Source: a virus. From it: DNA of 55,822 nt. The notes below the pieces were generated by a model. The model was not told where the DNA came from. It searched no databases and worked only from the letters and a program-made list of their open reading frames with translations. Position numbers and translations under genes: made by a program. Below, piece after piece: positions 1 to 55,822 of the stretch; position 1 is the stretch's first letter; each line of letters begins with the position of its first letter. The DNA is taken from the IMG/VR virus record IMGVR_UViG_3300032322_000568, positions 1-55,822 of that record, one strand, 5' to 3'.

Positions 1-1002
1 ATAAGCACCTGTACCAAATCCAAACGCCGCATTGTTTGGTGCAGTCAGATAATTGCTATTGCTATCAAAATAATTCGACCAATTCGACCCATACGGCGTG
101 AATGTGCCTTGGGTCGTGTTGCCGTTGCGGGTGATCGTGAAGTTGTTGCTTGAGGAGTCTAGGAACGTATTGTTTTGACCACCGTTGGTGCCGTTGCCGT
201 GCAGCAAGAGCGTGGTGTTCTCAAAGTACGGATCAATCGCAGGCCAGAGGTTTTGCTGCTTTAACGATTGATACTGGCTCATGCTGAAGATGCCATTGCC
301 AGCACCTCCCTGTGCAGGGTTGGGTAGCGTCGTGAGCGGGAAAGGATTCTGGGTGCTGACCGTTGCGCTGTTATTCGTTATGGTAAACGGGCTGCTGCTG
401 TTATCAATAAACGTCGCAGACTGACAAGTAAGCAGTTTTGTGTTTGTGATGTTTTGCAAAGCACCAGTGGGTACTGTAATGCTGCTTCCTGAATAAATCC
501 CAGTCCCGTTTATTACACGAACATTAGAGATGTAGCCGGGGAAGTATCCTGTAGCACCTGATCCACCACTGCCCGTTCTTGCACCAATTGTGAAAGGGTC
601 TGCTGAATCAATGCGAGAAGGCATTGAAAACGTGTTAATTCTTACGCCATTTACATAACAACTTGCTGTGCCGCTTGTACAAGACATGGCAAGGTGATAC
701 CACTGCCCTGCGGCAATGGTTGTTGATACATTGCTAGAACTGTATACAAAATACAGTGTAGTGGTGTCAGAATAAAAATTAATTGCTTGGTTAGCAGCAC
801 TTGCTGGCCTGTGTTGGGCTAAAACATTAGCTTCTGATGATGAGGTGTTGTTCCAATACGCCCAGCACTCAACTGTGAAATCTCCCGTGAAGTACCAAGC
901 AGCATTATCCGGCGCACTTAAATAGCTACTTGACCCGTTAAAGTACCCTGAGTACCCGCCCGGAGGGTTGTAGATCAGTCCACCAATATACCTTTGAGTC
1001 AT
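1..1002 (-). CDS. LamG-domain tail adhesin, N-terminal part (runs off the left edge)
   Basis: The first 334 residues of a cell-surface-binding virion protein. It starts at ATG 1002 (Met-Thr-Gln-Arg-Tyr) behind AAGGAA. The N-terminus has the RYxGGLI peptide also found in the next LamG gene. A first LamG/concanavalin-like unit spans about residues 15-170 (FNGSSSYL, FTGDFTVECWAYW, YISNVRVINGTGIYSGS). A linker with LLLHGNGTNG and NNFTITRNGNTTQG follows, then a second unit begins (FDSNSNYLTAPNNA) and is cut at the window edge just before the expected DFTVE strand. LamG folds bind glycans or proteins, so receptor binding is the likely role. The fragment at the right edge (55090-55822) is probably its C-terminus. 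Confidence 0.85.
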   Translation of the reverse strand, partial: MTQRYIGGLIYNPPGGYSGYFNGSSSYLSAPDNAAWYFTGDFTVECWAYWNNTSSSEANVLAQHRPASAANQAINFYSDTTTLYFVYSSSNVSTTIAAGQWYHLAMSCTSGTASCYVNGVRINTFSMPSRIDSADPFTIGARTGSGGSGATGYFPGYISNVRVINGTGIYSGSSITVPTGALQNITNTKLLTCQSATFIDNSSSPFTITNNSATVSTQNPFPLTTLPNPAQGGAGNGIFSMSQYQSLKQQNLWPAIDPYFENTTLLLHGNGTNGGQNNTFLDSSSNNFTITRNGNTTQGTFTPYGSNWSNYFDSNSNYLTAPNNAAFGFGTGAY

Positions 1003-1012
1003 TCTTGGTTCC

Positions 1013-3109
1013 TTATTGGTTTGGCATCCGAGCTATCGGTGGCGTGAAATTAGAGATGTAACGGGCCACGCCTTTAGTGATTCGCAGGTCATCGATGTAG
1101 CCATTTAATGGGGCGGCGTTATCAAAGCCGGACGCAATGGAAATCCTGCCGGGGCAAGTCATTGTTGTTGAGTAGGTAGCCGTTGCAGACTGCACACCAT
1201 TCATATAAATAGCAAGGGTACTACCTGATCTGGCTAAAACAACATGCGTCCAAGTGCTTGCACTTAATGCGGACCCTGCCGTTATTCGGTCAGCATTGCT
1301 TGTAAAAAGAGCCAGCTTGCTGGAAGAGTTGATATAAAAAGCCCATCCAGAATCTGTTCCTGATGACCTAGTATCGATTAACACAATGTTACCGGCTACC
1401 GAATTAGGATAAACCCACATCTCAACCGTAAAGTCGCCCGTGTTAAACGACAACAGGTCCGTTGTTCTTCCTACCAGATAATCTCCGCTGCCATCAAACG
1501 CCATCGACCCCGTGCCGTACTTCACCACGCTGGTGCTGACTTGAGCATTTCCGACCGTTTCCAGATCGTTCATCTGGGCGTTGTCAAAGATCCCTGCGTT
1601 GGTCATGTTGAGCAGTAGTTTGGTATTGGTGATATTTGTCGGCGGTGAAGTTGGAACAGTTATTGACGTATTGCTTACGCCATACACATCAGTGCCGTTT
1701 ACAATCCTTAACCCCGCCATGTACCCGTTAGCATTACTTCCGCCGGTTTGATTTGCAGCGGCATAAATAATATTTCTCGTACTAGGTGGTGTAGGCGTTG
1801 AAGTTGACGTCCCGATGCTTGAGCCATTTACCCAGACGCGGGTGGTAGTTCCATCTCTACCAACAGCAACATGCACCCATTGACTTATTGCTGGTGCCGT
1901 TACACCAATACTGACTAGACTCCCCCCGCCTATACTGAATTGCCACTTGAACGTGGAAGTCTCGATTATCGCTTGATACGCAATTCCATTTGTTGTGTTC
2001 CATGAGTCAACACCGCCACCTTTTGAAAAAAACCACATATCCCCTGTGGCGTTTCTATAAAACCAAAACTCAAAAGTAAAAGTGCCGGTAAGGTTTAACG
2101 CAGATTCCGCCGCTGTTTCAACCGTCAGATAATCCCCACTCCCATCAAAGTACCCACTACCGCCCAGTACGCTTGCACTCCATGTGGTTGGGCCGGGGAA
2201 AGGCTGAAAGGCTTGGACGGAAGGGGTGCCGTAAACCGTGAGGGTGAACGGCGAGGCCGAGTTATCAACAAACCTGTTTGATTGGCAAGTTAAGAGTTGA
2301 GTATTTGTGATTGCTGTAAGAGGTGTGGTGGGAATGGTTAGCGTTGAACTTGACGGCGAATAAACCGAAGAACCTTTTACGACACGCAAATTGCTCATGT
2401 ACCCATTTAGTGCGTTATCTGCGCTATATCTCGCCGCAATATATGAGGTTGTCGGTGATACGTTGTAATTTGTGCTATCCGTTCCTGTAGCAACTCTAGT
2501 GCCGTTTATAAAAATAGCATAGGTAGAACTAGACCTTGTATATACAATATGGGACCATGTATTTGCCGTTAAAGCCGCACCAGTAAACGCAGTGCTTCCT
2601 GTATACCAATCAAGTCGTGTTGGATCTGTACCGTTATTATTTGTTAAAAACGCCCAAGTGCCTGTTTGACTTGAATTTCTTGCGTCAACAAAATAAACAC
2701 TGCCGGGGTTTGCTGGGAATGAATTGATATAAACAAAACACTCAACCGTAAAGTCACCTGTGCCAAACGCAAATGCAGCGCCTGAAGCAAGCGTCAAATA
2801 ATCTCCCGTCCCATCAAAATAATTACTCCAGTACCCGCTCTGCTGAAACGGCGTGAAGGCCCCCTGTGTGGTGTTGCCGTTTCTCGTGATCGTGAAGTTG
2901 TTGCTTGAGGAGTCTTGGAACGTGTTGTTTTGCGCTCCGTTAGTCCCATCACCGTGAAGCAATAGCGTGGTGTAAGGCCAATACTGATCGTTTTGCCAGA
3001 CGTTTTGTGAGGCGTAAGGGATCGTCTGGGCTTGCGTCCAGACACCCGAAGGGTAAGCAGCATTAACCGGAGAGGTGGCAATCAAGCCACCGGGATAGCG
3101 CATCGCCAT
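1013..3109 (-). CDS. Triple LamG-domain tail adhesin
   Basis: A 698-residue virion protein with three LamG-like units at about residues 95-250, 320-480 and 535-690. Each begins with an FDGxGDYL strand and carries the (F)xTGDFTVExWVYP-type strand, a WxHVVxxR strand and a GYxxxLRIxxG strand near its end. The N-terminus has RYPGGLIA, as in the neighbouring adhesin. I chose ATG 3109 (Met-Ala-Met-Arg-Tyr) because AGGAG lies 7 bases upstream; an upstream extension would overlap the preceding gene. The C-terminal LRITKGVARY segment closely matches the end of the right-edge fragment. Likely a fibre or appendage protein binding host surface glycans; the ligand cannot be predicted. Confidence 0.88.
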   Translation of the reverse strand: MAMRYPGGLIATSPVNAAYPSGVWTQAQTIPYASQNVWQNDQYWPYTTLLLHGDGTNGAQNNTFQDSSSNNFTITRNGNTTQGAFTPFQQSGYWSNYFDGTGDYLTLASGAAFAFGTGDFTVECFVYINSFPANPGSVYFVDARNSSQTGTWAFLTNNNGTDPTRLDWYTGSTAFTGAALTANTWSHIVYTRSSSTYAIFINGTRVATGTDSTNYNVSPTTSYIAARYSADNALNGYMSNLRVVKGSSVYSPSSSTLTIPTTPLTAITNTQLLTCQSNRFVDNSASPFTLTVYGTPSVQAFQPFPGPTTWSASVLGGSGYFDGSGDYLTVETAAESALNLTGTFTFEFWFYRNATGDMWFFSKGGGVDSWNTTNGIAYQAIIETSTFKWQFSIGGGSLVSIGVTAPAISQWVHVAVGRDGTTTRVWVNGSSIGTSTSTPTPPSTRNIIYAAANQTGGSNANGYMAGLRIVNGTDVYGVSNTSITVPTSPPTNITNTKLLLNMTNAGIFDNAQMNDLETVGNAQVSTSVVKYGTGSMAFDGSGDYLVGRTTDLLSFNTGDFTVEMWVYPNSVAGNIVLIDTRSSGTDSGWAFYINSSSKLALFTSNADRITAGSALSASTWTHVVLARSGSTLAIYMNGVQSATATYSTTMTCPGRISIASGFDNAAPLNGYIDDLRITKGVARYISNFTPPIARMPNQ

Positions 3110-3119
3110 GCCGCGCTCC

Positions 3120-3524
3120 TTAAGTGATCGCCTCAAACGTCGCTGTGTAAGTCAGGGCTGAAGCTGTCCCCGAAGTCACACCGACTGATTGGTTCTCCGT
3201 CACATAAAAGGAGGTGGTCTTGTCAGTCACAATCAGCGTGGTGTTGGCCGGTACGCTAATTTGATAGGCCATGTAAGACACCACCGTCGCTGATCCGAAC
3301 GTCGCGTTGTTGCCAATCGCCACCGTTGCCGTTGCTGCGCTTGAGGTGGTGTTAGAAACAACGATCTCGGTAACTCGGTTCACCGTGTTCGCTGCCGGAG
3401 TTAAGCCCGTCAGTGCAGTTGTGCCGTTATATGTCCAGTTTGTAGTGGCGGACGTTGTACTAGGAATCACATACGCAGTGTTTCCGTAAATACTCGTGAC
3501 GTTAACAATATTTGGATTTGCCAT
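3120..3524 (-). CDS. Small beta-rich virion protein
   Basis: A 134-residue Ser/Thr/Val-rich protein with no Cys and no charged clusters, typical of a beta-sandwich virion decoration or fibre-associated protein. The N-terminal NIVNVTSIYGNT and a central ITIVVSNTTSS-like pattern suggest alternating strands. It lies between a fibre-like gene and the LamG adhesins, all on the same strand with gaps under 15 bases. I do not recognise a named family; the structural role is inferred from context and composition. Confidence 0.75.
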   Translation of the reverse strand: MANPNIVNVTSIYGNTAYVIPSTTSATTNWTYNGTTALTGLTPAANTVNRVTEIVVSNTTSSAATATVAIGNNATFGSATVVSYMAYQISVPANTTLIVTDKTTSFYVTENQSVGVTSGTASALTYTATFEAIT

Positions 3525-3533
3525 GATCTATCC

Positions 3534-4016
3534 CTAGAAGCCAAAAATCATCGCCATAGCGATACTTTTACCAGTGGAAATACCTGAAGTTGCCTGGAAG
3601 GTGGGTAATGCTCCAGCACCGTTTGATGTCAGCACATGCCCCGCAGTTCCCGGTCCTGCTGAAGCCTGGAAGTTACCCGTTGCCGTGGTTCCCGTAAACA
3701 CCACGCTATAAGCCGTTGTGGTGGCAAGTCCCGTACCACCGCCTGCCACACCCAACGTGCCAAAACTCAATGTGCCTGAGCCGTCCGTTCTAATGGGCTG
3801 CCCTGCTGAACCATCAGCCGTGGGGTATAGCAAGTTTGCCGGGTTGTTCATCAGCTTGATGACCGTGCCCGAATTGTTCTTGGCAAACAGGATCATCCCG
3901 CCATCGTTGTAGTTGATGGCAAGCTCGCCGGCATTTAAGTTGCCAGCCGAGGGTTGGGTGTTGGATGCCGTGTTAGTCCGGTACAGTTGTATCGGCGTGA
4001 AATTGGTTGCTGGCAT
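3534..4016 (-). CDS. Short tail-fibre-like protein
   Basis: A 160-residue protein with features common in phage fibres: an N-terminal LNAGELAINYNDGGMI segment (the 'AGELAINxxDG' element often found at fibre heads), then Gly/Thr-rich low-complexity stretches (GVAGGGTGLATTTAYSVVFTGTT) matching repeats inside the following 734-residue fibre. The C-terminus ends in MAMIFGF. It abuts the larger fibre with no gap (stop to ATG). Probably a short fibre or a distal subunit that assembles with the large one. Confidence 0.75.
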   Translation of the reverse strand: MPATNFTPIQLYRTNTASNTQPSAGNLNAGELAINYNDGGMILFAKNNSGTVIKLMNNPANLLYPTADGSAGQPIRTDGSGTLSFGTLGVAGGGTGLATTTAYSVVFTGTTATGNFQASAGPGTAGHVLTSNGAGALPTFQATSGISTGKSIAMAMIFGF

Positions 4017-6220
4017 TAGAAAGTACCTCCGTCAATCGTTGCCCATTCGGGGGCTGAAGCGCCGGCTCTCAGGACATAACCTCGTGTGCCCAATGCCAGA
4101 GTGGATGTCGTTGATGCGCCTGTTTGATATACCAGGGAGCCTGCAGCACCGCCAGCAACATTGGTTGCCGTTGTGGCCGAGCCAGCACTACCGCTGATGT
4201 TAATGGACCAGGTACCTGAAGCGCCAGTGCCATCAGCCTTGGGTGCGCCGACGGTACTGTAGTCAATCGTGCGCGCTACCGAGCCATTAAACGTCGTGCC
4301 AGGCGAAGCGCCACCCGTATTGGTAAAGGTTACCGAGTTGGTTACAGAGCCTGCAGTTGTGGCCGTGCCCACCGTAATCGTTGCCGGGTCAGTCCACTGG
4401 GGCGCTGTACCCGATGACGTCATGATGCGCGTGGATGCGCCAATACCGAGCTTTGACAGCGTCGTGGTGCCCGAGGCGTAAAGGATGTCGCCTGCTGTGT
4501 AGCTCGTGATGTTCGTGCCGCCCGAGGCTACTGGTACCGTGTTGAGCGAGATAACTGTGCCGCTGACTTGGATCGGTGATGAGCCGGTATAAACCTGGGA
4601 CGTGCTGAACTCAGCAAAGGTAATGGCCGTGGTACCAAAGACAATCGTGCCTGCTGTCGTGCAGACATACGATGTGCCCTTGTTTACCGTGCCATTCTGA
4701 ACGAAGAAGTAATCGTTCTCACTTAAGTCATTTGTGCCCGTGCCATAGCTGTCAGCATCAGTTGCACGCGTAAGGATCGTGCCGCCCGTAGCCCAAGTGT
4801 AAATACCGTTATGGGCTTGGTTTGATTCATCCTTAACAAGGATGCGATCGCCATTGACAAGGCTGTAACCATCAAGCGTTGTCAGGGCCACGCCAAGCGT
4901 TAGCGTTGCGCCAACACCCAAGGTGCCGTTGTTATACGTTACAGAGCCACCCGTTTGCGCGGCCAAGGATTGCGTCGTTGCAGCCTGAACGGGTTGATGG
5001 TAAATCAGGCCGGTTGATGCCAGGCCATCAACGTATTGCTTCGTGGCCAGTTGATAGGCGGTTGTGGGATCTTGCGTAACGGCTACCGATGTCAGCCCTG
5101 CCAGGGTGAGACTTGTAGCACCCAAGGCAATGGACGTTGATCCAATGGTGACTGACGTGTTAGTCAGCGAAATAGTCTTGGCAGCCGAGCCGTCATACGT
5201 TGTGCCCGAGTCAAGCTGCAAGCCTGTGCCAACCGTCAGCGCATTCGGGTTGGCCGCGGTAATCGTGCCTGAAGCCCCCAGGGCTACTGTCACGCCGTTG
5301 TAAGTTACCGAGCTATTCGTAAGGCTGGCATTGCTGATGTTGGTGAGCGTATTGCTCGAACCGCTGATGGTTTTGTTGGTCAGCGTTTGTGCATCGGTCA
5401 ACGTAGCAACAACCGTGTTATCGATCGCAATGGTGCCTGTCGAGGTGATTGTGCCGCCTGTAAGGCCCGTGCCTGCAGTGATTGACGTAACACCCGTGCC
5501 GGTTGTAATCGCGCCCCAGGCGCTGTTTGCATAGCCTTCAAACGTGCCTGTTTGCGAGTTGTAGCGCAAGGTTCCGTTTGTTGGTGAGCCAGGGCGATCG
5601 CCTGTAGCACCTGATGGCAGCACAATCCCTTCAAGCCCTGGCACCACCGGATTATCAGCAAGCCCCACCGTGGGATCTGCGCCATTGCCCGTACCATTGG
5701 CCACATCGATTTCGTTGGCCGTGCCTTGTAAGGTCACAATCCCAATGCTGTTGCCACTTGTGCGGGTTAGCAAACCAACGCCAGAGGACTGCGCCAGGTT
5801 CAGCACAATACCTGAAAGCGAGATCGTAGGATCGCCTGCAATGCCGTCGCCATCAGCAACGCTCAGACCTGCCGTTCCAGCCGCAATAGAGCGGCCTGTG
5901 AGCGTTGTTGCGCTGGTCTTGACCTGAATGCCCGTCCCAGCGGCTACGAGGCTTGCAGCGGCTCCTGAGAGGCTTAGAACGAGGGTTAAGCCAGCGCCGT
6001 TATCAGTAAGCGTTAAGCCGTTGCCTGATGTTGTCAGTTGACGTGACTGGCTCAGTGAGCCTTCACTGGTTGCCGTGACAAAGCTGTAGTTGGTGACTGG
6101 CGTTGCAGCAATATCTGCCACCGTCGTTTTGACCGTGCCACCGCCTTGCACGATGGGCACAAGCTCCGTGCCAGTCAGTGCTTGCGCGGTAGGTAGCTGG
6201 GTGATGGTTTGATTGGCCAT
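4016..6220 (-). CDS. Large tail fibre protein
   Basis: A 734-residue fibre dominated by Gly/Thr/Ser/Val repeats (GTGVTSITAGTGLTGGTITS, ATTAGSVTNSVTFTN), which generally form long beta-structured trimeric shafts. The first 40 residues (ITQLPTAQALTGTELVPIVQ) match the N-terminus of the protein at 8038-8622, suggesting a shared virion-attachment segment. It includes FVQNGTVNKGTSYVCTT and LATKQYVDGLASTGL elements familiar from phage fibres. The gene is flush with its neighbours on both sides. The adsorption role is inferred; the receptor is unknown. Confidence 0.85.
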   Translation of the reverse strand: MANQTITQLPTAQALTGTELVPIVQGGGTVKTTVADIAATPVTNYSFVTATSEGSLSQSRQLTTSGNGLTLTDNGAGLTLVLSLSGAAASLVAAGTGIQVKTSATTLTGRSIAAGTAGLSVADGDGIAGDPTISLSGIVLNLAQSSGVGLLTRTSGNSIGIVTLQGTANEIDVANGTGNGADPTVGLADNPVVPGLEGIVLPSGATGDRPGSPTNGTLRYNSQTGTFEGYANSAWGAITTGTGVTSITAGTGLTGGTITSTGTIAIDNTVVATLTDAQTLTNKTISGSSNTLTNISNASLTNSSVTYNGVTVALGASGTITAANPNALTVGTGLQLDSGTTYDGSAAKTISLTNTSVTIGSTSIALGATSLTLAGLTSVAVTQDPTTAYQLATKQYVDGLASTGLIYHQPVQAATTQSLAAQTGGSVTYNNGTLGVGATLTLGVALTTLDGYSLVNGDRILVKDESNQAHNGIYTWATGGTILTRATDADSYGTGTNDLSENDYFFVQNGTVNKGTSYVCTTAGTIVFGTTAITFAEFSTSQVYTGSSPIQVSGTVISLNTVPVASGGTNITSYTAGDILYASGTTTLSKLGIGASTRIMTSSGTAPQWTDPATITVGTATTAGSVTNSVTFTNTGGASPGTTFNGSVARTIDYSTVGAPKADGTGASGTWSINISGSAGSATTATNVAGGAAGSLVYQTGASTTSTLALGTRGYVLRAGASAPEWATIDGGTF

Positions 6221-6561
6221 TATGGTGACACCGCTATTCCATCAAGGTTCCCATTGTTCTCAGGCGTCTGGGTGTTGCCTTCCGTCGAGACAATGACATT
6301 TTGCTGATCCGTTGTCACCAGATTATCCTGGATTGCGGCCACCGATACATCAGGCCTTGGAAAGCGCAGGTTGATGCGCTCCGTTTGCCGGGCTGGCAGG
6401 CGATACGGATCTTTCTCGTCTCTGCAATTTTCTTCACACACCATCAGCCCTGGGAAGTTAATGTCAGGTCCCAGCGTGGCGTGAGGGCGCTTCATGCGGC
6501 AACGATCGCAAATACCAATTGCGATGTCGCTGTAGCCCTCCGTGTCAAGAAACATTGGCAT
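6220..6561 (-). CDS. Conserved small virion-associated protein with a four-cysteine motif
   Basis: 113 residues. The N-terminal half has CDRCRMKRPHATLGPDINFPGLMVCEENC, that is CxxC...CxxxC, a plausible zinc knuckle, followed by DPYRLPARQTE and a Pro-rich stretch (INLRFPRPDVSV). The C-terminal third is polar and probably disordered. Similar short Cys proteins sit beside adaptor genes in environmental podovirus-like phages. Its start overlaps the adaptor stop codon, so translation is probably coupled. Function unknown; a head-tail joining accessory role is a guess from position. Confidence 0.7.
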   Translation of the reverse strand: MPMFLDTEGYSDIAIGICDRCRMKRPHATLGPDINFPGLMVCEENCRDEKDPYRLPARQTERINLRFPRPDVSVAAIQDNLVTTDQQNVIVSTEGNTQTPENNGNLDGIAVSP

Positions 6562-7631
6562 TATTTTGTGTAAACCGAGATGTTGGGGGCAAAGTAAATC
6601 GGGCTGCGATCGCGCTCTTCAGCCTCAGCCAGTGCCAGGTACTTGCCAGCCTGATCCTCGAGGTATTTGATGCGCTCCATGGGCACAGCAGGTAATTCCA
6701 TGCTCAATTGGTGCGCCAACATGCCAATCGTGGCCAGATACCACCGCTGCGGAATCTGCAATTCATCGGTCAGATCGCCCACATCCATGATTTGCTTGGA
6801 ATACCAGACGGTCATTTGCACATACCACTCATTGGGCACCGGCCAGAGGTAAATTTCAGGCTGTGGGACCGTCCGATTGAACCAAAACTGGTAAGGCTGA
6901 TTGGCCGTAAAGTTTTTGTTGGGCAAATTGGTGTAATCATCACGATTAAGCCTTGCCATTTGGATTTCACGCGAGTTATTGCCCACATAAAACTCACGCA
7001 AGGCTAGTGTCGTGCCGCCAGAGGCCCTTACTCGGTAGTATTGGACGCTCTGACCGGGGTCAATGTCATACCAGGCCCACTTTTTGTCGGTTACAACCAC
7101 TGATCCGATGTCATACAAGGTGTTCCAGGTAATAGCATCGGTCGAATACTCGAGGGTGAGAGTCCATGTGGCACTTCCACCACCAGAAACATAGGGGAGC
7201 AGGCCGATTGACCCAGCATAAATCGGGTTGCTGGTGCCAAAATTGATCGCAATATTGCCATTCGTGCTTGTTTGCAGGCAGTAGGTATCAACATCATCAT
7301 CCCCGGCGTAGGCTGCATTGCCACCAGCGCTGCTCGAGTAGCTGCCAGCAGGCCGTGTCATGGTCCGGTAGAGCACATTCAGTGCGTCATTGGCGCCCAC
7401 TGGCAGGGTGTAAATGTACTTTTCTGGCGTAAGGCCGATGACTTCCTTCTTCACAGCCCAGTATTGGATACCGATGTTGATCAGGTTGGTCAGCGTAAAA
7501 CCCAGCGACTCGCGCGCGGTCAGCAATTGCTCGCTGGTTAGCTCTTCAGCAAGCTTGCCACAGCGTCTTGCCGCGTGGTCAATCAGCGTTTGGACGTTAA
7601 AAACCTGACCGTAGGTATCGGAATAAGACAT
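6561..7631 (-). CDS. Head-to-tail adaptor-like protein with an inserted beta domain
   Basis: 356 residues. The N-terminal helical part (TLIDHAARRCGKLAEELTSEQLLTARESL) and the C-terminal part (YLWPVPNEWYVQMTVWYSK, LQIPQRWYLATIGMLAHQL) have the layout of P22 gp4/T7 gp11-type adaptor or tail-tube proteins that dock under the portal. Between them, about residues 100-220, lies an extra beta-rich segment (YAGSIGLLPY, WTLTLEYSTDAITWNTLYD, YYRVRASGGTTLALREFYVGN) resembling a discoidin/F5-8C-type fold. ATG 7631 follows a 1-base gap from the gene before. Role inferred from architecture and context. Confidence 0.72.
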   Translation of the reverse strand: MSYSDTYGQVFNVQTLIDHAARRCGKLAEELTSEQLLTARESLGFTLTNLINIGIQYWAVKKEVIGLTPEKYIYTLPVGANDALNVLYRTMTRPAGSYSSSAGGNAAYAGDDDVDTYCLQTSTNGNIAINFGTSNPIYAGSIGLLPYVSGGGSATWTLTLEYSTDAITWNTLYDIGSVVVTDKKWAWYDIDPGQSVQYYRVRASGGTTLALREFYVGNNSREIQMARLNRDDYTNLPNKNFTANQPYQFWFNRTVPQPEIYLWPVPNEWYVQMTVWYSKQIMDVGDLTDELQIPQRWYLATIGMLAHQLSMELPAVPMERIKYLEDQAGKYLALAEAEERDRSPIYFAPNISVYTK

Positions 7632-7632
7632 C

Positions 7633-8037
7633 TCACCACCCTGGGCAATTCCAGCGCTTCATTGAAGCCCTGGCTCGAGATCCACGCTCAGACTTGCGAG
7701 CCACTGGACCCATGCGTGCGCAAAATGAATCACGCCTTGGACCTCCTTGGGGCTGTGGAGCCTTCAGGTTTGATCCTGTTTCTCGGTTGTACTTCGCTCT
7801 ACCCTTGGCGGTAAGACCCGCGCCCTGATCTGCCGGAAGCTTCTCACCGCGGCCAATCGCAAGGCTCGGACCGCCGTCTTTAAGCCGTTCAGGAAGTTTT
7901 GCATACGATTTCCCTTTCACGTTGGACTGCGTAAACTCTGCAGCCACATCAGGTCGAATGCCTACTTTCTTGGCAAACTTGGGATTGTTCTCAGCCGCTT
8001 TCATCAGCCGGAACTGCGCTTTAGTCTTGGCAGGCAT
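7633..8037 (-). CDS. Small basic virion-associated protein (DUF6321-like C-terminus)
   Basis: 134 residues, very rich in Lys/Arg. The N-terminus is MPAKTKAQFRLMKAAENNP, a start seen in several phage small proteins. The C-terminal half has GLTAKGRAKYNRETGSNLKAP, then RRDSFCARM, then RWNCPGW, which I associate from memory with the DUF6321 family. Basic charge and its place among head and tail genes suggest a DNA-binding or minor virion protein. No enzymatic motif is visible. Confidence 0.75.
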   Translation of the reverse strand: MPAKTKAQFRLMKAAENNPKFAKKVGIRPDVAAEFTQSNVKGKSYAKLPERLKDGGPSLAIGRGEKLPADQGAGLTAKGRAKYNRETGSNLKAPQPQGGPRRDSFCARMGPVARKSERGSRARASMKRWNCPGW

Positions 8038-8622
8038 TTAAGCTATCTGCCCCATGGTAACAATCAACGAAGGGATGGCCGGGTACGCAGGCGTCACACT
8101 TGATGGCAGTGCCTCAAGCGTTACATCCGTTGATTCAGGCAGCCAAAACAACTGCACATAGTTAGTGGCGTTCAAATCTAAGTAAAAGTTCCAGGCGGCC
8201 ACCGCAAAACCAAAGATGCCTGCATTCTTACGCGCCGGCACCGTAACTTGCGTCGATGAGTTGGCAAGATCTGAACCGTTGACCTTCATCCAAATCGTGA
8301 CAATGTGCTGCTCGTTAGCGACATTCTTGAATTGGGCGCTGAACTGAAAGTTATAAATGCCGTCATTGGGCACCGTAAAACGGCTACTGCTAACCAGGGT
8401 AATGCCATCGGCAATATCCGTAGTGTTGCAAGTCATGGCCGTGCCAGCGGTGGTGCTTCCCGTCTGATCTAGGGTGCTGCTAAAGCCGCCATAAGCTGCG
8501 CCAAAAGCTCTCAAAGAGCTAATGGTTGATCGCACATTCGCGCCACTTTGCACTAACGGCACAAGCTCTGCGCCCGTCAGCGTTGCGGCTGCTGGCATTG
8601 CGCTAATTTTCTGGTCGGCCAT
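8038..8622 (-). CDS. Fibre/appendage protein with the shared attachment N-terminus
   Basis: 194 residues. Residues 1-35 (ISAMPAAATLTGAELVPLVQ) match the start of the 734-residue fibre at 4016-6220. The rest is a compact beta domain (GIYNFQFSAQFKN, IVTIWMKVNGSDL, FGFAVAAWNFYLDLNATNYVQLFWLP) resembling the C1q/TNF-like jelly rolls often found in phage surface proteins. It probably attaches to the same virion site as the long fibre. The start is ATG 8622, overlapping the previous stop. Confidence 0.78.
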   Translation of the reverse strand: MADQKISAMPAAATLTGAELVPLVQSGANVRSTISSLRAFGAAYGGFSSTLDQTGSTTAGTAMTCNTTDIADGITLVSSSRFTVPNDGIYNFQFSAQFKNVANEQHIVTIWMKVNGSDLANSSTQVTVPARKNAGIFGFAVAAWNFYLDLNATNYVQLFWLPESTDVTLEALPSSVTPAYPAIPSLIVTMGQIA

Positions 8623-8861
8623 TATGATTGCTCCAAAACAATTTTGCTGCTGTCTTCTTGCAGCACATACCCTGGCGTTGTCTCATCCAGGATATAAAAC
8701 GTGGTTGGCGGAATAGTGCCGTAAGTATCAACTACACCATCATCGCCAACATCAAGGCCGTAGTCAGTGCCTCCGATGACATTTTGGGCACCAACGCCTA
8801 ATGCAAAGCCATCCGAGGTATTGGCTTGGTTGGCAACGCTTGAGTAGCCAACAGGTGCCAT
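8622..8861 (-). CDS. Hypothetical small virion protein
   Basis: 79 residues, acidic and Gly/Asp-rich in the middle (YGLDVGDDGVVDTYG), with a C-terminal YVLQEDSSKIVLEQS strand pair. I chose ATG 8861 because it overlaps the preceding stop (TGATG). It lies between a head-decoration-like gene and a fibre gene. No family recognised; structural role by context only. Confidence 0.62.
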   Translation of the reverse strand: MAPVGYSSVANQANTSDGFALGVGAQNVIGGTDYGLDVGDDGVVDTYGTIPPTTFYILDETTPGYVLQEDSSKIVLEQS

Positions 8862-9163
8862 CAAATACCTGCTTGAACGAGCTTAAGCGTTGCAGTGCCA
8901 GAGCCTGAGTTGACTAGCAGCTTGATGGCCGTCACCGGAAATGCATAGTTGCCATCAGCAGCGGCCACTTCGCCAGCCACCGTGGGATGACTAAACCAGT
9001 TGGAAATGGTGCCTGCAGGGTCGTCAAATGAGTGCTGGACGGTGTAATCAACCGTGCCTGATACCGTGACACCAAAGCCCACATTGAATGGGCTGATGTT
9101 GGTATTCATGACCACGGTGCTACTTGAGCCTGTACCAGTCTTGGATACGGTCACTACCTTCAT
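8861..9163 (-). CDS. Small beta-sandwich head or tail decoration-like protein
   Basis: 100 residues of mostly beta-forming sequence with few charges: VVTVSKTGTG, GFGVTVSGTVDYTVQHSFDD, ISNWFSHPTVAG, then FPVTAIKLLVNSGSGTATLKLVQ. The pattern resembles small decoration proteins in environmental phages. A UUCG-type hairpin lies just upstream, between it and the Lys/Gly-rich gene; AAGGA precedes ATG 9163. Function inferred. Confidence 0.7.
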   Translation of the reverse strand: MKVVTVSKTGTGSSSTVVMNTNISPFNVGFGVTVSGTVDYTVQHSFDDPAGTISNWFSHPTVAGEVAAADGNYAFPVTAIKLLVNSGSGTATLKLVQAGI

Positions 9164-9185
9164 GATTGTCCTTCAATGTGATGCA

Positions 9186-9199
9186 GGGGCCGAAGCCCC
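9186..9199 (-). other. Intergenic UUCG-tetraloop hairpin
   Basis: On the minus strand the sequence reads GGGGC-TTCG-GCCCC: a 5-bp stem capped by a C(UUCG)G tetraloop, one of the most stable RNA hairpins. It lies between the stop of the Lys/Gly-rich gene (9206) and ATG 9163. No U-tract follows, so it is not a textbook terminator; RNA processing, 3'-end protection or ribosome insulation are possible. It is one of five related hairpins in the window. Confidence 0.75.
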
Positions 9200-9205
9200 C
9201 GCAAT

Positions 9206-10255
9206 CTAGCACGCGCCGCCTGCTTTGCGCCTTGCTTGGGGTGGTGTTACTGTGACCGATTCTTTGGTCTCAGTGACTGATCCCTTACCGCGGATCTTGT
9301 CCATTAACTTGCCACCAAGCTCTTTGACCATGCTTACGGGATTCAAGGCATCCTCAAGCTCACGCTTGGCTTTCGCCGCGGTGGCCTCGGGATCAGCAAC
9401 AGGTTTGGATACGTCCACTTTACCGCCCGTGTCGTATTTGACCTTGCCGCCCTTCTTGAACGTGCCCGATTGAATGGTGTTAGCTACAGGCTTGGATACT
9501 GGGTGCTTGGGGTAGGCTACGGGTTTGCCTGAATCAACAAGCCCCCCCGTAGCGTAGTGCTTTTTTAAGGCACCACCTTTCTTGAAGCCGCCAGCATTGC
9601 CCTTCTTGACTTCGCCTGTGGTGGTATTGCTTACACCAGGCTTGGACGTTGAGACATTACCCTCAACGCCGCCACCCTTGGCATAAGCAGAGCCGCCACG
9701 CTTGTAGCCACCAGGCTTGCCCATGGACACTTCACCCGTCTTTTTAGGCGTGTGATGCTCACCTTCAGCCGTGTCCATCTTGGTTTTGTCATAGCCCTTG
9801 GCGCCCTTCTCGGATGCTGCTACTTTGATGATGCCGCCATCTTTGTAGCCACCCTGGCCCATTACCACACCGCCGGTTGCAAGGCCTTTGTGGGCCTTCG
9901 ATGCTGGCATGGAAGCGTGCTTTTTAAGCTTAGCCTCAGTGCCTGCCATCTTCTTCATTTCGGCTGCGTGTTCCGCCTTGGACTCGCCACCTTCCTTCAT
10001 CATGGGGCGCGCCATCTTGCGACGCATGGCCAATGATGGACGTGCAGGTGCGCGGCCAGGTAACGTACCCTGACCCATCTGCATGCGGCTTGGAGCCGGG
10101 CCTTCAGCAAGTCCAGCCATCACGCCGCCGTTCATCATTTTGTGGCCATCCGACTTGCCACCATGCTTCATGGAAACATGACCGCCTTTTTTGAGCTTCA
10201 GAATGACTGAAGGCTCAGTGGTCATCATTTTGACCATCGGCTTGAATTGGCCCAT
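9206..10255 (-). CDS. Lys/Gly-rich GG-motif repeat protein, probably virion-associated
   Basis: 349 residues, strongly basic and low in complexity. It carries about a dozen copies of a short motif of the form aromatic/Lys-x-x-Gly-Gly-x-(Val): GYKDGGII, GYKRGGSAY, YAKGGGVEG, GFKKGGALKK, YATGGLVDS, TFKKGGKV, YDTGGKVDV. Linkers contain SKPGVSNTTTGEVKKG and SKPVA elements. The C-terminal ~60 residues are helical and charged, ending RRKAGGAC. There is no signal peptide or membrane segment. It sits next to capsid genes. Such proteins recur in environmental phage genomes without a known role; DNA condensation or binding of packaged proteins is plausible but unproven. Confidence 0.8.
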   Translation of the reverse strand: MGQFKPMVKMMTTEPSVILKLKKGGHVSMKHGGKSDGHKMMNGGVMAGLAEGPAPSRMQMGQGTLPGRAPARPSLAMRRKMARPMMKEGGESKAEHAAEMKKMAGTEAKLKKHASMPASKAHKGLATGGVVMGQGGYKDGGIIKVAASEKGAKGYDKTKMDTAEGEHHTPKKTGEVSMGKPGGYKRGGSAYAKGGGVEGNVSTSKPGVSNTTTGEVKKGNAGGFKKGGALKKHYATGGLVDSGKPVAYPKHPVSKPVANTIQSGTFKKGGKVKYDTGGKVDVSKPVADPEATAAKAKRELEDALNPVSMVKELGGKLMDKIRGKGSVTETKESVTVTPPQARRKAGGAC

Positions 10256-10257
10256 GA

Positions 10258-10938
10258 TTACCGCTCCTTGGCTACATAAACGTAGTCCACCGTCATGGTT
10301 CTTGCCACGGCGTTACCGTTTTGAAGTGCAAACGATACCGTCAAGTCCTCATCATCCACCAAATTTGTGGTTGCTGAGGTGGCAACATAAGTGCCATTCA
10401 CAAAAGCTTGAATGGACGAGTTGCCATCGTAGTAAAAGCCAAGGCGGATGTAGGTGTCATCTGCCAGCGTACCAACAGATGTCGTGGTCGCGGTGCCATT
10501 TTTCTCTACAAGCAAACTGATCGTTGTTGACCCGTCACTCTTTAAGAAAAACACGCCATCACTAACATCAAGCGGGGTAGCGTCAGTAATTTGAAGGCCC
10601 ATAACAACGTCAGACTCTGTTGCATTGCTGACCTTGAAGCGACCCTCAAAAAACAGTTTCTTGCCCGAAGCAAAACGGTACGATTCACCAACCTTTTGAA
10701 GTGCTACCAGGTCGTTGTCTGCAGCCGTGTTGGTCAACAGCAATAAGCCACCATCGCCATCAGTAAGCGCTTGGGTTGCGCCTGCTTGCGTCTCTGTAAC
10801 GGTCCAGTTAGCCGCGGTGTAATAGTCGAAGTCTTCAAAGTAGGTGTGGAAGTTCGTAGCTGCTGGCTGCCCTAATTCGGCAAACAGCGACTGCTCACCC
10901 ACATTGGTGACCCCATTAGGAAACCGAGTCGTAGTCAT
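10258..10938 (-). CDS. LamG-fold capsid-associated protein
   Basis: 226 residues matching a concanavalin/LamG-type sandwich: FEDFDYYTAANWTVTET near the start, KLFFEGRFKVSNATESDVVMGLQITD in the middle, YIRLGFYYDGNSSIQAFVNGTYV as the typical back-sheet strands, and VDYVYVAKER at the end. It is immediately downstream of the major capsid gene and behind a strong hairpin, so a capsid-surface decoration protein is likely. AGGAG precedes ATG 10938. It shares the fold type with the tail adhesins but little sequence. Confidence 0.75.
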   Translation of the reverse strand: MTTTRFPNGVTNVGEQSLFAELGQPAATNFHTYFEDFDYYTAANWTVTETQAGATQALTDGDGGLLLLTNTAADNDLVALQKVGESYRFASGKKLFFEGRFKVSNATESDVVMGLQITDATPLDVSDGVFFLKSDGSTTISLLVEKNGTATTTSVGTLADDTYIRLGFYYDGNSSIQAFVNGTYVATSATTNLVDDEDLTVSFALQNGNAVARTMTVDYVYVAKER

Positions 10939-10956
10939 GCTTTAACTCCTATAAGA

Positions 10957-10972
10957 CGGGGGCCGAAGCCCC
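10957..10972 (-). other. Hairpin after the major capsid gene (UUCG tetraloop)
   Basis: On the minus strand GGGGGC-TTCG-GCCCCC forms a 6-bp GC stem with a C(UUCG)G loop, about 10 bases after the capsid stop codon (10982) and before the AGGAG of the next gene. There is no U-run. Its position after the most highly expressed gene suggests transcript 3'-end stabilisation or partial termination. Confidence 0.78.
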
Positions 10973-10981
10973 CTGGTTTCC

Positions 10982-11899
10982 TTAGACGCCGGGCGTACCG
11001 TACATGGCACGGGGATCAGTGAAGCCAACGTCATAACGCTCAGTTGCCTTGTAGCGCATGGTGTCGGTTTCAAAGTCACCTTCCATGGTCTTCTCAAGGC
11101 CGCGGCGCATCATGAGCTTCATGCCCTCGGGCGCATCGGTCTGGACCCACCATGCAGTGCTCGAGGTCAAACGTGACAGGACCGCAGCGCCTTCATCGAG
11201 CAAGCCGATGGATTTGACTGGGTTGATGTCATTGTTTGCCTGGCCGGCACGCAAGACGGACTTCAGCAGGACCTCAGCCTGGAAGATGTTGCCAGGAGCA
11301 ACGACAAGCTGTCGTGGCACGAGACGGATCTTCTTGCCGTTGTTGTCCACTGCCTGACGGATCTGAATGAGCATTTGCTCAAGCGAGGTCTGGCTGAGAA
11401 CAGCAGCATTGGTCAGCAGGTTGCTGAAAGTGCCATTCACGATGGGGTGCGAAGCACTGTTAAGTGCCACGCCGTCGCCACCAGCATACTGACCGCCAGT
11501 AAAGGCGTTGTTCAGCACGTTGGCGCACAGGGTTTCCTTGGTTTCAACCAGGGACTGTGCCAAGTGACGGGCATAGACCGAGCCGATGCGGATGTGATCG
11601 CCATCCTCAACAAGCACTTTGGTCAGTGCGAAGGCCAGGCCATACACACTGTAAACATAGCGCTTGAGGAAGAGTACGCCGCCCTGCTGGTAAGTGACTG
11701 GGCTGCCGTCAGGAAGCAACGGTGCCAAGCCAAAACCGTAGAGCACAGGCTCTTCGTGGTAGTTACGGGGAATGCCTTGTTGCTCGCGGAAAACACGCGA
11801 CCACTCGTCGGCACGCTGATCATAGACTCCGTCAAAACACTCGTTGAGGATTGGCTCAACAATCGAACGAAAGTCGGTACTGCGCATTGGGGCTGCCAT
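10982..11899 (-). CDS. Major capsid protein
   Basis: 305 residues. The central part (ETLCANVLNNAFTGGQYAGGDG, LNSASHPIVNGTFSN, then SLEQMLIQIRQAVDNNGKKI, LVVAPGNIFQAEVLL) matches the pattern of Mu gpT-like/HK97-fold major head proteins, with an NDINPVKSIG element after the A-domain region. The N-terminus (STDFRSIVEPILNECFDGVYDQ) is helical. GGAGGG lies 6-7 bases before ATG 11899. It follows the scaffold-like gene and two other head genes, as expected for a capsid cluster, and is followed by a strong hairpin. Identification rests on motif pattern and position. Confidence 0.85.
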   Translation of the reverse strand: MAAPMRSTDFRSIVEPILNECFDGVYDQRADEWSRVFREQQGIPRNYHEEPVLYGFGLAPLLPDGSPVTYQQGGVLFLKRYVYSVYGLAFALTKVLVEDGDHIRIGSVYARHLAQSLVETKETLCANVLNNAFTGGQYAGGDGVALNSASHPIVNGTFSNLLTNAAVLSQTSLEQMLIQIRQAVDNNGKKIRLVPRQLVVAPGNIFQAEVLLKSVLRAGQANNDINPVKSIGLLDEGAAVLSRLTSSTAWWVQTDAPEGMKLMMRRGLEKTMEGDFETDTMRYKATERYDVGFTDPRAMYGTPGV

Positions 11900-11913
11900 G
11901 ATCTAGCCCTCCT

Positions 11914-12528
11914 TTAAGCGATGGTCACGGGGTATGCAACCGCCGCACCTTCGTAAATACCAGCGTACTGGAACTCAGCGATTTGGACACGAACGATCGT
12001 GTACGCATCGCCCCATGCGTTGCCCGGATACGGTGCCAGGTCGATAACGCGCAAAGTCTTGGTTGCGTTAGCGCTCGCAGCAGTCGTGCCCATCGTGGCT
12101 TGAGATAGACCCACCAGCGTCGGATCACCCGTGGTCGGGTTGTACGGGTTGGTGATGTCAAACTCTTGGCCAAGCGCGGTTTGCGCAATCGAACCTTCAG
12201 CCTGAATCTCATAAACCACTTGAGGATCAGTCCAAATGTAAGCGATCAGCGAACCAGTCTGATAGGCGGTACCAGAGGGCCAGCAGTTAGAAACGCGGCG
12301 GCGGCCAGTCGTGTCAGTCCACTCGACGCCATCAAAGACGCCATAAATGGGATCGCCACTTGCAGCACGAACCACATAGCCGGTTGTTGGATCAAGTTTT
12401 ACAGCCTGACCCTTGAGAATGTTTTGAGCGTAGGTGCTCTGAATGACATTCGCAAGGCCCTGTGCGCGGTCAAGACCGCTGGGGTGGTAGGCAGGCCGCA
12501 AACCAAAGGGTGCTAAGGTTGCAGACAT
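11914..12528 (-). CDS. Head protein (probable capsid decoration or minor head protein)
   Basis: 204 residues beginning SATLAPFGLRPAYHPSGLDRAQG, an N-terminus I associate with head-region proteins of uncultured aquatic phages. The body is beta-rich: QAVKLDPTTGYVVRAASGDPIYGVFDGVEWTD, TGSLIAYIWTDPQVVYEIQAEG. Such 'GVFxGVxWTD' strands occur in capsid-stabilising proteins. It is directly upstream of the major capsid gene (14-base gap) behind a GGAG site. No catalytic signature. Confidence 0.75.
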   Translation of the reverse strand: MSATLAPFGLRPAYHPSGLDRAQGLANVIQSTYAQNILKGQAVKLDPTTGYVVRAASGDPIYGVFDGVEWTDTTGRRRVSNCWPSGTAYQTGSLIAYIWTDPQVVYEIQAEGSIAQTALGQEFDITNPYNPTTGDPTLVGLSQATMGTTAASANATKTLRVIDLAPYPGNAWGDAYTIVRVQIAEFQYAGIYEGAAVAYPVTIA

Positions 12529-12542
12529 TTTAGAACTCCAGG

Positions 12543-13091
12543 TTAACCCTCGAATACCGGGGGTCGGTTAACGGATGATTTTGCAACATTGCCAAAACCT
12601 TCGCCTTCCGTTTTCAGGAGCCTATGCCCTGAACTATCAACACCCTGCTGAAGCTCTTCCATACGCTCCATGATCGCTTGAGTTGCTTCCATTGGTTTTT
12701 GGTAATGGAAGTGCGTCATGACGCGTTGATAGAGATCCATTGGGATCTTGAACAGCAACATCTCGTTACACGCGATGTGACCCACATGCTCGCCAGCTTT
12801 TACGCGATAGTTCTCATACCCAGGTAGCTCATCTGCAAGCACAGGCGTGTACCCAAGTCGAATACGCTTATCAATGGTGTCGTAGCTGTTTGTGGTGGAA
12901 AGCCAGCAAAGATGGAACCCAGGAATGTCTGGGACCTTTGGCAAGGCGCTTTGTGTCCACTCGTCACTCCACATTTGGTCAATGTCCTGTGTACTAGCGA
13001 ACTGGTCCTCTGCTGGAAGGCGCGAGTGATCTTCGCTTGCGCGAGTATGACGGCCACCTGCAGTGATCGATTTTTTGAGTCGAGATTCCAT
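12543..13091 (-). CDS. Conserved head-region protein of unknown function
   Basis: 182 residues. A charged N-terminus (SRLKKSITAGGRHTRASEDHSRLP) is followed by a compact domain (IPGFHLCWLSTTNSYDTIDKRIRLGYTPVLADELPG, AGEHVGHIACNEMLLFKIPMDLYQ), then a C-terminal helix rich in Glu/Met/Gln (QAIMERMEELQQGVD). The gene lies between scaffold and head proteins with tight spacing. A minor head or assembly role is inferred from place only. Confidence 0.7.
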   Translation of the reverse strand: MESRLKKSITAGGRHTRASEDHSRLPAEDQFASTQDIDQMWSDEWTQSALPKVPDIPGFHLCWLSTTNSYDTIDKRIRLGYTPVLADELPGYENYRVKAGEHVGHIACNEMLLFKIPMDLYQRVMTHFHYQKPMEATQAIMERMEELQQGVDSSGHRLLKTEGEGFGNVAKSSVNRPPVFEG

Positions 13092-13094
13092 GGC

Positions 13095-14051
13095 TTACCC
13101 TTTCAGTCTCTGTTGTGCTTGTGCTGCGTAACGCTTGATCATGCTGAGTCGTTTCTTGGGGTCGTCCCAAAACCCAGCATCTTTCATTGCTTTCACCTGG
13201 TCAGGCTCAAGCTGAAAGGATTGACGCCCACCTGCGGACGCTGCGTTCTCACGGCCAGAACTAGTCACTGGACTCCTCGGTTTTCGCCTAGAGGAACTTT
13301 CCTCATAGTCATCATTGTATCGGTGTGGGATGTACTTCCGCAAGCGGTTATCCATCTCCTGCCAATAGTCTGATGTTCCTGGGTCCCAACCCTCAGCATG
13401 CAACTGCTCATCGACCTGTTTAGCGATCTTGCTGTCCAGGTCTTTGCGCTCAGGGTCGAACCACGAATTGCGCTCCATCCAAGCCGCGATCTGGCGTTGC
13501 ACACCAGCGTCAGGGATGTTTGCTTTTTGCTGCGGCTGAACGGCTCGTTGCTTGAAGTTTTTCAAGGACTCAAGCTTTTGGCGCTCATCAAGCAGCATCT
13601 CATTGGCTTGGGCTGCAGCTTCACCATCTTGGGCTTGCACTGCTTCAGCCAGTTTCATCTTGGCATAGCGGACGCGAAGCTCGCCATCTTGCATGGCCTT
13701 GTCAATCTGGGCCAGGTCGTTAGCGTGCGTGCGGTGCTCGATGACTGAGAGCCGCTCCTCCAACTCTTGATTGCGGCGCTGCAACAATGCCAGGCGCTCA
13801 TCCTTCTCAGCCTGGGTCTTGCGGACTAAATCCTTTTTCGCACGCCGACGCTCGCGCCGGGCAGCCCGTAAGGAATCGAGTTCGTCATCGCTAGGGGGAT
13901 CATCATCGCCAGGAACATCATCGCCTTCAGCTTTGTTCTCGGGCGGCGTGTCGTCCGACTGCGCAATTTGAATCGAGTCAGGAAGGTCAACGGTGACCGA
14001 GCCGTCCGCTTGCTCCTTGATCGTAACTTGATCTTCATTTTCAGTACTCAT
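13095..14051 (-). CDS. Scaffolding-like protein
   Basis: 318 residues of the type expected for a head scaffold: a very acidic N-terminal 60 residues (EGDDVPGDDDPPSDDELD), a long charged coiled coil at about 60-175 (RRERRRAKKDLVRKTQAEKDERLALLQRRNQELEERL), a Trp-containing middle (AAWMERNSWFDPERKDLDSKIAKQVDEQLHAEGWDPG) and a basic C-terminus (RLSMIKRYAAQAQQRLKG) that would dock to coat protein. It sits between portal and major capsid genes. No protease is evident nearby, so scaffold release without cleavage is possible. Confidence 0.78.
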   Translation of the reverse strand: MSTENEDQVTIKEQADGSVTVDLPDSIQIAQSDDTPPENKAEGDDVPGDDDPPSDDELDSLRAARRERRRAKKDLVRKTQAEKDERLALLQRRNQELEERLSVIEHRTHANDLAQIDKAMQDGELRVRYAKMKLAEAVQAQDGEAAAQANEMLLDERQKLESLKNFKQRAVQPQQKANIPDAGVQRQIAAWMERNSWFDPERKDLDSKIAKQVDEQLHAEGWDPGTSDYWQEMDNRLRKYIPHRYNDDYEESSSRRKPRSPVTSSGRENAASAGGRQSFQLEPDQVKAMKDAGFWDDPKKRLSMIKRYAAQAQQRLKG

Positions 14052-14491
14052 AGGAATGCCCTCGTGTCGAGCGGATTACCCGTGATTTTTGCGATGACTT
14101 CATGGTCATTGATGATCATGAAAAGCGCTGGATCTTCGTTTTGATCCTCACCGGGTACTTTGACTTCCCAGCGATCGCCGCCCCACTTAGGTACGCGGAT
14201 GTAATCACCCACCACGCACCAAGAGCCTTCCGGCCAGGGTTTCATGGTGTCACGATGGCAAAACGCGAGCGGTCCAATCTCAATAACCTTGGCCACTTGC
14301 GTGTTCCACTTCTCCGTCTCTTTGGTCTCTTCGACCAGCACAATACCGCCCTTGGTGGTTTTCTTCTTGGACCGACGGATCTGTACCATCACACGGCCAC
14401 CAAGAGGTTTTGCACCAGGATCTACGCTCGGAAATGCCCAAGCCATCTCAGCGTCGTTAGACGCTACTGGTTCATTCATATTCATCTTCAT
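14048..14491 (-). CDS. GroES-like co-chaperonin
   Basis: 147 residues with the Cpn10 pattern: PLGGRVMVQIRRSKKKTTKGGIVLVEETKE (start strand plus mobile-loop region), then VAKVIEIGPLAF, EGSWCVVGDYIRVPKWGGDRWEV and a final MIINDHEVIAKI strand. GroES is about 97 residues; the extra length is an N-terminal tail of about 25 and loop extensions. Phage co-chaperonins such as T4 gp31 cap host GroEL so that coat protein can fold, and this gene lies beside scaffold and capsid genes. ATG 14491 overlaps the previous gene; a second ATG at 14479 is possible. The assignment rests on the sequence pattern, not a search. Confidence 0.72.
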   Translation of the reverse strand: MKMNMNEPVASNDAEMAWAFPSVDPGAKPLGGRVMVQIRRSKKKTTKGGIVLVEETKETEKWNTQVAKVIEIGPLAFCHRDTMKPWPEGSWCVVGDYIRVPKWGGDRWEVKVPGEDQNEDPALFMIINDHEVIAKITGNPLDTRAFL

Positions 14492-14657
14492 CTCTCAAAA
14501 TTGAGTCAATCATCTGGAGCGTTTGTTCAAACGCCAGATACATCCCGACCGTGCGCTGATACGTTTCCCAATTCGCAGCATTGCCTGCTGCCAAGGACTG
14601 GCTTATTTCAGCCTGGCGTATCTTGATGTCACGGACCAGGTCCGCTATAGGGTTCAC
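14472..14657 (-). CDS. Small helical protein
   Basis: 61 residues, predicted almost fully alpha-helical (IADLVRDIKIRQAEISQSLAAG, TYQRTVGMYLAFEQTLQMIDSILRDEDEYE). The start is GTG 14657, which overlaps the stop of the preceding small gene (GTGA), and its end overlaps the co-chaperonin start. Such short helical proteins between portal and scaffold genes are common in phages; no function is known to me. Confidence 0.65.
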   Translation of the reverse strand: MNPIADLVRDIKIRQAEISQSLAAGNAANWETYQRTVGMYLAFEQTLQMIDSILRDEDEYE

Positions 14658-14815
14658 TTTTTCTTAGCCGGCAGTGCGCCTCCTTTGGTCTTGGGTTGCT
14701 GGGTTTGGCCTTTGGATTGCAGGCTGGTGCCGTCAAGGTTTGCACCCATCGCAATGCGCTTGTGATAAGGCACGGCCTCGAGGTCTTTGATGTCTTTACT
14801 GGATGGTTGGGCCAC
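14654..14815 (-). CDS. Small basic protein with GTG start
   Basis: 53 residues: Val(Met)-Ala-Gln-Pro-Ser-Ser-Lys..., then VPYHKRIAMGANLDG, ending in a basic TKGGALPAKKK tail. GTG 14815 lies 5 bases after AGGAG and overlaps the end of the portal gene; the stop overlaps the next GTG (GTGA). The ribosome site and two-sided coupling argue that it is real although short. The KGG-A tail resembles the GG motif in other late proteins here. Function unknown. Confidence 0.62.
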   Translation of the reverse strand: MAQPSSKDIKDLEAVPYHKRIAMGANLDGTSLQSKGQTQQPKTKGGALPAKKK

Positions 14816-17363
14816 GATTAGCTCCTAAGTTGCGTTGTGCTTCGTTTTGAAGCCGGATAGCAGTCTCATACTGCTCTGCCTGCAATTGCTCATCCTTCTG
14901 GGTGAGTTGTGCAGTTGCTATGCGCTCCTTGGTGAGGTTGTTTGTAGCGTTAAGCGCCACATCCAACTGATCACGCTCGGCTGCGCGTTGTTGATCGCCT
15001 TGCAGTCGTGCCATGTCAATCTGGCCACGTTGCTGCATGTCGGCACCTTTGAGTTGCATCTCAGCCTGATCGCGCTGTGCGCGGCGCTGGGTTTCTGCCA
15101 GGCTGGTTTCCTTGAGCACTTGCGCTTCAGGCGGCAGTTGCGGCTGGGGCGTAAGTTGCTGCATGGCTTGCATGAGTTGCTGCAGCTTGGGCACCATTTG
15201 CTGGAAGGCTGCGTTGGTGTCTTGCATGACATGCTGCGATGCAATAGCAAAGGTCTTGTCGATTTCCGAGGTCAGCATCTTGTTCTCGTAATCGCTCTCT
15301 GCCATGGGCTTGCCACGGGCCTTGTTTACATAGCCATTCATGCGACCTAAGTACCATAAGACCATGTGCTGCTTGATGTGCTCAAGCACCCGCGGCAGGT
15401 AGAACGATGCCATGATGGGATTGCCACCAAAAGCAGGATTAAGCGCGAAGTCCAGGTGCGTTTGGATGTGCGATAACTGGTCCTGGTGCGGGTAGGCGTA
15501 GGCATTCTGACCCAGTGCCATGGCCACATTCTCATCAGATGCTGGGCGCTCCTCGGGAACCGGGGTGCCTTTGAGCAATTCGTTGATGCCAGGGATCTTT
15601 AGCTGCTTGAGCAGGCGCTCTTCAACCGCACGGCGGTCATACAGGTCAGGTGCCTTGTCTGATCGTGCCAAAACCGCCTGAATCTGCGCCATGCGCTGGG
15701 TTTCAGAAAAGATATTGGGGTCTGAGACGGGTACCACATCTCCCATGCGCTCAAAATCGCCGGGTTGGACCTCCAGATCGACCACATCCTCACCGCGGCG
15801 CATGTCTTCGATGTACCAGCGGTTAAGGCGCTGCAAAATCTTCAGTACGCGGCCCTGTGACTTGTGCAATCGAGCATGAATAGCCGAAAACACGGCGGCA
15901 CCCTGCTCAATCAGTGCTTGTGTCGTGCCAACAGGAGCCTGGGAATTGATGTCAGCGATCTTTTCCTCGGCGGTGGTCACTACACCCTTGGCAGCCTTGT
16001 CTAAGTAGCCCAAAAGCTCAAATAACACGGGGCTTGGCGGGTTAAACGGCATGGGCATTGCAATCTTGCGGATGTCATCCACGCCTGGTGCAGCTTCAAT
16101 CTCGACCACCTGCGTCACATCGGCCTGAACGGACTGGCCTGAGACCTTGGCACCCTTCAATTTGAGCGTGGCAGGGGCGTTATTGATGTGCGCGGCATCT
16201 AAAAGCGCCCGTAAGCTTCCAGTAAGTGCTGCTGCCAGGCCACCAATGAGGTGGGGCATCCCAATAGCGTAGGCACCGCGCCAGGGAATGAACTTGTACT
16301 CGACCACCCAGTCGAGTTTTTCCATGGTTTCATCACCTTCTTCCCAGTTTCGGTACAAGCCGACCACTTCACGGTCGATTTCATCCACCATCAGGATGTA
16401 AGGCGCCATTTCACCCTTGGAATAAGTGTCATCTTCAAGCTCGAGGTAGGTGTAAATGTGAAAAACACGGCGCATACCGTCGATGTTTTCCTCTGCTTTA
16501 CGTCCTTCGATCTTGTTGTTGGCTTTTTCTGGCCGAGTTGGCTCAGGTTCCAGGCTTACGCGAGTCAAACTGATGTCACGGTACAAGCCTGAGTCAATTC
16601 GTTGGTTGAATTCAAACTCAGTGATGTCATGAATCTCTGCAGCACGCTGTGCGGTGTAAAAATTCGTGGCTGCAAACGGGATCAGGACCTTGTCAATCGG
16701 CAAAAACTCAGCCACCGGGCGCAGTTTTTTGTCATCCCAGTACAGTTTTAGGTACTGCGAGCCGCCAAGGGGCAGTTGCGTGAGCAGTTGCTCTTGCTCA
16801 TCGCGGAATTCTTCGATCTGCTCGGTTAGCTGCCAGTTCATCCAGTCGCGTTTGCGCTCTGCACGCTTGGTTTTTTCCTCATCAGTCTCACCAAGGATCT
16901 TGGTTTTGACCGGGCCATCAGGTGGGAATAGCTCCTTGATGGTCCTTGATGCGAAATCCACGCAAGCTTCAGCAATAACCGGGTGTACTACCTTGCTGGC
17001 ACCGAAGAACGTAGCGCCACCAGGGGCGTCTTTGCCCATGCCCGTGCGCTTGATGCCCTCTTCGTACTGCTTATCGCGGTCTTCGCGCGCTGTCTGGTCC
17101 TTTTTCAGCAGGTCCAAGTAGCGCATGGCCATCGAATCCAAATCCATGGGATCGATAACATCGGCCAGGTTCTCGTAAAAGTCAGGATCTTCAAGCGGCC
17201 CTTTGGTGCTTGGCATGTGAACTACTGCCGAGCCGTCAGGAAGCTCCTCAATCTCAGCAGTTTCATCGGGCAACTCGGCTGACATATCAGCAACGGGCAC
17301 CTCATCATCGGCCATACCGCTAATGAAGCGGCCATAGTCCTGCTCAATAGGCATCTCAGGCAT
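14796..17363 (-). CDS. Portal protein (P22-type)
   Basis: 855 residues, longer than P22 portal (725). An acidic N-terminal ~80 residues leads into the portal core: RDKQYEEGIKRTGMG, FFGASKVVHPVIAEACVDFASR, LFPPDGPVKTKILG, then KRDWMNWQLTEQIEEFRDEQEQLLTQLPLGGSQYLKLYWD, a pattern I know from P22-like portals of aquatic phages. The C-terminal 130 residues form a long Gln/Glu/Ala-rich coiled coil like the portal barrel. ATG 17363 (Met-Pro-Glu-Met-Pro) follows GAGG and overlaps the upstream stop (ATGCCTGA). Portal forms the DNA-entry vertex where the terminase docks. Confidence 0.88.
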   Translation of the reverse strand: MPEMPIEQDYGRFISGMADDEVPVADMSAELPDETAEIEELPDGSAVVHMPSTKGPLEDPDFYENLADVIDPMDLDSMAMRYLDLLKKDQTAREDRDKQYEEGIKRTGMGKDAPGGATFFGASKVVHPVIAEACVDFASRTIKELFPPDGPVKTKILGETDEEKTKRAERKRDWMNWQLTEQIEEFRDEQEQLLTQLPLGGSQYLKLYWDDKKLRPVAEFLPIDKVLIPFAATNFYTAQRAAEIHDITEFEFNQRIDSGLYRDISLTRVSLEPEPTRPEKANNKIEGRKAEENIDGMRRVFHIYTYLELEDDTYSKGEMAPYILMVDEIDREVVGLYRNWEEGDETMEKLDWVVEYKFIPWRGAYAIGMPHLIGGLAAALTGSLRALLDAAHINNAPATLKLKGAKVSGQSVQADVTQVVEIEAAPGVDDIRKIAMPMPFNPPSPVLFELLGYLDKAAKGVVTTAEEKIADINSQAPVGTTQALIEQGAAVFSAIHARLHKSQGRVLKILQRLNRWYIEDMRRGEDVVDLEVQPGDFERMGDVVPVSDPNIFSETQRMAQIQAVLARSDKAPDLYDRRAVEERLLKQLKIPGINELLKGTPVPEERPASDENVAMALGQNAYAYPHQDQLSHIQTHLDFALNPAFGGNPIMASFYLPRVLEHIKQHMVLWYLGRMNGYVNKARGKPMAESDYENKMLTSEIDKTFAIASQHVMQDTNAAFQQMVPKLQQLMQAMQQLTPQPQLPPEAQVLKETSLAETQRRAQRDQAEMQLKGADMQQRGQIDMARLQGDQQRAAERDQLDVALNATNNLTKERIATAQLTQKDEQLQAEQYETAIRLQNEAQRNLGANRGPTIQ

Positions 17364-20300
17364 GTTTGTATCCTCGTTTAACGCTATCAAGCGCTGACTT
17401 CTTCACGGCGCCGCCCTTCTTTTTCTCGGTGCGGACATCGGGCAACGGCACTTTTTTGCTGTAGTAAGGCATCAAGACACCTTCGCCCGTTTCAATCATG
17501 TCAAGCAAGTAGTTGCGCACATTGCGTGGCGTGGGCTTCACGCCCATGCCGTTAAGCGTATAAGCGGCTTGGCGCTCAAGTAAATCTAATGCGTCACCGC
17601 GGGGCGATACTAACCCGGTCAATTCGCCACCACCAAACCAGCGGCCAGCTTGTGCCGTGCCGCCAGGCAGGCCTAAGCCCTTAGCGATGTCCAGCATTTG
17701 CTGTTCTGCAGCGCCATACTCAGTTGAGCCAAATCCACCCTGCTTAGTAAAGTAAGGGTGAAAGCGGCTTGCTTGTGTTTCGCCCGATGCCTCATGCACA
17801 TCAAGCACCACTGACTTGCCAAAGTCACCGGCCTTTTGCGTGCCATAAGTTGGGATTTTGTAATTGACTGGTATGTCTGCTTTTGACAACTCGCGCAGGT
17901 CAAGATTGCCTTCAAGGACATTTCTCACGCCTTCACGATGTACGGGCATCAATGGCAGACCAGTGCCGTACTTTTGCTTGAATGCTTCCATCTCGCGCTT
18001 GACGGTTTCCTCATCAAGCGGCAAGCCTCGCGCATTCATATCGCGCAGGAATTGGCCGACTGCCATTTCATTTAGGATGGAGTTGCGCGCCGATGCCGGA
18101 GCAGTGCTGTAGATAAACTGATTAAATTTTTCCTCGGGTATGCCGCGCTCAAGTGCCGCCATCTTCATGGGATAAAGCGAGGGGTAAAAAGTTTCACCGC
18201 CCAGGGGCAGCCCGCGTTTGATCTGCATCTCAATGAGCGCTCGATTGCGCGGGTCTTGGTAAATCTCGTCGATGTAACCAATGTTGGCCCTTGGGGGCGA
18301 GTAGCGCGGGAATGCTGTTTGTTCAATGCCAGGAAAGCCTTCCATGGCGTCTTTGATGAGCGATCGATCAAATGCCTGCAGTTCAGCACGCGGCGGCTGC
18401 CAAGGCTCGGTGGGTTGCGCGAGGAACTCTTCGGCCTTTTGGGCGCGTCGTTCAACAGCCTCGGGCACATTCTGTAAGCGATCGCCTATTGATGCGGAGG
18501 CGGGTGCATCAATCAATTTGCCAAATTTCTTTTCAAGGGCCGGTTTTTGTTGCTTGGTCCAAGTAAGGTTTTTCTCGGCAATTGCAGCGGCGCGCTTTTG
18601 CACATCTTCCGGCGCCATGTTGGGATCTTCTTTAGCGATGGCCTTGGCCACCTTGTTGGCTTCATTCCTTAGCTCACGCGCTGTATAAGCCACAGCTTTA
18701 GATGCTTTGGCAATCTTTTCAAGCTTACCGCCGCCAGCCATGCGCACAGCACCGCCCATGGCTAACTCAAGCGCCATGGTGTCAGGGTTGTCAGATATGT
18801 GAACTCGCCTCATGGGACCACCCTGCTTGTAAGGGGTTACTGGCACTTTGCCAAACATCACGGCGCTCGGCTTCGTTGACTGTGGATTGATGTAACCGGC
18901 ATATCCATAGTCGCGGATTAATCGCTCGAGCGCATTGGTTGCCTCAGTAGGCTGCGCCAATCCTTTGTTAGAGCTTGCCGTCATCGGGATGCGCGTGGTT
19001 TCTTTGGCCAGCATGTTAAGCATGAGAGGGTCAGCCGCCAGGTCATAAAGATTTTCACCCATGGCACGATAACGATGGGGTCCTAAGCCAGGCTCAGGTG
19101 TCACGCTTTCATCGGTGTAGAAGTAAGTCCTGGGTCTGACCGAGCCAGTGCCACCTAAACGCGCGGCCTCCTCGCCCTTGATGCCCGTGCCGTAAAACGC
19201 CGGATCTGTTTCAGTCAACCCTGCCTGCTTGCTGAAGTGCATCATGGGCATGTTGACGAAGGTGCCTTCCTCGGGCTTGATCAGTCCTCGCAAGTAATCA
19301 GGCATCTCGCCTTCGTACTTTGTGCTTAAAAACTCGGGTGGCAAAAGCACTGGCTTTTGTGGGGCAAACTGAAAACCATTCCATGCTTCTTTCAACTGTG
19401 AATCAATCTCTTTGACTAGTTCAGTTTTGCCGCGACGATTGGCCTCGTAGCGCTGCATGTTCAGTTCATTGATGGTGCGCTTGAGTGCGGCATTCAGTGG
19501 GGTGTAGTTAACCGTACTGTTTTGGCCTCGTGTCTCAGTGCTCATAGCCAAGCGTGCAAGGGGCGAGTACATCTGACTGTGGGCTGCCCAAGCAGTCTCC
19601 TCGCCCTTGGGACCAAACTCGTTGCCGTGAATTGCATGGCCAAAGAAGTCATGCACAGCACGAAACTTTTCATTCTCATTCAATCCTGTTTCAGGATCGA
19701 CAGCTTTTAAGTAGGGATGCTCATCGCCACCCTGGAAGACATACAGGTGCTTGTTGCCATAAACATCTTGCAGCATTTGCTTGCTGTTGCGATAGTTTCC
19801 TTCGCCTGCTCGATGATACGAAAGGCTGATCGGAAGACGCTTAAATTGCTCATTGGTTTCCTTAGCCATCTGTCGGTAGGAAGCGGCCACCAACTCGTCA
19901 TAATTTTTTGCGCCTGATTGCTTAATGACTTCAGGCATTTGCCTGGCATATTCATTGAAGATGGTTTGTTTATATGTCGGGTCTTCAGTGGTCGCAAGCA
20001 TGAAGGCGCGGCCAATGGGCGCCTGCTTGAAGATGGAGCTTTCAGAAATCTCTGGCAGTTCATAAGGCCTGCCGAAGGCCTCTTGCACATAAGTGTCTGC
20101 TGACTGACGAACAAAGTTCGCCGGGTCAGCCATTACTTGCTGTACTGCTTCATTCGTAATTGGTTGCGGAACATCGCTTCCAGTTCCTCCTGCGGGACGC
20201 TGTCCGGCTTCAGTCCCATCGCTTTCGAGCGTGCCTCGACGCTGGCCTGCAGGCGCTTGAGAGACGCTAGGACGGACGCGGTAGAACGGTCCTTCTGTGG

Positions 20301-21612
20301 CTGTTTCATATGTCACTCCTTGGACAGGAATTGTCGCAGCCTTTGGTGCTGAGACTTCAGGAATATTTGCTTTTGTTGCTGTTTTTGCCACACCTTTAAT
20401 TGCTCCCACTGCGCCAGGCATGGCTGCGGAAGTCCACATTTGGGGAAGGATGGGCGGCAGCTTAGACTCGCGTATCAGGCGCTCTAAGCCCTCGGCGGTG
20501 CTCTCAAGGTACTCAGGGCCAAGCTCCGTCTGCATGGGCCTCATATCGCCTGTAATGAAGTCCTGAGAGGCTTCTATGGCGCGCTGTAATGGCCCTGTGT
20601 CTGAAGGGTCGCCGCTCTTGATTGCTTCTTTGATAAAGGTGCCGGCAGTGACGGCAGGTGATACCAAGGTGCGACCAACAATCGGCAGGCCCGTAAGTGC
20701 TGCATCAATACCGCCAGCGAAACGCGGGGCCACTGACTCGATGTCTTGCAAAATGTTGCCTTGGCCATAGCCTGGCAATGAGGACACACCGCGCTTGGGC
20801 GTCTTGCCCATGAAGCGGTCAGTGGGATCGCCACCGTCTTGCATGTGGACTACGCCGCCAGTGCGGTATTCCTGCTGGCCTTTATCACCAAACCTAGCCT
20901 GGAGTAAAGGCGTCAAACCCTGGTAGCTTGATCCAAGCTCCTCGTCTTCAGGCTGCTTCGTTAAGGGCTGAATGTCAGCGGGAGCGCCTAATAAATCCTC
21001 TTTCCATTTTGGGAATGCCTCATTCCAAATCTCTGCTTTTATATCTCTTGGCTGATCAACCGCCGATTCGGTCATCGTGTAAGCCAGCGGGTTTTGCAGC
21101 ACATTCACAAAGGTTGAGGCCAGCGCAGGATTCTCATAAACCTGCCATGCAGCCTCGTCAATCTCTTGGCGATTAAGCTTATCTAATGGGTCCGAGCCAT
21201 GGTACTTGGGCACTGAGTCAAAGCTGTTAGGCCCCGTAGGCTGCGTTTGACTAATCAAATCCGAAAGACCACTTGTTAAAGCGTCCACATATTCAGGATC
21301 AAGATCCTTGATGCGACCAAGCAACTCTGCTGGCGACTGGACATCTGCGATGTACTCGCCAATTTTCGGTGTGTAAATGCGATCCAGACCCTTCAATAAA
21401 TTCCACGCGTCTTCTTCAGGAAGGATTGTTAAGTCATCCTTTACTTGATCGAGCGGCGTACCACCACCTTGCAAACCAACTGCACCGCCACTAGCGTATT
21501 CGAAGTCCTCGGGATTGCCGCGGATGGGCTTCTTGCCCAGCACGACGGCAGGCTTGGGCGCACCGTACAGCATCTCGAGTACCTTCTTCGCGTCTGTTGG
21601 CTTGGGCATCAT
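17356..21612 (-). CDS. Giant multi-domain (polyvalent-like) protein between terminase and portal
   Basis: 1418 residues. Visible segments: GG-motif elements near the N-terminus (YASGGAVGLQGGG, YRTGGVVHMQDGG); a Gly/Ala-rich hydrophobic stretch about 295-415; a conserved-looking domain about 520-760 with HDFFGH (654-659), GNEFGPKGEE and ETRGQNS; a region about 800-940 with YGTG (807), a TYFYTDE strand, LERLIRDYGYAGYI and AVMFGKVPV, resembling ADP-ribosyltransferase-like domains of polyvalent phage proteins; another GG motif near 950-970; a helical linker; and a C-terminal domain with VLDVHEASG (His1273) and a QAxxW-like QAGRW, reminiscent of the phage domain DUF7178. The tail ends KKKGGAVKK. 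It may be packaged and injected to act early; all domain names are tentative. GGAGG precedes ATG 21612. Confidence 0.8.
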   Translation of the reverse strand: MMPKPTDAKKVLEMLYGAPKPAVVLGKKPIRGNPEDFEYASGGAVGLQGGGTPLDQVKDDLTILPEEDAWNLLKGLDRIYTPKIGEYIADVQSPAELLGRIKDLDPEYVDALTSGLSDLISQTQPTGPNSFDSVPKYHGSDPLDKLNRQEIDEAAWQVYENPALASTFVNVLQNPLAYTMTESAVDQPRDIKAEIWNEAFPKWKEDLLGAPADIQPLTKQPEDEELGSSYQGLTPLLQARFGDKGQQEYRTGGVVHMQDGGDPTDRFMGKTPKRGVSSLPGYGQGNILQDIESVAPRFAGGIDAALTGLPIVGRTLVSPAVTAGTFIKEAIKSGDPSDTGPLQRAIEASQDFITGDMRPMQTELGPEYLESTAEGLERLIRESKLPPILPQMWTSAAMPGAVGAIKGVAKTATKANIPEVSAPKAATIPVQGVTYETATEGPFYRVRPSVSQAPAGQRRGTLESDGTEAGQRPAGGTGSDVPQPITNEAVQQVMADPANFVRQSADTYVQEAFGRPYELPEISESSIFKQAPIGRAFMLATTEDPTYKQTIFNEYARQMPEVIKQSGAKNYDELVAASYRQMAKETNEQFKRLPISLSYHRAGEGNYRNSKQMLQDVYGNKHLYVFQGGDEHPYLKAVDPETGLNENEKFRAVHDFFGHAIHGNEFGPKGEETAWAAHSQMYSPLARLAMSTETRGQNSTVNYTPLNAALKRTINELNMQRYEANRRGKTELVKEIDSQLKEAWNGFQFAPQKPVLLPPEFLSTKYEGEMPDYLRGLIKPEEGTFVNMPMMHFSKQAGLTETDPAFYGTGIKGEEAARLGGTGSVRPRTYFYTDESVTPEPGLGPHRYRAMGENLYDLAADPLMLNMLAKETTRIPMTASSNKGLAQPTEATNALERLIRDYGYAGYINPQSTKPSAVMFGKVPVTPYKQGGPMRRVHISDNPDTMALELAMGGAVRMAGGGKLEKIAKASKAVAYTARELRNEANKVAKAIAKEDPNMAPEDVQKRAAAIAEKNLTWTKQQKPALEKKFGKLIDAPASASIGDRLQNVPEAVERRAQKAEEFLAQPTEPWQPPRAELQAFDRSLIKDAMEGFPGIEQTAFPRYSPPRANIGYIDEIYQDPRNRALIEMQIKRGLPLGGETFYPSLYPMKMAALERGIPEEKFNQFIYSTAPASARNSILNEMAVGQFLRDMNARGLPLDEETVKREMEAFKQKYGTGLPLMPVHREGVRNVLEGNLDLRELSKADIPVNYKIPTYGTQKAGDFGKSVVLDVHEASGETQASRFHPYFTKQGGFGSTEYGAAEQQMLDIAKGLGLPGGTAQAGRWFGGGELTGLVSPRGDALDLLERQAAYTLNGMGVKPTPRNVRNYLLDMIETGEGVLMPYYSKKVPLPDVRTEKKKGGAVKKSALDSVKRGYKHA

Positions 21613-21648
21613 CGGCCTCCGTTTGCGCGGGATGATAACTCTTTGCGG

Positions 21649-23079
21649 TTAGCTTGCATACGGATTGGTCCTCGTAATGCCTGCGTCCACATAATCCTCG
21701 GGATCGTAATCATCAGGCGGTAGCGGGTCGATGTTGAGCCAGCTTGCATCTCTGAGGTATCTGAGTGCCTGGCTGAAGGCATCGCAAAAGTCATCGTGGT
21801 CGGTATTCGGGAAGCTGCAGATCTGCGTGACCATGGCCTCAGCCCAGTCGCGGACATAGCCCGGCCTGTTGCTCGACTCGGGCACATACACCCTTCCTGC
21901 CTTCACGATGTTGGCCACAATGCTCAGGCGCTGGATCTTGTCAGCCCTGCCGGGGTTGTAGGCCCTCACGGGGATGTGTGCGCGCTGCAAGTCCTGGATC
22001 AGCACGATGCCGGCAGCCTTGTCCTCGACCAGGACGAGGTCCACCTTCTTGGCGGTCTTGCCCTCACCGAAGATGATCTCGAACTCGTCAATGACCTTGG
22101 GCTTCAGGTCAGGGTACTGCAGCCTGTCCTGCCAGGCGTCGATGATCAGTACGCACATGCCACCGTCAGTAGGTTTGAAGACACCGAAAGTGATGCTTGC
22201 AGTGGGATCGTTGACCGTCTTCTCCGTGTAGGCGCAGTCATAGGACTGGACCACATACTCGAGCTTGGGTATGGGTTTGTCAGCAGGCCAAAGCTTGAAC
22301 CAATCCCGTTGGACTATACCTCCTTCCTCGGGGTCGATGATCTCAGCGTAGATCTCCTGCCTTCCAAGCTTGGTGCCCTCGTACTGCAGGATCTGGCGCT
22401 TGAAGTTCTCACTCAGATTATCCAGGTTTGAGTAAGTGCTTGCCGTGGTAAGCACTACATCATCGCCCTCGCGGCTGATCAGATCGATGATCAGGTCCTT
22501 GGGCTTGGGTGTTGTCGTGCAGATCAGCCTGGTCTTCATGTCAGGCAGCTTCAAGCGCATACCAAACTGGATCTGGTCCCAGGCTTCCTGGATGTACTCC
22601 CAGGCGGCTAACTCATCGAGCCAGCCACCGTGGAACTGTGGACCGCGGAAGCGCTCAGGCTCCGAGGCGGGTATGCCCTTGATCAGCGAGCCGTTGGTAA
22701 GCTTGATCTCATGCAAGGCCTTGTTGTAATCAGCGATCAGGACCGCAGGAATCACGCTCAGGAGGCCCGAATCGCCCTCGAAGCATGTACCCCTTACGTC
22801 ACTGCTCGTTGGGGCCGCCACGAGCCATCTGGTGGCTTTGTAGGACTGTGCCCACCAGCCAATCTGCTCGGCTGCAGTTCGAGTCTTGCCGGCACCGCGG
22901 CCTGCCAGCATGAGCCATATGGACCACCAATCCCCGTGCGGTAGGATCTGGTGCTTGAGTGCTCGAGTGAGCCACATCATGCGCCAGGCCCAGGCAGCAG
23001 CCGCCTGTGGCTCTAGCCTGGTGTACTGCTCGCGGATCTGTGGATCTTTGAGCAGGGCCTCAAGGTCACTTGTCCCCAA
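21649..23079 (-). CDS. terL: Terminase large subunit
   Basis: 476 residues: the ATP-driven packaging motor and nuclease. Walker A is LAGRGAGKT (58-66), Walker B is WLDE (153-156), and a motif III-like CTTTPKP lies at 188-193. The RNase H-like nuclease half has SYDCAY (D281), LVED (E352, D353) and the closing DHDDFCDAF (D427-D433). The start is uncertain: TTG 23079 overlaps the small-subunit stop, while the first in-frame ATG (residue 34) would remove part of the adenine-binding N-terminus. It should cut concatemers and pump DNA through the adjacent portal. Confidence 0.95.
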   Translation of the reverse strand: MGTSDLEALLKDPQIREQYTRLEPQAAAAWAWRMMWLTRALKHQILPHGDWWSIWLMLAGRGAGKTRTAAEQIGWWAQSYKATRWLVAAPTSSDVRGTCFEGDSGLLSVIPAVLIADYNKALHEIKLTNGSLIKGIPASEPERFRGPQFHGGWLDELAAWEYIQEAWDQIQFGMRLKLPDMKTRLICTTTPKPKDLIIDLISREGDDVVLTTASTYSNLDNLSENFKRQILQYEGTKLGRQEIYAEIIDPEEGGIVQRDWFKLWPADKPIPKLEYVVQSYDCAYTEKTVNDPTASITFGVFKPTDGGMCVLIIDAWQDRLQYPDLKPKVIDEFEIIFGEGKTAKKVDLVLVEDKAAGIVLIQDLQRAHIPVRAYNPGRADKIQRLSIVANIVKAGRVYVPESSNRPGYVRDWAEAMVTQICSFPNTDHDDFCDAFSQALRYLRDASWLNIDPLPPDDYDPEDYVDAGITRTNPYAS

Positions 23080-23626
23080 GCTGTCTCTTAGCCTCGAGGT
23101 TCTTGAGCATGGCGTCGAAGATACTAATGTCAGCCTGCACGGCTACGGGATTGTCAGCATCGCCAGCGTGAGTCAATCTCTCACCGTACTTTTTGGGGTT
23201 CCACTTGGCCAGCAGCTTGAGCCGTGTCTCGATCTGCAGCTTGCGGTGGCCAAGCATGTCCTCCCTGGTGACTATGATGCCGCCTTCAGTCTCGACCTGC
23301 TTGGTACCCCACTTGGGCGTGTCGGCTAGCTCGAGGCACTCCTCGGCCATCTTGTCGTAGCCGATCTCCCGTGCGCGTGCGATCGCTCTGGAAAGACCGA
23401 CGCCCTCCGCACCCAAAGCATCATCCCGATACATCCAGTCATATATCGTTTGCCATGCTGGCATACCTTCATCTCGGCATATCTGTCTCAGTGGCTCAGC
23501 GTTGCTTAAGCGCTCCACGATCTCTTGTGCGATCTCGGGGGTGTATTTGCTGGGGCGGCCAGTTTTCTTGGGCGCGGCCTGGGCTTTGGGTTTGGCGGTT
23601 TTGGGCATCACATCTTCCAGTGACAT
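23066..23626 (-). CDS. terS: Terminase small subunit
   Basis: 186 residues from ATG 23626. An alternative ATG at 23608 has a better GGAAG site 5 bases upstream. Lys/Ala/Pro-rich start, then GRPSKYTPEIAQEIVERLSNAEPLRQICRDEGMPAWQTIYDWMYRD, the helix-turn-helix of small terminase/DNA-binding family proteins. A central helical part (AIARAREIGYDKMAEECLELAD) and RKLQIETRLKLLAKWNPKKYGERL complete the classic small-subunit layout. It recognises the packaging site and is directly upstream of, and overlapping, the large subunit. First gene of the late block, just after a terminator. Confidence 0.9.
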   Translation of the reverse strand: MSLEDVMPKTAKPKAQAAPKKTGRPSKYTPEIAQEIVERLSNAEPLRQICRDEGMPAWQTIYDWMYRDDALGAEGVGLSRAIARAREIGYDKMAEECLELADTPKWGTKQVETEGGIIVTREDMLGHRKLQIETRLKLLAKWNPKKYGERLTHAGDADNPVAVQADISIFDAMLKNLEAKRQLGDK

Positions 23627-23716
23627 AAGATCCGCAGATGATAGGGTTTTGGTGGGCTGGTGGCAATTGCTTGCGCAAGGCAAGGTCTAACTGATTGATT
23701 TTACTACAGCTTTACC

Positions 23717-23742
23717 AAAAAAAGAACCCCCAGGGCGGGGGT
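23717..23742 (-). terminator. Rho-independent terminator ending the leftward early operon
   Basis: On the minus strand ACCCCC-gccct-GGGGGT forms a 6-bp stem, followed within two bases by a run of seven T (poly-A 23717-23723 on the plus strand). It lies 65 bases past the stop of the last leftward early gene and about 90 bases before the small terminase start. It should stop early leftward transcription, so late genes need their own promoter or antitermination. Confidence 0.85.
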
Positions 23743-23806
23743 GTAACTCTGTTGGGAAGTACAGAGGATCTCAGGGAAAGTCGTCACATGGACTGCCAAG
23801 CTCAGT

Positions 23807-24013
23807 TTATGCGCTCTCTGCTGTGTTGGCAACCTCATGCATGGCAAGGAATTGGTTAAGGGCATCACGCAATTCAATGACTTGATCGCGGGTTAGGTTC
23901 GCTGAGCAGTGGCTGCCAATCTTCCACACTGACAGCCAAAGGTTGTCATCGTAGTCACTGAGCTTGATGCTCTCGTAGTCTTCAGTCTGAACGGTTATGT
24001 CGAATTTGCTCAT
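23807..24013 (-). CDS. Hypothetical early protein
   Basis: 68 residues, acidic: SKFDITVQTEDYESIKLSDYDD, then NLWLSVWKIGSHCSANLTRDQVIELRDALNQFLAMHE, suggesting a small alpha/beta fold with a C-terminal helix. ATG 24013 follows the leader GGAGCAAAC. It is the last gene of the leftward early operon and is separated from the preceding gene by a hairpin. No family recognised. Confidence 0.7.
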   Translation of the reverse strand: MSKFDITVQTEDYESIKLSDYDDNLWLSVWKIGSHCSANLTRDQVIELRDALNQFLAMHEVANTAESA

Positions 24014-24032
24014 GGTGTTTGCTCCAGGTGGT

Positions 24033-24046
24033 GGGGCCGTAGCCCC
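24033..24046 (-). other. Intergenic UNCG-type hairpin
   Basis: Minus-strand GGGGC-TACG-GCCCC: a 5-bp stem closed by a C(UACG)G tetraloop of the UNCG class. It lies between the stop at 24056 and the GGAGCAAAC leader of the next gene. Same module as at 9186, 10957, 24364 and 33633; no U-tract. Confidence 0.75.
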
Positions 24047-24055
24047 GGGGTTTAA

Positions 24056-24340
24056 TTAGCTAAGTTCTGCTGCTGAAGGGATGTAGTCGTAAGCCTCATC
24101 ATCATCTTCGGTGCCTTTGATCCATGCACCCGTGTCACGCTTTACGGCTGCTTCGAGCACTTCAGTGCTCACCCAATCGCAGATCTGCACAGGCCTCCAG
24201 CCATTCTTTTGCTGGCGGCCACGGCTTGTGCTTGCAAGGTGACAGAAGGTATTGCCATCGCGCTGTGCGCCTGCTCCGAGGACTACCCATCTATCGTCGT
24301 CGTGGAAGATGATCTGATCAATAAACTTTTGCTTGTCCAT
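24056..24340 (-). CDS. Hypothetical early protein
   Basis: 94 residues with a mixed alpha/beta pattern (QKFIDQIIFHDDDRWVVLGAGAQRDGNTFCHLAST, then GWRPVQICDWVSTEVLEAAVKRD) and an acidic C-terminus (GTEDDDEAYDYIPSAAELS). ATG 24340 is preceded by CCAGGAGCAAACAGC. I do not recognise it; it could be a small regulator or inhibitor of a host protein, but nothing in the sequence proves this. Confidence 0.7.
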   Translation of the reverse strand: MDKQKFIDQIIFHDDDRWVVLGAGAQRDGNTFCHLASTSRGRQQKNGWRPVQICDWVSTEVLEAAVKRDTGAWIKGTEDDDEAYDYIPSAAELS

Positions 24341-24363
24341 GCTGTTTGCTCCTGGTTTGCTGA

Positions 24364-24377
24364 GGGGCCGAGGCCCC
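24364..24377 (-). other. Intergenic CUCG-type hairpin
   Basis: Minus-strand GGGGC-CTCG-GCCCC: a 5-bp stem with a C(CUCG)G loop. It sits after the stop at 24385 and before the GGAGCAAAC leader of the gene starting at 24340. Covariation in the loop against its four relatives, with a constant stem, suggests selection on structure. Confidence 0.72.
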
Positions 24378-24384
24378 GGTTTGA

Positions 24385-24882
24385 TTAGATTGCTGCGAAC
24401 TTTGATGCGGGGGTGAACTTGCCATCGACATAAATGCGGCTTGGGTACTGGTTGAACAGCGTACCCTTTGATGAGCAGTTGATGATTTGCTGTTGGTCGA
24501 TACGGACACCGCGGCCATTCTTGGTGCCGGTAATCACGAAGTTGGCTGAACCTGCGTACACAACATTGGGATCGGTCAACTCACCAACTTTTGCATCGAC
24601 CTTACCAAGAACCTCGGTGGCCCACTGGTCTGCCAGCGCTGCTGCAAACTTTGCAAGACGCTGCTCGCAAAGCACGAAAGGCTCATCCCTACGAGTGCCT
24701 GTCCCTGTTCTTACAACGCAAAATTGCACAGTGTTTCGCCACACGCTAGCGCTGCGAGAGTTGTACACACCGCTGACTGTGGGTCCAAACTGCTCAACGA
24801 GGTAGTTAAAGGTGCTGGTCACGCTACGGGTGATTTGTGCGGTGAACTCTTTGACCAATTCAGCTTTGAGGTTTGCGTTCAT
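24385..24882 (-). CDS. Hypothetical early protein
   Basis: 165 residues from ATG 24882 (Met-Asn-Ala-Asn-Leu), chosen because CTCAGGAGCAAACAAC precedes it; upstream in-frame sequence is leader. N-terminal helices (LKAELVKEFTAQITRSVTSTFNYLVEQFG) lead into a beta-rich part (SVWRNTVQFCVVRTGTGTRR, VVYAGSANFVITGTKNGRGVRID). There is no catalytic motif that I know. It is the first gene of a group of three that share the same leader and hairpin module, which suggests a common expression control. Confidence 0.72.
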   Translation of the reverse strand: MNANLKAELVKEFTAQITRSVTSTFNYLVEQFGPTVSGVYNSRSASVWRNTVQFCVVRTGTGTRRDEPFVLCEQRLAKFAAALADQWATEVLGKVDAKVGELTDPNVVYAGSANFVITGTKNGRGVRIDQQQIINCSSKGTLFNQYPSRIYVDGKFTPASKFAAI

Positions 24883-24951
24883 GTTGTTTGCTCCTGAGTT
24901 TGCTATAAAAGTTAAATGTTGTTTGCTACTGAGACTCAACTGTACTCTCAT

Positions 24952-25278
24952 TTAATCCACTTGTGTAGACACACGCCATCCGTCCGACAAGTGGTCATGA
25001 TACGCAACTAAACGGCGTGTCACATGCAGCAATTCAGCCTCATCCACCTGGTAATGCTTGGTAAACCCTTTGATGCCCATGCCGTGAATGCCCGTCTTAC
25101 CGCGGTGATGCTCAGGGCATAGCGGGATTGCGTCATAGTGAGATGCGCGCTGGGCCATGCCGGTGCCCTTCCTGGGGTGATGGATCTCTGCTGGCGTACC
25201 TGGTGTGCCCTGCAAGTGACACAGTACGCAGCCAATGGCGGCCACCTTACTCAGGTGCTTTTTCTCTTCCTGGTTCAT
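24952..25278 (-). CDS. Ref-like HNH-fold recombination nuclease
   Basis: 108 residues. The core CVLCHLQGTPGTPAEIHHPRKGTGM, then HYDAIPLCPEHHRGKTGIHGMGIKGF has the layout of the P1 Ref family (RecA-dependent nuclease, HNH fold): a CxxC zinc pair, an IHH active-site segment and an LCxxHH zinc/His pair. Ref makes cuts at RecA-bound D-loops. ATG 25278 has GGAGACGAT upstream and overlaps the preceding gene. It fits with the nearby RusA and the opposite-strand exonuclease as a recombination module. Confidence 0.75.
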   Translation of the reverse strand: MNQEEKKHLSKVAAIGCVLCHLQGTPGTPAEIHHPRKGTGMAQRASHYDAIPLCPEHHRGKTGIHGMGIKGFTKHYQVDEAELLHVTRRLVAYHDHLSDGWRVSTQVD

Positions 25279-25459
25279 CGATCGTCTCCACGCCAACTAA
25301 ACAATTGAGCACCTTGGTATCACCCGTGACAGCCCGGCAACTGATGTAACGGTAGTCATCCTTCATGGGACCGAGCTTTTGCAGCACCTCGCCCGATCGG
25401 ATCAAAATGAACCAACTTCCCTGCTTGAGATTACAAAGCTTTTCGTATCTGCTCGGCAT
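25247..25459 (-). CDS. Hypothetical early protein
   Basis: 70 residues (CNLKQGSWFILIRSGEVLQKLGPMKDDYRYISCRAVTGD, then VLNCLVGVETIDEP). The strand-rich pattern suggests a small SH3- or OB-like barrel. It overlaps the genes on both sides (its end covers the Ref-like start), implying coupled translation. No family recognised. Confidence 0.6.
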   Translation of the reverse strand: MPSRYEKLCNLKQGSWFILIRSGEVLQKLGPMKDDYRYISCRAVTGDTKVLNCLVGVETIDEPGREKAPE

Positions 25460-25649
25460 GTTCTATCCCCCAACCCCTGCCCTGTGATTGCGCAATCTTT
25501 GCGGCATATGCCAGGCCCGATCTGAAGCCAGCGCTCCAGCCCTCGGAATAAACTTCCTCAGTCCAGCCCTTGTCATCCTCGAAAGCCACAGCGCCGATGA
25601 AGTCAGCCAGGTCTGCAAGCATTTGCTTGTGGCGGCCATCGTTGCTCAT
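25431..25649 (-). CDS. Hypothetical small early protein
   Basis: 72 residues from ATG 25649, chosen because it overlaps the preceding stop as ATGA. The sequence has an amphipathic start (KQMLADLADFIGAVAFEDDKGWTEEVY) and a Gly/Ala-rich helix (GWSAGFRSGLAYAAKIAQSQGRGWG). Unknown function. Confidence 0.62.
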   Translation of the reverse strand: MSNDGRHKQMLADLADFIGAVAFEDDKGWTEEVYSEGWSAGFRSGLAYAAKIAQSQGRGWGIEHAEQIRKAL

Positions 25650-25975
25650 CAGATCGTGGCCTTGCCCTCGAGGCGCAGGTTGGCTTGTTCCGTTCTCCAG
25701 ATGTCCACTCTGGCTTGTGCTGCGATCAGATCCCATCTCAATTTCTCCTCAATTGCGACGGCCTCCTTGAGGCCTTTAAGCAGTTCAACGTACTCAGCGT
25801 GAGCATAAGCGTCACGTTCTTGTGCGCCAAGGGCGCCTTCAATGGATTGCTTCATCAGCAACGCCTTCTTGCTCTTGCGAAACTCTTCAAGGTAAACGCG
25901 CTGCGCTTTGGCGTCAGCAAATTGTTTTGCGTGCTTGATGATGTAATCGACTGCGTCATGCGGATCATGCTTCAT
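25649..25975 (-). CDS. Helical early protein of unknown function
   Basis: 108 residues, largely alpha-helical and charged: DAVDYIIKHAKQFADAKAQRVYLEEFRKSKKALLMKQS, AYAHAEYVELLKGLKEAVAIEEKLRWDLIAAQARVDIWRTEQ. The pattern (QRVYLEEFRKSKKALLM...) resembles small phage proteins often found beside recombination genes. ATG 25975 lies inside the 3' end of the DUF3310 gene. A nuclease-accessory role is only a contextual guess. Confidence 0.68.
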   Translation of the reverse strand: MKHDPHDAVDYIIKHAKQFADAKAQRVYLEEFRKSKKALLMKQSIEGALGAQERDAYAHAEYVELLKGLKEAVAIEEKLRWDLIAAQARVDIWRTEQANLRLEGKATI

Positions 25976-26186
25976 GGTTTTTCTCATTCAAGATGCGTGA
26001 AATTTCCCGGTCGATGTACCACCGGGCCTTGCGTAAGTCCTCGACTTGCTCACCCTTCAGTCCGGCGCGCCAGCAATATTTCACAGCGTTACCGATGTTG
26101 AAGTTGAAGTGCTCAGTAATCTCGATGCACTCCACGCCTGATGGGTGTGAGTTGTAATGTCTTGGGTGATTGACGTTGTCATTCAT
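25965..26186 (-). CDS. DUF3310 protein
   Basis: 73 residues from ATG 26186. The family signature is clear: NHPRHYNSHPSGVECIEI, then NFNIGNAVKYCWRAGLKGEQVEDLRKARWYIDREI. DUF3310 proteins are widespread in phages near replication and nucleotide genes; no firm biochemical role is known to me. The gene overlaps both neighbours by a few bases. Confidence 0.82.
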   Translation of the reverse strand: MNDNVNHPRHYNSHPSGVECIEITEHFNFNIGNAVKYCWRAGLKGEQVEDLRKARWYIDREISRILNEKNHEA

Positions 26187-26391
26187 GAATGGCCCTCCAA
26201 GGTCCACTATAAGCGCTAGAAATCCAAAATCCTGCTGGGTTGATACTCATCCCCATACTCTCCATTTCATCGCGTGTTTTGCATCTGCGGCTCACCCCAA
26301 AATCGCCTGTGCGGTGTTTATCAAAGGCGAAGGTTGAGTTGAAGTAGTTTTTGCAGGCCTGGCACTGGTTGCGATCACCCGTTAATTTCAT
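26179..26391 (-). CDS. Small zinc-finger-like protein
   Basis: 70 residues with CQACKNYFNSTFAFDKHRTG, then RRCKTRDEMESMGM and GFWIS. The CxxC...H...RRC spacing suits a single zinc site of the kind found in a common small phage protein family near RusA. It overlaps RusA by 17 bases. Probable nucleic-acid binder; not tested. Confidence 0.72.
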   Translation of the reverse strand: MKLTGDRNQCQACKNYFNSTFAFDKHRTGDFGVSRRCKTRDEMESMGMSINPAGFWISSAYSGPWRAIHE

Positions 26392-26755
26392 ACACCCTCA
26401 CTTTCACGATGCCGGCGATTTGCTTATTCCTGAAGATCCTCAGATCCGAAATCTGGTTGTCGTCCTTCCACACTTGCGCGTGGGTCAGACTGTCCAGCAG
26501 GGACTTGAGCAGATTGTCGATGTCCCGCTTGCGTTTGTCCGGTGGGAACACTTCGATCTCGACTCGCAGGTCCCCCTCGAGTTCGTAAGTCTTCACCCCA
26601 TGTTCCATAAGACATAAGTTCACTGCTTTGCGGTAGGCCTGGCCCTCCTGCGAAACGTATACGGTGGCGAGCTTGCCAATGACCCTGTGCCGCCAGTAAG
26701 TGTTTACGGTGGGTGGCCATGGCAATGTGGCCTCAAAAACTAATGGGAGTTCCAT
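26375..26755 (-). CDS. rusA: RusA-type Holliday junction resolvase
   Basis: 126 residues from ATG 26755 (MELPLVF). The RusA signature is clear: FEATLPWPPTVNTYWRH at the start and KRDIDNLLKSLLDSLTHAQVWKDDNQI, giving the metal-binding aspartates D78, D80 and D98/D99. RusA dimers resolve four-way junctions made during phage recombination and replication. The start overlaps the 3' end of the helicase gene, so it is expressed with it. Confidence 0.92.
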   Translation of the reverse strand: MELPLVFEATLPWPPTVNTYWRHRVIGKLATVYVSQEGQAYRKAVNLCLMEHGVKTYELEGDLRVEIEVFPPDKRKRDIDNLLKSLLDSLTHAQVWKDDNQISDLRIFRNKQIAGIVKVRVYEING

Positions 26756-27632
26756 AGGCTTGCTCAGTAAATTGCTGTGAGTTTTTGTCGAACCAAAGTC
26801 TGATGACGCCCTCGTATTCACCGTTGCGCTGCTTCTCGATGGCCAGGTAAGCGTCAGGGATTGACTGGTCAACGACGTTTCCTGCTTCAACCTCACGCTC
26901 CTTCTTTTTGTTGCGGTGCATCAGGATCACGTTATCAACCTGGTCGGCCACCGAGCCTGAGCCTTTAAGGTCCATCTTCGTGGGTGGGTTCTCATCGTTT
27001 TGTTGCTTGCGGATGTGATGCACCAGGTGAATGTGCGTGTCGTAATCTCGAGCCAAGGTGCAGAGTTGGTCCACAAAGTTTTTCTGCCCGTTGTAGTCGT
27101 CCTCATCACGCAGGCATTTCATCAGCGAGTCGATCAGGTAGTGCTTGCAGTTGAGATTGGCTGCAGCATAACTGCCAACCCCTAAAACCTGCCCAGGGCT
27201 TACCGTCCCCTGCTGGTCATAAAACCACATCTTGTCTCCCACCCAGTCCTTGAAGGCCTCGTAATCGGCTACAGCAGGGTCTCTGCGACGGGACCATTGC
27301 CTGACCATCCTTTGCAGGGTGCGCAAGGGCTTCATCTCAAAGCTTGCAATCACAACACGCTGGCCTTGAGCAATCAGACTCAGGGCAATCATGCCGGTCA
27401 GCATGGACTTGCCAGATCCGTTGGTGCCGGCAAAGACCGTGACTTCAGCAGGCCGGAACTCGAAGAGGCCCAGCGTCTTGGACCAGGGCATCGTGATGGG
27501 TTTGGTTGTGACCGGGTTCTTAACCTGGTCGATCAGTTGGTCCATGCAGTCAGCCGCGGATCTAACGCGGACCTGGGCTTCCATGGAGTCATACCAGGCT
27601 TGGAAATCGATTTCTTGAGGAATGGTGTTCAT
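26733..27632 (-). CDS. DnaB-type replicative helicase (RecA-fold domain only)
   Basis: 299 residues. Walker A FAGTNGSGKS (67-76), the FEMKPLRTLQRMVRQW segment of DnaB/Twinkle helicases (FEM at 98-100), a Walker B-like hydrophobic strand (HYLIDSLMKCL), a HLVHHIRKQ motif and a late Gly/Ser/Asp motif (LKGSGSVADQVDNVILMHRNKK) support a hexameric helicase core. It lacks the N-terminal DnaG-interaction domain of full DnaB (about 470 residues). A DUF1376 protein two genes upstream probably loads it, as in other phages with this pair. Confidence 0.88.
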   Translation of the reverse strand: MNTIPQEIDFQAWYDSMEAQVRVRSAADCMDQLIDQVKNPVTTKPITMPWSKTLGLFEFRPAEVTVFAGTNGSGKSMLTGMIALSLIAQGQRVVIASFEMKPLRTLQRMVRQWSRRRDPAVADYEAFKDWVGDKMWFYDQQGTVSPGQVLGVGSYAAANLNCKHYLIDSLMKCLRDEDDYNGQKNFVDQLCTLARDYDTHIHLVHHIRKQQNDENPPTKMDLKGSGSVADQVDNVILMHRNKKKEREVEAGNVVDQSIPDAYLAIEKQRNGEYEGVIRLWFDKNSQQFTEQAYGTPISF

Positions 27633-27925
27633 GCGTCAACCTTTGAGTCCCATAAGATGGGAAAGCGTGATTCGGTGTAATGAGCAAAGACTCGAGCAGC
27701 ACCGCAGCGGAGCAGTTCCTTGGTGGCGCGCGCTACTGCATCGGAGTCAGGGCCTGTAACGTGAGCAACCAGGCCTTTGGCCCAGCGGTAGTCAAAATCC
27801 CATTTGCTGACCACTACAACCGGGACTGCGGCGTAGGCATCAGGCTTGCCATCAAACTCAATGAAGATGGCGCGGGGCACCTCATTTTTAGCCAGCAGGT
27901 CCATAACGAAGTCGTGCCCCTTCAT
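27629..27925 (-). CDS. Hypothetical protein between DUF1376 and helicase genes
   Basis: 98 residues with an alpha/beta pattern: VPRAIFIEFDGKPDAYAAVPVVVVSKWDFDYRWAKGLVAHVTG, then ARATKELLRCGAARVFAHYTE. It overlaps both neighbours by 4 bases (ATGA). Its position inside the replication operon suggests a replication accessory role, but I do not recognise a family. Confidence 0.7.
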   Translation of the reverse strand: MKGHDFVMDLLAKNEVPRAIFIEFDGKPDAYAAVPVVVVSKWDFDYRWAKGLVAHVTGPDSDAVARATKELLRCGAARVFAHYTESRFPILWDSKVDA

Positions 27926-28602
27926 ACGCCACCCCGGCTTGCGAAGGGATCTTGGCTTACAGGCTTCGCCTTGCCTTCTTTCTCAGCAAGTACCCAGTTT
28001 TGGAAGGTCTTGTCCCAATCCAGCTTGGTAGCGTCCTTTCCTGACTTGGCTTGCCAGTAATTGCAAAACTTCATGATGGTATGGCTTGGGTTCAGATCAG
28101 GACGTTCCTTCCGCATGAAAGCAATCAACTGATCGGACGGTTCCCAGTCTGGGGGCAAGCGCGTAGCGCGGCTCTCTCTGGTTCTTGGTTCTTGGTTCTT
28201 GGTTGCTATTGGGGTAGCATTGCCCTCCCTTATGCCCTCCCCATTACCCTCCCCATTGGGTAGGCTATCCCCACCCTCTAGCTTGGCTTTATCCCACCTA
28301 ATGCGCGCCCCTTTGGCCCCGCCAACTTTTTGCTTAGTAAACGAAGCAATTTCCTTGTCGCAGCGCTTATTGGTATAGACGTCATCCTGCAAAACAAAAA
28401 ACTCCTTTAGCAGGCCGTCAATTTCCGTTACTGCTCCAGGCATGCGAATGAGCCTGGCAATCCTGGCTGGATCGTTGGGCAGCGGTTTTTGGTTTAAGTA
28501 ATACAGGTCGAGCATGCGCCTGTATGCAAGGTCCTCGATGTCAGTGAGGTGGCTGGTGTGGGCTTGATAATCCCCCACATGGAACGGATAAAAACGCATC
28601 AT
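27922..28602 (-). CDS. DUF1376 replication-initiation-type protein
   Basis: 226 residues from ATG 28602. The DUF1376 hallmark is MRFYPFHVGDYQAHTSHLTDIEDLAYRRMLDLYYL followed by PLPNDPARIARLIRM: a winged-helix domain found in phage replication organisers. The C-terminal half is linker plus a small domain (LIAFMRKERPDLN, FCNYWQAKSGKDATKLDWDKTFQNWVLAE) like the end of lambda O-type or DnaT-like proteins. It probably binds the origin and recruits the helicase encoded just downstream. The linker reads EGNGEGIREG, a low-complexity stretch. Confidence 0.85.
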   Translation of the reverse strand: MMRFYPFHVGDYQAHTSHLTDIEDLAYRRMLDLYYLNQKPLPNDPARIARLIRMPGAVTEIDGLLKEFFVLQDDVYTNKRCDKEIASFTKQKVGGAKGARIRWDKAKLEGGDSLPNGEGNGEGIREGNATPIATKNQEPRTRESRATRLPPDWEPSDQLIAFMRKERPDLNPSHTIMKFCNYWQAKSGKDATKLDWDKTFQNWVLAEKEGKAKPVSQDPFASRGGV

Positions 28603-28703
28603 AACCCTCGTCAAAGGCTTATCGTCACTGAGGTTGGGCGTTGGCAGGGGGGTGACGAATCCCCTTTTCGGTAGCTAACCTAGCCATGCCCTGTGGACTT
28701 TAC

Positions 28704-28970
28704 TTAATGTTTTGTTGGTTCGCAAGCAAAAGTTTTGACCATCTCACGCATCTTGCTATCAACGTCTGACCAATAGCTTTCAAATGCAGCGTGGCCATTT
28801 TGCTCACAAAGCGCGATGCAGATCTTGGTTATCAACGTGAGAGCGACGCCGTTGTAAACCTGGTCAGCAAATTCTTCATCGTGCTTTTCGTAAAGCTTAT
28901 CAATTTCATGGTTGATAATTTTAACCATCTCAAAAGCAGTCTTGGCTATCTTAAGATCATTCTTAGTCAT
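28704..28970 (-). CDS. Hypothetical helical early protein
   Basis: 88 residues from ATG 28970 (Met-Thr-Lys-Asn-Asp-Leu), which overlaps the stop of the gene before it. All-helical prediction: LKIAKTAFEMVKIINHEIDKLYEKHDEEFADQVYNGVALTLITKICIALCEQNGHAAFESYW. No family recognised. A gap of about 100 bases to the DUF1376 gene holds only a GC-rich stretch and no clear terminator. Confidence 0.66.
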   Translation of the reverse strand: MTKNDLKIAKTAFEMVKIINHEIDKLYEKHDEEFADQVYNGVALTLITKICIALCEQNGHAAFESYWSDVDSKMREMVKTFACEPTKH

Positions 28971-29214
28971 GGCTGCCCCTTGCTCGTATGGCGGTAACGC
29001 AGGCTTGCGTCCAAGCCATCTCATTGTGGTCAACTTTGCCTGTTTTGTATTCGGCGTCGATCATGTCGCAGCACACGGACGCACACGCCTCACGCTCTGC
29101 TGCGGCAACAAGGGCGGCGAATGCTTCAAGCTGCCCTTCCCAACAAGTCCACCCAAGGCCATACTTTGCGATCCCCGCCTTCCGCGCCATCTTGACTATG
29201 TCTTCTTGGGCCAT
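28963..29214 (-). CDS. Mosaic small early protein (AAEREACA...AIRARG type)
   Basis: 83 residues from ATG 29214 (Met-Ala-Gln-Glu-Asp), with GAGGTGAGC upstream. Built from three modules: an N-terminal helix EDIVKMARKAGIA also seen in the next gene, a central LEAFAALVAAAEREACASVC, and a C-terminal VTAIRARGSHD also seen in the gene at 29480-29785. Such recombined small proteins are common in proteobacterial phages; function is unknown. Confidence 0.7.
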   Translation of the reverse strand: MAQEDIVKMARKAGIAKYGLGWTCWEGQLEAFAALVAAAEREACASVCCDMIDAEYKTGKVDHNEMAWTQACVTAIRARGSHD

Positions 29215-29216
29215 GC

Positions 29217-29483
29217 TCACCTCATTCCTCGTATGGCGGTGGCGCTGTAGTCGGGACGAACCCAATCGCCTTTTGCTATGGCGATGCAGTCGTCCGAATC
29301 CAGCATGTAATCGCCTTCAGTGACGCAGTAATCGTCTTCCTCTTTGATCGCCTTGCAGATGCGATCACGCTCATGATCGGCAACAAGGGCAGCAAAACGT
29401 GTTACAGAATTTAATGGCTTTTCGTCAGATCCGTAAGCCAATCCGGCCTCCCGTGCCATGCGGATGATGTCCTCGCGGTTCAT
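29217..29483 (-). CDS. Mosaic small early protein
   Basis: 88 residues. The N-terminus NREDIIRMAREAGLAYG matches the gene at 28963-29214 (EDIVKMARKAGIA), followed by FAALVADHERDRIC, an acidic stretch (EEDDYCVTEGDYMLDSDDC) and a C-terminal ATAIRGMR that parallels AIRARG. It is coupled to the upstream gene by ATGA. Unknown function. Confidence 0.7.
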   Translation of the reverse strand: MNREDIIRMAREAGLAYGSDEKPLNSVTRFAALVADHERDRICKAIKEEDDYCVTEGDYMLDSDDCIAIAKGDWVRPDYSATAIRGMR

Positions 29484-29785
29484 GTATTTCCCCTTGCGCG
29501 GATGGCGGATGCCAAGTGGCTGCAGGTATTGGCATGTTCCATCACGATGCCGTCCTCGTCATTGACTTGCAACGATATGCTCGTGAAATTTTCAACCGCA
29601 GCATCAAGCAGCGCTGCACAAGCCTCACGCTCTGCAGCCACAGCATCTGCAATCAACTTATCAATCCGCGAGGCTTTGCGCAGCCGGCTTACATGGCCTT
29701 TGTCGTAGCCGGTTTGCTTAACGATGTCTTTGATCCTCAAGGACTCGTCCTTGACCAGCATCCTGACTTCAAAGTATCGGTGCAT
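29480..29785 (-). CDS. Mosaic small protein with N-terminal HTH
   Basis: 101 residues from ATG 29785, which overlaps the upstream stop (TGATG). Residues 10-45 (LVKDESLRIKDIVKQTGYDKGHVSRLRKASRIDKL) look like a helix-turn-helix; the rest is the AAEREACAALLDAA ... CSHLASAIRARG module shared with 28963-29214. A transcription or replication accessory role is possible, but the HTH call is from pattern only. Confidence 0.7.
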   Translation of the reverse strand: MHRYFEVRMLVKDESLRIKDIVKQTGYDKGHVSRLRKASRIDKLIADAVAAEREACAALLDAAVENFTSISLQVNDEDGIVMEHANTCSHLASAIRARGNT

Positions 29786-29952
29786 CAAAACACTCCAAAC
29801 CAGACGCCTGTGCCATGCACGCAGCCCACCGGGAATATGATGCAGCCTGCAATCAGCAGCAGCCACTTGGCACTCTGAATCGATACGATGACATGGGTGA
29901 GCCAGGCCAGTAGCACCCAGGCTGATAATGCAAATCCAAGCATGCTGTTCAT
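29785..29952 (-). CDS. Two-helix membrane protein
   Basis: 55 residues. Two hydrophobic segments: LGFALSAWVLLAWLTHVIVSI and WLLLIAGCIIFPVGCVHGTG, with few charges, so a small inner-membrane hairpin protein. ATG 29952 overlaps the stop of the secreted-protein gene as ATGA, and its stop overlaps the next ATG. It could be an exclusion or holin-like factor, but an early operon does not favour lysis. Confidence 0.66.
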   Translation of the reverse strand: MNSMLGFALSAWVLLAWLTHVIVSIQSAKWLLLIAGCIIFPVGCVHGTGVWFGVF

Positions 29953-30230
29953 CTTTCTGTCTTTTTTGAAAATAGTTCAGGCTTGTAAACCCGCACGCTT
30001 GCGTCATGCAGGTAAATCACGCGGATCATGTCGTCCACCACGGTCCAGCAAAACTCAAACATCCTGCCATTGGACCCGTAGCTGTAACCGTCCACCAGGC
30101 TTTTGCCAAACTCCTTGCACTTGTGCTGACGCAAGGTCAGTACGATTTCACCGCCGCCCTCATTGTTGGCAGACCAAGTCTGTGCTGAGACGGCTACTGG
30201 CAATGCCAGCAAGAGCGCGGCAAGTCTCAT
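29949..30230 (-). CDS. Secreted/periplasmic early protein
   Basis: 93 residues with a short typical signal peptide, RLAALLLALPVAVSAQ, cleaved likely after AVSA. The mature part (TWSANNEGGGEIVLTLRQHKCKEFGKSLVDGYSYGSNGRMFEFCWTVVDDMIRVIYLHDASVRVY) has two Cys that could form a disulphide. It is coupled to the two-helix membrane protein downstream. An envelope role such as superinfection exclusion is a reasonable guess. Confidence 0.75.
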   Translation of the reverse strand: MRLAALLLALPVAVSAQTWSANNEGGGEIVLTLRQHKCKEFGKSLVDGYSYGSNGRMFEFCWTVVDDMIRVIYLHDASVRVYKPELFSKKTER

Positions 30231-30442
30231 AGCTGCACAAAAAGGCGCTCGATGCCCTTTTCCTTCACGAATTTAGTGAAGTCCAAAGGCTTGTTGGCCA
30301 GCACAGCAAACGTCAGCATGTGGCACAACTGAGCAGCTTCATAGCCCGTGCAATTTTGCGGGATCGTGATGCGATGCATAGCACCATCAATCTCAACATC
30401 AATGGGGCCAATGGGTTCAGCGGATATGGGGGTGTCGGTCAA
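30227..30442 (-). CDS. Hypothetical early protein
   Basis: 71 residues (PIGPIDVEIDGAMHRITIPQNCTGYEAAQLCHMLTFAVLANKPLDFTKFVKEKGIERLFVQL), suggesting a beta hairpin followed by helices. Second gene of the leftward operon; its start overlaps the end of the Cro-like gene. No family recognised. Confidence 0.66.
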   Translation of the reverse strand: MTDTPISAEPIGPIDVEIDGAMHRITIPQNCTGYEAAQLCHMLTFAVLANKPLDFTKFVKEKGIERLFVQL

Positions 30443-30644
30443 TTACATACTCCTTCATGATTTTTTGATGGGAAATCTTGCCCCGGTTGTCGATCACGCT
30501 CATCAAGAGCAGTAACCGCCAAAAGGGCATGCGATCGTGTTTGCAGTAGTAATGGACCGTTGAAGGCGCAACCCCTAACACCCTGGCTGCAGCCCTGATC
30601 CCGCCGACTGCTTCAATAAGGTCTCGTGTGTTCATGGTGTTCAT
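30417..30644 (-). CDS. Cro/YdaS-like HTH regulator
   Basis: 75 residues. The helix-turn-helix reads RDLIEAVGGIRAAARVLGVAPSTVHYYCKHDRMPFWRLLLLMSVID, typical of Cro/YdaS-type phage repressors. It is the first gene leftward of the control region, next to three dyad operators, so it probably represses its own and/or the rightward promoter. ATG could be 30644 or 30635 (MNTMNT). No CI partner is visible. Confidence 0.82.
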   Translation of the reverse strand: MNTMNTRDLIEAVGGIRAAARVLGVAPSTVHYYCKHDRMPFWRLLLLMSVIDNRGKISHQKIMKEYVIDRHPHIR

Positions 30645-30715
30645 GGTGTTAGAGTAATCGAACGGTAACCATTATGCAACCCAGGACGTACAGGGGCGTA
30701 CAGGGGCGTACACCT

Positions 30716-30730
30716 GTAACCCAGGGTTGC
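30716..30730. promoter_or_regulatory. Operator copy 1
   Basis: GTAACCCAGGGTTGC: arms GTAACCC/GGGTTGC with one mismatch around a central A. Downstream end of the first copy of the 30-base repeat. Confidence 0.75.
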
Positions 30731-30764
30731 ACGATGGTTGCGGGTTTTCATAGGAGAAATGGAC

Positions 30765-30779
30765 GTAACCCAGGGTTAC
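30765..30779. promoter_or_regulatory. Operator copy 2 (perfect dyad)
   Basis: GTAACCCAGGGTTAC: a perfect 7-bp dyad around a central A, 49 bases from copy 1 (centre to centre). Probably the strongest binding site. Confidence 0.78.
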
Positions 30780-30805
30780 ACAAGGGGTGAACAGGGCGTA
30801 CACCC

Positions 30806-30820
30806 GTAACCCAGGGTTGC
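30806..30820. promoter_or_regulatory. Operator copy 3
   Basis: GTAACCCAGGGTTGC, identical to copy 1, 41 bases from copy 2, and ending 8 bases before a TTGACA box, so binding here should block the rightward promoter. Confidence 0.76.
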
Positions 30821-30828
30821 GATATTGG

Positions 30829-30857
30829 TTGACACAGTGTTCGATACATGAAACACT
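30829..30857 (+). promoter_or_regulatory. Candidate rightward early promoter
   Basis: A perfect -35 box TTGACA at 30829-30834. With a 17-bp spacer the -10 position (30852-30857) reads AACACT, a poor match. An inverted repeat AGTGTT (30836-30841)/AACACT (30852-30857) lies in the same place, so the weak -10 may need an activator or be repressor-bound. Transcription would enter the gene at 30888. Confidence 0.5.
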
Positions 30858-30887
30858 TTAGATTCAGCAAACCCTGGAGCAAACCTT

Positions 30888-31055
30888 ATGGAAAAAAACG
30901 ATGAATGGCAGTTGATGATGCAAGAGCGCGAGCAAATGACCGAGGAAGCTTTTACCCGTGCCCGGTTGGGCATGGCCACTGAAAACGATTGGAAATGGCT
31001 TGCAAACGAACTTGGATTAGATCTTTACAAAAGGAAAGCAAATGTTGATTTCTGA
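30888..31055 (+). CDS. Small first gene of the rightward operon
   Basis: 55 residues, MEKNDEWQLMMQEREQMTEEAFTRA..., mostly helical and acidic, ending in a basic YKRKANVDF. ATG 30888 follows CTGGAGCAAACCTT, the GGAGCAAAC leader used by several early genes. Its stop lies inside the next gene (14-base overlap). Unknown function; position suggests a regulator or anti-host factor. Confidence 0.72.
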   Translation: MEKNDEWQLMMQEREQMTEEAFTRARLGMATENDWKWLANELGLDLYKRKANVDF

Positions 31056-31662
31056 AAGCAGTACCGAACGCTCATACAAGCTTGTGCCAGCAGGCACTCA
31101 CATGGCCATCTGTTATGGCATCGTTGATCTTGGTACCCAGGCCTATTCCTACCAAGGCGAGCAAAAGCAAGAGCGCCAATGCCGTGTTTTGTGGGAGTTG
31201 CATGGCGAGGATGCCGATGGCAATCCCTTGACCCTGGAAGACGGCAGGCCCTTGTCATTGAGCCAGCGCTACACCTTATCGCTTGCCGAGAAGGCCAAGC
31301 TTCGCAAGACGCTGATTAGCTGGCGCGGCAGGGAGTTCACTGCTGCAGAACTTCGTGGCTTTGATTTACGCACCATCATCGGCGCACCTTGCATGCTGAC
31401 CGTGACGCATGCGGTCAAGGGTGACAAGACCTTTGCCAACGTGGACACCGTTACCGCGGTGCCTGCAGCGTTGAAAAAGCTTGGCCTGCCGGAGTTGGTC
31501 AATAAAAAAACCTACTTCAGCTTTGGCTACTTCAACCAGGACGAGTTTGATGCGCTTACGGAAGGCTTAAAGCGCGTCATCATTCAGTCGCCCGAGTGGC
31601 ACGCTGTGTCCCATGCCAAGCCAACGTCACTTGCTGACGCTGATGATGACATCCCCTTCTGA
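31042..31662 (+). CDS. DUF669-like/ssDNA-binding-type protein
   Basis: 206 residues. The pattern YKLVPAGTHMAICYGIVDLGTQAYSYQGEQKQERQCRVLWEL, then PLSLSQRYTLSLAEKAKLRKTLISWRGREFTAAELRGFDLRTIIGAPCMLTVTH resembles OB-fold phage proteins that bind single-stranded DNA and act with recombination nucleases. The C-terminus is acidic (LADADDDIPF), as in SSB proteins, where such a tail recruits partners. It starts 14 bases before the previous stop. Confidence 0.78.
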   Translation: MLISESSTERSYKLVPAGTHMAICYGIVDLGTQAYSYQGEQKQERQCRVLWELHGEDADGNPLTLEDGRPLSLSQRYTLSLAEKAKLRKTLISWRGREFTAAELRGFDLRTIIGAPCMLTVTHAVKGDKTFANVDTVTAVPAALKKLGLPELVNKKTYFSFGYFNQDEFDALTEGLKRVIIQSPEWHAVSHAKPTSLADADDDIPF

Positions 31663-31663
31663 C

Positions 31664-31888
31664 ATGGCTAAACAATTAACCCAAAAAGCAGCAGTTGCGG
31701 TTGTCAACAAGCTTGCTGAACGGGATTGGGTTCCCATCTGGTATGTCAATGGCGTCATGCTGGTGCCGCACTACACAAAGCAGCATGTGTGGGTGTGGCC
31801 TGGCGGCCAGTTCTTCACGCCTGCCGAACTTGTTGACATGGGCGGCAAGGAGTCCACCACATTACTTTGGCCGAGGCATTGGACATGA
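31664..31888 (+). CDS. Hypothetical protein
   Basis: 74 residues from ATG 31664, one base after the SSB-type stop. N-terminal AKQLTQKAAVAVVNKLAERDWVPIWYVNGVMLVPHYTKQHVWVWPGGQFF suggests a small alpha/beta fold with many Trp. No family recognised. Its stop overlaps the next ATG (ATGA). Confidence 0.66.
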   Translation: MAKQLTQKAAVAVVNKLAERDWVPIWYVNGVMLVPHYTKQHVWVWPGGQFFTPAELVDMGGKESTTLLWPRHWT

Positions 31889-32460
31889 CGCAAAGCCTAG
31901 AATCCGTTAACGCTTACTCAAAAGCTCAATCTGATCTTTTTTTGAAGAGCAGAAAAAAGTCAAGATTTTTAGACAATGACGCCTGGAATGATGTAGTGCG
32001 CGCTTTGTTTTCAGGCCAACACGTTCTTAACATTGCTATAAAACATGGCATTAGTGACAAGACCGTTTACAAGTGGCGCAAGAATGTGATCGATGGAGAC
32101 ATTCCTCCCAGGTACCGCATGACTCAAGAAACTCAAGTTGTTGTCAATCAATCCAACATTAACTTCCGTGATGAGGGCACCTTAAAGCCTTGGGTACCCA
32201 ACAAATTTTCATTGAGTGAGGATAAAAAAATGGCTACTGACGAATCTTTTCTGGACCGTTTACGTCAATTTACGAGTGACAAAAAGCCAGCCGTGCAAGA
32301 TGTTGTCGAGCAGGTGGCAACCAATCCATCAGAGCACAGCACCTTGCTGGAGGCGCCTTCCGGCGATCGGTTCCTGACGGAAGTTAATGACCTGCAACTG
32401 ATGACTTTTTTGAAGCTTCAGGGTTTTACTTTGTACCAAGTCAATCTCAAAAAGATTTGA
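31885..32460 (+). CDS. HTH-containing early protein
   Basis: 191 residues from ATG 31885, which overlaps the previous stop. A helix-turn-helix is visible at about 45-80 (ALFSGQHVLNIAIKHGISDKTVYKWRKNVI), like transposase/homeodomain-type HTHs. The middle is a polar linker and the C-terminus (FLTEVNDLQLMTFLKLQGFTLYQVNLKKI) looks like a small structured tail. It lies between the SSB-type gene and the nuclease. Possibly DNA-binding regulation. Confidence 0.72.
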   Translation: MTQSLESVNAYSKAQSDLFLKSRKKSRFLDNDAWNDVVRALFSGQHVLNIAIKHGISDKTVYKWRKNVIDGDIPPRYRMTQETQVVVNQSNINFRDEGTLKPWVPNKFSLSEDKKMATDESFLDRLRQFTSDKKPAVQDVVEQVATNPSEHSTLLEAPSGDRFLTEVNDLQLMTFLKLQGFTLYQVNLKKI

Positions 32461-32461
32461 T

Positions 32462-33205
32462 ATGGAAGTCAAAGCACAACCCAGTGAGGCTGGCCACTGG
32501 TACACGAGGACCGGTGAACCGATGTACCAGGTCAAATCCAATGCCGGCCACCTGCGCAATACAACGCTCAGGGACGCTCGCAAGTATGACCTAGTACCTT
32601 CGGTCACCACCATCCTAAATTGCGCCGCTAAGCCCGGTCTGGAGGCCTGGAAACAGCAACAGATCTTGCTTGCATCGCTAACCCTTCCAAAGCGTGATGA
32701 TGAGAGCCTAGACGCCTACGCTGACCGGGTCCTGAAGGACAGCAAAGAGCAGGCTTCAGAAGCTAGGGATTTGGGCACTGCTATCCATGCCAAGGTTCAA
32801 TCAGCCTTTGAAGGTGGGCCACCGAATGAAAGCTACCTGGCCGTCAAGCAGGTCCTCGACAAAGCGTATGGCAAGCAAGAGTGGATCAGTGAACGGTCCT
32901 TTAGCCACCCGCAAGGCTTTGGTGGCAAGTGCGATCTGCACTGCAAGGTGGCGGTCATTGACATCAAGACCAAGGCCTTTGGTCCGCAAGATGATCCGCA
33001 AGGGTTTGATGAACACCTGATGCAACTGGCAGCCTACCGATCAGGGCTGATCCTGCCTGATGCAGCTTGTGCCAATGTTTTTGTGAGCACAACTCACTCA
33101 GGACTTGTATCGCTCTATGAATGGACCAAGGCTGATGTCGAGCGCGGCTGGCTCATGTTTGAATCGCTTTTGAAGTATTGGCAGGCCAAAAATAATTATC
33201 AGTAG
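32462..33205 (+). CDS. PD-(D/E)XK recombination exonuclease (RecB/Cas4-like)
   Basis: 247 residues. Key elements: LGTAIHAKVQ with H109, GGKCDLHCKVAVIDIKTK giving D158 and D167-I-K169 (the D...DxK core), and HLMQLAAYRSGL with Q188 and Y192, the RecB-family motif IV helix. The N-terminus (YDLVPSVTTILNCAAKPGLEAWKQQ) is the usual helical start of these nucleases. It sits after the SSB-type gene, so together they probably act in DNA end processing and annealing-type recombination. Confidence 0.88.
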   Translation: MEVKAQPSEAGHWYTRTGEPMYQVKSNAGHLRNTTLRDARKYDLVPSVTTILNCAAKPGLEAWKQQQILLASLTLPKRDDESLDAYADRVLKDSKEQASEARDLGTAIHAKVQSAFEGGPPNESYLAVKQVLDKAYGKQEWISERSFSHPQGFGGKCDLHCKVAVIDIKTKAFGPQDDPQGFDEHLMQLAAYRSGLILPDAACANVFVSTTHSGLVSLYEWTKADVERGWLMFESLLKYWQAKNNYQ

Positions 33206-33236
33206 GTTGGGCGGTCGTTTTCTGGCGCATGAACGG

Positions 33237-33286
33237 TAGGGATCTTGATGAAACTGTTTGACAAGTGGATTAAAGATCCCTAACAT
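33237..33286 (+). promoter_or_regulatory. Internal promoter with a 10-bp inverted repeat
   Basis: TTGACA (33258-33263), 17-bp spacer, TAACAT (33281-33286): a good sigma70-type promoter for the second half of the rightward operon. A perfect inverted repeat TAGGGATCTT (33237-33246)/AAGATCCCTA (33273-33282) brackets the -35 box and covers the start of the -10 box, a typical operator layout. The downstream gene at 33333 has the GGAGCAAAC leader. Confidence 0.75.
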
Positions 33287-33332
33287 TCTCCTTACAGCAA
33301 CTTCGCTGTGAAGCAAACCAGGAGCAAACCAA

Positions 33333-33626
33333 ATGCAAAACGACATCGCAAACATCACCGCAGCATCAGTTGACCAACTCGGCGCATTGCTCGCCCAGAT
33401 CGCAGACCTGACCAAGCAGGCTGACGCAATCAAAGACGCCATCAAGGACAGCGCTAGCAACGGCGGTGCCAAGTCTGTTGAAGGCTCACTCTTCAAAGCC
33501 ACTTACGTTGAGACCAACCGCTCGACGTTTGACAAGGACGCCTTCATCAAGGCTTTCGGTGCCGAGGCTTACGCCAAGTTCCAGAAGACCACCGCAGTCT
33601 TCTCAGTCAAAGTTACCAGCCGCTAA
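33333..33626 (+). CDS. Small protein of a family near recombination genes
   Basis: 97 residues. N-terminal coiled coil (SVDQLGALLAQIADLTKQADAIKDAIKD), then EGSLFKATYVETNRSTFDKDAFIKAFGAEAYAKFQKTTAVFSVKV. The pattern (EGxxFxATxxExxRxxxDxxA) matches small phage proteins that often accompany exonuclease/SSB genes. It is the first gene after the internal promoter. Unknown biochemistry. Confidence 0.75.
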   Translation: MQNDIANITAASVDQLGALLAQIADLTKQADAIKDAIKDSASNGGAKSVEGSLFKATYVETNRSTFDKDAFIKAFGAEAYAKFQKTTAVFSVKVTSR

Positions 33627-33632
33627 TCAACT

Positions 33633-33647
33633 GGGGGCCTAGCCCCC
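33633..33647 (+). other. Intergenic hairpin
   Basis: Plus-strand GGGGGC-CTA-GCCCCC: a 6-bp stem with a 3-base loop, placed after the stop at 33626 and before the GGAGGACAC of the next gene. It is the only plus-strand member of the hairpin family and has a shorter loop. Confidence 0.65.
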
Positions 33648-33658
33648 TCGGAGGACAC

Positions 33659-34018
33659 ATGTACAAGCTAATTGAATCTGACAAGTATGACCTGCGTATG
33701 CAGGTGTGCAATGTGGTCGAGAAGGCCAACAACCTGAACCGCACGCTAGCAAGTGAGTGGCCAGATCTTGATGGCTATCAACTTAATGCCTTCGACAACC
33801 TGGTCGGTGAAATGGAAGAGCTTGTGTCGATGATCGAGCACATCAAAAGCAGGAGGAAAGCAGCACGAGAATCATCATTGATCGCCCCATGCAGGGGTAT
33901 TACGTTGCATCTGAGGAGGACTGGGATCTTGGCTGGCCTACGGGCCTTGGCAAGACGCAGGAAGAAGCAATTGCTGACCTGCTGTGCCAGCGTGACCTTG
34001 ACCCCCAAACAACATTAG
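33659..34018 (+). CDS. Hypothetical protein; C-terminal third possibly out of frame
   Basis: 119 residues if read to 34018. The first ~70 (YKLIESDKYDLRMQVCNVVEKANNLNRTLASEWPDLDGYQLNAFDNLVGEMEELVSMIEHIKS) look like a normal small helical protein; the last ~50 are Arg/Leu/Cys-rich, unlike a phage protein, and run over another gene in a different frame (33865-34032). A shifted or missing stop near 33850-33880 is likely. GGAGG lies upstream of ATG 33659. Confidence 0.6.
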   Translation: MYKLIESDKYDLRMQVCNVVEKANNLNRTLASEWPDLDGYQLNAFDNLVGEMEELVSMIEHIKSRRKAARESSLIAPCRGITLHLRRTGILAGLRALARRRKKQLLTCCASVTLTPKQH

Positions 34019-34032
34019 TGGAGGTGGTATGA
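33865..34032 (+). CDS. Small conserved-type protein with possible ACG start
   Basis: Reading from ACG 33865: RIIIDRPMQGYYVASEEDWDLGW, then PTGLGKTQEEAIADLLCQRDLD. This type of short protein is common in phages and usually starts at the RI(I/V)ID strand. AGGAGG (33851-33856) lies 8 bases before ACG; the first ATG is 24 bases further (33889). The stop overlaps the next start as ATGA (34029), the coupling style of this operon. It could be a true near-cognate start, a mutated ATG, or a sequencing error. Confidence 0.62.
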   Translation, partial: TRIIIDRPMQGYYVASEEDWDLGWPTGLGKTQEEAIADLLCQRDLDPQTTLVEVV

Positions 34033-34250
34033 AAACAGGTGGACCAGCGTTTCCATTACACACACACGATTGGCACAAAGAAGTCAGTGATACAGGGTAT
34101 ATCGATCATGACTTCACCATGGGCATGACCTTGCGCGATTACTTTGCAGCCAAGGCGATGCAAGCACTGGCGCAGGGGAATTATTTTGATGCAACCGCGA
34201 GGCAGGCTTACATGATTGCAGACGCCATGCTGAAAGCGAGGGAACAATGA
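34029..34250 (+). CDS. Conserved small phage protein
   Basis: 73 residues (GGPAFPLHTHDW at the start; GMTLRDYFAAKAMQALAQGNYFDATARQAYMIADAMLKAREQ). The 'GMTLRDYFAAKAM' and 'AYxxADAMLxARE' elements belong to a small family found in many phages; function unknown to me. ATG 34029 overlaps the previous stop. Confidence 0.78.
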   Translation: MKTGGPAFPLHTHDWHKEVSDTGYIDHDFTMGMTLRDYFAAKAMQALAQGNYFDATARQAYMIADAMLKAREQ

Positions 34251-34447
34251 TCCCTGGCACACGCGTGAAGACACCTCGAGGGCTTGGCATCCTCGAGCAC
34301 ATCCAACCCGACGGGACCTGCGCAGTCCGATTGATCAATGACCGTGAGTGGCCATTTCCTGAGTGGATTTACCTGCAACGCAATCAAGTCAAGCTGGCGT
34401 TCAAACCCAAGTTAGACCTGTCAACTTTTGAGGAGGCACCGTTCTAA
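34247..34447 (+). CDS. Hypothetical small protein
   Basis: 66 residues, beta-rich (GTRVKTPRGLGILEHIQPDGTCAVRLINDREWPFPEWIYLQRNQVKLAF), suggesting a small SH3/KOW-like barrel. It ends FEEAPF. Coupled to the gene before by ATGA. No family recognised. Confidence 0.66.
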   Translation: MIPGTRVKTPRGLGILEHIQPDGTCAVRLINDREWPFPEWIYLQRNQVKLAFKPKLDLSTFEEAPF

Positions 34448-34741
34448 ATGGAACAAGTTTACTTACAGCACCTGGGCACTTGCCCCATCTCGAAGTTTGA
34501 GACGAGCAAGCTTAAACCCGTAACTAAGCGGCCCTACAAGTTTGGCGTGAGTGCTTGCCACTCACCTGCCCCCAGGAACTTCTACAGCCACGATCAGGAC
34601 TGGGTTTATGACCTGATGGTACTTGATCGCACGCCCTACCAAATGATTCGTTACAAGGGCCTCCAGTGGCTTCTGTACGCGCTTTTTGCCGGCGCTGTTA
34701 TCTACTTCAGCAATGGTGTCGCACAGTGGGCGGTGCGGTGA
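34448..34741 (+). CDS. Small protein with a C-terminal membrane helix
   Basis: 97 residues. Basic N-terminal half (ISKFETSKLKPVTKRPYKFG), then one hydrophobic segment near the C-terminus (LQWLLYALFAGAVIYFSNGVAQW). Probably a single-pass inner-membrane protein. It begins directly after the previous stop. Confidence 0.66.
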   Translation: MEQVYLQHLGTCPISKFETSKLKPVTKRPYKFGVSACHSPAPRNFYSHDQDWVYDLMVLDRTPYQMIRYKGLQWLLYALFAGAVIYFSNGVAQWAVR

Positions 34742-34848
34742 TGGCTGACCTAATGGACTGGCTTATCACGATGTTTGGCGTTGGCTCGATCGGGCTGACA
34801 GTGTTTTTAATTTATGTCTTATGGAGCATGCCTTATGGTGAGGAATGA
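34741..34848 (+). CDS. Very small membrane protein
   Basis: 35 residues: MADLMDWLITMFGVGSIG..., then LTVFLIYVLWSMPYGEE; mostly hydrophobic, so one transmembrane helix. ATG 34741 overlaps the previous stop (TGATG). Too short to assign. Confidence 0.55.
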   Translation: MADLMDWLITMFGVGSIGLTVFLIYVLWSMPYGEE

Positions 34849-35044
34849 TTATCGATTAACGATGATTGCTGCAGCGCTGAACGGGATCTTGTCCCGCGGC
34901 GTTGAGCATTACAAGGATGGACCTTACTCACTGGATACGCCAGAGCGCATTGCGACGCTGGCTATCCGTATTGCAGACGCAACCCTGGAGATTAGCAATG
35001 AGAGATTACCAAGACCCAGAAGTACAGATTCAAGTGCTGGTTGA
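34835..35044 (+). CDS. Hypothetical small protein
   Basis: 69 residues from ATG 34835, overlapping the membrane-protein gene. Helical N-terminus (YRLTMIAAALNGILSRGVEHYKDG) and LDTPERIATLAIRIADATLEIS, then a polar tail. GGAG lies upstream. Unknown. Confidence 0.6.
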   Translation: MVRNDYRLTMIAAALNGILSRGVEHYKDGPYSLDTPERIATLAIRIADATLEISNERLPRPRSTDSSAG

Positions 35045-35171
35045 GTACATGCAAGTCATGATCGCTCGCAGAGACTGGCACGGTGTGAGTGATGCAGCCA
35101 ATGACATCAGAGAACTCGAGGCCGAGCAGGACGGTCCAAGCTTCTTACGGAGGAACCAGGAACATGCTTAG
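34998..35171 (+). CDS. Hypothetical small protein
   Basis: 57 residues (RDYQDPEVQIQVLVEYMQVMIARRDWHGVSDAANDIRELEAEQDG), helical. GGAG lies 7 bases before ATG 34998, which is inside the preceding gene in another frame. Unknown. Confidence 0.62.
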   Translation: MRDYQDPEVQIQVLVEYMQVMIARRDWHGVSDAANDIRELEAEQDGPSFLRRNQEHA

Positions 35172-35325
35172 CGATGCTGACATCAGGGCCTGCGCTGACA
35201 GTGTCCCTGACTCATTGACGGCTGATCATTGGTTTTATGCCTTTGCTCGTGCCATTGAAGCCATGGTCTTGCGTAAGCGAGCCTGTACCGATGACTGGCG
35301 TGACAGCGCAGGAGATGCAGCATGA
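35164..35325 (+). CDS. Small mosaic protein (FARAIE type)
   Basis: 53 residues (LSDADIRACADSVPDSLTADHWFYAFARAIEAMVLRKRACTDDWRD). The 'FYAFARAIEA' helix is shared with the gene at 36396-36656 (LYAFARAIEAKL), marking it as part of the same mosaic small-protein set. AGGAGGAACCAGGAAC precedes ATG 35164. Unknown function. Confidence 0.68.
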   Translation: MLSDADIRACADSVPDSLTADHWFYAFARAIEAMVLRKRACTDDWRDSAGDAA

Positions 35326-35807
35326 ATCTACTCGAACTGCTAGATGAAGTTGCTACCGAGACCAAAAAGGAAGACCTGCAGGAGGCTTGGGATCGGTGTC
35401 TGTTAAGAAACCACTTGAGCAATGCCAACATGGGCAAATTGATAAGTTGGTTTTGCACAGAACACGATTTGAACTGGGTGCAGTTCAATGAACTTAAACG
35501 TGTTCCTAAGTACGAGTACCAGGTTTTTTGCCACACATCACGTTATCTCGCGGCCTACCTTCCTAAGATCTGGGAATTGCTCATGGCCGGCAAAACAAAT
35601 GAGGAGATCCTTGCTTATCTCAAACGGTTCAATGTTCGCACGTTGGACAAACCCATCGACTTGAAAAAGGCGGCTAAGGAAGCCAAAGAACGGCAGCAAG
35701 ACACGTTGAAAGACAAGCGCAATGTGCTTGAGAAAAAGTCGCGCATCGGTCAACGGCTGCGTGCCAGCAAAGCCAATTGGAACACGGTCAAAGCAGTCCG
35801 ATCATGA
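35322..35807 (+). CDS. Hypothetical early protein
   Basis: 161 residues. N-terminal helices (LLELLDEVATETKKEDLQEAWDRCLLRNHL), an aromatic middle (LISWFCTEHDLNWVQFNELKRVPKYEYQVFCHTSRYLAAYLPKIWELLMAGKT) and a long basic C-terminal helix (LKKAAKEAKERQQDTLKDKRNVLEKKSRIGQRLRASKANW). The basic tail suggests nucleic-acid contact. ATG 35322 overlaps the previous stop. Confidence 0.7.
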   Translation: MNLLELLDEVATETKKEDLQEAWDRCLLRNHLSNANMGKLISWFCTEHDLNWVQFNELKRVPKYEYQVFCHTSRYLAAYLPKIWELLMAGKTNEEILAYLKRFNVRTLDKPIDLKKAAKEAKERQQDTLKDKRNVLEKKSRIGQRLRASKANWNTVKAVRS

Positions 35808-36136
35808 TCAAGATGAATGAACTGCTGTACGCACGGATGATCAAGATGCTGATGGAGGGCTGCACTGCGTACAACATCTGCGATGAGACGGGCCTGCATG
35901 TCGTCACGGTCCAGTCTTATCTCAGAGCCTTACACAAGGAAGGCGTGACTCACATCACGGGCTGGGTGAAGAACTCCCGCGGTGTGGATGCCACGCACAT
36001 TTACAAGCTTGGTATCGGTGAGGACAAGCCACGGTCGAAGATGACACGGGCTGAGATTGCTAAACGGTATCGATTCAGACAACGGTTACGCGCACGCATG
36101 GAGCGTGAGCGGATTGCTTTAGGGGTAAGACTATGA
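35804..36136 (+). CDS. Winged-helix/HTH-like protein
   Basis: 110 residues from ATG 35804. NELLYARMIKMLMEGCTAYNICDETGLHVVTVQSYLRALHKEGVTHITGWVKNSRGVDATHIYKLG follows a winged-helix layout: three helices, then a beta wing. The C-terminus is basic (RYRFRQRLRARMERERI). Probably a DNA-binding regulator of the operon or of late genes; no direct evidence. Confidence 0.76.
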   Translation: MIKMNELLYARMIKMLMEGCTAYNICDETGLHVVTVQSYLRALHKEGVTHITGWVKNSRGVDATHIYKLGIGEDKPRSKMTRAEIAKRYRFRQRLRARMERERIALGVRL

Positions 36137-36399
36137 GCGGTGATCACAATCAATTTCAAAAGGGCAAGTCATATCTTGATGAGCCAGTAGCCTGGATGCA
36201 CACAACTGGAACAGGCCATGTGTACTTCCGAAAAAAGCCACAGGACAAGGTTTTTAATCCACAGCCTGTGTACACCTCACCAAAGCGTGAATGGGTTGGG
36301 CTGACACTAAATGAAGCAGAAGATTTTTACGACAAATACACTGACAGAGCGGAGCTTATAAACGCCATAGACAAGTTCCTTGAGGAGAAGAACACATGA
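36133..36399 (+). CDS. Mosaic small protein with the WVGLT C-terminal module
   Basis: 88 residues. N-terminal PVAWMHTTGTGHVYFRKKPQDKVFNPQPVYTSP module ('EPVAW...PVYT-P'), then REWVGLTLNEAEDFYDKY and a C-terminal helix ending FLEEKNT. The last codons carry GAGGAGAAGAACAC, which is also the ribosome site for the next gene, whose ATG overlaps the stop. Unknown function. Confidence 0.72.
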   Translation: MSGDHNQFQKGKSYLDEPVAWMHTTGTGHVYFRKKPQDKVFNPQPVYTSPKREWVGLTLNEAEDFYDKYTDRAELINAIDKFLEEKNT

Positions 36400-36656
36400 A
36401 CACACAACCCGAAGCCTTGCGACTAGCTGATGCGCTGGACGCTGAGTTTGTGCAAGGACGAATAAGCAATAGCACGGGCAGGGAATCAGCCGTCGAACTG
36501 CGCCGATTGGCACTGAAGCAGTGGGTTGGCCTGACGGATGATGAGATTTATGACTGTGAAGAAGAAGTCGGAATGCCTCAGTACGAAATCTCATCGGCTG
36601 ATTTGTATGCGTTCGCCCGTGCCATCGAAGCCAAGCTAAAGGAGAAGAACACATGA
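36396..36656 (+). CDS. Mosaic small protein with WVGLT module
   Basis: 86 residues. The N-terminal half (ALRLADALDAEFVQGRISNSTGRESAVELRRLALKQ) is a separate module; then WVGLTDDEIYDCEEEVGMPQ and LYAFARAIEAKLKEKNT. The 3' end supplies AAGGAGAAGAACACATGA for the next gene. Unknown. Confidence 0.72.
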   Translation: MNTQPEALRLADALDAEFVQGRISNSTGRESAVELRRLALKQWVGLTDDEIYDCEEEVGMPQYEISSADLYAFARAIEAKLKEKNT

Positions 36657-37027
36657 GCAGAGAAGCTATGCAGATGGCGCTTGAAGCGCTGGAGAGTGAT
36701 CCAACAAGTCTTGCTTGGCTTATTAGCAAAAAGCAAGCCATCACCGCACTGCGCCAAACACTAGAGGAAAAGCAAGAGCCGGTGGCGTGGCGTTATGCAC
36801 TTGACGCCAGTGTTGAGGGCCCTCGTTGGATTTATATAGACAAAGACCCACATCAGTGGCTTAAAGGCCCTTCACTTGGTCATGCTCTGATCGAACCCCT
36901 CTACACCGCACCGCCAAAGCAATGGGTTGGGCTGACGGATGAGGACATGGAAGCACTTTTCTTGAATGAGGACGGTGTGAGGTTTGCCCGATACATCGAA
37001 GCCAAGCTAAAGGAGCGCAACACATGA
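36653..37027 (+). CDS. Mosaic small protein with PVAW and WVGLT modules
   Basis: 124 residues made of three modules: N-terminal EAMQMALEALE...ITALRQTLEEKQ, a middle EPVAWRYALD...PLYTAPPK and a C-terminal QWVGLTDEDMEALFLNEDGVRFARYIEAKLKERNT. The first and last parts are shared with neighbours. The 3' end repeats the AAGGAGCGCAACACATGA coupling. Confidence 0.72.
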   Translation: MSREAMQMALEALESDPTSLAWLISKKQAITALRQTLEEKQEPVAWRYALDASVEGPRWIYIDKDPHQWLKGPSLGHALIEPLYTAPPKQWVGLTDEDMEALFLNEDGVRFARYIEAKLKERNT

Positions 37028-37386
37028 CGGACGAAGAACTGTTGAGGTATGCCGCGAAAGCGATGGGATATGTTGAGCCAACCATGTATAGGCCAAAAAC
37101 CAACTGTCTTTTGTGGGTAGGCAAGGAGTCCGGCGCATCTACTTGGAGTCCATTCCGCGATGACAAAGACGCTTTTAATCTGATGGTTGCACTGGATATT
37201 GGCGTTCATCATGGCTGGACGTATGCAGATGAGAAGGAGCCGTATGCAAATGTGTGCGCTCAACATATCCCGTCGATGATTGAGGTCGGGGAGATAAAGG
37301 GTGATGACCCGAAGGCTGCAACTCGCCGCGCAATCGTCAGAGCCGCCGCTGAGATTGGCAAAAACATGGAGAAGAATCGTGGCTAA
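37024..37386 (+). CDS. Conserved small phage protein
   Basis: 120 residues. TDEELLRYAAKAMGY, then WSPFRDDKDAFNLMVALDIGVHHG and a C-terminal AATRRAIVRAAAEIGKNME. This 'W(N/S)PxxDDxDAxxLxVxLxI...ATRRAIVRAAAEIG' layout is shared by a family common in proteobacterial phages; role unknown. Coupled by ATGA to the mosaic gene before it. Confidence 0.78.
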   Translation: MTDEELLRYAAKAMGYVEPTMYRPKTNCLLWVGKESGASTWSPFRDDKDAFNLMVALDIGVHHGWTYADEKEPYANVCAQHIPSMIEVGEIKGDDPKAATRRAIVRAAAEIGKNMEKNRG

Positions 37387-37579
37387 GTTACCTTACACCT
37401 GGACCATCTGCCCTGATGAGCCGGCACCAAAACAATTCACAGCACTTACTCCCAGGCTGCTTCATGCCATGCGTAGTGGTGGCATGGACTTCACGATTGA
37501 CCATCGGGTTCTTGCATGGCCAGCATCAAAAGCAGGCAAAACGATTGTCAATAACCACCTGAAAAAAAAGCATGAATGA
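37379..37579 (+). CDS. Hypothetical protein with GTG start
   Basis: 66 residues read from GTG 37379 (Val/Met-Ala-Lys-Leu-Pro-Tyr-Thr-Trp), with GGAGAAG upstream inside the previous gene. The rest, FTALTPRLLHAMRSGGMDFTIDHRVLAWPASKAGKTIVNNHLKKKHE, looks like a small folded domain. No family recognised. Confidence 0.62.
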   Translation: MAKLPYTWTICPDEPAPKQFTALTPRLLHAMRSGGMDFTIDHRVLAWPASKAGKTIVNNHLKKKHE

Positions 37580-37892
37580 TGCCCTGCGCTATCGCATGCT
37601 CAGGCAGTTGGTTGACTACCCCGATCAAATGGATGCTGACCTAGATGAGCTTATACGAGAAGCAATTGAAAATTATCGAGCGACTGCACAACCAGGCGCA
37701 AAACCAAATGAAAACCGATCCAGCATTGGCCGATCAATACTTGCACGATCTGGCCTGGAATGTGTTGGAACTAAGGAAGAAATTACACGATGCAATGCCC
37801 ATACTGTCGCAACGAGTCAGGACGGTCCTTCAAGACAACCGTCCTTGATACCCGGTCCTACTGGGAACCCAACAAGCTTAGATTTTATTTAG
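37572..37892 (+). CDS. Hypothetical protein, 3' half doubtful
   Basis: 106 residues. The first ~36 (NDALRYRMLRQLVDYPDQMDADLDELIREAIENYR) resemble the N-terminus of small phage proteins of the 'ALRYRxLR' type; the remainder is polar and Ser/Pro-rich and is overlapped by two genes in other frames. It may be frameshifted or decayed. ATG 37572 overlaps the previous gene by 8 bases. Confidence 0.42.
   Translation: MNDALRYRMLRQLVDYPDQMDADLDELIREAIENYRATAQPGAKPNENRSSIGRSILARSGLECVGTKEEITRCNAHTVATSQDGPSRQPSLIPGPTGNPTSLDFI
37645..37848 (+). CDS. Hypothetical small helical protein
   Basis: 67 residues (SLYEKQLKIIERLHNQAQNQMKTDPALADQYLHDLAWNVLELRKKLHD...), a convincing amphipathic helical pair, but lying wholly inside the preceding reading frame. 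It ends 59 bases after the start of the next gene. No strong ribosome site. Plausible real gene. Confidence 0.5.
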   Translation: MSLYEKQLKIIERLHNQAQNQMKTDPALADQYLHDLAWNVLELRKKLHDAMPILSQRVRTVLQDNRP

Positions 37893-38002
37893 AGCGCCGA
37901 CGCGAATGCAAAAAATGTCAAACACGATTCCTAACCAGAGAGTTCTCACCATCGGTTCCACCACCCTCACGCTCCGTGAGTGGGCAAAGCGCGGAAAGCT
38001 AA
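37790..38002 (+). CDS. NrdR-like zinc-ribbon protein
   Basis: 70 residues. MQCPYCRNESGRSFKTTVLDTRSYW, then FYLERRRECKKCQTRFLTRE has the CPYC...RRRECxxCxxRFxTxE pattern of NrdR/zinc-ribbon proteins (two CxxC pairs). Only the ribbon is present, not the ATP-cone, so it is not full NrdR. AAGGAAG lies 10 bases before ATG 37790. Possible DNA/RNA-binding small protein. Confidence 0.68.
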   Translation: MQCPYCRNESGRSFKTTVLDTRSYWEPNKLRFYLERRRECKKCQTRFLTREFSPSVPPPSRSVSGQSAES

Positions 38003-38202
38003 GTTATTACACCCTGAAGTGGCGTGTGGATCAGGGATGGCCCTCAGACCGTTTATTTGAGCGCAGGAACGCCGTAAAGGACGGCAGGAAGGTTTGCTCT
38101 AAGTGCCAGGACACAAAGCCCGTAGAGGCCTTTTATGAGCGTTCTAGGGGCGGGTGGCTGGCAGAGTGCAAAGTCTGCTTTAAGTCTCGGTATAAACGCT
38201 AG
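37915..38202 (+). CDS. HTH plus zinc-ribbon protein, last rightward gene
   Basis: 95 residues from ATG 37915 (an ATG at 37906 is also possible). N-terminal REWAKRGKLSYYTLKWRVDQGWPSDRLF looks like a helix-turn-helix; the C-terminal VCSKCQDTKPVEAFYERSRGGWLAECKVCFKSRYK carries CxxC pairs of a zinc ribbon often found beside HNH domains. It overlaps the previous gene by 88 bases and its TAG overlaps the stop of the facing late gene. Function unknown. Confidence 0.7.
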   Translation: MSNTIPNQRVLTIGSTTLTLREWAKRGKLSYYTLKWRVDQGWPSDRLFERRNAVKDGRKVCSKCQDTKPVEAFYERSRGGWLAECKVCFKSRYKR

Positions 38203-39470
38203 CGTTGGTATCTTGCGTAAACCGCTGGCAGTGGCATGCTGCCAGTTTGCCTGCTGCGCATTTTGTCGTAAAGGTACAGGGCCAAGGGTGATGCTGTAGC
38301 GGCCACCGTGCCTGCAATCCTGGCCGGTGGGAAGGGTGTCATAGCCCCGGCACTGCCAACTGTACCCAAGCCTGCAAGCAAGGCACCAAGCATGTCGTCT
38401 TCTTGCAAGCGTTTGTTTGTTTCCCTTGCGCCTTCAGCCATACCAAGACCACCAAGAGCGCCCAGGGCACTTGTTTTGCCAATTGGAAATGCTTGACGCA
38501 AGCCTGCCTGAATCCGTGGTAAGACACCAGGACCTTTAGGCTGCGGTGGTGGTGGGCGGTTTGCAGCAACTTCAGGTGGCAGCATCAATTGATTAGGACC
38601 TGAGCCACTTAACTGGAAGTTCCCAGCACCCATGCCGCGGATCTTTTGCATATTGGCAATGTCACGATCAATGATGGCCTGGCCACCTCGAGGATCGGTT
38701 TTGCGCATGGACTCAGCAGACTCGGCAAGCACATCAGGGATGTTTTGACCCATGGCACGGGTCCAATTGGCTGGACCGGATGAGCCTGGCACATTACGCG
38801 TTACAGGCGATGGGGCTGCTGGAGCCGCTCCAGGCGTCGTTGGCAATGCACCACCCATAACACCGGGAACATTTGATGGGACGCCTTGGTAGCCCTGCAA
38901 AAAGCTTTGAACCTTAGCAGGAGTCTTAGCGCCTGCATATGCGGCAGCAACATCACCGGCCACGCGATAAGGGTCTGCTTCCATGGCCATGCGCATGAGT
39001 TCGCCAGCCTGGTCTGAGAAGGAGACCGGCTCTTTTTTAAGGCCCGTGGTCTCTAGCTCAAAATGCTTTGGCGTGTCTTGTTCACTGCGACGCATTTCTT
39101 CTTGCTTTGGCTCAGTACCACTTTCAAAGCGATAAATAACGTCAGCAATTCTTGGCGCTGCACCCTTGGGAAACGGGTCATTGGTGGATTTAAGGCCTAA
39201 TGATGCAGCCAGCTTGATCTTGTAATTCTCACGCGCATCATCAGAATTTTCCTCGCCAGCAGGCGCGTACCGATCAATAAATTTTTCAGGCGTATCAAGT
39301 CCGCGGTTGATCTTGATATTGATGTCATTGACAAGTGCTCGCTGGCCAAAACTTTTGTTTTCAAAGATGGCAAACCCGCGATCATCCACGCCGATCTGGC
39401 CTTCGTACTTAACGCCCTTTGGCGGTTTGAGATTGCCAGGGTTGTTGTTGTAGTCAGCAAGGTTATCCAT
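38199..39470 (-). CDS. Ejection-type protein with N-terminal murein-hydrolase-like domain
   Basis: 423 residues. Residues 5-115 (NNNPGNLKPPKG, FAIFENKSFGQRALVNDI, FIDRYAPAGEENSDDARENYKIKLAASLG) match the 'NNPGN...GxRA...P..EN...Y' domain found in virion-associated peptidoglycan-degrading proteins. The middle is a Pro/Ala linker and the C-terminus is hydrophobic (ALGALGGLGMAEG, LGALLAGLGTVGSAG, IAGTVAATASPLALYLYD). A protein that opens the cell wall and enters the membrane during DNA injection fits. Last leftward gene; its stop overlaps the facing rightward gene. Confidence 0.75.
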   Translation of the reverse strand: MDNLADYNNNPGNLKPPKGVKYEGQIGVDDRGFAIFENKSFGQRALVNDINIKINRGLDTPEKFIDRYAPAGEENSDDARENYKIKLAASLGLKSTNDPFPKGAAPRIADVIYRFESGTEPKQEEMRRSEQDTPKHFELETTGLKKEPVSFSDQAGELMRMAMEADPYRVAGDVAAAYAGAKTPAKVQSFLQGYQGVPSNVPGVMGGALPTTPGAAPAAPSPVTRNVPGSSGPANWTRAMGQNIPDVLAESAESMRKTDPRGGQAIIDRDIANMQKIRGMGAGNFQLSGSGPNQLMLPPEVAANRPPPPQPKGPGVLPRIQAGLRQAFPIGKTSALGALGGLGMAEGARETNKRLQEDDMLGALLAGLGTVGSAGAMTPFPPARIAGTVAATASPLALYLYDKMRSRQTGSMPLPAVYARYQR

Positions 39471-39472
39471 GA

Positions 39473-41059
39473 CTACTCCTTTAATTTATAACTGCCATCA
39501 GGCTGGCGTACATAGGTCTTGCCATCAATCTTGCGCTCTTGACCTGCCCTTGGCGCAGCGGGTTTGTTAGGCTGAATGAGTTCGCCACGCGGTGTTTCTG
39601 GCTGGCCAGCCTTTTTGACATTGGCTTCTTGACGCACCTTGTAAGCATCAAACATTTTTGTAAATTCAGGCGTCTCTTCAAAGTCATCAAACTGCATGCC
39701 CGGTGATTTCTTGCGAGCCTCTTTGAGTGCTGATCCTATTTCCTGACGGAACCTGGCCTGCTCACGCAAGAAAGCCAACTTAGCCTTTGCTGATGCGGCA
39801 GTATCCATCATGGACAATCCCATTTGATTGACCATGAGTTGTTCAAAGTTGGATACGGATGTGCCTGAGCCTAAGCCTTTACGCGCATCAAAATTAAGCT
39901 GGGCAAAAGCGCTTGTTAGCTCCATAGCCCTATCAATTAAATTCTGCGGTGTGCCAGCGTTGGTTAGGACCTTACGGATTGTTGGGATGCCAATGCTGTA
40001 ATTGCCAACTCGGATGGCCTCTTCAACCAACGATCCAATTTGTGCAAGCGCACCATTTCTTTCAAGCACACCCATCACCGTATCAATACCAGGTTCCTTA
40101 AGGATGGTTTCAATACGAGCATAAGTTGGATCGGTTTGTCTTGCAGCACTAGCTTGCTCAAACACTTGCGAAGTGCGCCCAGCAGCGGTTTCAGCAAGCT
40201 TCTTCTCGGCTGCAGTCCTGGTCTCGAGTTGCGCCTTCTCTTCTTCCCTCCGGCGCTCGCGCTCTTGAACCGTTATTGCAGGCTTTGCTGTAGAGCCTTC
40301 TGCTGCAACTGCTCCAGGGGTTGGTTCCCCAGGTACTGTCTCTGGTAACGGCTGCGTCAAGCGATTGATGATTTGTCTGACTGCTTTTCCGTCGCCTTTT
40401 CTGCGCGCTTCGCTTAACTCCACTTGATCCTGGCGCGTCATCGGAATGTCGCCACCATACTCTGGAACATAAACATTGACAGGGGCACCGCCAGGCGTTG
40501 GCGTAAATTGGCCAGTGCGAACATTGTAAGCACCTTCTGCTGTTACCTTAACTTCATCTCGCATGGCCTGCAAAAATTTATTGGCAAGCTCACCAAGAGC
40601 GGCGTCATACATACCAATTTGCGCTGCTCTTTGAGGTGTCATGCCAGCAAATTCTGCTGGGTATTGCTGGCCACCGACCGTGATGGTCTCACCTGGCTTA
40701 CCGGGCTGCATGGCACCTGTAAACGCTTTGAGCGCCTCGCCCTTTTGTGCTGCGCCATATTGATTGGCAGCAAGCTCTGCGCGGATCTGAGCCATCTCAA
40801 TGTTGCGCTTGCGCTCGGCCTCTGCTGCAGGGCCGACTTGCGCAGCAACATTTGAAATACTTTCACCGAATGATCCTGTTTTGGTTGGCGCTAAGAACCC
40901 TTGAGCCATAGCCAAAAGCACGGGATCAAAAAGTTGATTGCGTGACTCGAGCGCCTCGAGCATCTTTTTCTGAGCGTCAATGTAAGTCTGACGCGCCTCA
41001 GTCATGCCAGAGGATTCACCAGGCATTTCAACAAGTGCTAGAGGTGATTGTTTTGCCAT
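39473..41059 (-). CDS. Internal virion/ejection-type protein
   Basis: 528 residues, mainly helical: N-terminal TYIDAQKKMLEALESRNQLFDPVLLAMAQGFLAPTK, coiled-coil stretches (RERRREEEKAQLETRTAAEKKLAE) and a long helical C-terminal half (IETILKEPGIDTVMGVLERNGALAQIGSLVEEAIRVGNYSIG, LTSAFAQLNFDARKGLG). It ends with KIDGKTYVRQPDGSYKLKE. Part of a run of three genes upstream of the murein-hydrolase protein, as in podovirus ejection operons. Specific role not identified. Confidence 0.7.
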   Translation of the reverse strand: MAKQSPLALVEMPGESSGMTEARQTYIDAQKKMLEALESRNQLFDPVLLAMAQGFLAPTKTGSFGESISNVAAQVGPAAEAERKRNIEMAQIRAELAANQYGAAQKGEALKAFTGAMQPGKPGETITVGGQQYPAEFAGMTPQRAAQIGMYDAALGELANKFLQAMRDEVKVTAEGAYNVRTGQFTPTPGGAPVNVYVPEYGGDIPMTRQDQVELSEARRKGDGKAVRQIINRLTQPLPETVPGEPTPGAVAAEGSTAKPAITVQERERRREEEKAQLETRTAAEKKLAETAAGRTSQVFEQASAARQTDPTYARIETILKEPGIDTVMGVLERNGALAQIGSLVEEAIRVGNYSIGIPTIRKVLTNAGTPQNLIDRAMELTSAFAQLNFDARKGLGSGTSVSNFEQLMVNQMGLSMMDTAASAKAKLAFLREQARFRQEIGSALKEARKKSPGMQFDDFEETPEFTKMFDAYKVRQEANVKKAGQPETPRGELIQPNKPAAPRAGQERKIDGKTYVRQPDGSYKLKE

Positions 41060-41062
41060 GAT

Positions 41063-42085
41063 TTAAGTCCCGAAGTCGCCCATCAGACCAGTTTCTGTGC
41101 CACCGCCGGTGAGAGATCCTAGTGAATCCCCGGCGCCACTGAATGCTTTGCCAAGTAAGGCGCCAAGACCGCCGATGTTGCCGGCCTTATCTACCGGGAA
41201 GGCTGCACCGACCAGAGTTCCCAGACCAGCAATTTGCGATAAGGCTGACGGTCCATAAGCACTTGCAGGACCCTTGTACGTTTCAGTGGTTGTCGTTGGG
41301 AACTGGTAATTACGCAGCAACTGAGCCACATTAGCAGCCCTGGTAAGCGGTGCTTCAAGCTTTAATTGATCGTAAGCAGTTTGTTGTGCGCCAAGCTCTG
41401 CAAGTCCTTTGGCTTCACCTAAGCCTGCTTGCGCTTCAATATTGCCAAGGCTACTTAATGCGCTTGCAGCACCTGTTTGCTGACCCTGCTCGCGTAGCGC
41501 AGCATCAAGTGCTGCTTTGTACATATTCTGCTGGGCTGCAATCTTTTGGCCTTCAAGCTGTGATGCAAAGTCTGCTAAGGCCTGTCCTGATACCGTGCCA
41601 ATCCGGCTACCGCCCATGGTCCCAGCGCCGCCAGAAACACCTAGTGCTTTCAGTGCTGGCATGACATTGCGCATCAAGGCTTGCTGACCCTGCTTTTCAA
41701 TCTGATTGATTACATCAGTCTTGAACGGATCATAAAACTTTGAAATGTCTGTTGCGCCGACGTCCATGGCAGACTTGCCAGCCGTTAGCGCCTGATCAAG
41801 TGCGGTCGAATACCGACCTAGAAGTTCAGGTGCCTGCGTGTAAGCAGACTGCTGCAGCGTTGACATTGGCGCGATCAATTGATCTTTGCCAAACGGTGTG
41901 AATGATGCTGGCGTTGTGATGTTGCCTTCAGCATCTTTAACCGCTGGCGTGGTTGTGCCTAATGCACTGGTGCCAGCTTGAGCCAGGTTGGTCAGGTACT
42001 CGGTGAGATACCCAGGCGCTTGCTGCGCCGTGGTGCGGGTAGTCTCAACATTGGGTGGCGCTGTGCCTTCAAATAATCCGGCCAT
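41063..42085 (-). CDS. Internal virion/ejection-type protein, Ala/Gly-rich
   Basis: 340 residues, rich in Ala/Gly/Gln: APGYLTEYLTNLAQAGTSALG, then helices (ALMRNVMPALKALGVSGGAGTMGGSRIGTVSGQALADFASQLEGQKIAAQQNMYKAALDAAL) and a C-terminal Gly-rich hydrophobic stretch (ISQIAGLGTLVGAAF-like, GGLGALLGKAFSGAGDSLGSLTGGG). This composition is typical of proteins ejected with phage DNA that insert into the envelope. It is flush with its neighbours. Confidence 0.72.
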   Translation of the reverse strand: MAGLFEGTAPPNVETTRTTAQQAPGYLTEYLTNLAQAGTSALGTTTPAVKDAEGNITTPASFTPFGKDQLIAPMSTLQQSAYTQAPELLGRYSTALDQALTAGKSAMDVGATDISKFYDPFKTDVINQIEKQGQQALMRNVMPALKALGVSGGAGTMGGSRIGTVSGQALADFASQLEGQKIAAQQNMYKAALDAALREQGQQTGAASALSSLGNIEAQAGLGEAKGLAELGAQQTAYDQLKLEAPLTRAANVAQLLRNYQFPTTTTETYKGPASAYGPSALSQIAGLGTLVGAAFPVDKAGNIGGLGALLGKAFSGAGDSLGSLTGGGTETGLMGDFGT

Positions 42086-42087
42086 GA

Positions 42088-45000
42088 TTACTTACCTTTC
42101 TTGAGGTAGTCGAGCGGAGACTTATGTGCTGGGGGCGGCAGATCCTTTTCCTTGGTCGATCTGGCCCTTGCGCGGATCTCATGCATCATCTTGTAGAGTT
42201 TATCGGTTCCTGCCTTGGTTGAGCCATTACCGAGTGCTGAAACCACATCAGCAGGGAAAACAAACTCGCCATCAGCAAGCCATGCTGGGATGTCATCGGA
42301 CTGACCGTCGCCATCACCGGCAACATGCTTGCCATGACGGAAGTCTTCTCGAGTTCCTAGGCCGCCAGCACGATACATGAACTGAGGATTCATGGCACCA
42401 CCAGCAGCACGCAAGGGTTCAACAAAACCGCCTTGAGCGTAGAGTGGCTCCTCTTCAGGCTCTTCCTTCTTGCCCATGCCCAGGATGTCATCAATCGATG
42501 TTTCCTGCCCGTAGGTGTAAGCAGGCATCTGTTGCTTGGGTGGCTCCACACCGAGACGCTGTGCAATGACGGCGGCAAGGGCCGGATCAATGGCGTTCAT
42601 ATCTTCAATCCTTTGCTTCATGGCGGCCAGAGGGTCAACCTGCTCTCCAGCAGGGCCGGATTTAAGCATTTCACCTTTAAGGCGTCCAAGTTCACTGCCC
42701 ATAACCATCCCTGGAATTGCCGACGCAGCCATTGCTGACTTTGACGGTGTCGTGGTTGGCTTGGTTTCTTTCGGGGTTTCAGGTTTGACTTCTGGTTTAA
42801 CAGGCTCAAGAGGCGCAACAACATCAACCTTGGGAGGATCGCCAACATCAAGATCATCAAAAACAGTTTCTTGACCGTCACGGTCCCTAAAAGTACACCT
42901 GACCTCTCCATCAGGTTTCCACTCTACAGTCACTTTGGTGTTTGTGGCTGTATCTGTAACAACCTGAGTCGTGACGTTTGTGGTGGTGTCAACCGTAACA
43001 TCTGTTGAGCGAGTGCCATCAACCGTCGTTTGAGTGGTCACACCCGTGCTTGTATCGCTTGTGACTGTAGTGGTCGTGCTGCCAACCGTCGTTACTTGTG
43101 AGGTGATGTTGTTATTGGTTGTGATGGTCGTTGACGCGCCAGAGCTATTGTCAACTACGGTCTGACTCGTTACACCCGTCGTCGCATCCGTTGCGGTTGT
43201 GGATGTGACATTGTTGTTTGTTGTGCTGTTTGCCGTGATGTTTGAGTTCGCACCCGTGACTGCCGCAATAGCCGTGTTGGTATCCGTGCCAGCAGTGATC
43301 GCAGCCGTAATCGATGATGCTGAAGCAGTTGAAGCATTAGCCCCTGCTTGGGTGGCCGAGTCAACAGCAGAGCTAATAGCAGTGCTTGCATCAACGCCGC
43401 TTGCGATTGCTGTTGATACTGCCGTGCTCGTTGAGCCTGCAACAACTGCCGTCGAATTGGCACCGCTTTGCGTAGCTGTCGAGACGGCTGCTGTCACCGA
43501 GGATGAAATAACACTTGAGGCGTCTGCCCCGGCGTTTAAGCCTGATGTCACTGCAGAACTCACTGCGCCCGTAACAACCGTTGATGCACTCGCACCATTA
43601 TTCAAAGCAGTTGATACGGCTGAATTGACTGAACTAGTAACCACGGCTGATGCATCGACACCGTTTGCAATGCCTGTTTTAACGGAAGACCCAACAGTCG
43701 AATCAATGGCTGTCGTGACATCAACGCCACTGGAAAGCGATGATGTGATTGATCCTGAAACTATAGTGGTTACCGCTTCAGACGTGTCCACACCACTGCT
43801 TAAAGCAGCGGAAAGGCCGGTATCAATTGATGAACTGATAACGGCTGACATATCACCGCCAGATTGCGCGGCTGTGTTGATGACTGATGAAACTGCTGCG
43901 CCAGGGTCAAGGCCATTATTGATTGCAGTCGTAACAGAACCCGATGAGGCTTGGGCTATGTCACCAGTTTGCGCAAGCGTGTTATTGAATGAGGCTTGAA
44001 CGCCTGAGCCAATCGATGTTGATGCGGCTTGATCAAGCGTATCAAGCTTCGTGCCTTGTATGGACCCTGCCGTAACGCCACCATACAAAGCACCGCCCGT
44101 CATGTTGGTGAGCGCGTTTACAGCATCGACAGGCCTGCCCAAGGCCAGATCGATCGACCCGGCAATGCTGCCTTCCTCGAGCACTTCCTGTGCTGACTCT
44201 TTCAGCGTGGTCTTGCCAACTTGAGATACGCCACTTGCTGCCTCATCAGCCTGGCTGCCAAAGACTTTGCCGGCCACCTTGCCTAAGCCAGCAGCACCGC
44301 CTGCCAGGGCTACGGTGACGCCAGCAGCCGTGCCGGCAGCTTTCTGAGCGGCTAAGTGCGCATCTTCCTTGGAAGCGCCTTTGGCAATCTGTGACTCATA
44401 TTCCGTGTTGTAAGCAGCACCGCCATTTTCTAGGGCCGAGGCAACGGTCTCTTTGACAAGGAAGCTGCCAGGGAACTTAAGTGTGGCAAGTTGCAATACT
44501 TCTTCAACAACCTCACTGCCAACAGTAGCGCCAAATGCTTTTGGATTATTAAAAGCTGTTGATACTAAGTTGCCGACATTGGTAGCAAAGTCTCTGATTC
44601 CAGAGGAGCTACCAACTTTTTGGATGGCAGCATCGATGTCCCTCTTGCCTTGCGTGATGTCAGCGCCTTCTGCTGCAGTGGCAGCAACAGCAATTTGATT
44701 GGCCTTATCAAGCACGGTTCTACCCGCATCTGTAAAGCCTAGTGCGCTTAATGCGCCAGCGATGGAGTTGGCTCCGAAACTTGCTACGCCTTGCGCAGCA
44801 ACACTGCCAAGCACTGAGTCAACCCTGGGCTTTTCCATCGTGACCGGGCCTGTGGTCGGAGGAAGGTCCTTGCCAGCACTATTGACTGATGCTGGCGTAA
44901 TGAGGGTTCCTGACTTGCCTTCGCTGATTAGCGCGTTAACGGCATTGACGTACTTGGCATAGTCCGCATCACTTGTACCGCCACCGGCCTGGATAAAGGC

Positions 45001-47580
45001 TGCGCGGTTATGCATACCGTTGGGTGCGACATACGGGACTTCAGTGGATGGCTTGCTTGTTGCACCTGATAGGTCAGGCCTTTCTGCTGCCGTGGCAGTG
45101 CTATAAGTTTTGCCTTGCCAGGTAAACGTGGCATCAGCGCCAAGCTTTTCACGCGCTAAAGCGTAGGCTTCATTGAAATTGCTCTTGCCTGCAATCTCGC
45201 CCCTGATGTCGGGTAATTGTGATGCGCGCTCTTGTGCTTGCTCGCCGCCTGTAAGCTGGCTGCCTGCAATAACACCGCGACCACGCGTGACAAGTTCGTT
45301 GATCTGCGCGTCGTTATAGCCAGCAGAGGTTAAAGCACTGCGTAGCTGGTCTTCAGAGCCTTTGCCTTGCGTGAAGTTTTGATATGCAGATTGAACGCTT
45401 AGCCGGTTTTCAAGCTTGATCGCATTTTGCGCATCAATACCGTTCAATATTTCATTGGCTCGATCTGATGTGAAGCCAGCCGCCACAAGTTCTTGTATGG
45501 CCGTATCTCGATCAAGCTGAGGCATTCCAAATTCTGGATCAATCTTTGAGTAGCGATTCATCACATCAGCGCCGACGCGGCTCATATTGATGCGCTGATC
45601 TGCCTGTTTTGCATAACCTTCAGCTTGATCTGCCGTAAAGCCAAAGCTTTGTAGCTGGCTTACAAGCCCTTCACGGCTGAGATCATTGCCAGGCCCAGCA
45701 TAATCAGCGATGGCCTGGTTTGCTTTGGTAACGCGCTGCTGTATAGCGATCTGCTCATCTTCAGCAGTGATCGGGGATAGTGCTCCAGCGCCTTGCAGGG
45801 AAGCGTTAGCATCAAGAAACGCGGCGCGATCTTGCGGTGACTGTGCGCTTACGCCAGTGCCTGCTAGGCCCGATTGAATACCGGCCTGAGCCAATGATGT
45901 CAATGCGGCTAATTCGTTGCCTTGGAAGGCCTGCAAGCCTGCTGTAACAAGCTTCCCAGCGGTGGCTTTGTCCATGCCGGTTTCTGCTGCCAAAGCGTCT
46001 GTGGCGAAGCTTGTGCCAACACTTGTTGCTAACGCAGCCGGATCAAGTTTGCCCGTTGTTACAAGTTGCGTAATGACGTTTTTGCCAATGCCTGCAACTT
46101 CAGTGGGTAGCATTGAGCTAACCTGGCTGCCGAGATAGCCACCCGCCGAGCTTAATACCGCACCTTTTAATGCTTGTAAAGGATCAGCCCCCATGGCTAG
46201 TTGGGTGCCAAAACTTAATACGCCTGATCCTAAAGCGCTAGCGGCGGCACCCGTTGCGCCTAATGCGCTGCCAATGGCAGTACCGAGGCCTGGTATAAAT
46301 GAAAGTCCAATAGGCAGTGCAATCTTTGCAAAATCCATGATCGCTTGATCTGGATGCTCGCCTTTGTAAAAGCTTGGATCTCCAACAGGCACCAACTTGT
46401 CGCCTTTGGATTGATACAACTGCGCCATGCGCTGGCGATCTGGTCCGCCTGTGGCGCCACCAATGTAAAAGTAAACGCTGTTAGATGCGATGTCTTGTGG
46501 CGTGATGTCCGCATCAGTTACTTCTTGCAGTTGGCCATTGATTACTTTATAAGGCCTAACAAATGTTGATGCATGACCCAATGCAGCGGCGATGTTTGGA
46601 TTTGATGAGAGTATTGAAGCGACCCCATCATCGAAATTTGTGACGCCTACTAGTGGATTGTCTAATGTATTTCCAGGCCTGAATAATTTTGCATTTGCAG
46701 CGGCGATACGCTCTTGTTCAGCACGGTATTCAACAGCCTCTGGCGTGTTTGCGACTTGTAAATACGCTTCACGATCTAACGCTTCTCCAGTTTGAGGGTT
46801 TATGTAAACTAATCCCCCGCCGCCTTTTGGTTTGTTAAATGTATCAATTGTTCCATAATCGCTGGCGCTCTCAATAACCCATTGTTGCTTCAAGACTGGA
46901 TCATAAAACCTGTCGAGCGCACTAATTCCTACGTTTGATGTGCCCCCTGCTGGTGCCGCACTTGCAGCCTGCTGTGCTGACAACCATTCTTGACCTTTTT
47001 GTGCAGCCCAATCGTTTACTTGTTGAACCGAACCTAAACTTGAAACTTCTGCTTTTTCTGCGTCAGACAATTGCCTGCCAAACGCTGTTTGAGCAGCGTC
47101 TAGTTTCTGTTGTTGAAGATTTGTCCAGTCAAGGCCTTTTTGTGCGGCCCAGTCGTTTGCTTGCTGCACAGTGCCAAAGCCATAAAGCTGAGCCTTTTCT
47201 GCATCCGTCAAGGATCTTCCGAAGGCCTGCCGCCCTGCAAAATCAAGTGCCGTCCGACGAAACACATCTCGCTCTTCCGGGCTAATTTCAGCGCCAAACT
47301 GCTGTCGCCAGTAATTAAGACCTTCAGCGTCCGGTGCTCGACCGGCAATGTCTTGATACATCTGGTTGTAGGGGTCTGGCTGATAGCTGATGCCAGCAGG
47401 CTTAAAGTAAGACTGAATCTGCTCTGTTGTGATGTCAGGGTTGAAGGTTTGCGCTGCCTTGGCCACATCTTCAACGCCGAGGCCCAGCTTGCCAGCCTGC
47501 TGCACCAGTTGCGTCGGATCTGACAGGTATGGTGCCAGTTGCTGTGCAAATCCCAGGTACTGATCTTGCGTGTAAGCCAT
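42088..47580 (-). CDS. Giant 1830-residue repeat protein (ejection or tail protein)
   Basis: Start ATG 47580 overlaps the previous stop. N-terminus: a DUF4214-like unit (YQDIAGRAPDAEGLNYWRQQFG) and two repeats of about 50 residues (VQQANDWAAQKGLDW / VQQVNDWAAQKGQEW). The middle has membrane-like Gly/Ala stretches (ALPIGLSFIPGLGTAIGSALGATGAAASALG), helical parts and DUF-less regions. About residues 1205-1440 are a 22-residue repeat array, followed by a Thr/Asn-rich stretch. The C-terminus has GG motifs (YAQGGFVEPL, YRAGGLG) and the segment SDDIPAWLADGEFVFPADVV seen at the ends of many phage tail tape-measure-type proteins. Probably a tail/ejection component crossing the envelope. Confidence 0.82.
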   Translation of the reverse strand: MAYTQDQYLGFAQQLAPYLSDPTQLVQQAGKLGLGVEDVAKAAQTFNPDITTEQIQSYFKPAGISYQPDPYNQMYQDIAGRAPDAEGLNYWRQQFGAEISPEERDVFRRTALDFAGRQAFGRSLTDAEKAQLYGFGTVQQANDWAAQKGLDWTNLQQQKLDAAQTAFGRQLSDAEKAEVSSLGSVQQVNDWAAQKGQEWLSAQQAASAAPAGGTSNVGISALDRFYDPVLKQQWVIESASDYGTIDTFNKPKGGGGLVYINPQTGEALDREAYLQVANTPEAVEYRAEQERIAAANAKLFRPGNTLDNPLVGVTNFDDGVASILSSNPNIAAALGHASTFVRPYKVINGQLQEVTDADITPQDIASNSVYFYIGGATGGPDRQRMAQLYQSKGDKLVPVGDPSFYKGEHPDQAIMDFAKIALPIGLSFIPGLGTAIGSALGATGAAASALGSGVLSFGTQLAMGADPLQALKGAVLSSAGGYLGSQVSSMLPTEVAGIGKNVITQLVTTGKLDPAALATSVGTSFATDALAAETGMDKATAGKLVTAGLQAFQGNELAALTSLAQAGIQSGLAGTGVSAQSPQDRAAFLDANASLQGAGALSPITAEDEQIAIQQRVTKANQAIADYAGPGNDLSREGLVSQLQSFGFTADQAEGYAKQADQRINMSRVGADVMNRYSKIDPEFGMPQLDRDTAIQELVAAGFTSDRANEILNGIDAQNAIKLENRLSVQSAYQNFTQGKGSEDQLRSALTSAGYNDAQINELVTRGRGVIAGSQLTGGEQAQERASQLPDIRGEIAGKSNFNEAYALAREKLGADATFTWQGKTYSTATAAERPDLSGATSKPSTEVPYVAPNGMHNRAAFIQAGGGTSDADYAKYVNAVNALISEGKSGTLITPASVNSAGKDLPPTTGPVTMEKPRVDSVLGSVAAQGVASFGANSIAGALSALGFTDAGRTVLDKANQIAVAATAAEGADITQGKRDIDAAIQKVGSSSGIRDFATNVGNLVSTAFNNPKAFGATVGSEVVEEVLQLATLKFPGSFLVKETVASALENGGAAYNTEYESQIAKGASKEDAHLAAQKAAGTAAGVTVALAGGAAGLGKVAGKVFGSQADEAASGVSQVGKTTLKESAQEVLEEGSIAGSIDLALGRPVDAVNALTNMTGGALYGGVTAGSIQGTKLDTLDQAASTSIGSGVQASFNNTLAQTGDIAQASSGSVTTAINNGLDPGAAVSSVINTAAQSGGDMSAVISSSIDTGLSAALSSGVDTSEAVTTIVSGSITSSLSSGVDVTTAIDSTVGSSVKTGIANGVDASAVVTSSVNSAVSTALNNGASASTVVTGAVSSAVTSGLNAGADASSVISSSVTAAVSTATQSGANSTAVVAGSTSTAVSTAIASGVDASTAISSAVDSATQAGANASTASASSITAAITAGTDTNTAIAAVTGANSNITANSTTNNNVTSTTATDATTGVTSQTVVDNSSGASTTITTNNNITSQVTTVGSTTTTVTSDTSTGVTTQTTVDGTRSTDVTVDTTTNVTTQVVTDTATNTKVTVEWKPDGEVRCTFRDRDGQETVFDDLDVGDPPKVDVVAPLEPVKPEVKPETPKETKPTTTPSKSAMAASAIPGMVMGSELGRLKGEMLKSGPAGEQVDPLAAMKQRIEDMNAIDPALAAVIAQRLGVEPPKQQMPAYTYGQETSIDDILGMGKKEEPEEEPLYAQGGFVEPLRAAGGAMNPQFMYRAGGLGTREDFRHGKHVAGDGDGQSDDIPAWLADGEFVFPADVVSALGNGSTKAGTDKLYKMMHEIRARARSTKEKDLPPPAHKSPLDYLKKGK
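43255..43960 (-). repeat. 22-residue coding repeat array in the giant protein
   Basis: About ten tandem, diverged units of 22 residues with consensus (V/I)-(T/S)-S-S-V-x-S-A-V-S-T-A-x-x-x-G-(V/A)-(D/N)-A-S-x-(A/V); for example VTSSVNSAVSTALNNG, VTGAVSSAVTSGLNAG and ISSSVTAAVSTATQSG. The last two units are shorter (about 18). The regular period suggests a helical or beta-solenoid rod; DNA identity between units is modest, so the array is old. Confidence 0.8.
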
Positions 47581-47828
47581 CAGATTGCCCTCGAGTTCAC
47601 AGCGCCGACCACGGCAGCAGCCCACTCTTGCCAGTCATCAAAATTGTATGGCTCAGGGATTGCTTCATTGGCAAATATGTCGATCGCTTTCAGGCCAGCA
47701 CCCCAAGACTTCCAATCCACATCAGCCAGGGGTACTTGCAGGTTTTGTGCGGCATAAGCCTCGCACATGAGCGCAGCCCAAGACTCAAAGGTGTGATACC
47801 GCGGATCATAAACCAGGGCAAAGGTCAT
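47580..47828 (-). CDS. Small acidic protein upstream of the giant repeat protein
   Basis: 82 residues (ALVYDPRYHTFESWAALMCEAYAAQNLQVPLADVDWKSWGAGLKAIDIFANEAIPEPYNFDDWQEWAAAVVGAVN), aromatic and acidic, with two related halves each containing a (D/S)W...W/A pattern. ATG 47828 overlaps the previous stop (ATGA). Possibly a chaperone or tail-assembly protein for the long protein after it. Confidence 0.7.
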   Translation of the reverse strand: MTFALVYDPRYHTFESWAALMCEAYAAQNLQVPLADVDWKSWGAGLKAIDIFANEAIPEPYNFDDWQEWAAAVVGAVNSRAI

Positions 47829-50125
47829 GTTGAATAGCCTCGCACGTCGCCGGTATCAGCATCCACAATGATCTTACCCGTCTGATAGTCGCCACCGGCC
47901 ACATTGGATACGAACTTTAACCGCAGCATCCTGCGCTGCTCTTTCATGTCAATTTTGCCTGTGCCAGGCGCAAATGTGTAAGGTCCTGTGATCTGATCTG
48001 GCTGATCAGGGTACGGTCTTCCGATGATGTAAAGCTCCATGTCACCGGTTTGGATAAAGTTGGGTTCCAACCGCTCGATGCGCGTCCACTTGTTTTCACC
48101 AACAGGTGAGAAGGTTGCAGGACCGCCAGCAATTACACCAAGATCTGACGTGACAAAGTAGCTCTCAATGGCCAGCACATTAGTGCCTTGAACAACATCC
48201 TTGCCAATCTCATGCTCCCACAAGGAGACTTGCTGCATGAGTGAGTCCACGGTGATTTGAAAGTCCGAACCAACACCGTCCAGGGTTGCGGTTAGCTCAT
48301 CATTCACTGCATAGCCACTGCCACGGTTATTGATCGTGACACTGACCACTGACCCATTGATGACAACGATCGTGGCCGTAGCGCCCGTTCCAGTGCCTCC
48401 TGTGAGGGTTTGGTATTGGTAGGTGTCGTCAGCGTAGCCCGTGCCAGCATTAAAGATCGTGAAACCGTTGATTGCATTGGCCGTGTTGACCTGGTAGCCG
48501 GCTTGCACAGGGAAACGAAACACCTGTGAGAAGTAGCCTGCAGAGCGTTGTGCTCCCAAAGCTTCGCCGGTGTCATACCAGACATTGTCGCGGACGTTAT
48601 AAATCACAGCATCTGTGCATTCAGTGGCATCACCTCGAGGGTAGAACCACCACACCTCACCAAAGCGTGGGACCTTGGTTGCCCACACCTTCTGACGCTG
48701 GTTGTAATTCAGATTGTCAAAGAAATGGTTTTGGTTAAATGTATTGGGAATCTCTTTGGTCACGCCGTTATAGAGCATGAATCGATCGACGCCCGTCCAA
48801 AAGTAAATGCCGTCATACTCAATCACACCCGATGACGACAAGAACGATGACTGTGAAGTGATGATGTCATAACGCCAGTAAGTGGTAGCGGCAAAATTTG
48901 CCGTGCCTGCTACGCCTAAGCTTTGCGGTGCATAAGACACGCGCACAAGGCTATCCAAGGACCAAAATAAGCCGCTAGGCGCGTTGGAACCGCCTCGGAC
49001 AGGTAATCCTTGCAAGATCTTGCCCGTGGCCGCATTGACCCGATTAGCGTCTGCTGAGACCCAGTCATCAATATCGCCTGCTGAGCAGTTCCAAATCAGG
49101 CCGTCATTGCCATAAACAAAGACGTAAGGGTGCAAGGCCACCACGCCGCCTGAGATGGATACTTGATTGTCAAATGTCAGTGTCGTTGTGCTCGAGGCTG
49201 TAGCGTTAGCACTCAATGTAACTGTCGTGCCGACGACAGAGGACACCGTAGTACCGGCAGGGATGCCATAGCCTTTAACAACCTGGCCGGCTGCAATCTT
49301 AGGATCAAGTGCTGACAGGGTTACAGTAGCCGAGCCGCTGGTAACTGTGCAACTATCCACCGCAAACAGGCCTGCAGCCCATAACGTCGTGCCCGTCAAA
49401 GGGCCACACAAAAGCCTGGTATTGACCTCGGCATCAATGCTCTCAAGATCCTGCGAGGGATGTGCCAATAACAGGTTGGTTTGATAGCCAACCGTGTCAG
49501 TAAAGGTATCAAACTGCCAGGAGTTGAAGTCCGATGCAACGAAGGGCGAATCAATCGTTGCAACTTGGATTAATACGCCTGAGCCGGCACCACCAAGATC
49601 AGCGGCTGCAATCGTAAGGAAGGCGCCCTCCAAAAATCGGATGCCACCGCTGGTAAGCGTGACTGACGTGACAACGCCTGCAGTGACGACAACCGTAGCT
49701 CTGGCGCCTGTACCGCTTCCCGTGCTCAAAGCATCGTAAATCAGCGGCACATTGGTATAAGTTGCGCTGGTATAGCCTGACCCACCATCAATGAGCGTTG
49801 TGGTCAGGATGGGACCGGCAAATTGATAGTCCACGATACCGCCACCGGCACCGTTGTTATTGATGGGGACAACCTGCAGGCCATCGTTATAGCCGCTATA
49901 CACGTTGTTGTAGAGGTTTCTGACCACCACAAACACACCGCGCGATGGTCCTGCTAGACCATTAACGATTTCACGGTAACCGCCCATTTTTCTGGGCCGT
50001 GAGCGATCGCCACCAAACTTTTGGAAGCGTACCCAGCGCCCATCGGTGTAGAACTCCTTGTCAAAAAGTGTTCCGTCCCGTTGAATTCCCGCCTGCGTAT
50101 CAAGCGCGAAGACCTTTTTGGTCAT
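47825..50125 (-). CDS. P22 gp10-like tail hub protein with inserted beta domains
   Basis: 766 residues against about 470 for P22 gp10. The N-terminus (DGTLFDKEFYTDGRWVRFQKFGGDRSRPRKMGGYREI) and a central beta-propeller-like part (YVFVYGNDGLIWNCSAGDIDDW, FWSLDSLVRVSY, YFWTGVDRFMLYNG, WWFYPRGDATECTDAVIYNVRDNVWYDTG) fit a tail hub. Extra modules sit at about 110-195 and 560-640 (each with GGSGYT/GTGYAD, GTGTGA.ATVVV and GSGYAVNDEL-type strands) and about 245-320 (Ig-like). It should close the tail below the adaptor. TAATG overlap with the gene before. Confidence 0.75.
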   Translation of the reverse strand: MTKKVFALDTQAGIQRDGTLFDKEFYTDGRWVRFQKFGGDRSRPRKMGGYREIVNGLAGPSRGVFVVVRNLYNNVYSGYNDGLQVVPINNNGAGGGIVDYQFAGPILTTTLIDGGSGYTSATYTNVPLIYDALSTGSGTGARATVVVTAGVVTSVTLTSGGIRFLEGAFLTIAAADLGGAGSGVLIQVATIDSPFVASDFNSWQFDTFTDTVGYQTNLLLAHPSQDLESIDAEVNTRLLCGPLTGTTLWAAGLFAVDSCTVTSGSATVTLSALDPKIAAGQVVKGYGIPAGTTVSSVVGTTVTLSANATASSTTTLTFDNQVSISGGVVALHPYVFVYGNDGLIWNCSAGDIDDWVSADANRVNAATGKILQGLPVRGGSNAPSGLFWSLDSLVRVSYAPQSLGVAGTANFAATTYWRYDIITSQSSFLSSSGVIEYDGIYFWTGVDRFMLYNGVTKEIPNTFNQNHFFDNLNYNQRQKVWATKVPRFGEVWWFYPRGDATECTDAVIYNVRDNVWYDTGEALGAQRSAGYFSQVFRFPVQAGYQVNTANAINGFTIFNAGTGYADDTYQYQTLTGGTGTGATATIVVINGSVVSVTINNRGSGYAVNDELTATLDGVGSDFQITVDSLMQQVSLWEHEIGKDVVQGTNVLAIESYFVTSDLGVIAGGPATFSPVGENKWTRIERLEPNFIQTGDMELYIIGRPYPDQPDQITGPYTFAPGTGKIDMKEQRRMLRLKFVSNVAGGDYQTGKIIVDADTGDVRGYST

Positions 50126-51384
50126 TAGAAGGTGCCCCCGCTGATGCCACCTTGAAAGTTACCCGTGCCCGTAGCTTGCACATTACCTGTAATCGTCAAT
50201 CCTGTTGCGCTTAAATTAAACCGCTGCGTGCCAAGGATTGAAATGCCAAAGTTGCCAGCGCCAGGCCTGTAAATGCCGGTGTTGGTCTCTGAGCCGAAGT
50301 TCAGTGATGGGCTACCAGCCGTGCCGTTAACCAGGCTAAAGGCTGTGCCGCCAGCCTGTGTGGTATTGGCATTCAGTAGGTTCGTGCCGTCGCAAATAAG
50401 CGATGCCTGGCCGCCTGCAGGGACCGTGGCCGTGCTTGCACCAACAGCACCTGTCTCAATCGTCAGTGTAAAACCGCCTGCCGTGGTCTGATTGCTGATA
50501 ACGTAAAAGTTAACCACGGGCGGCACAACAACAGTGACGTTACCTGTCAGGGTGCCGTTATAGATTTGAATGGTATTAGCCGCTTCACTGGCTGTCAGCG
50601 TATAAGTGCCCGTTGTAACGGTCTTGGTCAGTACGCCATACTCAAACTGCGTGCTGACACCATAGCCGATCGTGACAAACGTCGTGCCCGTGCAAACGAT
50701 GAAGGCCGACTCACTAGGAGCAAATGCTTTGGATGTTGCGCCATCAATGAATTCACCGCCCGAGCCATTAACCGTTAAGGTGCCCGTGCCAGCGTTTTTG
50801 ATCAGGAAGAACCAGTTATTGCCAACCGCACTTGAAAGTGGCAAGGTGACCGAATTAACCCCACCTGTCCACACATAAGTCTTGGCGCGATCCGCGTTGA
50901 CAAAGGCTTGGCTTGCAGTAATCGATGAGACAGGATGGCTTTGATTGAGCGTGGCTCCGACGGCTAAGAGACCTGCGCCTGCAAGGGTTGCAGCATCTGC
51001 TGAAGAGGTCCCTGCGCCAAATTCGACGTTGGCCCAAGTGCCAAACTCATCGCCGTTATCAGTCAGGTAAATGTACTTGGCAACGCCCGGATCAATTGAA
51101 ATGATCGTGCTGTCACCGTCATAAGTTGTAACGGTGAATGCGTTGCTGCCAATGTTTCGGATGAGCGCATCTTGGCCTACTGAGACCTGGCTGGCAGGTG
51201 GCATGCGAAGCTCGAGACTTCCTGCCGTAGCATCCACATCCATGATGCGTGCGGCTGGCGTTTCCGTGCTGAGGTTACCGTTGATGGGCCACACCAACTG
51301 CAAGTCAGCACTAAGCGTAATCTCAATGTACGAAACATCAGTTGGCTGAACAACGTCGCCAGTAAAGGGGCTTACATAGCTCAT
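50125..51384 (-). CDS. Tail fibre/needle-type structural protein
   Basis: 419 residues, beta-rich. N-terminal YVSPFTGDVVQPTDVSYIEITLSADLQLVWPINGN, middle beta sandwich units (ALIRNIGSNAFTVTTYDGDSTIISIDPG, WFFLIKNAGTGTLTVNGSGG), and a C-terminal TNTGIYRPGAGNFGISILGTQRF element typical of phage fibre shafts, ending GNFQGGISGGTF. Follows the second adaptor-like gene with a 2-base gap. Likely a fibre or head-binding appendage. Confidence 0.76.
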   Translation of the reverse strand: MSYVSPFTGDVVQPTDVSYIEITLSADLQLVWPINGNLSTETPAARIMDVDATAGSLELRMPPASQVSVGQDALIRNIGSNAFTVTTYDGDSTIISIDPGVAKYIYLTDNGDEFGTWANVEFGAGTSSADAATLAGAGLLAVGATLNQSHPVSSITASQAFVNADRAKTYVWTGGVNSVTLPLSSAVGNNWFFLIKNAGTGTLTVNGSGGEFIDGATSKAFAPSESAFIVCTGTTFVTIGYGVSTQFEYGVLTKTVTTGTYTLTASEAANTIQIYNGTLTGNVTVVVPPVVNFYVISNQTTAGGFTLTIETGAVGASTATVPAGGQASLICDGTNLLNANTTQAGGTAFSLVNGTAGSPSLNFGSETNTGIYRPGAGNFGISILGTQRFNLSATGLTITGNVQATGTGNFQGGISGGTF

Positions 51385-51386
51385 GA

Positions 51387-52019
51387 TTAACTGTCCGCAG
51401 CGATGGCCTGGCGATCAGCGATCCGCAGCTTATCCTCGGCCATTAGGGTTTGCATGATGGCGTCATACTGCGCTTGCCACACGGGAGTGCGCTCATCGTT
51501 TTTAAGGAATGGCATGGCCTGCAGCAGGGTCCCGTAAAGCAGGGCTTGAGGTGCATAGACCGTGAACCAGTTGGTTTGGTTTTCAGTGCTTAAGGGTTGC
51601 ACCCTCTCGTAGTAAAGCACCTCAAAGTTATACGCAAGAGTCGGCGTTGGAGCCACAAACCAGTGCGTGTAATCGTAATCACAATAAAACTTGGGAATGT
51701 CAGTCTGCGTGGGATCAGGCCAGTATTCACGAAGGTACTCGTACTTTCGCAGCAGGACCGGATAGCGCTTGCCTGCTACCGTGATGTTCATGGAGACTGT
51801 TTTGTGCCACCGAGCAGGCTTGTCAATGACCGGGTTGGCCACGTTCATCTGCGCGGTTTGGACGGTCAGGTTGCCAAGGAATTTGATCTGGCTGGCGATG
51901 ACTTGCTCGGCCAAACCAATGAAGGTGGGAATACGATCGACTGTGGCTGCGTCGGTGCGCTCCAGGTACTGCTGTACGTCCAGTACCAGGTTGTCATAGG
52001 TCATTGCATATGCTGGCAT
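51387..52019 (-). CDS. Second adaptor-like protein (gp4-type)
   Basis: 210 residues from ATG 52019, chosen because it overlaps the preceding stop (TGATG). N-terminal YDNLVLDVQQYLERTDAATVDRIPTFIGLAEQVIASQIKFLGNL, then FYCDYDYTHWFVAPTPTLAYNFEVLYYERVQPL and WFTVYAPQALLYGTLLQAMPFLK. This is the helix - beta - helix layout of podovirus adaptors and is shared in outline with the protein at 6561-7631. It may join portal to hub, while the other serves a different layer. Confidence 0.74.
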   Translation of the reverse strand: MPAYAMTYDNLVLDVQQYLERTDAATVDRIPTFIGLAEQVIASQIKFLGNLTVQTAQMNVANPVIDKPARWHKTVSMNITVAGKRYPVLLRKYEYLREYWPDPTQTDIPKFYCDYDYTHWFVAPTPTLAYNFEVLYYERVQPLSTENQTNWFTVYAPQALLYGTLLQAMPFLKNDERTPVWQAQYDAIMQTLMAEDKLRIADRQAIAADS

Positions 52020-52411
52020 CACCACACCTTCTTCTTGATCGATTCGGGCTGGGGCACGAATTGCTTGCCTTGCCTCATGCCTTCACGCTTGGCTCGAGTT
52101 GTTGCCGCGTATTCAGAAGGTGTGAGCTTCTCTCGTGCTGCCTTGGGCAAGTAACGCTCGCCGGTTGCCTTGGGTCCTTGAGTGCTGGGTTTGCCACTGC
52201 GCGTACCCCAGTCCTCTTTGGTCCACTTTGAGAGCGAATTATCCGCTTTTTTAGGCCCTTTGTAACCCCCGCCTGACTGCTTGTATTTCTGGGTGGCTAA
52301 CTGCGCTTTTCGGGCGCTCCACTGGCCTGGGTTACCCCCTTTGCCGGAAGCTTTCACGGATGCAACGATGCGCTTCCATTTGGCCGGATCTGACTTGGTT
52401 GCTGATGTCAT
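52019..52411 (-). CDS. Small basic protein (DUF5872-like)
   Basis: 130 residues from ATG 52411, overlapping the lysozyme stop (TGATG). DPAKWKRIVASVKASGKGGNPGQWSARKAQLA, then SKWTKEDWGTRSGKPSTQ, ERYLPKAAREKLTPSEYAATTRAKREG. From memory this is the DUF5872 pattern (K-W-x-x-E-D-W-x-T), found in many phages and large viruses. Strong positive charge suggests nucleic-acid association; role unknown. Confidence 0.75.
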   Translation of the reverse strand: MTSATKSDPAKWKRIVASVKASGKGGNPGQWSARKAQLATQKYKQSGGGYKGPKKADNSLSKWTKEDWGTRSGKPSTQGPKATGERYLPKAAREKLTPSEYAATTRAKREGMRQGKQFVPQPESIKKKVW

Positions 52412-52920
52412 CAATCACCTCTCAGGTAAAGCGATTTTTCAGCGTTACGGCGACGAACCAGGCCTGGCAATACCTTGCCACCACCCATGGTCCATGCCAT
52501 GAAAGCCTCGGCAGCACCGCTAAAGTCGGCACGGTTGTTTTTCATTCTTATCGTAGACCGCTGGTAATTCCCGACTCCAGCGTTGAACGCAAAACTGACC
52601 ACAGCGTCGAAGCTTGACTGACGGCCAGCAAGATTAGGAGACATTCGCAGTACACCGCGCTCAAAACGGACGAGATCATCCTCAAAAAGGCGATCAATCT
52701 CCTCCTGCGACCAAGTGCGATTATCCTGGGCTGCGAGCGGGTAGTCCTTGCGAAGGATGCCGGTATAGCCATCTTTCCTTAATACGGGTAGTTTGATCTG
52801 ATCTTGATACAAAACATGGCCATAACCGATGGTCCAAATGTGAGCAGGGCATAAGTAAGGCTTAAGACTCTTACCCTCAAAGCGGTGCATCAAGTCAATG
52901 CCAGCCTGCCCTGTTTTCAT
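52411..52920 (-). CDS. Endolysin, glycoside hydrolase family 24 lysozyme
   Basis: 169 residues. Catalytic region: RFEGKSLKPYLCPAHIWTIGYGH, with E15, C24 and T30 in the exact spacing of T4 lysozyme E11-D20-T26, so the usual Asp is Cys. Downstream FDAVVSFAFNAGVGNYQRST and FMAWTMGGGKVLPGLVRRRNAEKSLYL are family-typical. There is no signal peptide, so it needs a holin, which is probably the gene just upstream. It cuts peptidoglycan glycan strands. Confidence 0.92.
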   Translation of the reverse strand: MKTGQAGIDLMHRFEGKSLKPYLCPAHIWTIGYGHVLYQDQIKLPVLRKDGYTGILRKDYPLAAQDNRTWSQEEIDRLFEDDLVRFERGVLRMSPNLAGRQSSFDAVVSFAFNAGVGNYQRSTIRMKNNRADFSGAAEAFMAWTMGGGKVLPGLVRRRNAEKSLYLRGD

Positions 52921-53420
52921 TTTTTCTGCCAGCTACGCGATCCAAACCAAAAGCCAATGATGCCGCCAAGCATCGCCATTTCATCATCAGAAAAGATGAT
53001 CGTACTGACTCGAACCAGGTCATCAATGTTTTGCACAAGATGCGGGTGCTGCCAGACATAATAAGCAAGCACACCGTTGATTGCGATCAGTTCTAAGATG
53101 AGCAAGTAAGTGACGTTAGGCCGCACCGTGCCAATGTAATTCACTACCCACTTGCTGGATTTCTCGATGATCTGCTTGTCATGGTCCAACGCCGCCACAG
53201 TCATCTGAGCATCTGTCTGCATGGCAATCTGATCAGTGCGAATCTCTTCCACGCGCTGCTGGGCAATGTAGCCCTCTTTGGCCAGTGCAAGCTCACGCTC
53301 TGACTGCATCCTGGCAAGCTCAAGCTCATGAGCCTGATCAGCCTTGTTTTGAAAGTAATCAAGCAGTTTGGGCAGGCCAGAGATCAGCAGGCCGCCAAGT
53401 GTTGAGAGGAGTGAAAGCAT
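52917..53420 (-). CDS. Holin-like membrane protein (three-segment type)
   Basis: 167 residues. N-terminal LLSTLGGLLISGLPKLLDYFQ, a long charged coil (ELELARMQSERELALAKEGYIAQQRVEEIRTDQ), then VRPNVTYLLILELIAINGVLAYYVW and MLGGIIGFWFGSRSWQKK. The 'RPxxTY...GFWFGSRxxxK' ending is that of the three-transmembrane holin family of gene transfer agents and phages. It abuts the lysozyme gene (ATGA-type overlap), fitting a lysis cassette. Confidence 0.82.
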   Translation of the reverse strand: MLSLLSTLGGLLISGLPKLLDYFQNKADQAHELELARMQSERELALAKEGYIAQQRVEEIRTDQIAMQTDAQMTVAALDHDKQIIEKSSKWVVNYIGTVRPNVTYLLILELIAINGVLAYYVWQHPHLVQNIDDLVRVSTIIFSDDEMAMLGGIIGFWFGSRSWQKK

Positions 53421-53422
53421 GA

Positions 53423-53842
53423 TTACCCCTTCGCCGTTACGATGTCGGCACCCTTCTTGACTGTGACTTTGGAGCCTTCAACATCCACTTGCATGGGTGG
53501 CTCGGCACGGTCAAGCTTGTCCAACCGAGTGATGAGATCCTTGATGACTTCAAATTCAGGCTTTTCCTGCTTGGGCGCAGTGCCTGCAATGCCATTCAGC
53601 ATTTGAATAAGTGCAGTAAGTGAAGCGCCCAAAAGACCCATAACAGCAGCAATTTTTTCGCCTTCTAGGAATAAGGACGCACCAACGCCCACGAGCACAA
53701 TCAAGAAAATGTAAAGCAGTCCATCTTCGCCAATCGCTTTACCAGCTACTTCTTTGGCAGAGTCTTGGGCTTTTAGCTCCTCAAGCCTGATCTTGGCTTG
53801 CGCCTTCAGGACTGCTAGCTCATGGGTTTTGTCATCCATCAT
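53423..53842 (-). CDS. Membrane protein of the lysis cassette
   Basis: 139 residues. Helical charged N-terminus (THELAVLKAQAKIRLEELKAQDSAK), two hydrophobic segments (GLLYIFLIVLVGVGASLFLEG, KIAAVMGLLGASLTALIQMLNGIAG) and a polar C-terminus (KPEFEVIKDLITRLDKLDRA). Could be a second holin/antiholin or an inner-membrane partner. Position between two other membrane-protein genes supports the lysis role. Confidence 0.72.
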   Translation of the reverse strand: MMDDKTHELAVLKAQAKIRLEELKAQDSAKEVAGKAIGEDGLLYIFLIVLVGVGASLFLEGEKIAAVMGLLGASLTALIQMLNGIAGTAPKQEKPEFEVIKDLITRLDKLDRAEPPMQVDVEGSKVTVKKGADIVTAKG

Positions 53843-54051
53843 ATCCCCAGCAGCTTCTTAACGAACATGGCCGCAACGCCTGGCCCAAGCAAGACAGCGG
53901 CGATCGTGATGTAAAGCAAGTGCTCAATGCGCTGCATCCGTTTTGAGCCGTCGGCAAAACGCTTTTCGATATTTTCGTATCGTTGTGCGCAAACTTGCTC
54001 GTGGCTTGTCAAACGCGCTTCCACTTCCGGGATAACCTTTATATCGTGCAT
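53839..54051 (-). CDS. Small membrane-anchored protein (coil plus one helix)
   Basis: 70 residues: charged coil (VEARLTSHEQVCAQRYENIEKRFADGSKRMQRIEHLL) followed by one C-terminal transmembrane segment (LYITIAAVLLGPGVAAMFVKKLLG). This tail-anchored layout is common in phage lysis regions (DUF-like holin accessories). Its start lies within the 3' end of the HNH gene. Confidence 0.72.
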   Translation of the reverse strand: MHDIKVIPEVEARLTSHEQVCAQRYENIEKRFADGSKRMQRIEHLLYITIAAVLLGPGVAAMFVKKLLGI

Positions 54052-54554
54052 GTTAAGTGATACCTTCTTTTTGCCTGCAAGTACACCTGATGCGCTTCGT
54101 GAGGGGTGTCGAAATAACCAAGGTGCTTTTTCTTGCCATCAACCTGAATGTACGAACTGAACCGATTGGTGCCCTTAAAGAATGACACGCCCATAAAACC
54201 CGTGGAATTGTGCCTTGGCGGCCTTATATGATTGTGAATATTTTGCTGGTGGGTAACTTCTCGCAGGTTTGATAACCTGTTGTCAAGCCCGTTGCCATTT
54301 ATATGATCGATCTCTTTGGGCATGTAGCCATGGACGAAAAGCCATGCAAGTCGATGAGCGCGATCTCGATAACCGCCAAAACCAATCTGGATGTAACGCC
54401 CATTAATCACGCCGACCCTGGACCCTGGCTTTTTAGTGCCAGACGCCTTAATTCTCTGAAACTCGCCGGTCAAAGGGTCGTACGTCAAGTGCTGCATTAA
54501 CGCTTGACGCTTCGCTTCATGGACCGACAAGCGCTTATCCAAGTCGTCGCTCAT
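54039..54554 (-). mobile_element. HNH homing endonuclease with AP2 DNA-binding domain
   Basis: 171-residue free-standing homing endonuclease. The HNH part is AHRLAWLFVHGYMPKEIDHINGNGLDNRLSNLREVT (H67, D83-H84, N87-N92 region); the C-terminal STGFMGVSFFKGTNRFSSYIQVDGKKKHLGYFDTPHEAHQVY is an AP2 domain (residues 117-160). Such genes spread by cutting intron- or gene-free relatives at the insertion site and copying themselves in. It sits at the upstream edge of the lysis cassette, between a small tail-region gene and the membrane proteins. Confidence 0.9.
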
Positions 54555-54556
54555 GA

Positions 54557-54874
54557 TTAGACACCTGAAGCAGTAAAGCCACTTAAGGAGACGCCTGCTG
54601 TACCAACATCAAGCGTAATGGTTTGCAGGGGTTCAGCAGTGGGGTCGATGATGGGTGCTTCAGACTTGACCCACGCCTCACTGGACTGAGACCAGTTCCA
54701 CACAAAGCCAGCCTCATCCGCAGGCTTCACAGGGCGAACAACCCATCCCGGTGGGAACCACCAAACAACTTCCTGACCGTCTGCTGCCGTGGGTGGCTCA
54801 GGCACTTCAATCCAACCATCAGTGTTATCCGTTTGCGGCTTGGGTATTGATCCGTTTTTGGAGTAAAGCATCAT
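54557..54874 (-). CDS. Hypothetical tail-region protein
   Basis: 105 residues. YSKNGSIPKPQTDNTDGWIEVPEPPTAADGQEVVWWFPPGWVVRPVKPADEAGFVWNWSQSSEAWV, a Trp/Pro-rich segment resembling fibre-assembly chaperone-type small proteins, then a Thr/Gly tail (TLDVGTAGVSLSGFTASGV). It lies next to the LamG adhesin, as chaperones do. Not recognised with certainty. ATG at 54874 or 54871 (AAGGAA upstream). Confidence 0.64.
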   Translation of the reverse strand: MMLYSKNGSIPKPQTDNTDGWIEVPEPPTAADGQEVVWWFPPGWVVRPVKPADEAGFVWNWSQSSEAWVKSEAPIIDPTAEPLQTITLDVGTAGVSLSGFTASGV

Positions 54875-54916
54875 TGATTCCTTGTTGCGTTATACTTTTC
54901 TACCACGGCTGATGAG

Positions 54917-55093
54917 TCATTGTGACGAAACGCTTTTGCGTCCCGTGGAGTTTCCCGTGCGGGGGAATAACTGGAAGCCTGCCTGATCCAGCCTAAGCAC
55001 CTTCTCGTTGAGGGTTTTTAGGCCGTGGGTGTGCAACGGATCAGGTCCAGCACACATCTTGCCCTGCTGACAGATCGGAAAGACGGTCATCAT
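54917..55093 (-). CDS. Small protein coupled to the LamG adhesin
   Basis: 58 residues from ATG 55093 (Met-Met-Thr-Val-Phe-Pro), overlapping the adhesin stop as ATGATG/TGA, with GGCAGGATCA upstream. Sequence: PICQQGKMCAGPDPLHTHGLKTLNEKVLRLDQAGFQLFP. Compositionally coherent and in phase with the operon coupling style, but very short. Function unknown. Confidence 0.5.
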   Translation of the reverse strand: MMTVFPICQQGKMCAGPDPLHTHGLKTLNEKVLRLDQAGFQLFPRTGNSTGRKSVSSQ

Positions 55094-55822
55094 TGATCCT
55101 GCCATTGAGATGTTTGTGGCGTGAAGTTTGCGGTGTATCGGGCAATGCCTTTAGTGATGCGGAAATCGTCAAGATAACCATAGTAAGCATAAATAGAACT
55201 TTGAGTATCAACAAAACCGCTTATTCGCAGGTTTGAATCAGACCAGTTTGTTGAGTTTGAAAGTGTTCCTTGAGAAACACCATTTACATAAATAGTAATC
55301 GTTGATCCAGAGCGAACTACCGCTATATGTTGCCACTGATTATTAACCCTTCCGCCTACGGTAAGTAGTGTGTAAGGGGACAGTCCGTAACCAAAAGCAA
55401 AACTAGATGTTCCGCTATTTGCAAAGAACATACCGTTGCCGCTTGTGTTGCTTGATCTTGTATCAAAAATGTTTCTTGAATTACTTGAAGTATCTAAGCA
55501 ATACGCCCAAAACTCAACGGTAAAGTTACCCGTCCCAAAAGCTACTGATTGATTGTTTGGAGCGGTTAATGAATCGCCGTCCCCATCAAAGTACATCGAA
55601 GCCCCACCAAACTTTGACTGCGTGGTACTGATCTGCGCGTTTGCCACCGTTTCAAGGTCGTTCATCATCGCGTTGTCAATGATGCCGCCATTGGTGTAGG
55701 AGCAGAGCAACTCAACATCGCCCGAAGTTGCACCTTGAGAAGATGTGGTCAGTGGCGCACTTGTCGGGGTAAATATTGATGTGCCATTAGTCGTGCTACT
55801 GGTTTGATAACTTGTTGGGATC
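55090..55822 (-). CDS. LamG-domain tail adhesin, C-terminal part (runs off the right edge)
   Basis: An open frame to the window edge with no start. It begins IPTSYQTSSTTNGTSIFTPTSAPLTT, the end of a LamG unit, then CSYTNGGIIDNAMMNDLETVANAQIS, parallel to GIFDNAQMNDLETVGNAQVS in the gene at 1013-3109. One full LamG unit follows (FDGDGDSLTAPNNQSVAFGTGNFTVEFWAY ... YLDDFRITKGIARYTANFTPQTSQ). Most likely the C-terminus of the adhesin cut at position 1. A TTG at 55710 could be mistaken for a start. Confidence 0.85.
   Translation of the reverse strand, partial: IPTSYQTSSTTNGTSIFTPTSAPLTTSSQGATSGDVELLCSYTNGGIIDNAMMNDLETVANAQISTTQSKFGGASMYFDGDGDSLTAPNNQSVAFGTGNFTVEFWAYCLDTSSNSRNIFDTRSSNTSGNGMFFANSGTSSFAFGYGLSPYTLLTVGGRVNNQWQHIAVVRSGSTITIYVNGVSQGTLSNSTNWSDSNLRISGFVDTQSSIYAYYGYLDDFRITKGIARYTANFTPQTSQWQDQ

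Follow-up and report, generated by a model that had tools for sequence, protein, structure and literature searches.

Polyvalent proteins bring disparate enzymes together for delivery in the first minutes of infection, and it is a published inference that phages of the terminase-portal type package them (PMC5512222). A second point of comparison is the anti-CRISPR protein AcrIF11 (PDB 6KYF), an ADP-ribosyltransferase (ART) that acts on Csy1 (PMC12421852). Protein P0001, encoded in a 55.8 kb virus record (hereafter the window, meaning the whole stretch of DNA analyzed), resembles the polyvalent proteins in combining several unrelated predicted enzyme domains, an ART among them, in one polypeptide of a terminase-portal phage whose gene lies beside head genes. 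It differs from those described in containing a domain, here called HDxxGH, that no Pfam model matches in any of 83 aligned members. Moreover, entire cassettes distinguish it from relatives that are otherwise nearly identical, and one relative has a RadC-like domain.

P0001 is specified by a single open reading frame of 1418 residues on the minus strand (17356-21612, stop codon included), and the opposite strand is packed with stop codons across the same interval. The frame belongs to a minus-strand gene series that runs from TerS (23066-23683) and TerL (21649-23079; Pfam Terminase_6N, 1.9e-21) through P0001 (21612-17356) to the portal gene (14796-17390; phrog_1216, 3e-12), the longest possible portal frame being overlapped by that of P0001 over some 35 bases. 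The initial annotation placed the gene between terminase and portal, and this placement holds beyond the window, since TerL, the polyvalent gene and the portal gene follow one another in the same orientation in 36 of 36 viral loci having both genes. Elsewhere in the window, a minus-strand gene (1013-3136) encodes a 707-residue protein of tail or baseplate type that matches the concanavalin-like lectin family Laminin_G_3 (E 8.7e-56) in more than one domain.

Assignment of P0001 to the polyvalent class follows from its composition and position. Specifically, at least two unrelated predicted enzyme domains are present (HDxxGH, ART-fold and DUF7178-like), and the gene adjoins the head genes of a terminase-portal phage, in agreement with the polyvalent architecture originally proposed. 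A Pfam search of the window protein matched no family, ART-PolyVal included, and returned no peptidase domain able to cut the protein into units. The known polyvalent domains (ART-PolyVal, MPTase, LPDs) are usual in such proteins, but the published definition does not require them, and because no polyvalent Pfam model is matched, the assignment rests on architecture and fold. We lean toward, and consider reasonably probable, a reading of P0001 as a delivered polyvalent effector with at least two enzymes, an ART and a metal-dependent HDxxGH enzyme for which a hydroxylase-like iron site is likeliest, and with a payload varied by cassettes.

By analogy with its class, P0001 probably travels inside the virus particle and is passed on to the bacterium: expressed together with the head genes, it would be enclosed in the capsid and reach the host along with the DNA, a route that we infer from gene position, conserved gene order and the published class. 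A protein made late that acts within the producing cell, in assembly or superinfection exclusion, and is never injected would fit the existence of stand-alone chromosomal relatives that have no phage delivery context (see below); we regard this as unlikely, given the conserved place of the gene in the head module and the inferred packaging of polyvalent proteins by terminase-portal phages (PMC5512222).

The middle of P0001, at residues ~779-930 (18823-19278, minus strand), has an ART fold in the predicted structure. Modeled with AlphaFold, residues 770-1418 have a mean pLDDT of 68, with values of 65-91 across most of the ART part, and Foldseek ranks AcrIF11 (6kyf) first for this model (probability 1.00, E 0.034, TM by target 0.53). 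The top five PDB matches are AcrIF11, two chains each of the MbcT toxin and of tankyrase; Arr follows further down. An ART-like domain had been suspected from the motifs YGTG at residue 807 and AVMFG at residue 917, both of which lie where reported; the suspicion is borne out by fold, at an E-value of only 0.03 and in a model of the stated mean confidence. Identity to AcrIF11 is 12%, and the ART part, unlike the anti-CRISPR protein, is embedded in a chain of 1418 residues. Among 45 homologues, H792, R828, Y832, E840, D861 and E896 are invariant, and candidates for the catalytic triad (H/R - Y/S - E/D) are H792, Y832 and one of the three invariant acids E840, D861 and E896. Such a domain would modify a host protein, probably one of defence, using NAD+.

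The C-terminal domain (residues ~1100-1395; 17428-18315, minus strand) contains the motifs VLDVHE (1269) and QAGRW (1321), from which kinship to DUF7178 was first suggested. That kinship is supported as a remote one: blastp links the domain to homologues at 22-24% identity, and three members of alignment A6 match DUF7178 (PF23802; best E 8.4e-7), whereas P0001 itself falls below the threshold of that model.

The HDxxGH domain (residues ~520-760; 19333-20055, minus strand) corresponds to phrog_3170 in the PHROGs collection (E 1.9e-17 for P0001 and 1.9e-17 to 2e-38 overall), where it is listed without function. A tblastn search covering residues 556-704 found 203 phage records (best E 4e-22), a few of them via the ART region only; 187 are mycobacteriophages, and the others include Rhodococcus phage E3 (gp205), Gordonia phage Skog and Planktothrix phage Pag-Yong1, whose protein is annotated as a 'large polyvalent protein'. 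The depositors of E3 labeled gp205 a 'structural protein'; as no virion proteomics of that phage was found in the open-access literature, the label is cited here as annotation only. In one pattern scan each, the domain was confirmed in at least 583 viral stretches among 600 candidates, and found in 104 contig stretches from species genomes.

Conservation within the domain is concentrated in a small number of residues. In the 83-member alignment (A3), N647, F650, R651, H654, D655, G658, H659, F666, G670, E671, H678, E693, T694, Q697 and N698 are invariant; these include H654, D655 and H659 of the HDFFGH motif (residues 654-659; 19636-19653, minus strand) as well as E693 and Q697 of ETRGQNS (residues 693-699; 19516-19536, minus strand), and both motifs, like GPKGEE at 668-673, lie at the residues originally given. 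A polar set, N-FR-HD-(G/A)H-F-GE-H-E-Q, is common to phage and chromosomal members, and H-[DE]-x-x-G-H, the iron motif of aromatic amino acid hydroxylases, is present in members, with G replaced by A in some. Because the pattern scan and the motif filter applied in building the profile both favour conserved motifs, the 28 chromosomal relatives that the filter had dropped were also inspected. All 28 retain F-R-H-D-(G/A)-H-F-G-E-H-E-x-Q, while D616, T694 and N698 vary among them; as every one of them was retrieved by a single pattern out of two short ones, it is the motif covered by the other pattern that gives the less biased evidence. None of the 83 members has a credible Pfam match, LPD models included, and the stand-alone members searched against Pfam and NCBIfam fall in no family. 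The open-access literature yielded neither a description of the domain nor a function for its relative LKA1 ORF7. The initial annotation had suggested that HDxxGH could be the metal site of an enzyme of no known kind. This is well supported: three His (two of them in the motif), two Glu, an Arg, an Asp and a Gln are retained in a domain that is otherwise divergent and has no Pfam model. Judged by these residues, HDxxGH is probably a metal-binding enzyme domain without a name. It would act as a metal-dependent enzyme in the host, the likeliest metal site being H654, H659 and E693, with E671 and H678 nearby.

When A3 was supplied to AlphaFold2, the domain was modeled confidently (pLDDT 94.1, pTM 0.90). 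The fold is mostly helical, yet it is not merely that of a helical tail-type domain, as enzymes head the list of its PDB neighbours and the polar positions are maintained. Every one of the first 19 PDB matches from Foldseek is a hydroxylase of tryptophan, phenylalanine or tyrosine, with E-values of 0.02-0.69, none of the matches falling under 1e-3, and TM-scores of 0.10-0.14; the best of these hydroxylase matches has E 0.02, TM 0.13 and rmsd 18 A. The likeness of HDxxGH and its downstream Glu to the hydroxylase iron site had been written down ahead of the structure searches. Using comparison hydroxylases drawn from PF00351-positive genomes, hhalign aligns the HDxxGH profile at E 3-5e-4 and sets HDFFGH on HDVFGH, with a score of 34.4 against a maximum of 22.0 in 100 column-shuffled profiles, a match that depends mainly on the HDxFGH motif.

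The resemblance to aromatic amino acid hydroxylases (PF00351) thus lies in the H-D-x-F-G-H motif, in the best fold neighbours and in a conserved Glu, placed 34 residues past the motif in the HDxxGH domain and about 40 in the hydroxylases. Around the predicted site the model comprises a strand, a helix, a strand, a helix bearing both His, a further helix and a helix bearing the Glu, an order that appears to agree with that of the hydroxylase core. Against these similarities stand the low TM-scores, the lack of a PF00351 match in P0001, anywhere in the window or in the 83 members of A3, and the additional invariant residues E671 and H678, for which we know of no hydroxylase counterpart. Global hhalign of the domain against hydroxylases fails, and PDB sequence searches with the protein or the A3 profile returned nothing useful. 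In addition, the subgroup profiles vary in their response: the actinobacterial profile matches hydroxylases at E 7e-5 and the phage profile at E 0.011, the Bacteroidota/Proteobacteria profile aligns off the motif, and a family of small early-phage proteins (alignment A5, below) gives no match (E 0.037). Since the subgroups disagree and the TM-scores are low, hydroxylase-like chemistry is a lead rather than a membership, and with so marginal a resemblance a tentative one. Were it correct, the site would work like the 2-His-1-carboxylate iron site of the hydroxylases, and the enzyme would oxidize or hydroxylate its target, either a host one or a nucleic acid.

Roughly an even chance is given to HDxxGH being a metalloenzyme whose fold and chemistry are unrelated and undescribed, such as a hydrolase or a nuclease, and in which the HDxFGH motif arose by convergence. 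The low TM-scores to hydroxylases, the conservation of E671 and H678 to the same degree as the proposed ligands and the lack of a Pfam family are all consistent with such an origin, which is harder to reconcile with 19 best PDB neighbours that belong to one family and share the motif, and with a motif-aligned profile score above all 100 shuffles. Membership in the HD-superfamily phosphohydrolases, suggested by a local HD-x-x-G-H look-alike and a mostly helical model, was also considered and rejected as highly improbable: comparison with 15 HD domains (PF01966) gave profile E-values of 0.38-0.51, and the 50 PDB matches listed include no entry of that description.

Relatives of the domain occur outside polyvalent proteins. 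Firstly, Foldseek searches of BFVD with the HDxxGH model retrieve small phage proteins of 159-206 residues (probability 0.99-1.00, E 0.002-0.05), among them LKA1 ORF7; phi15 ORF2, like LKA1 ORF7 from a T7-like Pseudomonas phage, is also a homologous small early protein. In the alignment of this small family (A5; phrog_7806), the conserved positions are N, FR, HD, H, E, an acidic residue and DQ; compared with the A3 profile, it gives a match with probability 92.7 and E 4e-7. Its genes lie near the left end (1.3-3.7 kb) of T7-like genomes, which is the early region, as exemplified by the distant members LKA1 ORF7 (L209, 3662-4228) and the small early-region proteins of two T7-like phages (L210, 1329-1820; L213, 1878-2459). 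A further member of the small family is found in Gordonia phage Yvonnetastic (L212, 939-1292), in which no gene is annotated under the match.

Secondly, in 11 loci from Bacteroidota and Proteobacteria, a stand-alone HDxxGH copy of ~290 residues adjoins a gene for an AdoHcyase-like NAD-binding protein of ~350 residues. A DUF3293 gene also adjoins in 10 of the 11; it is fused to the HDxxGH copy in L120 and L122, which come from one genome, and was not found in L130. The neighbourhood (L113, L115-L117, L119, L120, L122 and L130, and with another gene order L114, L118 and L159) spans Bacteroidota, Gamma- and Alphaproteobacteria, and no description of it was found. Thirdly, in 27 Micromonosporaceae-type loci, an HDxxGH copy of 220-265 residues lies near a gene resembling type I methyltransferases, accompanied in 24 of the 27 by a Ser/Thr kinase gene; in most of these loci the stand-alone gene sits between the two (within L121-L162, mostly Micromonosporaceae; for example L138, 2409-6486). 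This neighbourhood is possibly a defence-like locus. Its methyltransferase and kinase match PADLOC defence models, which are broad; PADLOC gives no match for the HDxxGH domain, the AdoHcyase-like protein or DUF3293.

Given these stand-alone early-phage and chromosomal copies, the HDxxGH domain is not confined to polyvalent proteins, and what phrog_3170 lists as a function-less family is here tied to stand-alone chromosomal genes and to the early T7-like family. A broader proposal, which we put forward as speculative, is that HDxxGH is the first known member of a new superfamily of hydroxylase-like enzymes with non-heme iron, found in chromosomal operons, early T7-like genes and virion-borne polyvalent effectors, in which oxidative modification would serve take-over or counter-defence and cassettes would be exchanged at repeated GG linkers.

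GG motifs had been reported at both ends of P0001, and they are found there and between, at residues 42, 252, 931, 953 and 1400. The first linker, ASGGAVGLQGGG, covers residues 39-51 (21460-21498), the second, GGVVHMQDGGDPTDRFM, residues 249-262 (20827-20868) and the third, GGPMRRVHISDNPDTMALELAMGGAVRMAGGG, residues 931-962 (18727-18822), and a C-terminal GG motif lies in the GGAVK region (17410-17424), all on the minus strand. Relatives that are 92-99% identical over shared DNA encode proteins of 1193 to 2564 residues, a spread that reflects which domain cassettes (a GNAT, a RadC-like one and others) each of them has, with junctions mostly at the repeated GG-rich linkers. Cut at these linkers, the alleles can be compared as series of the same cassettes: C-G-E-D-A-B in L003, C-F-E-D-A-B in L004, C-E-D-A-H in L014, F-A-B in the window and A-B in L006, L008, L010 and L013. 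Cassette F (residues 42-251; 20860-21489, minus strand) is present in the window, L002 and the L004/L005 and L018-type alleles and absent from L003, L006-L008 and L014. The extra cassettes include a GNAT domain in L003 and a RadC-like JAB domain in L014 (residues 1794-1904 of the frame at 575-6901; Pfam 3e-12); in the 2017 survey of polyvalent proteins, RadC is listed only for conjugative elements (PMC5512222).

Two segments of L004 are missing from the window allele, one of 211 residues, which in L004-type relatives follows residues 1-35 (21508-21612, minus strand) in frame, and one of 611 residues between two GG linkers. Its second linker is a hybrid junction, gene nucleotides 769-792 matching both linkers that border the 611-residue segment of L004. 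The sequence is as expected from a 611-residue deletion between direct-repeat GG linkers, although the difference may represent a loss or a gain. The first junction, after residue 35, is not at a GG linker, and the repeats therefore explain only part of the variation. Single alleles may reflect misassembly at repeats in metagenome assemblies; L002 has exactly the form of the window, and other architectures recur in several contigs. With domains set on repeated GG-rich linkers, the population would vary its payload by in-frame loss or gain of whole cassettes, mostly at those linkers.

Two other proteins of the window also contain GG-rich sequence. A low-complexity protein of 349 residues (9206-10255, minus strand), whose gene adjoins that of the capsid, is full of GG-x-V motifs like those of the P0001 linkers, and the motif may be a virion-association or processing element common to both. 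A protein of 1845 residues (42088-47625, minus strand) combines a long repeat region rich in Ser, Thr and Asn with a C-terminus rich in GG, after which comes SDDIPAWLADGEFVFPADVV.

The linkers and the large differences between alleles, together with the position between terminase and portal and the annotation of E3 gp205, could also be read as those of a head protein with a structural or scaffolding role, in which the domains would be inactive, degenerate passengers. This appears more doubtful still than action within the producing cell: catalytic-type residues are kept in all homologues compared, stand-alone chromosomal copies hold the same residues, and whole domains come and go in frame, which resembles payload exchange rather than decay.

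Three results are new as far as was found: an active site predicted for HDxxGH, the connection of this domain with early genes of T7-like phages and with two gene neighbourhoods in bacteria, and the variation in cassettes among near-identical phages. A widespread unannotated domain, present in the viral and genome stretches counted above, can thereby be given a predicted active site, and it connects three contexts, namely phage polyvalent proteins, the region that T7-like phages express first and conserved bacterial operons. As the chromosomal and early-phage versions, at 160-300 residues, are small enough to purify, its activity is directly testable, and the close alleles of P0001 constitute a natural experiment on the retention and loss of effector cassettes by a phage.
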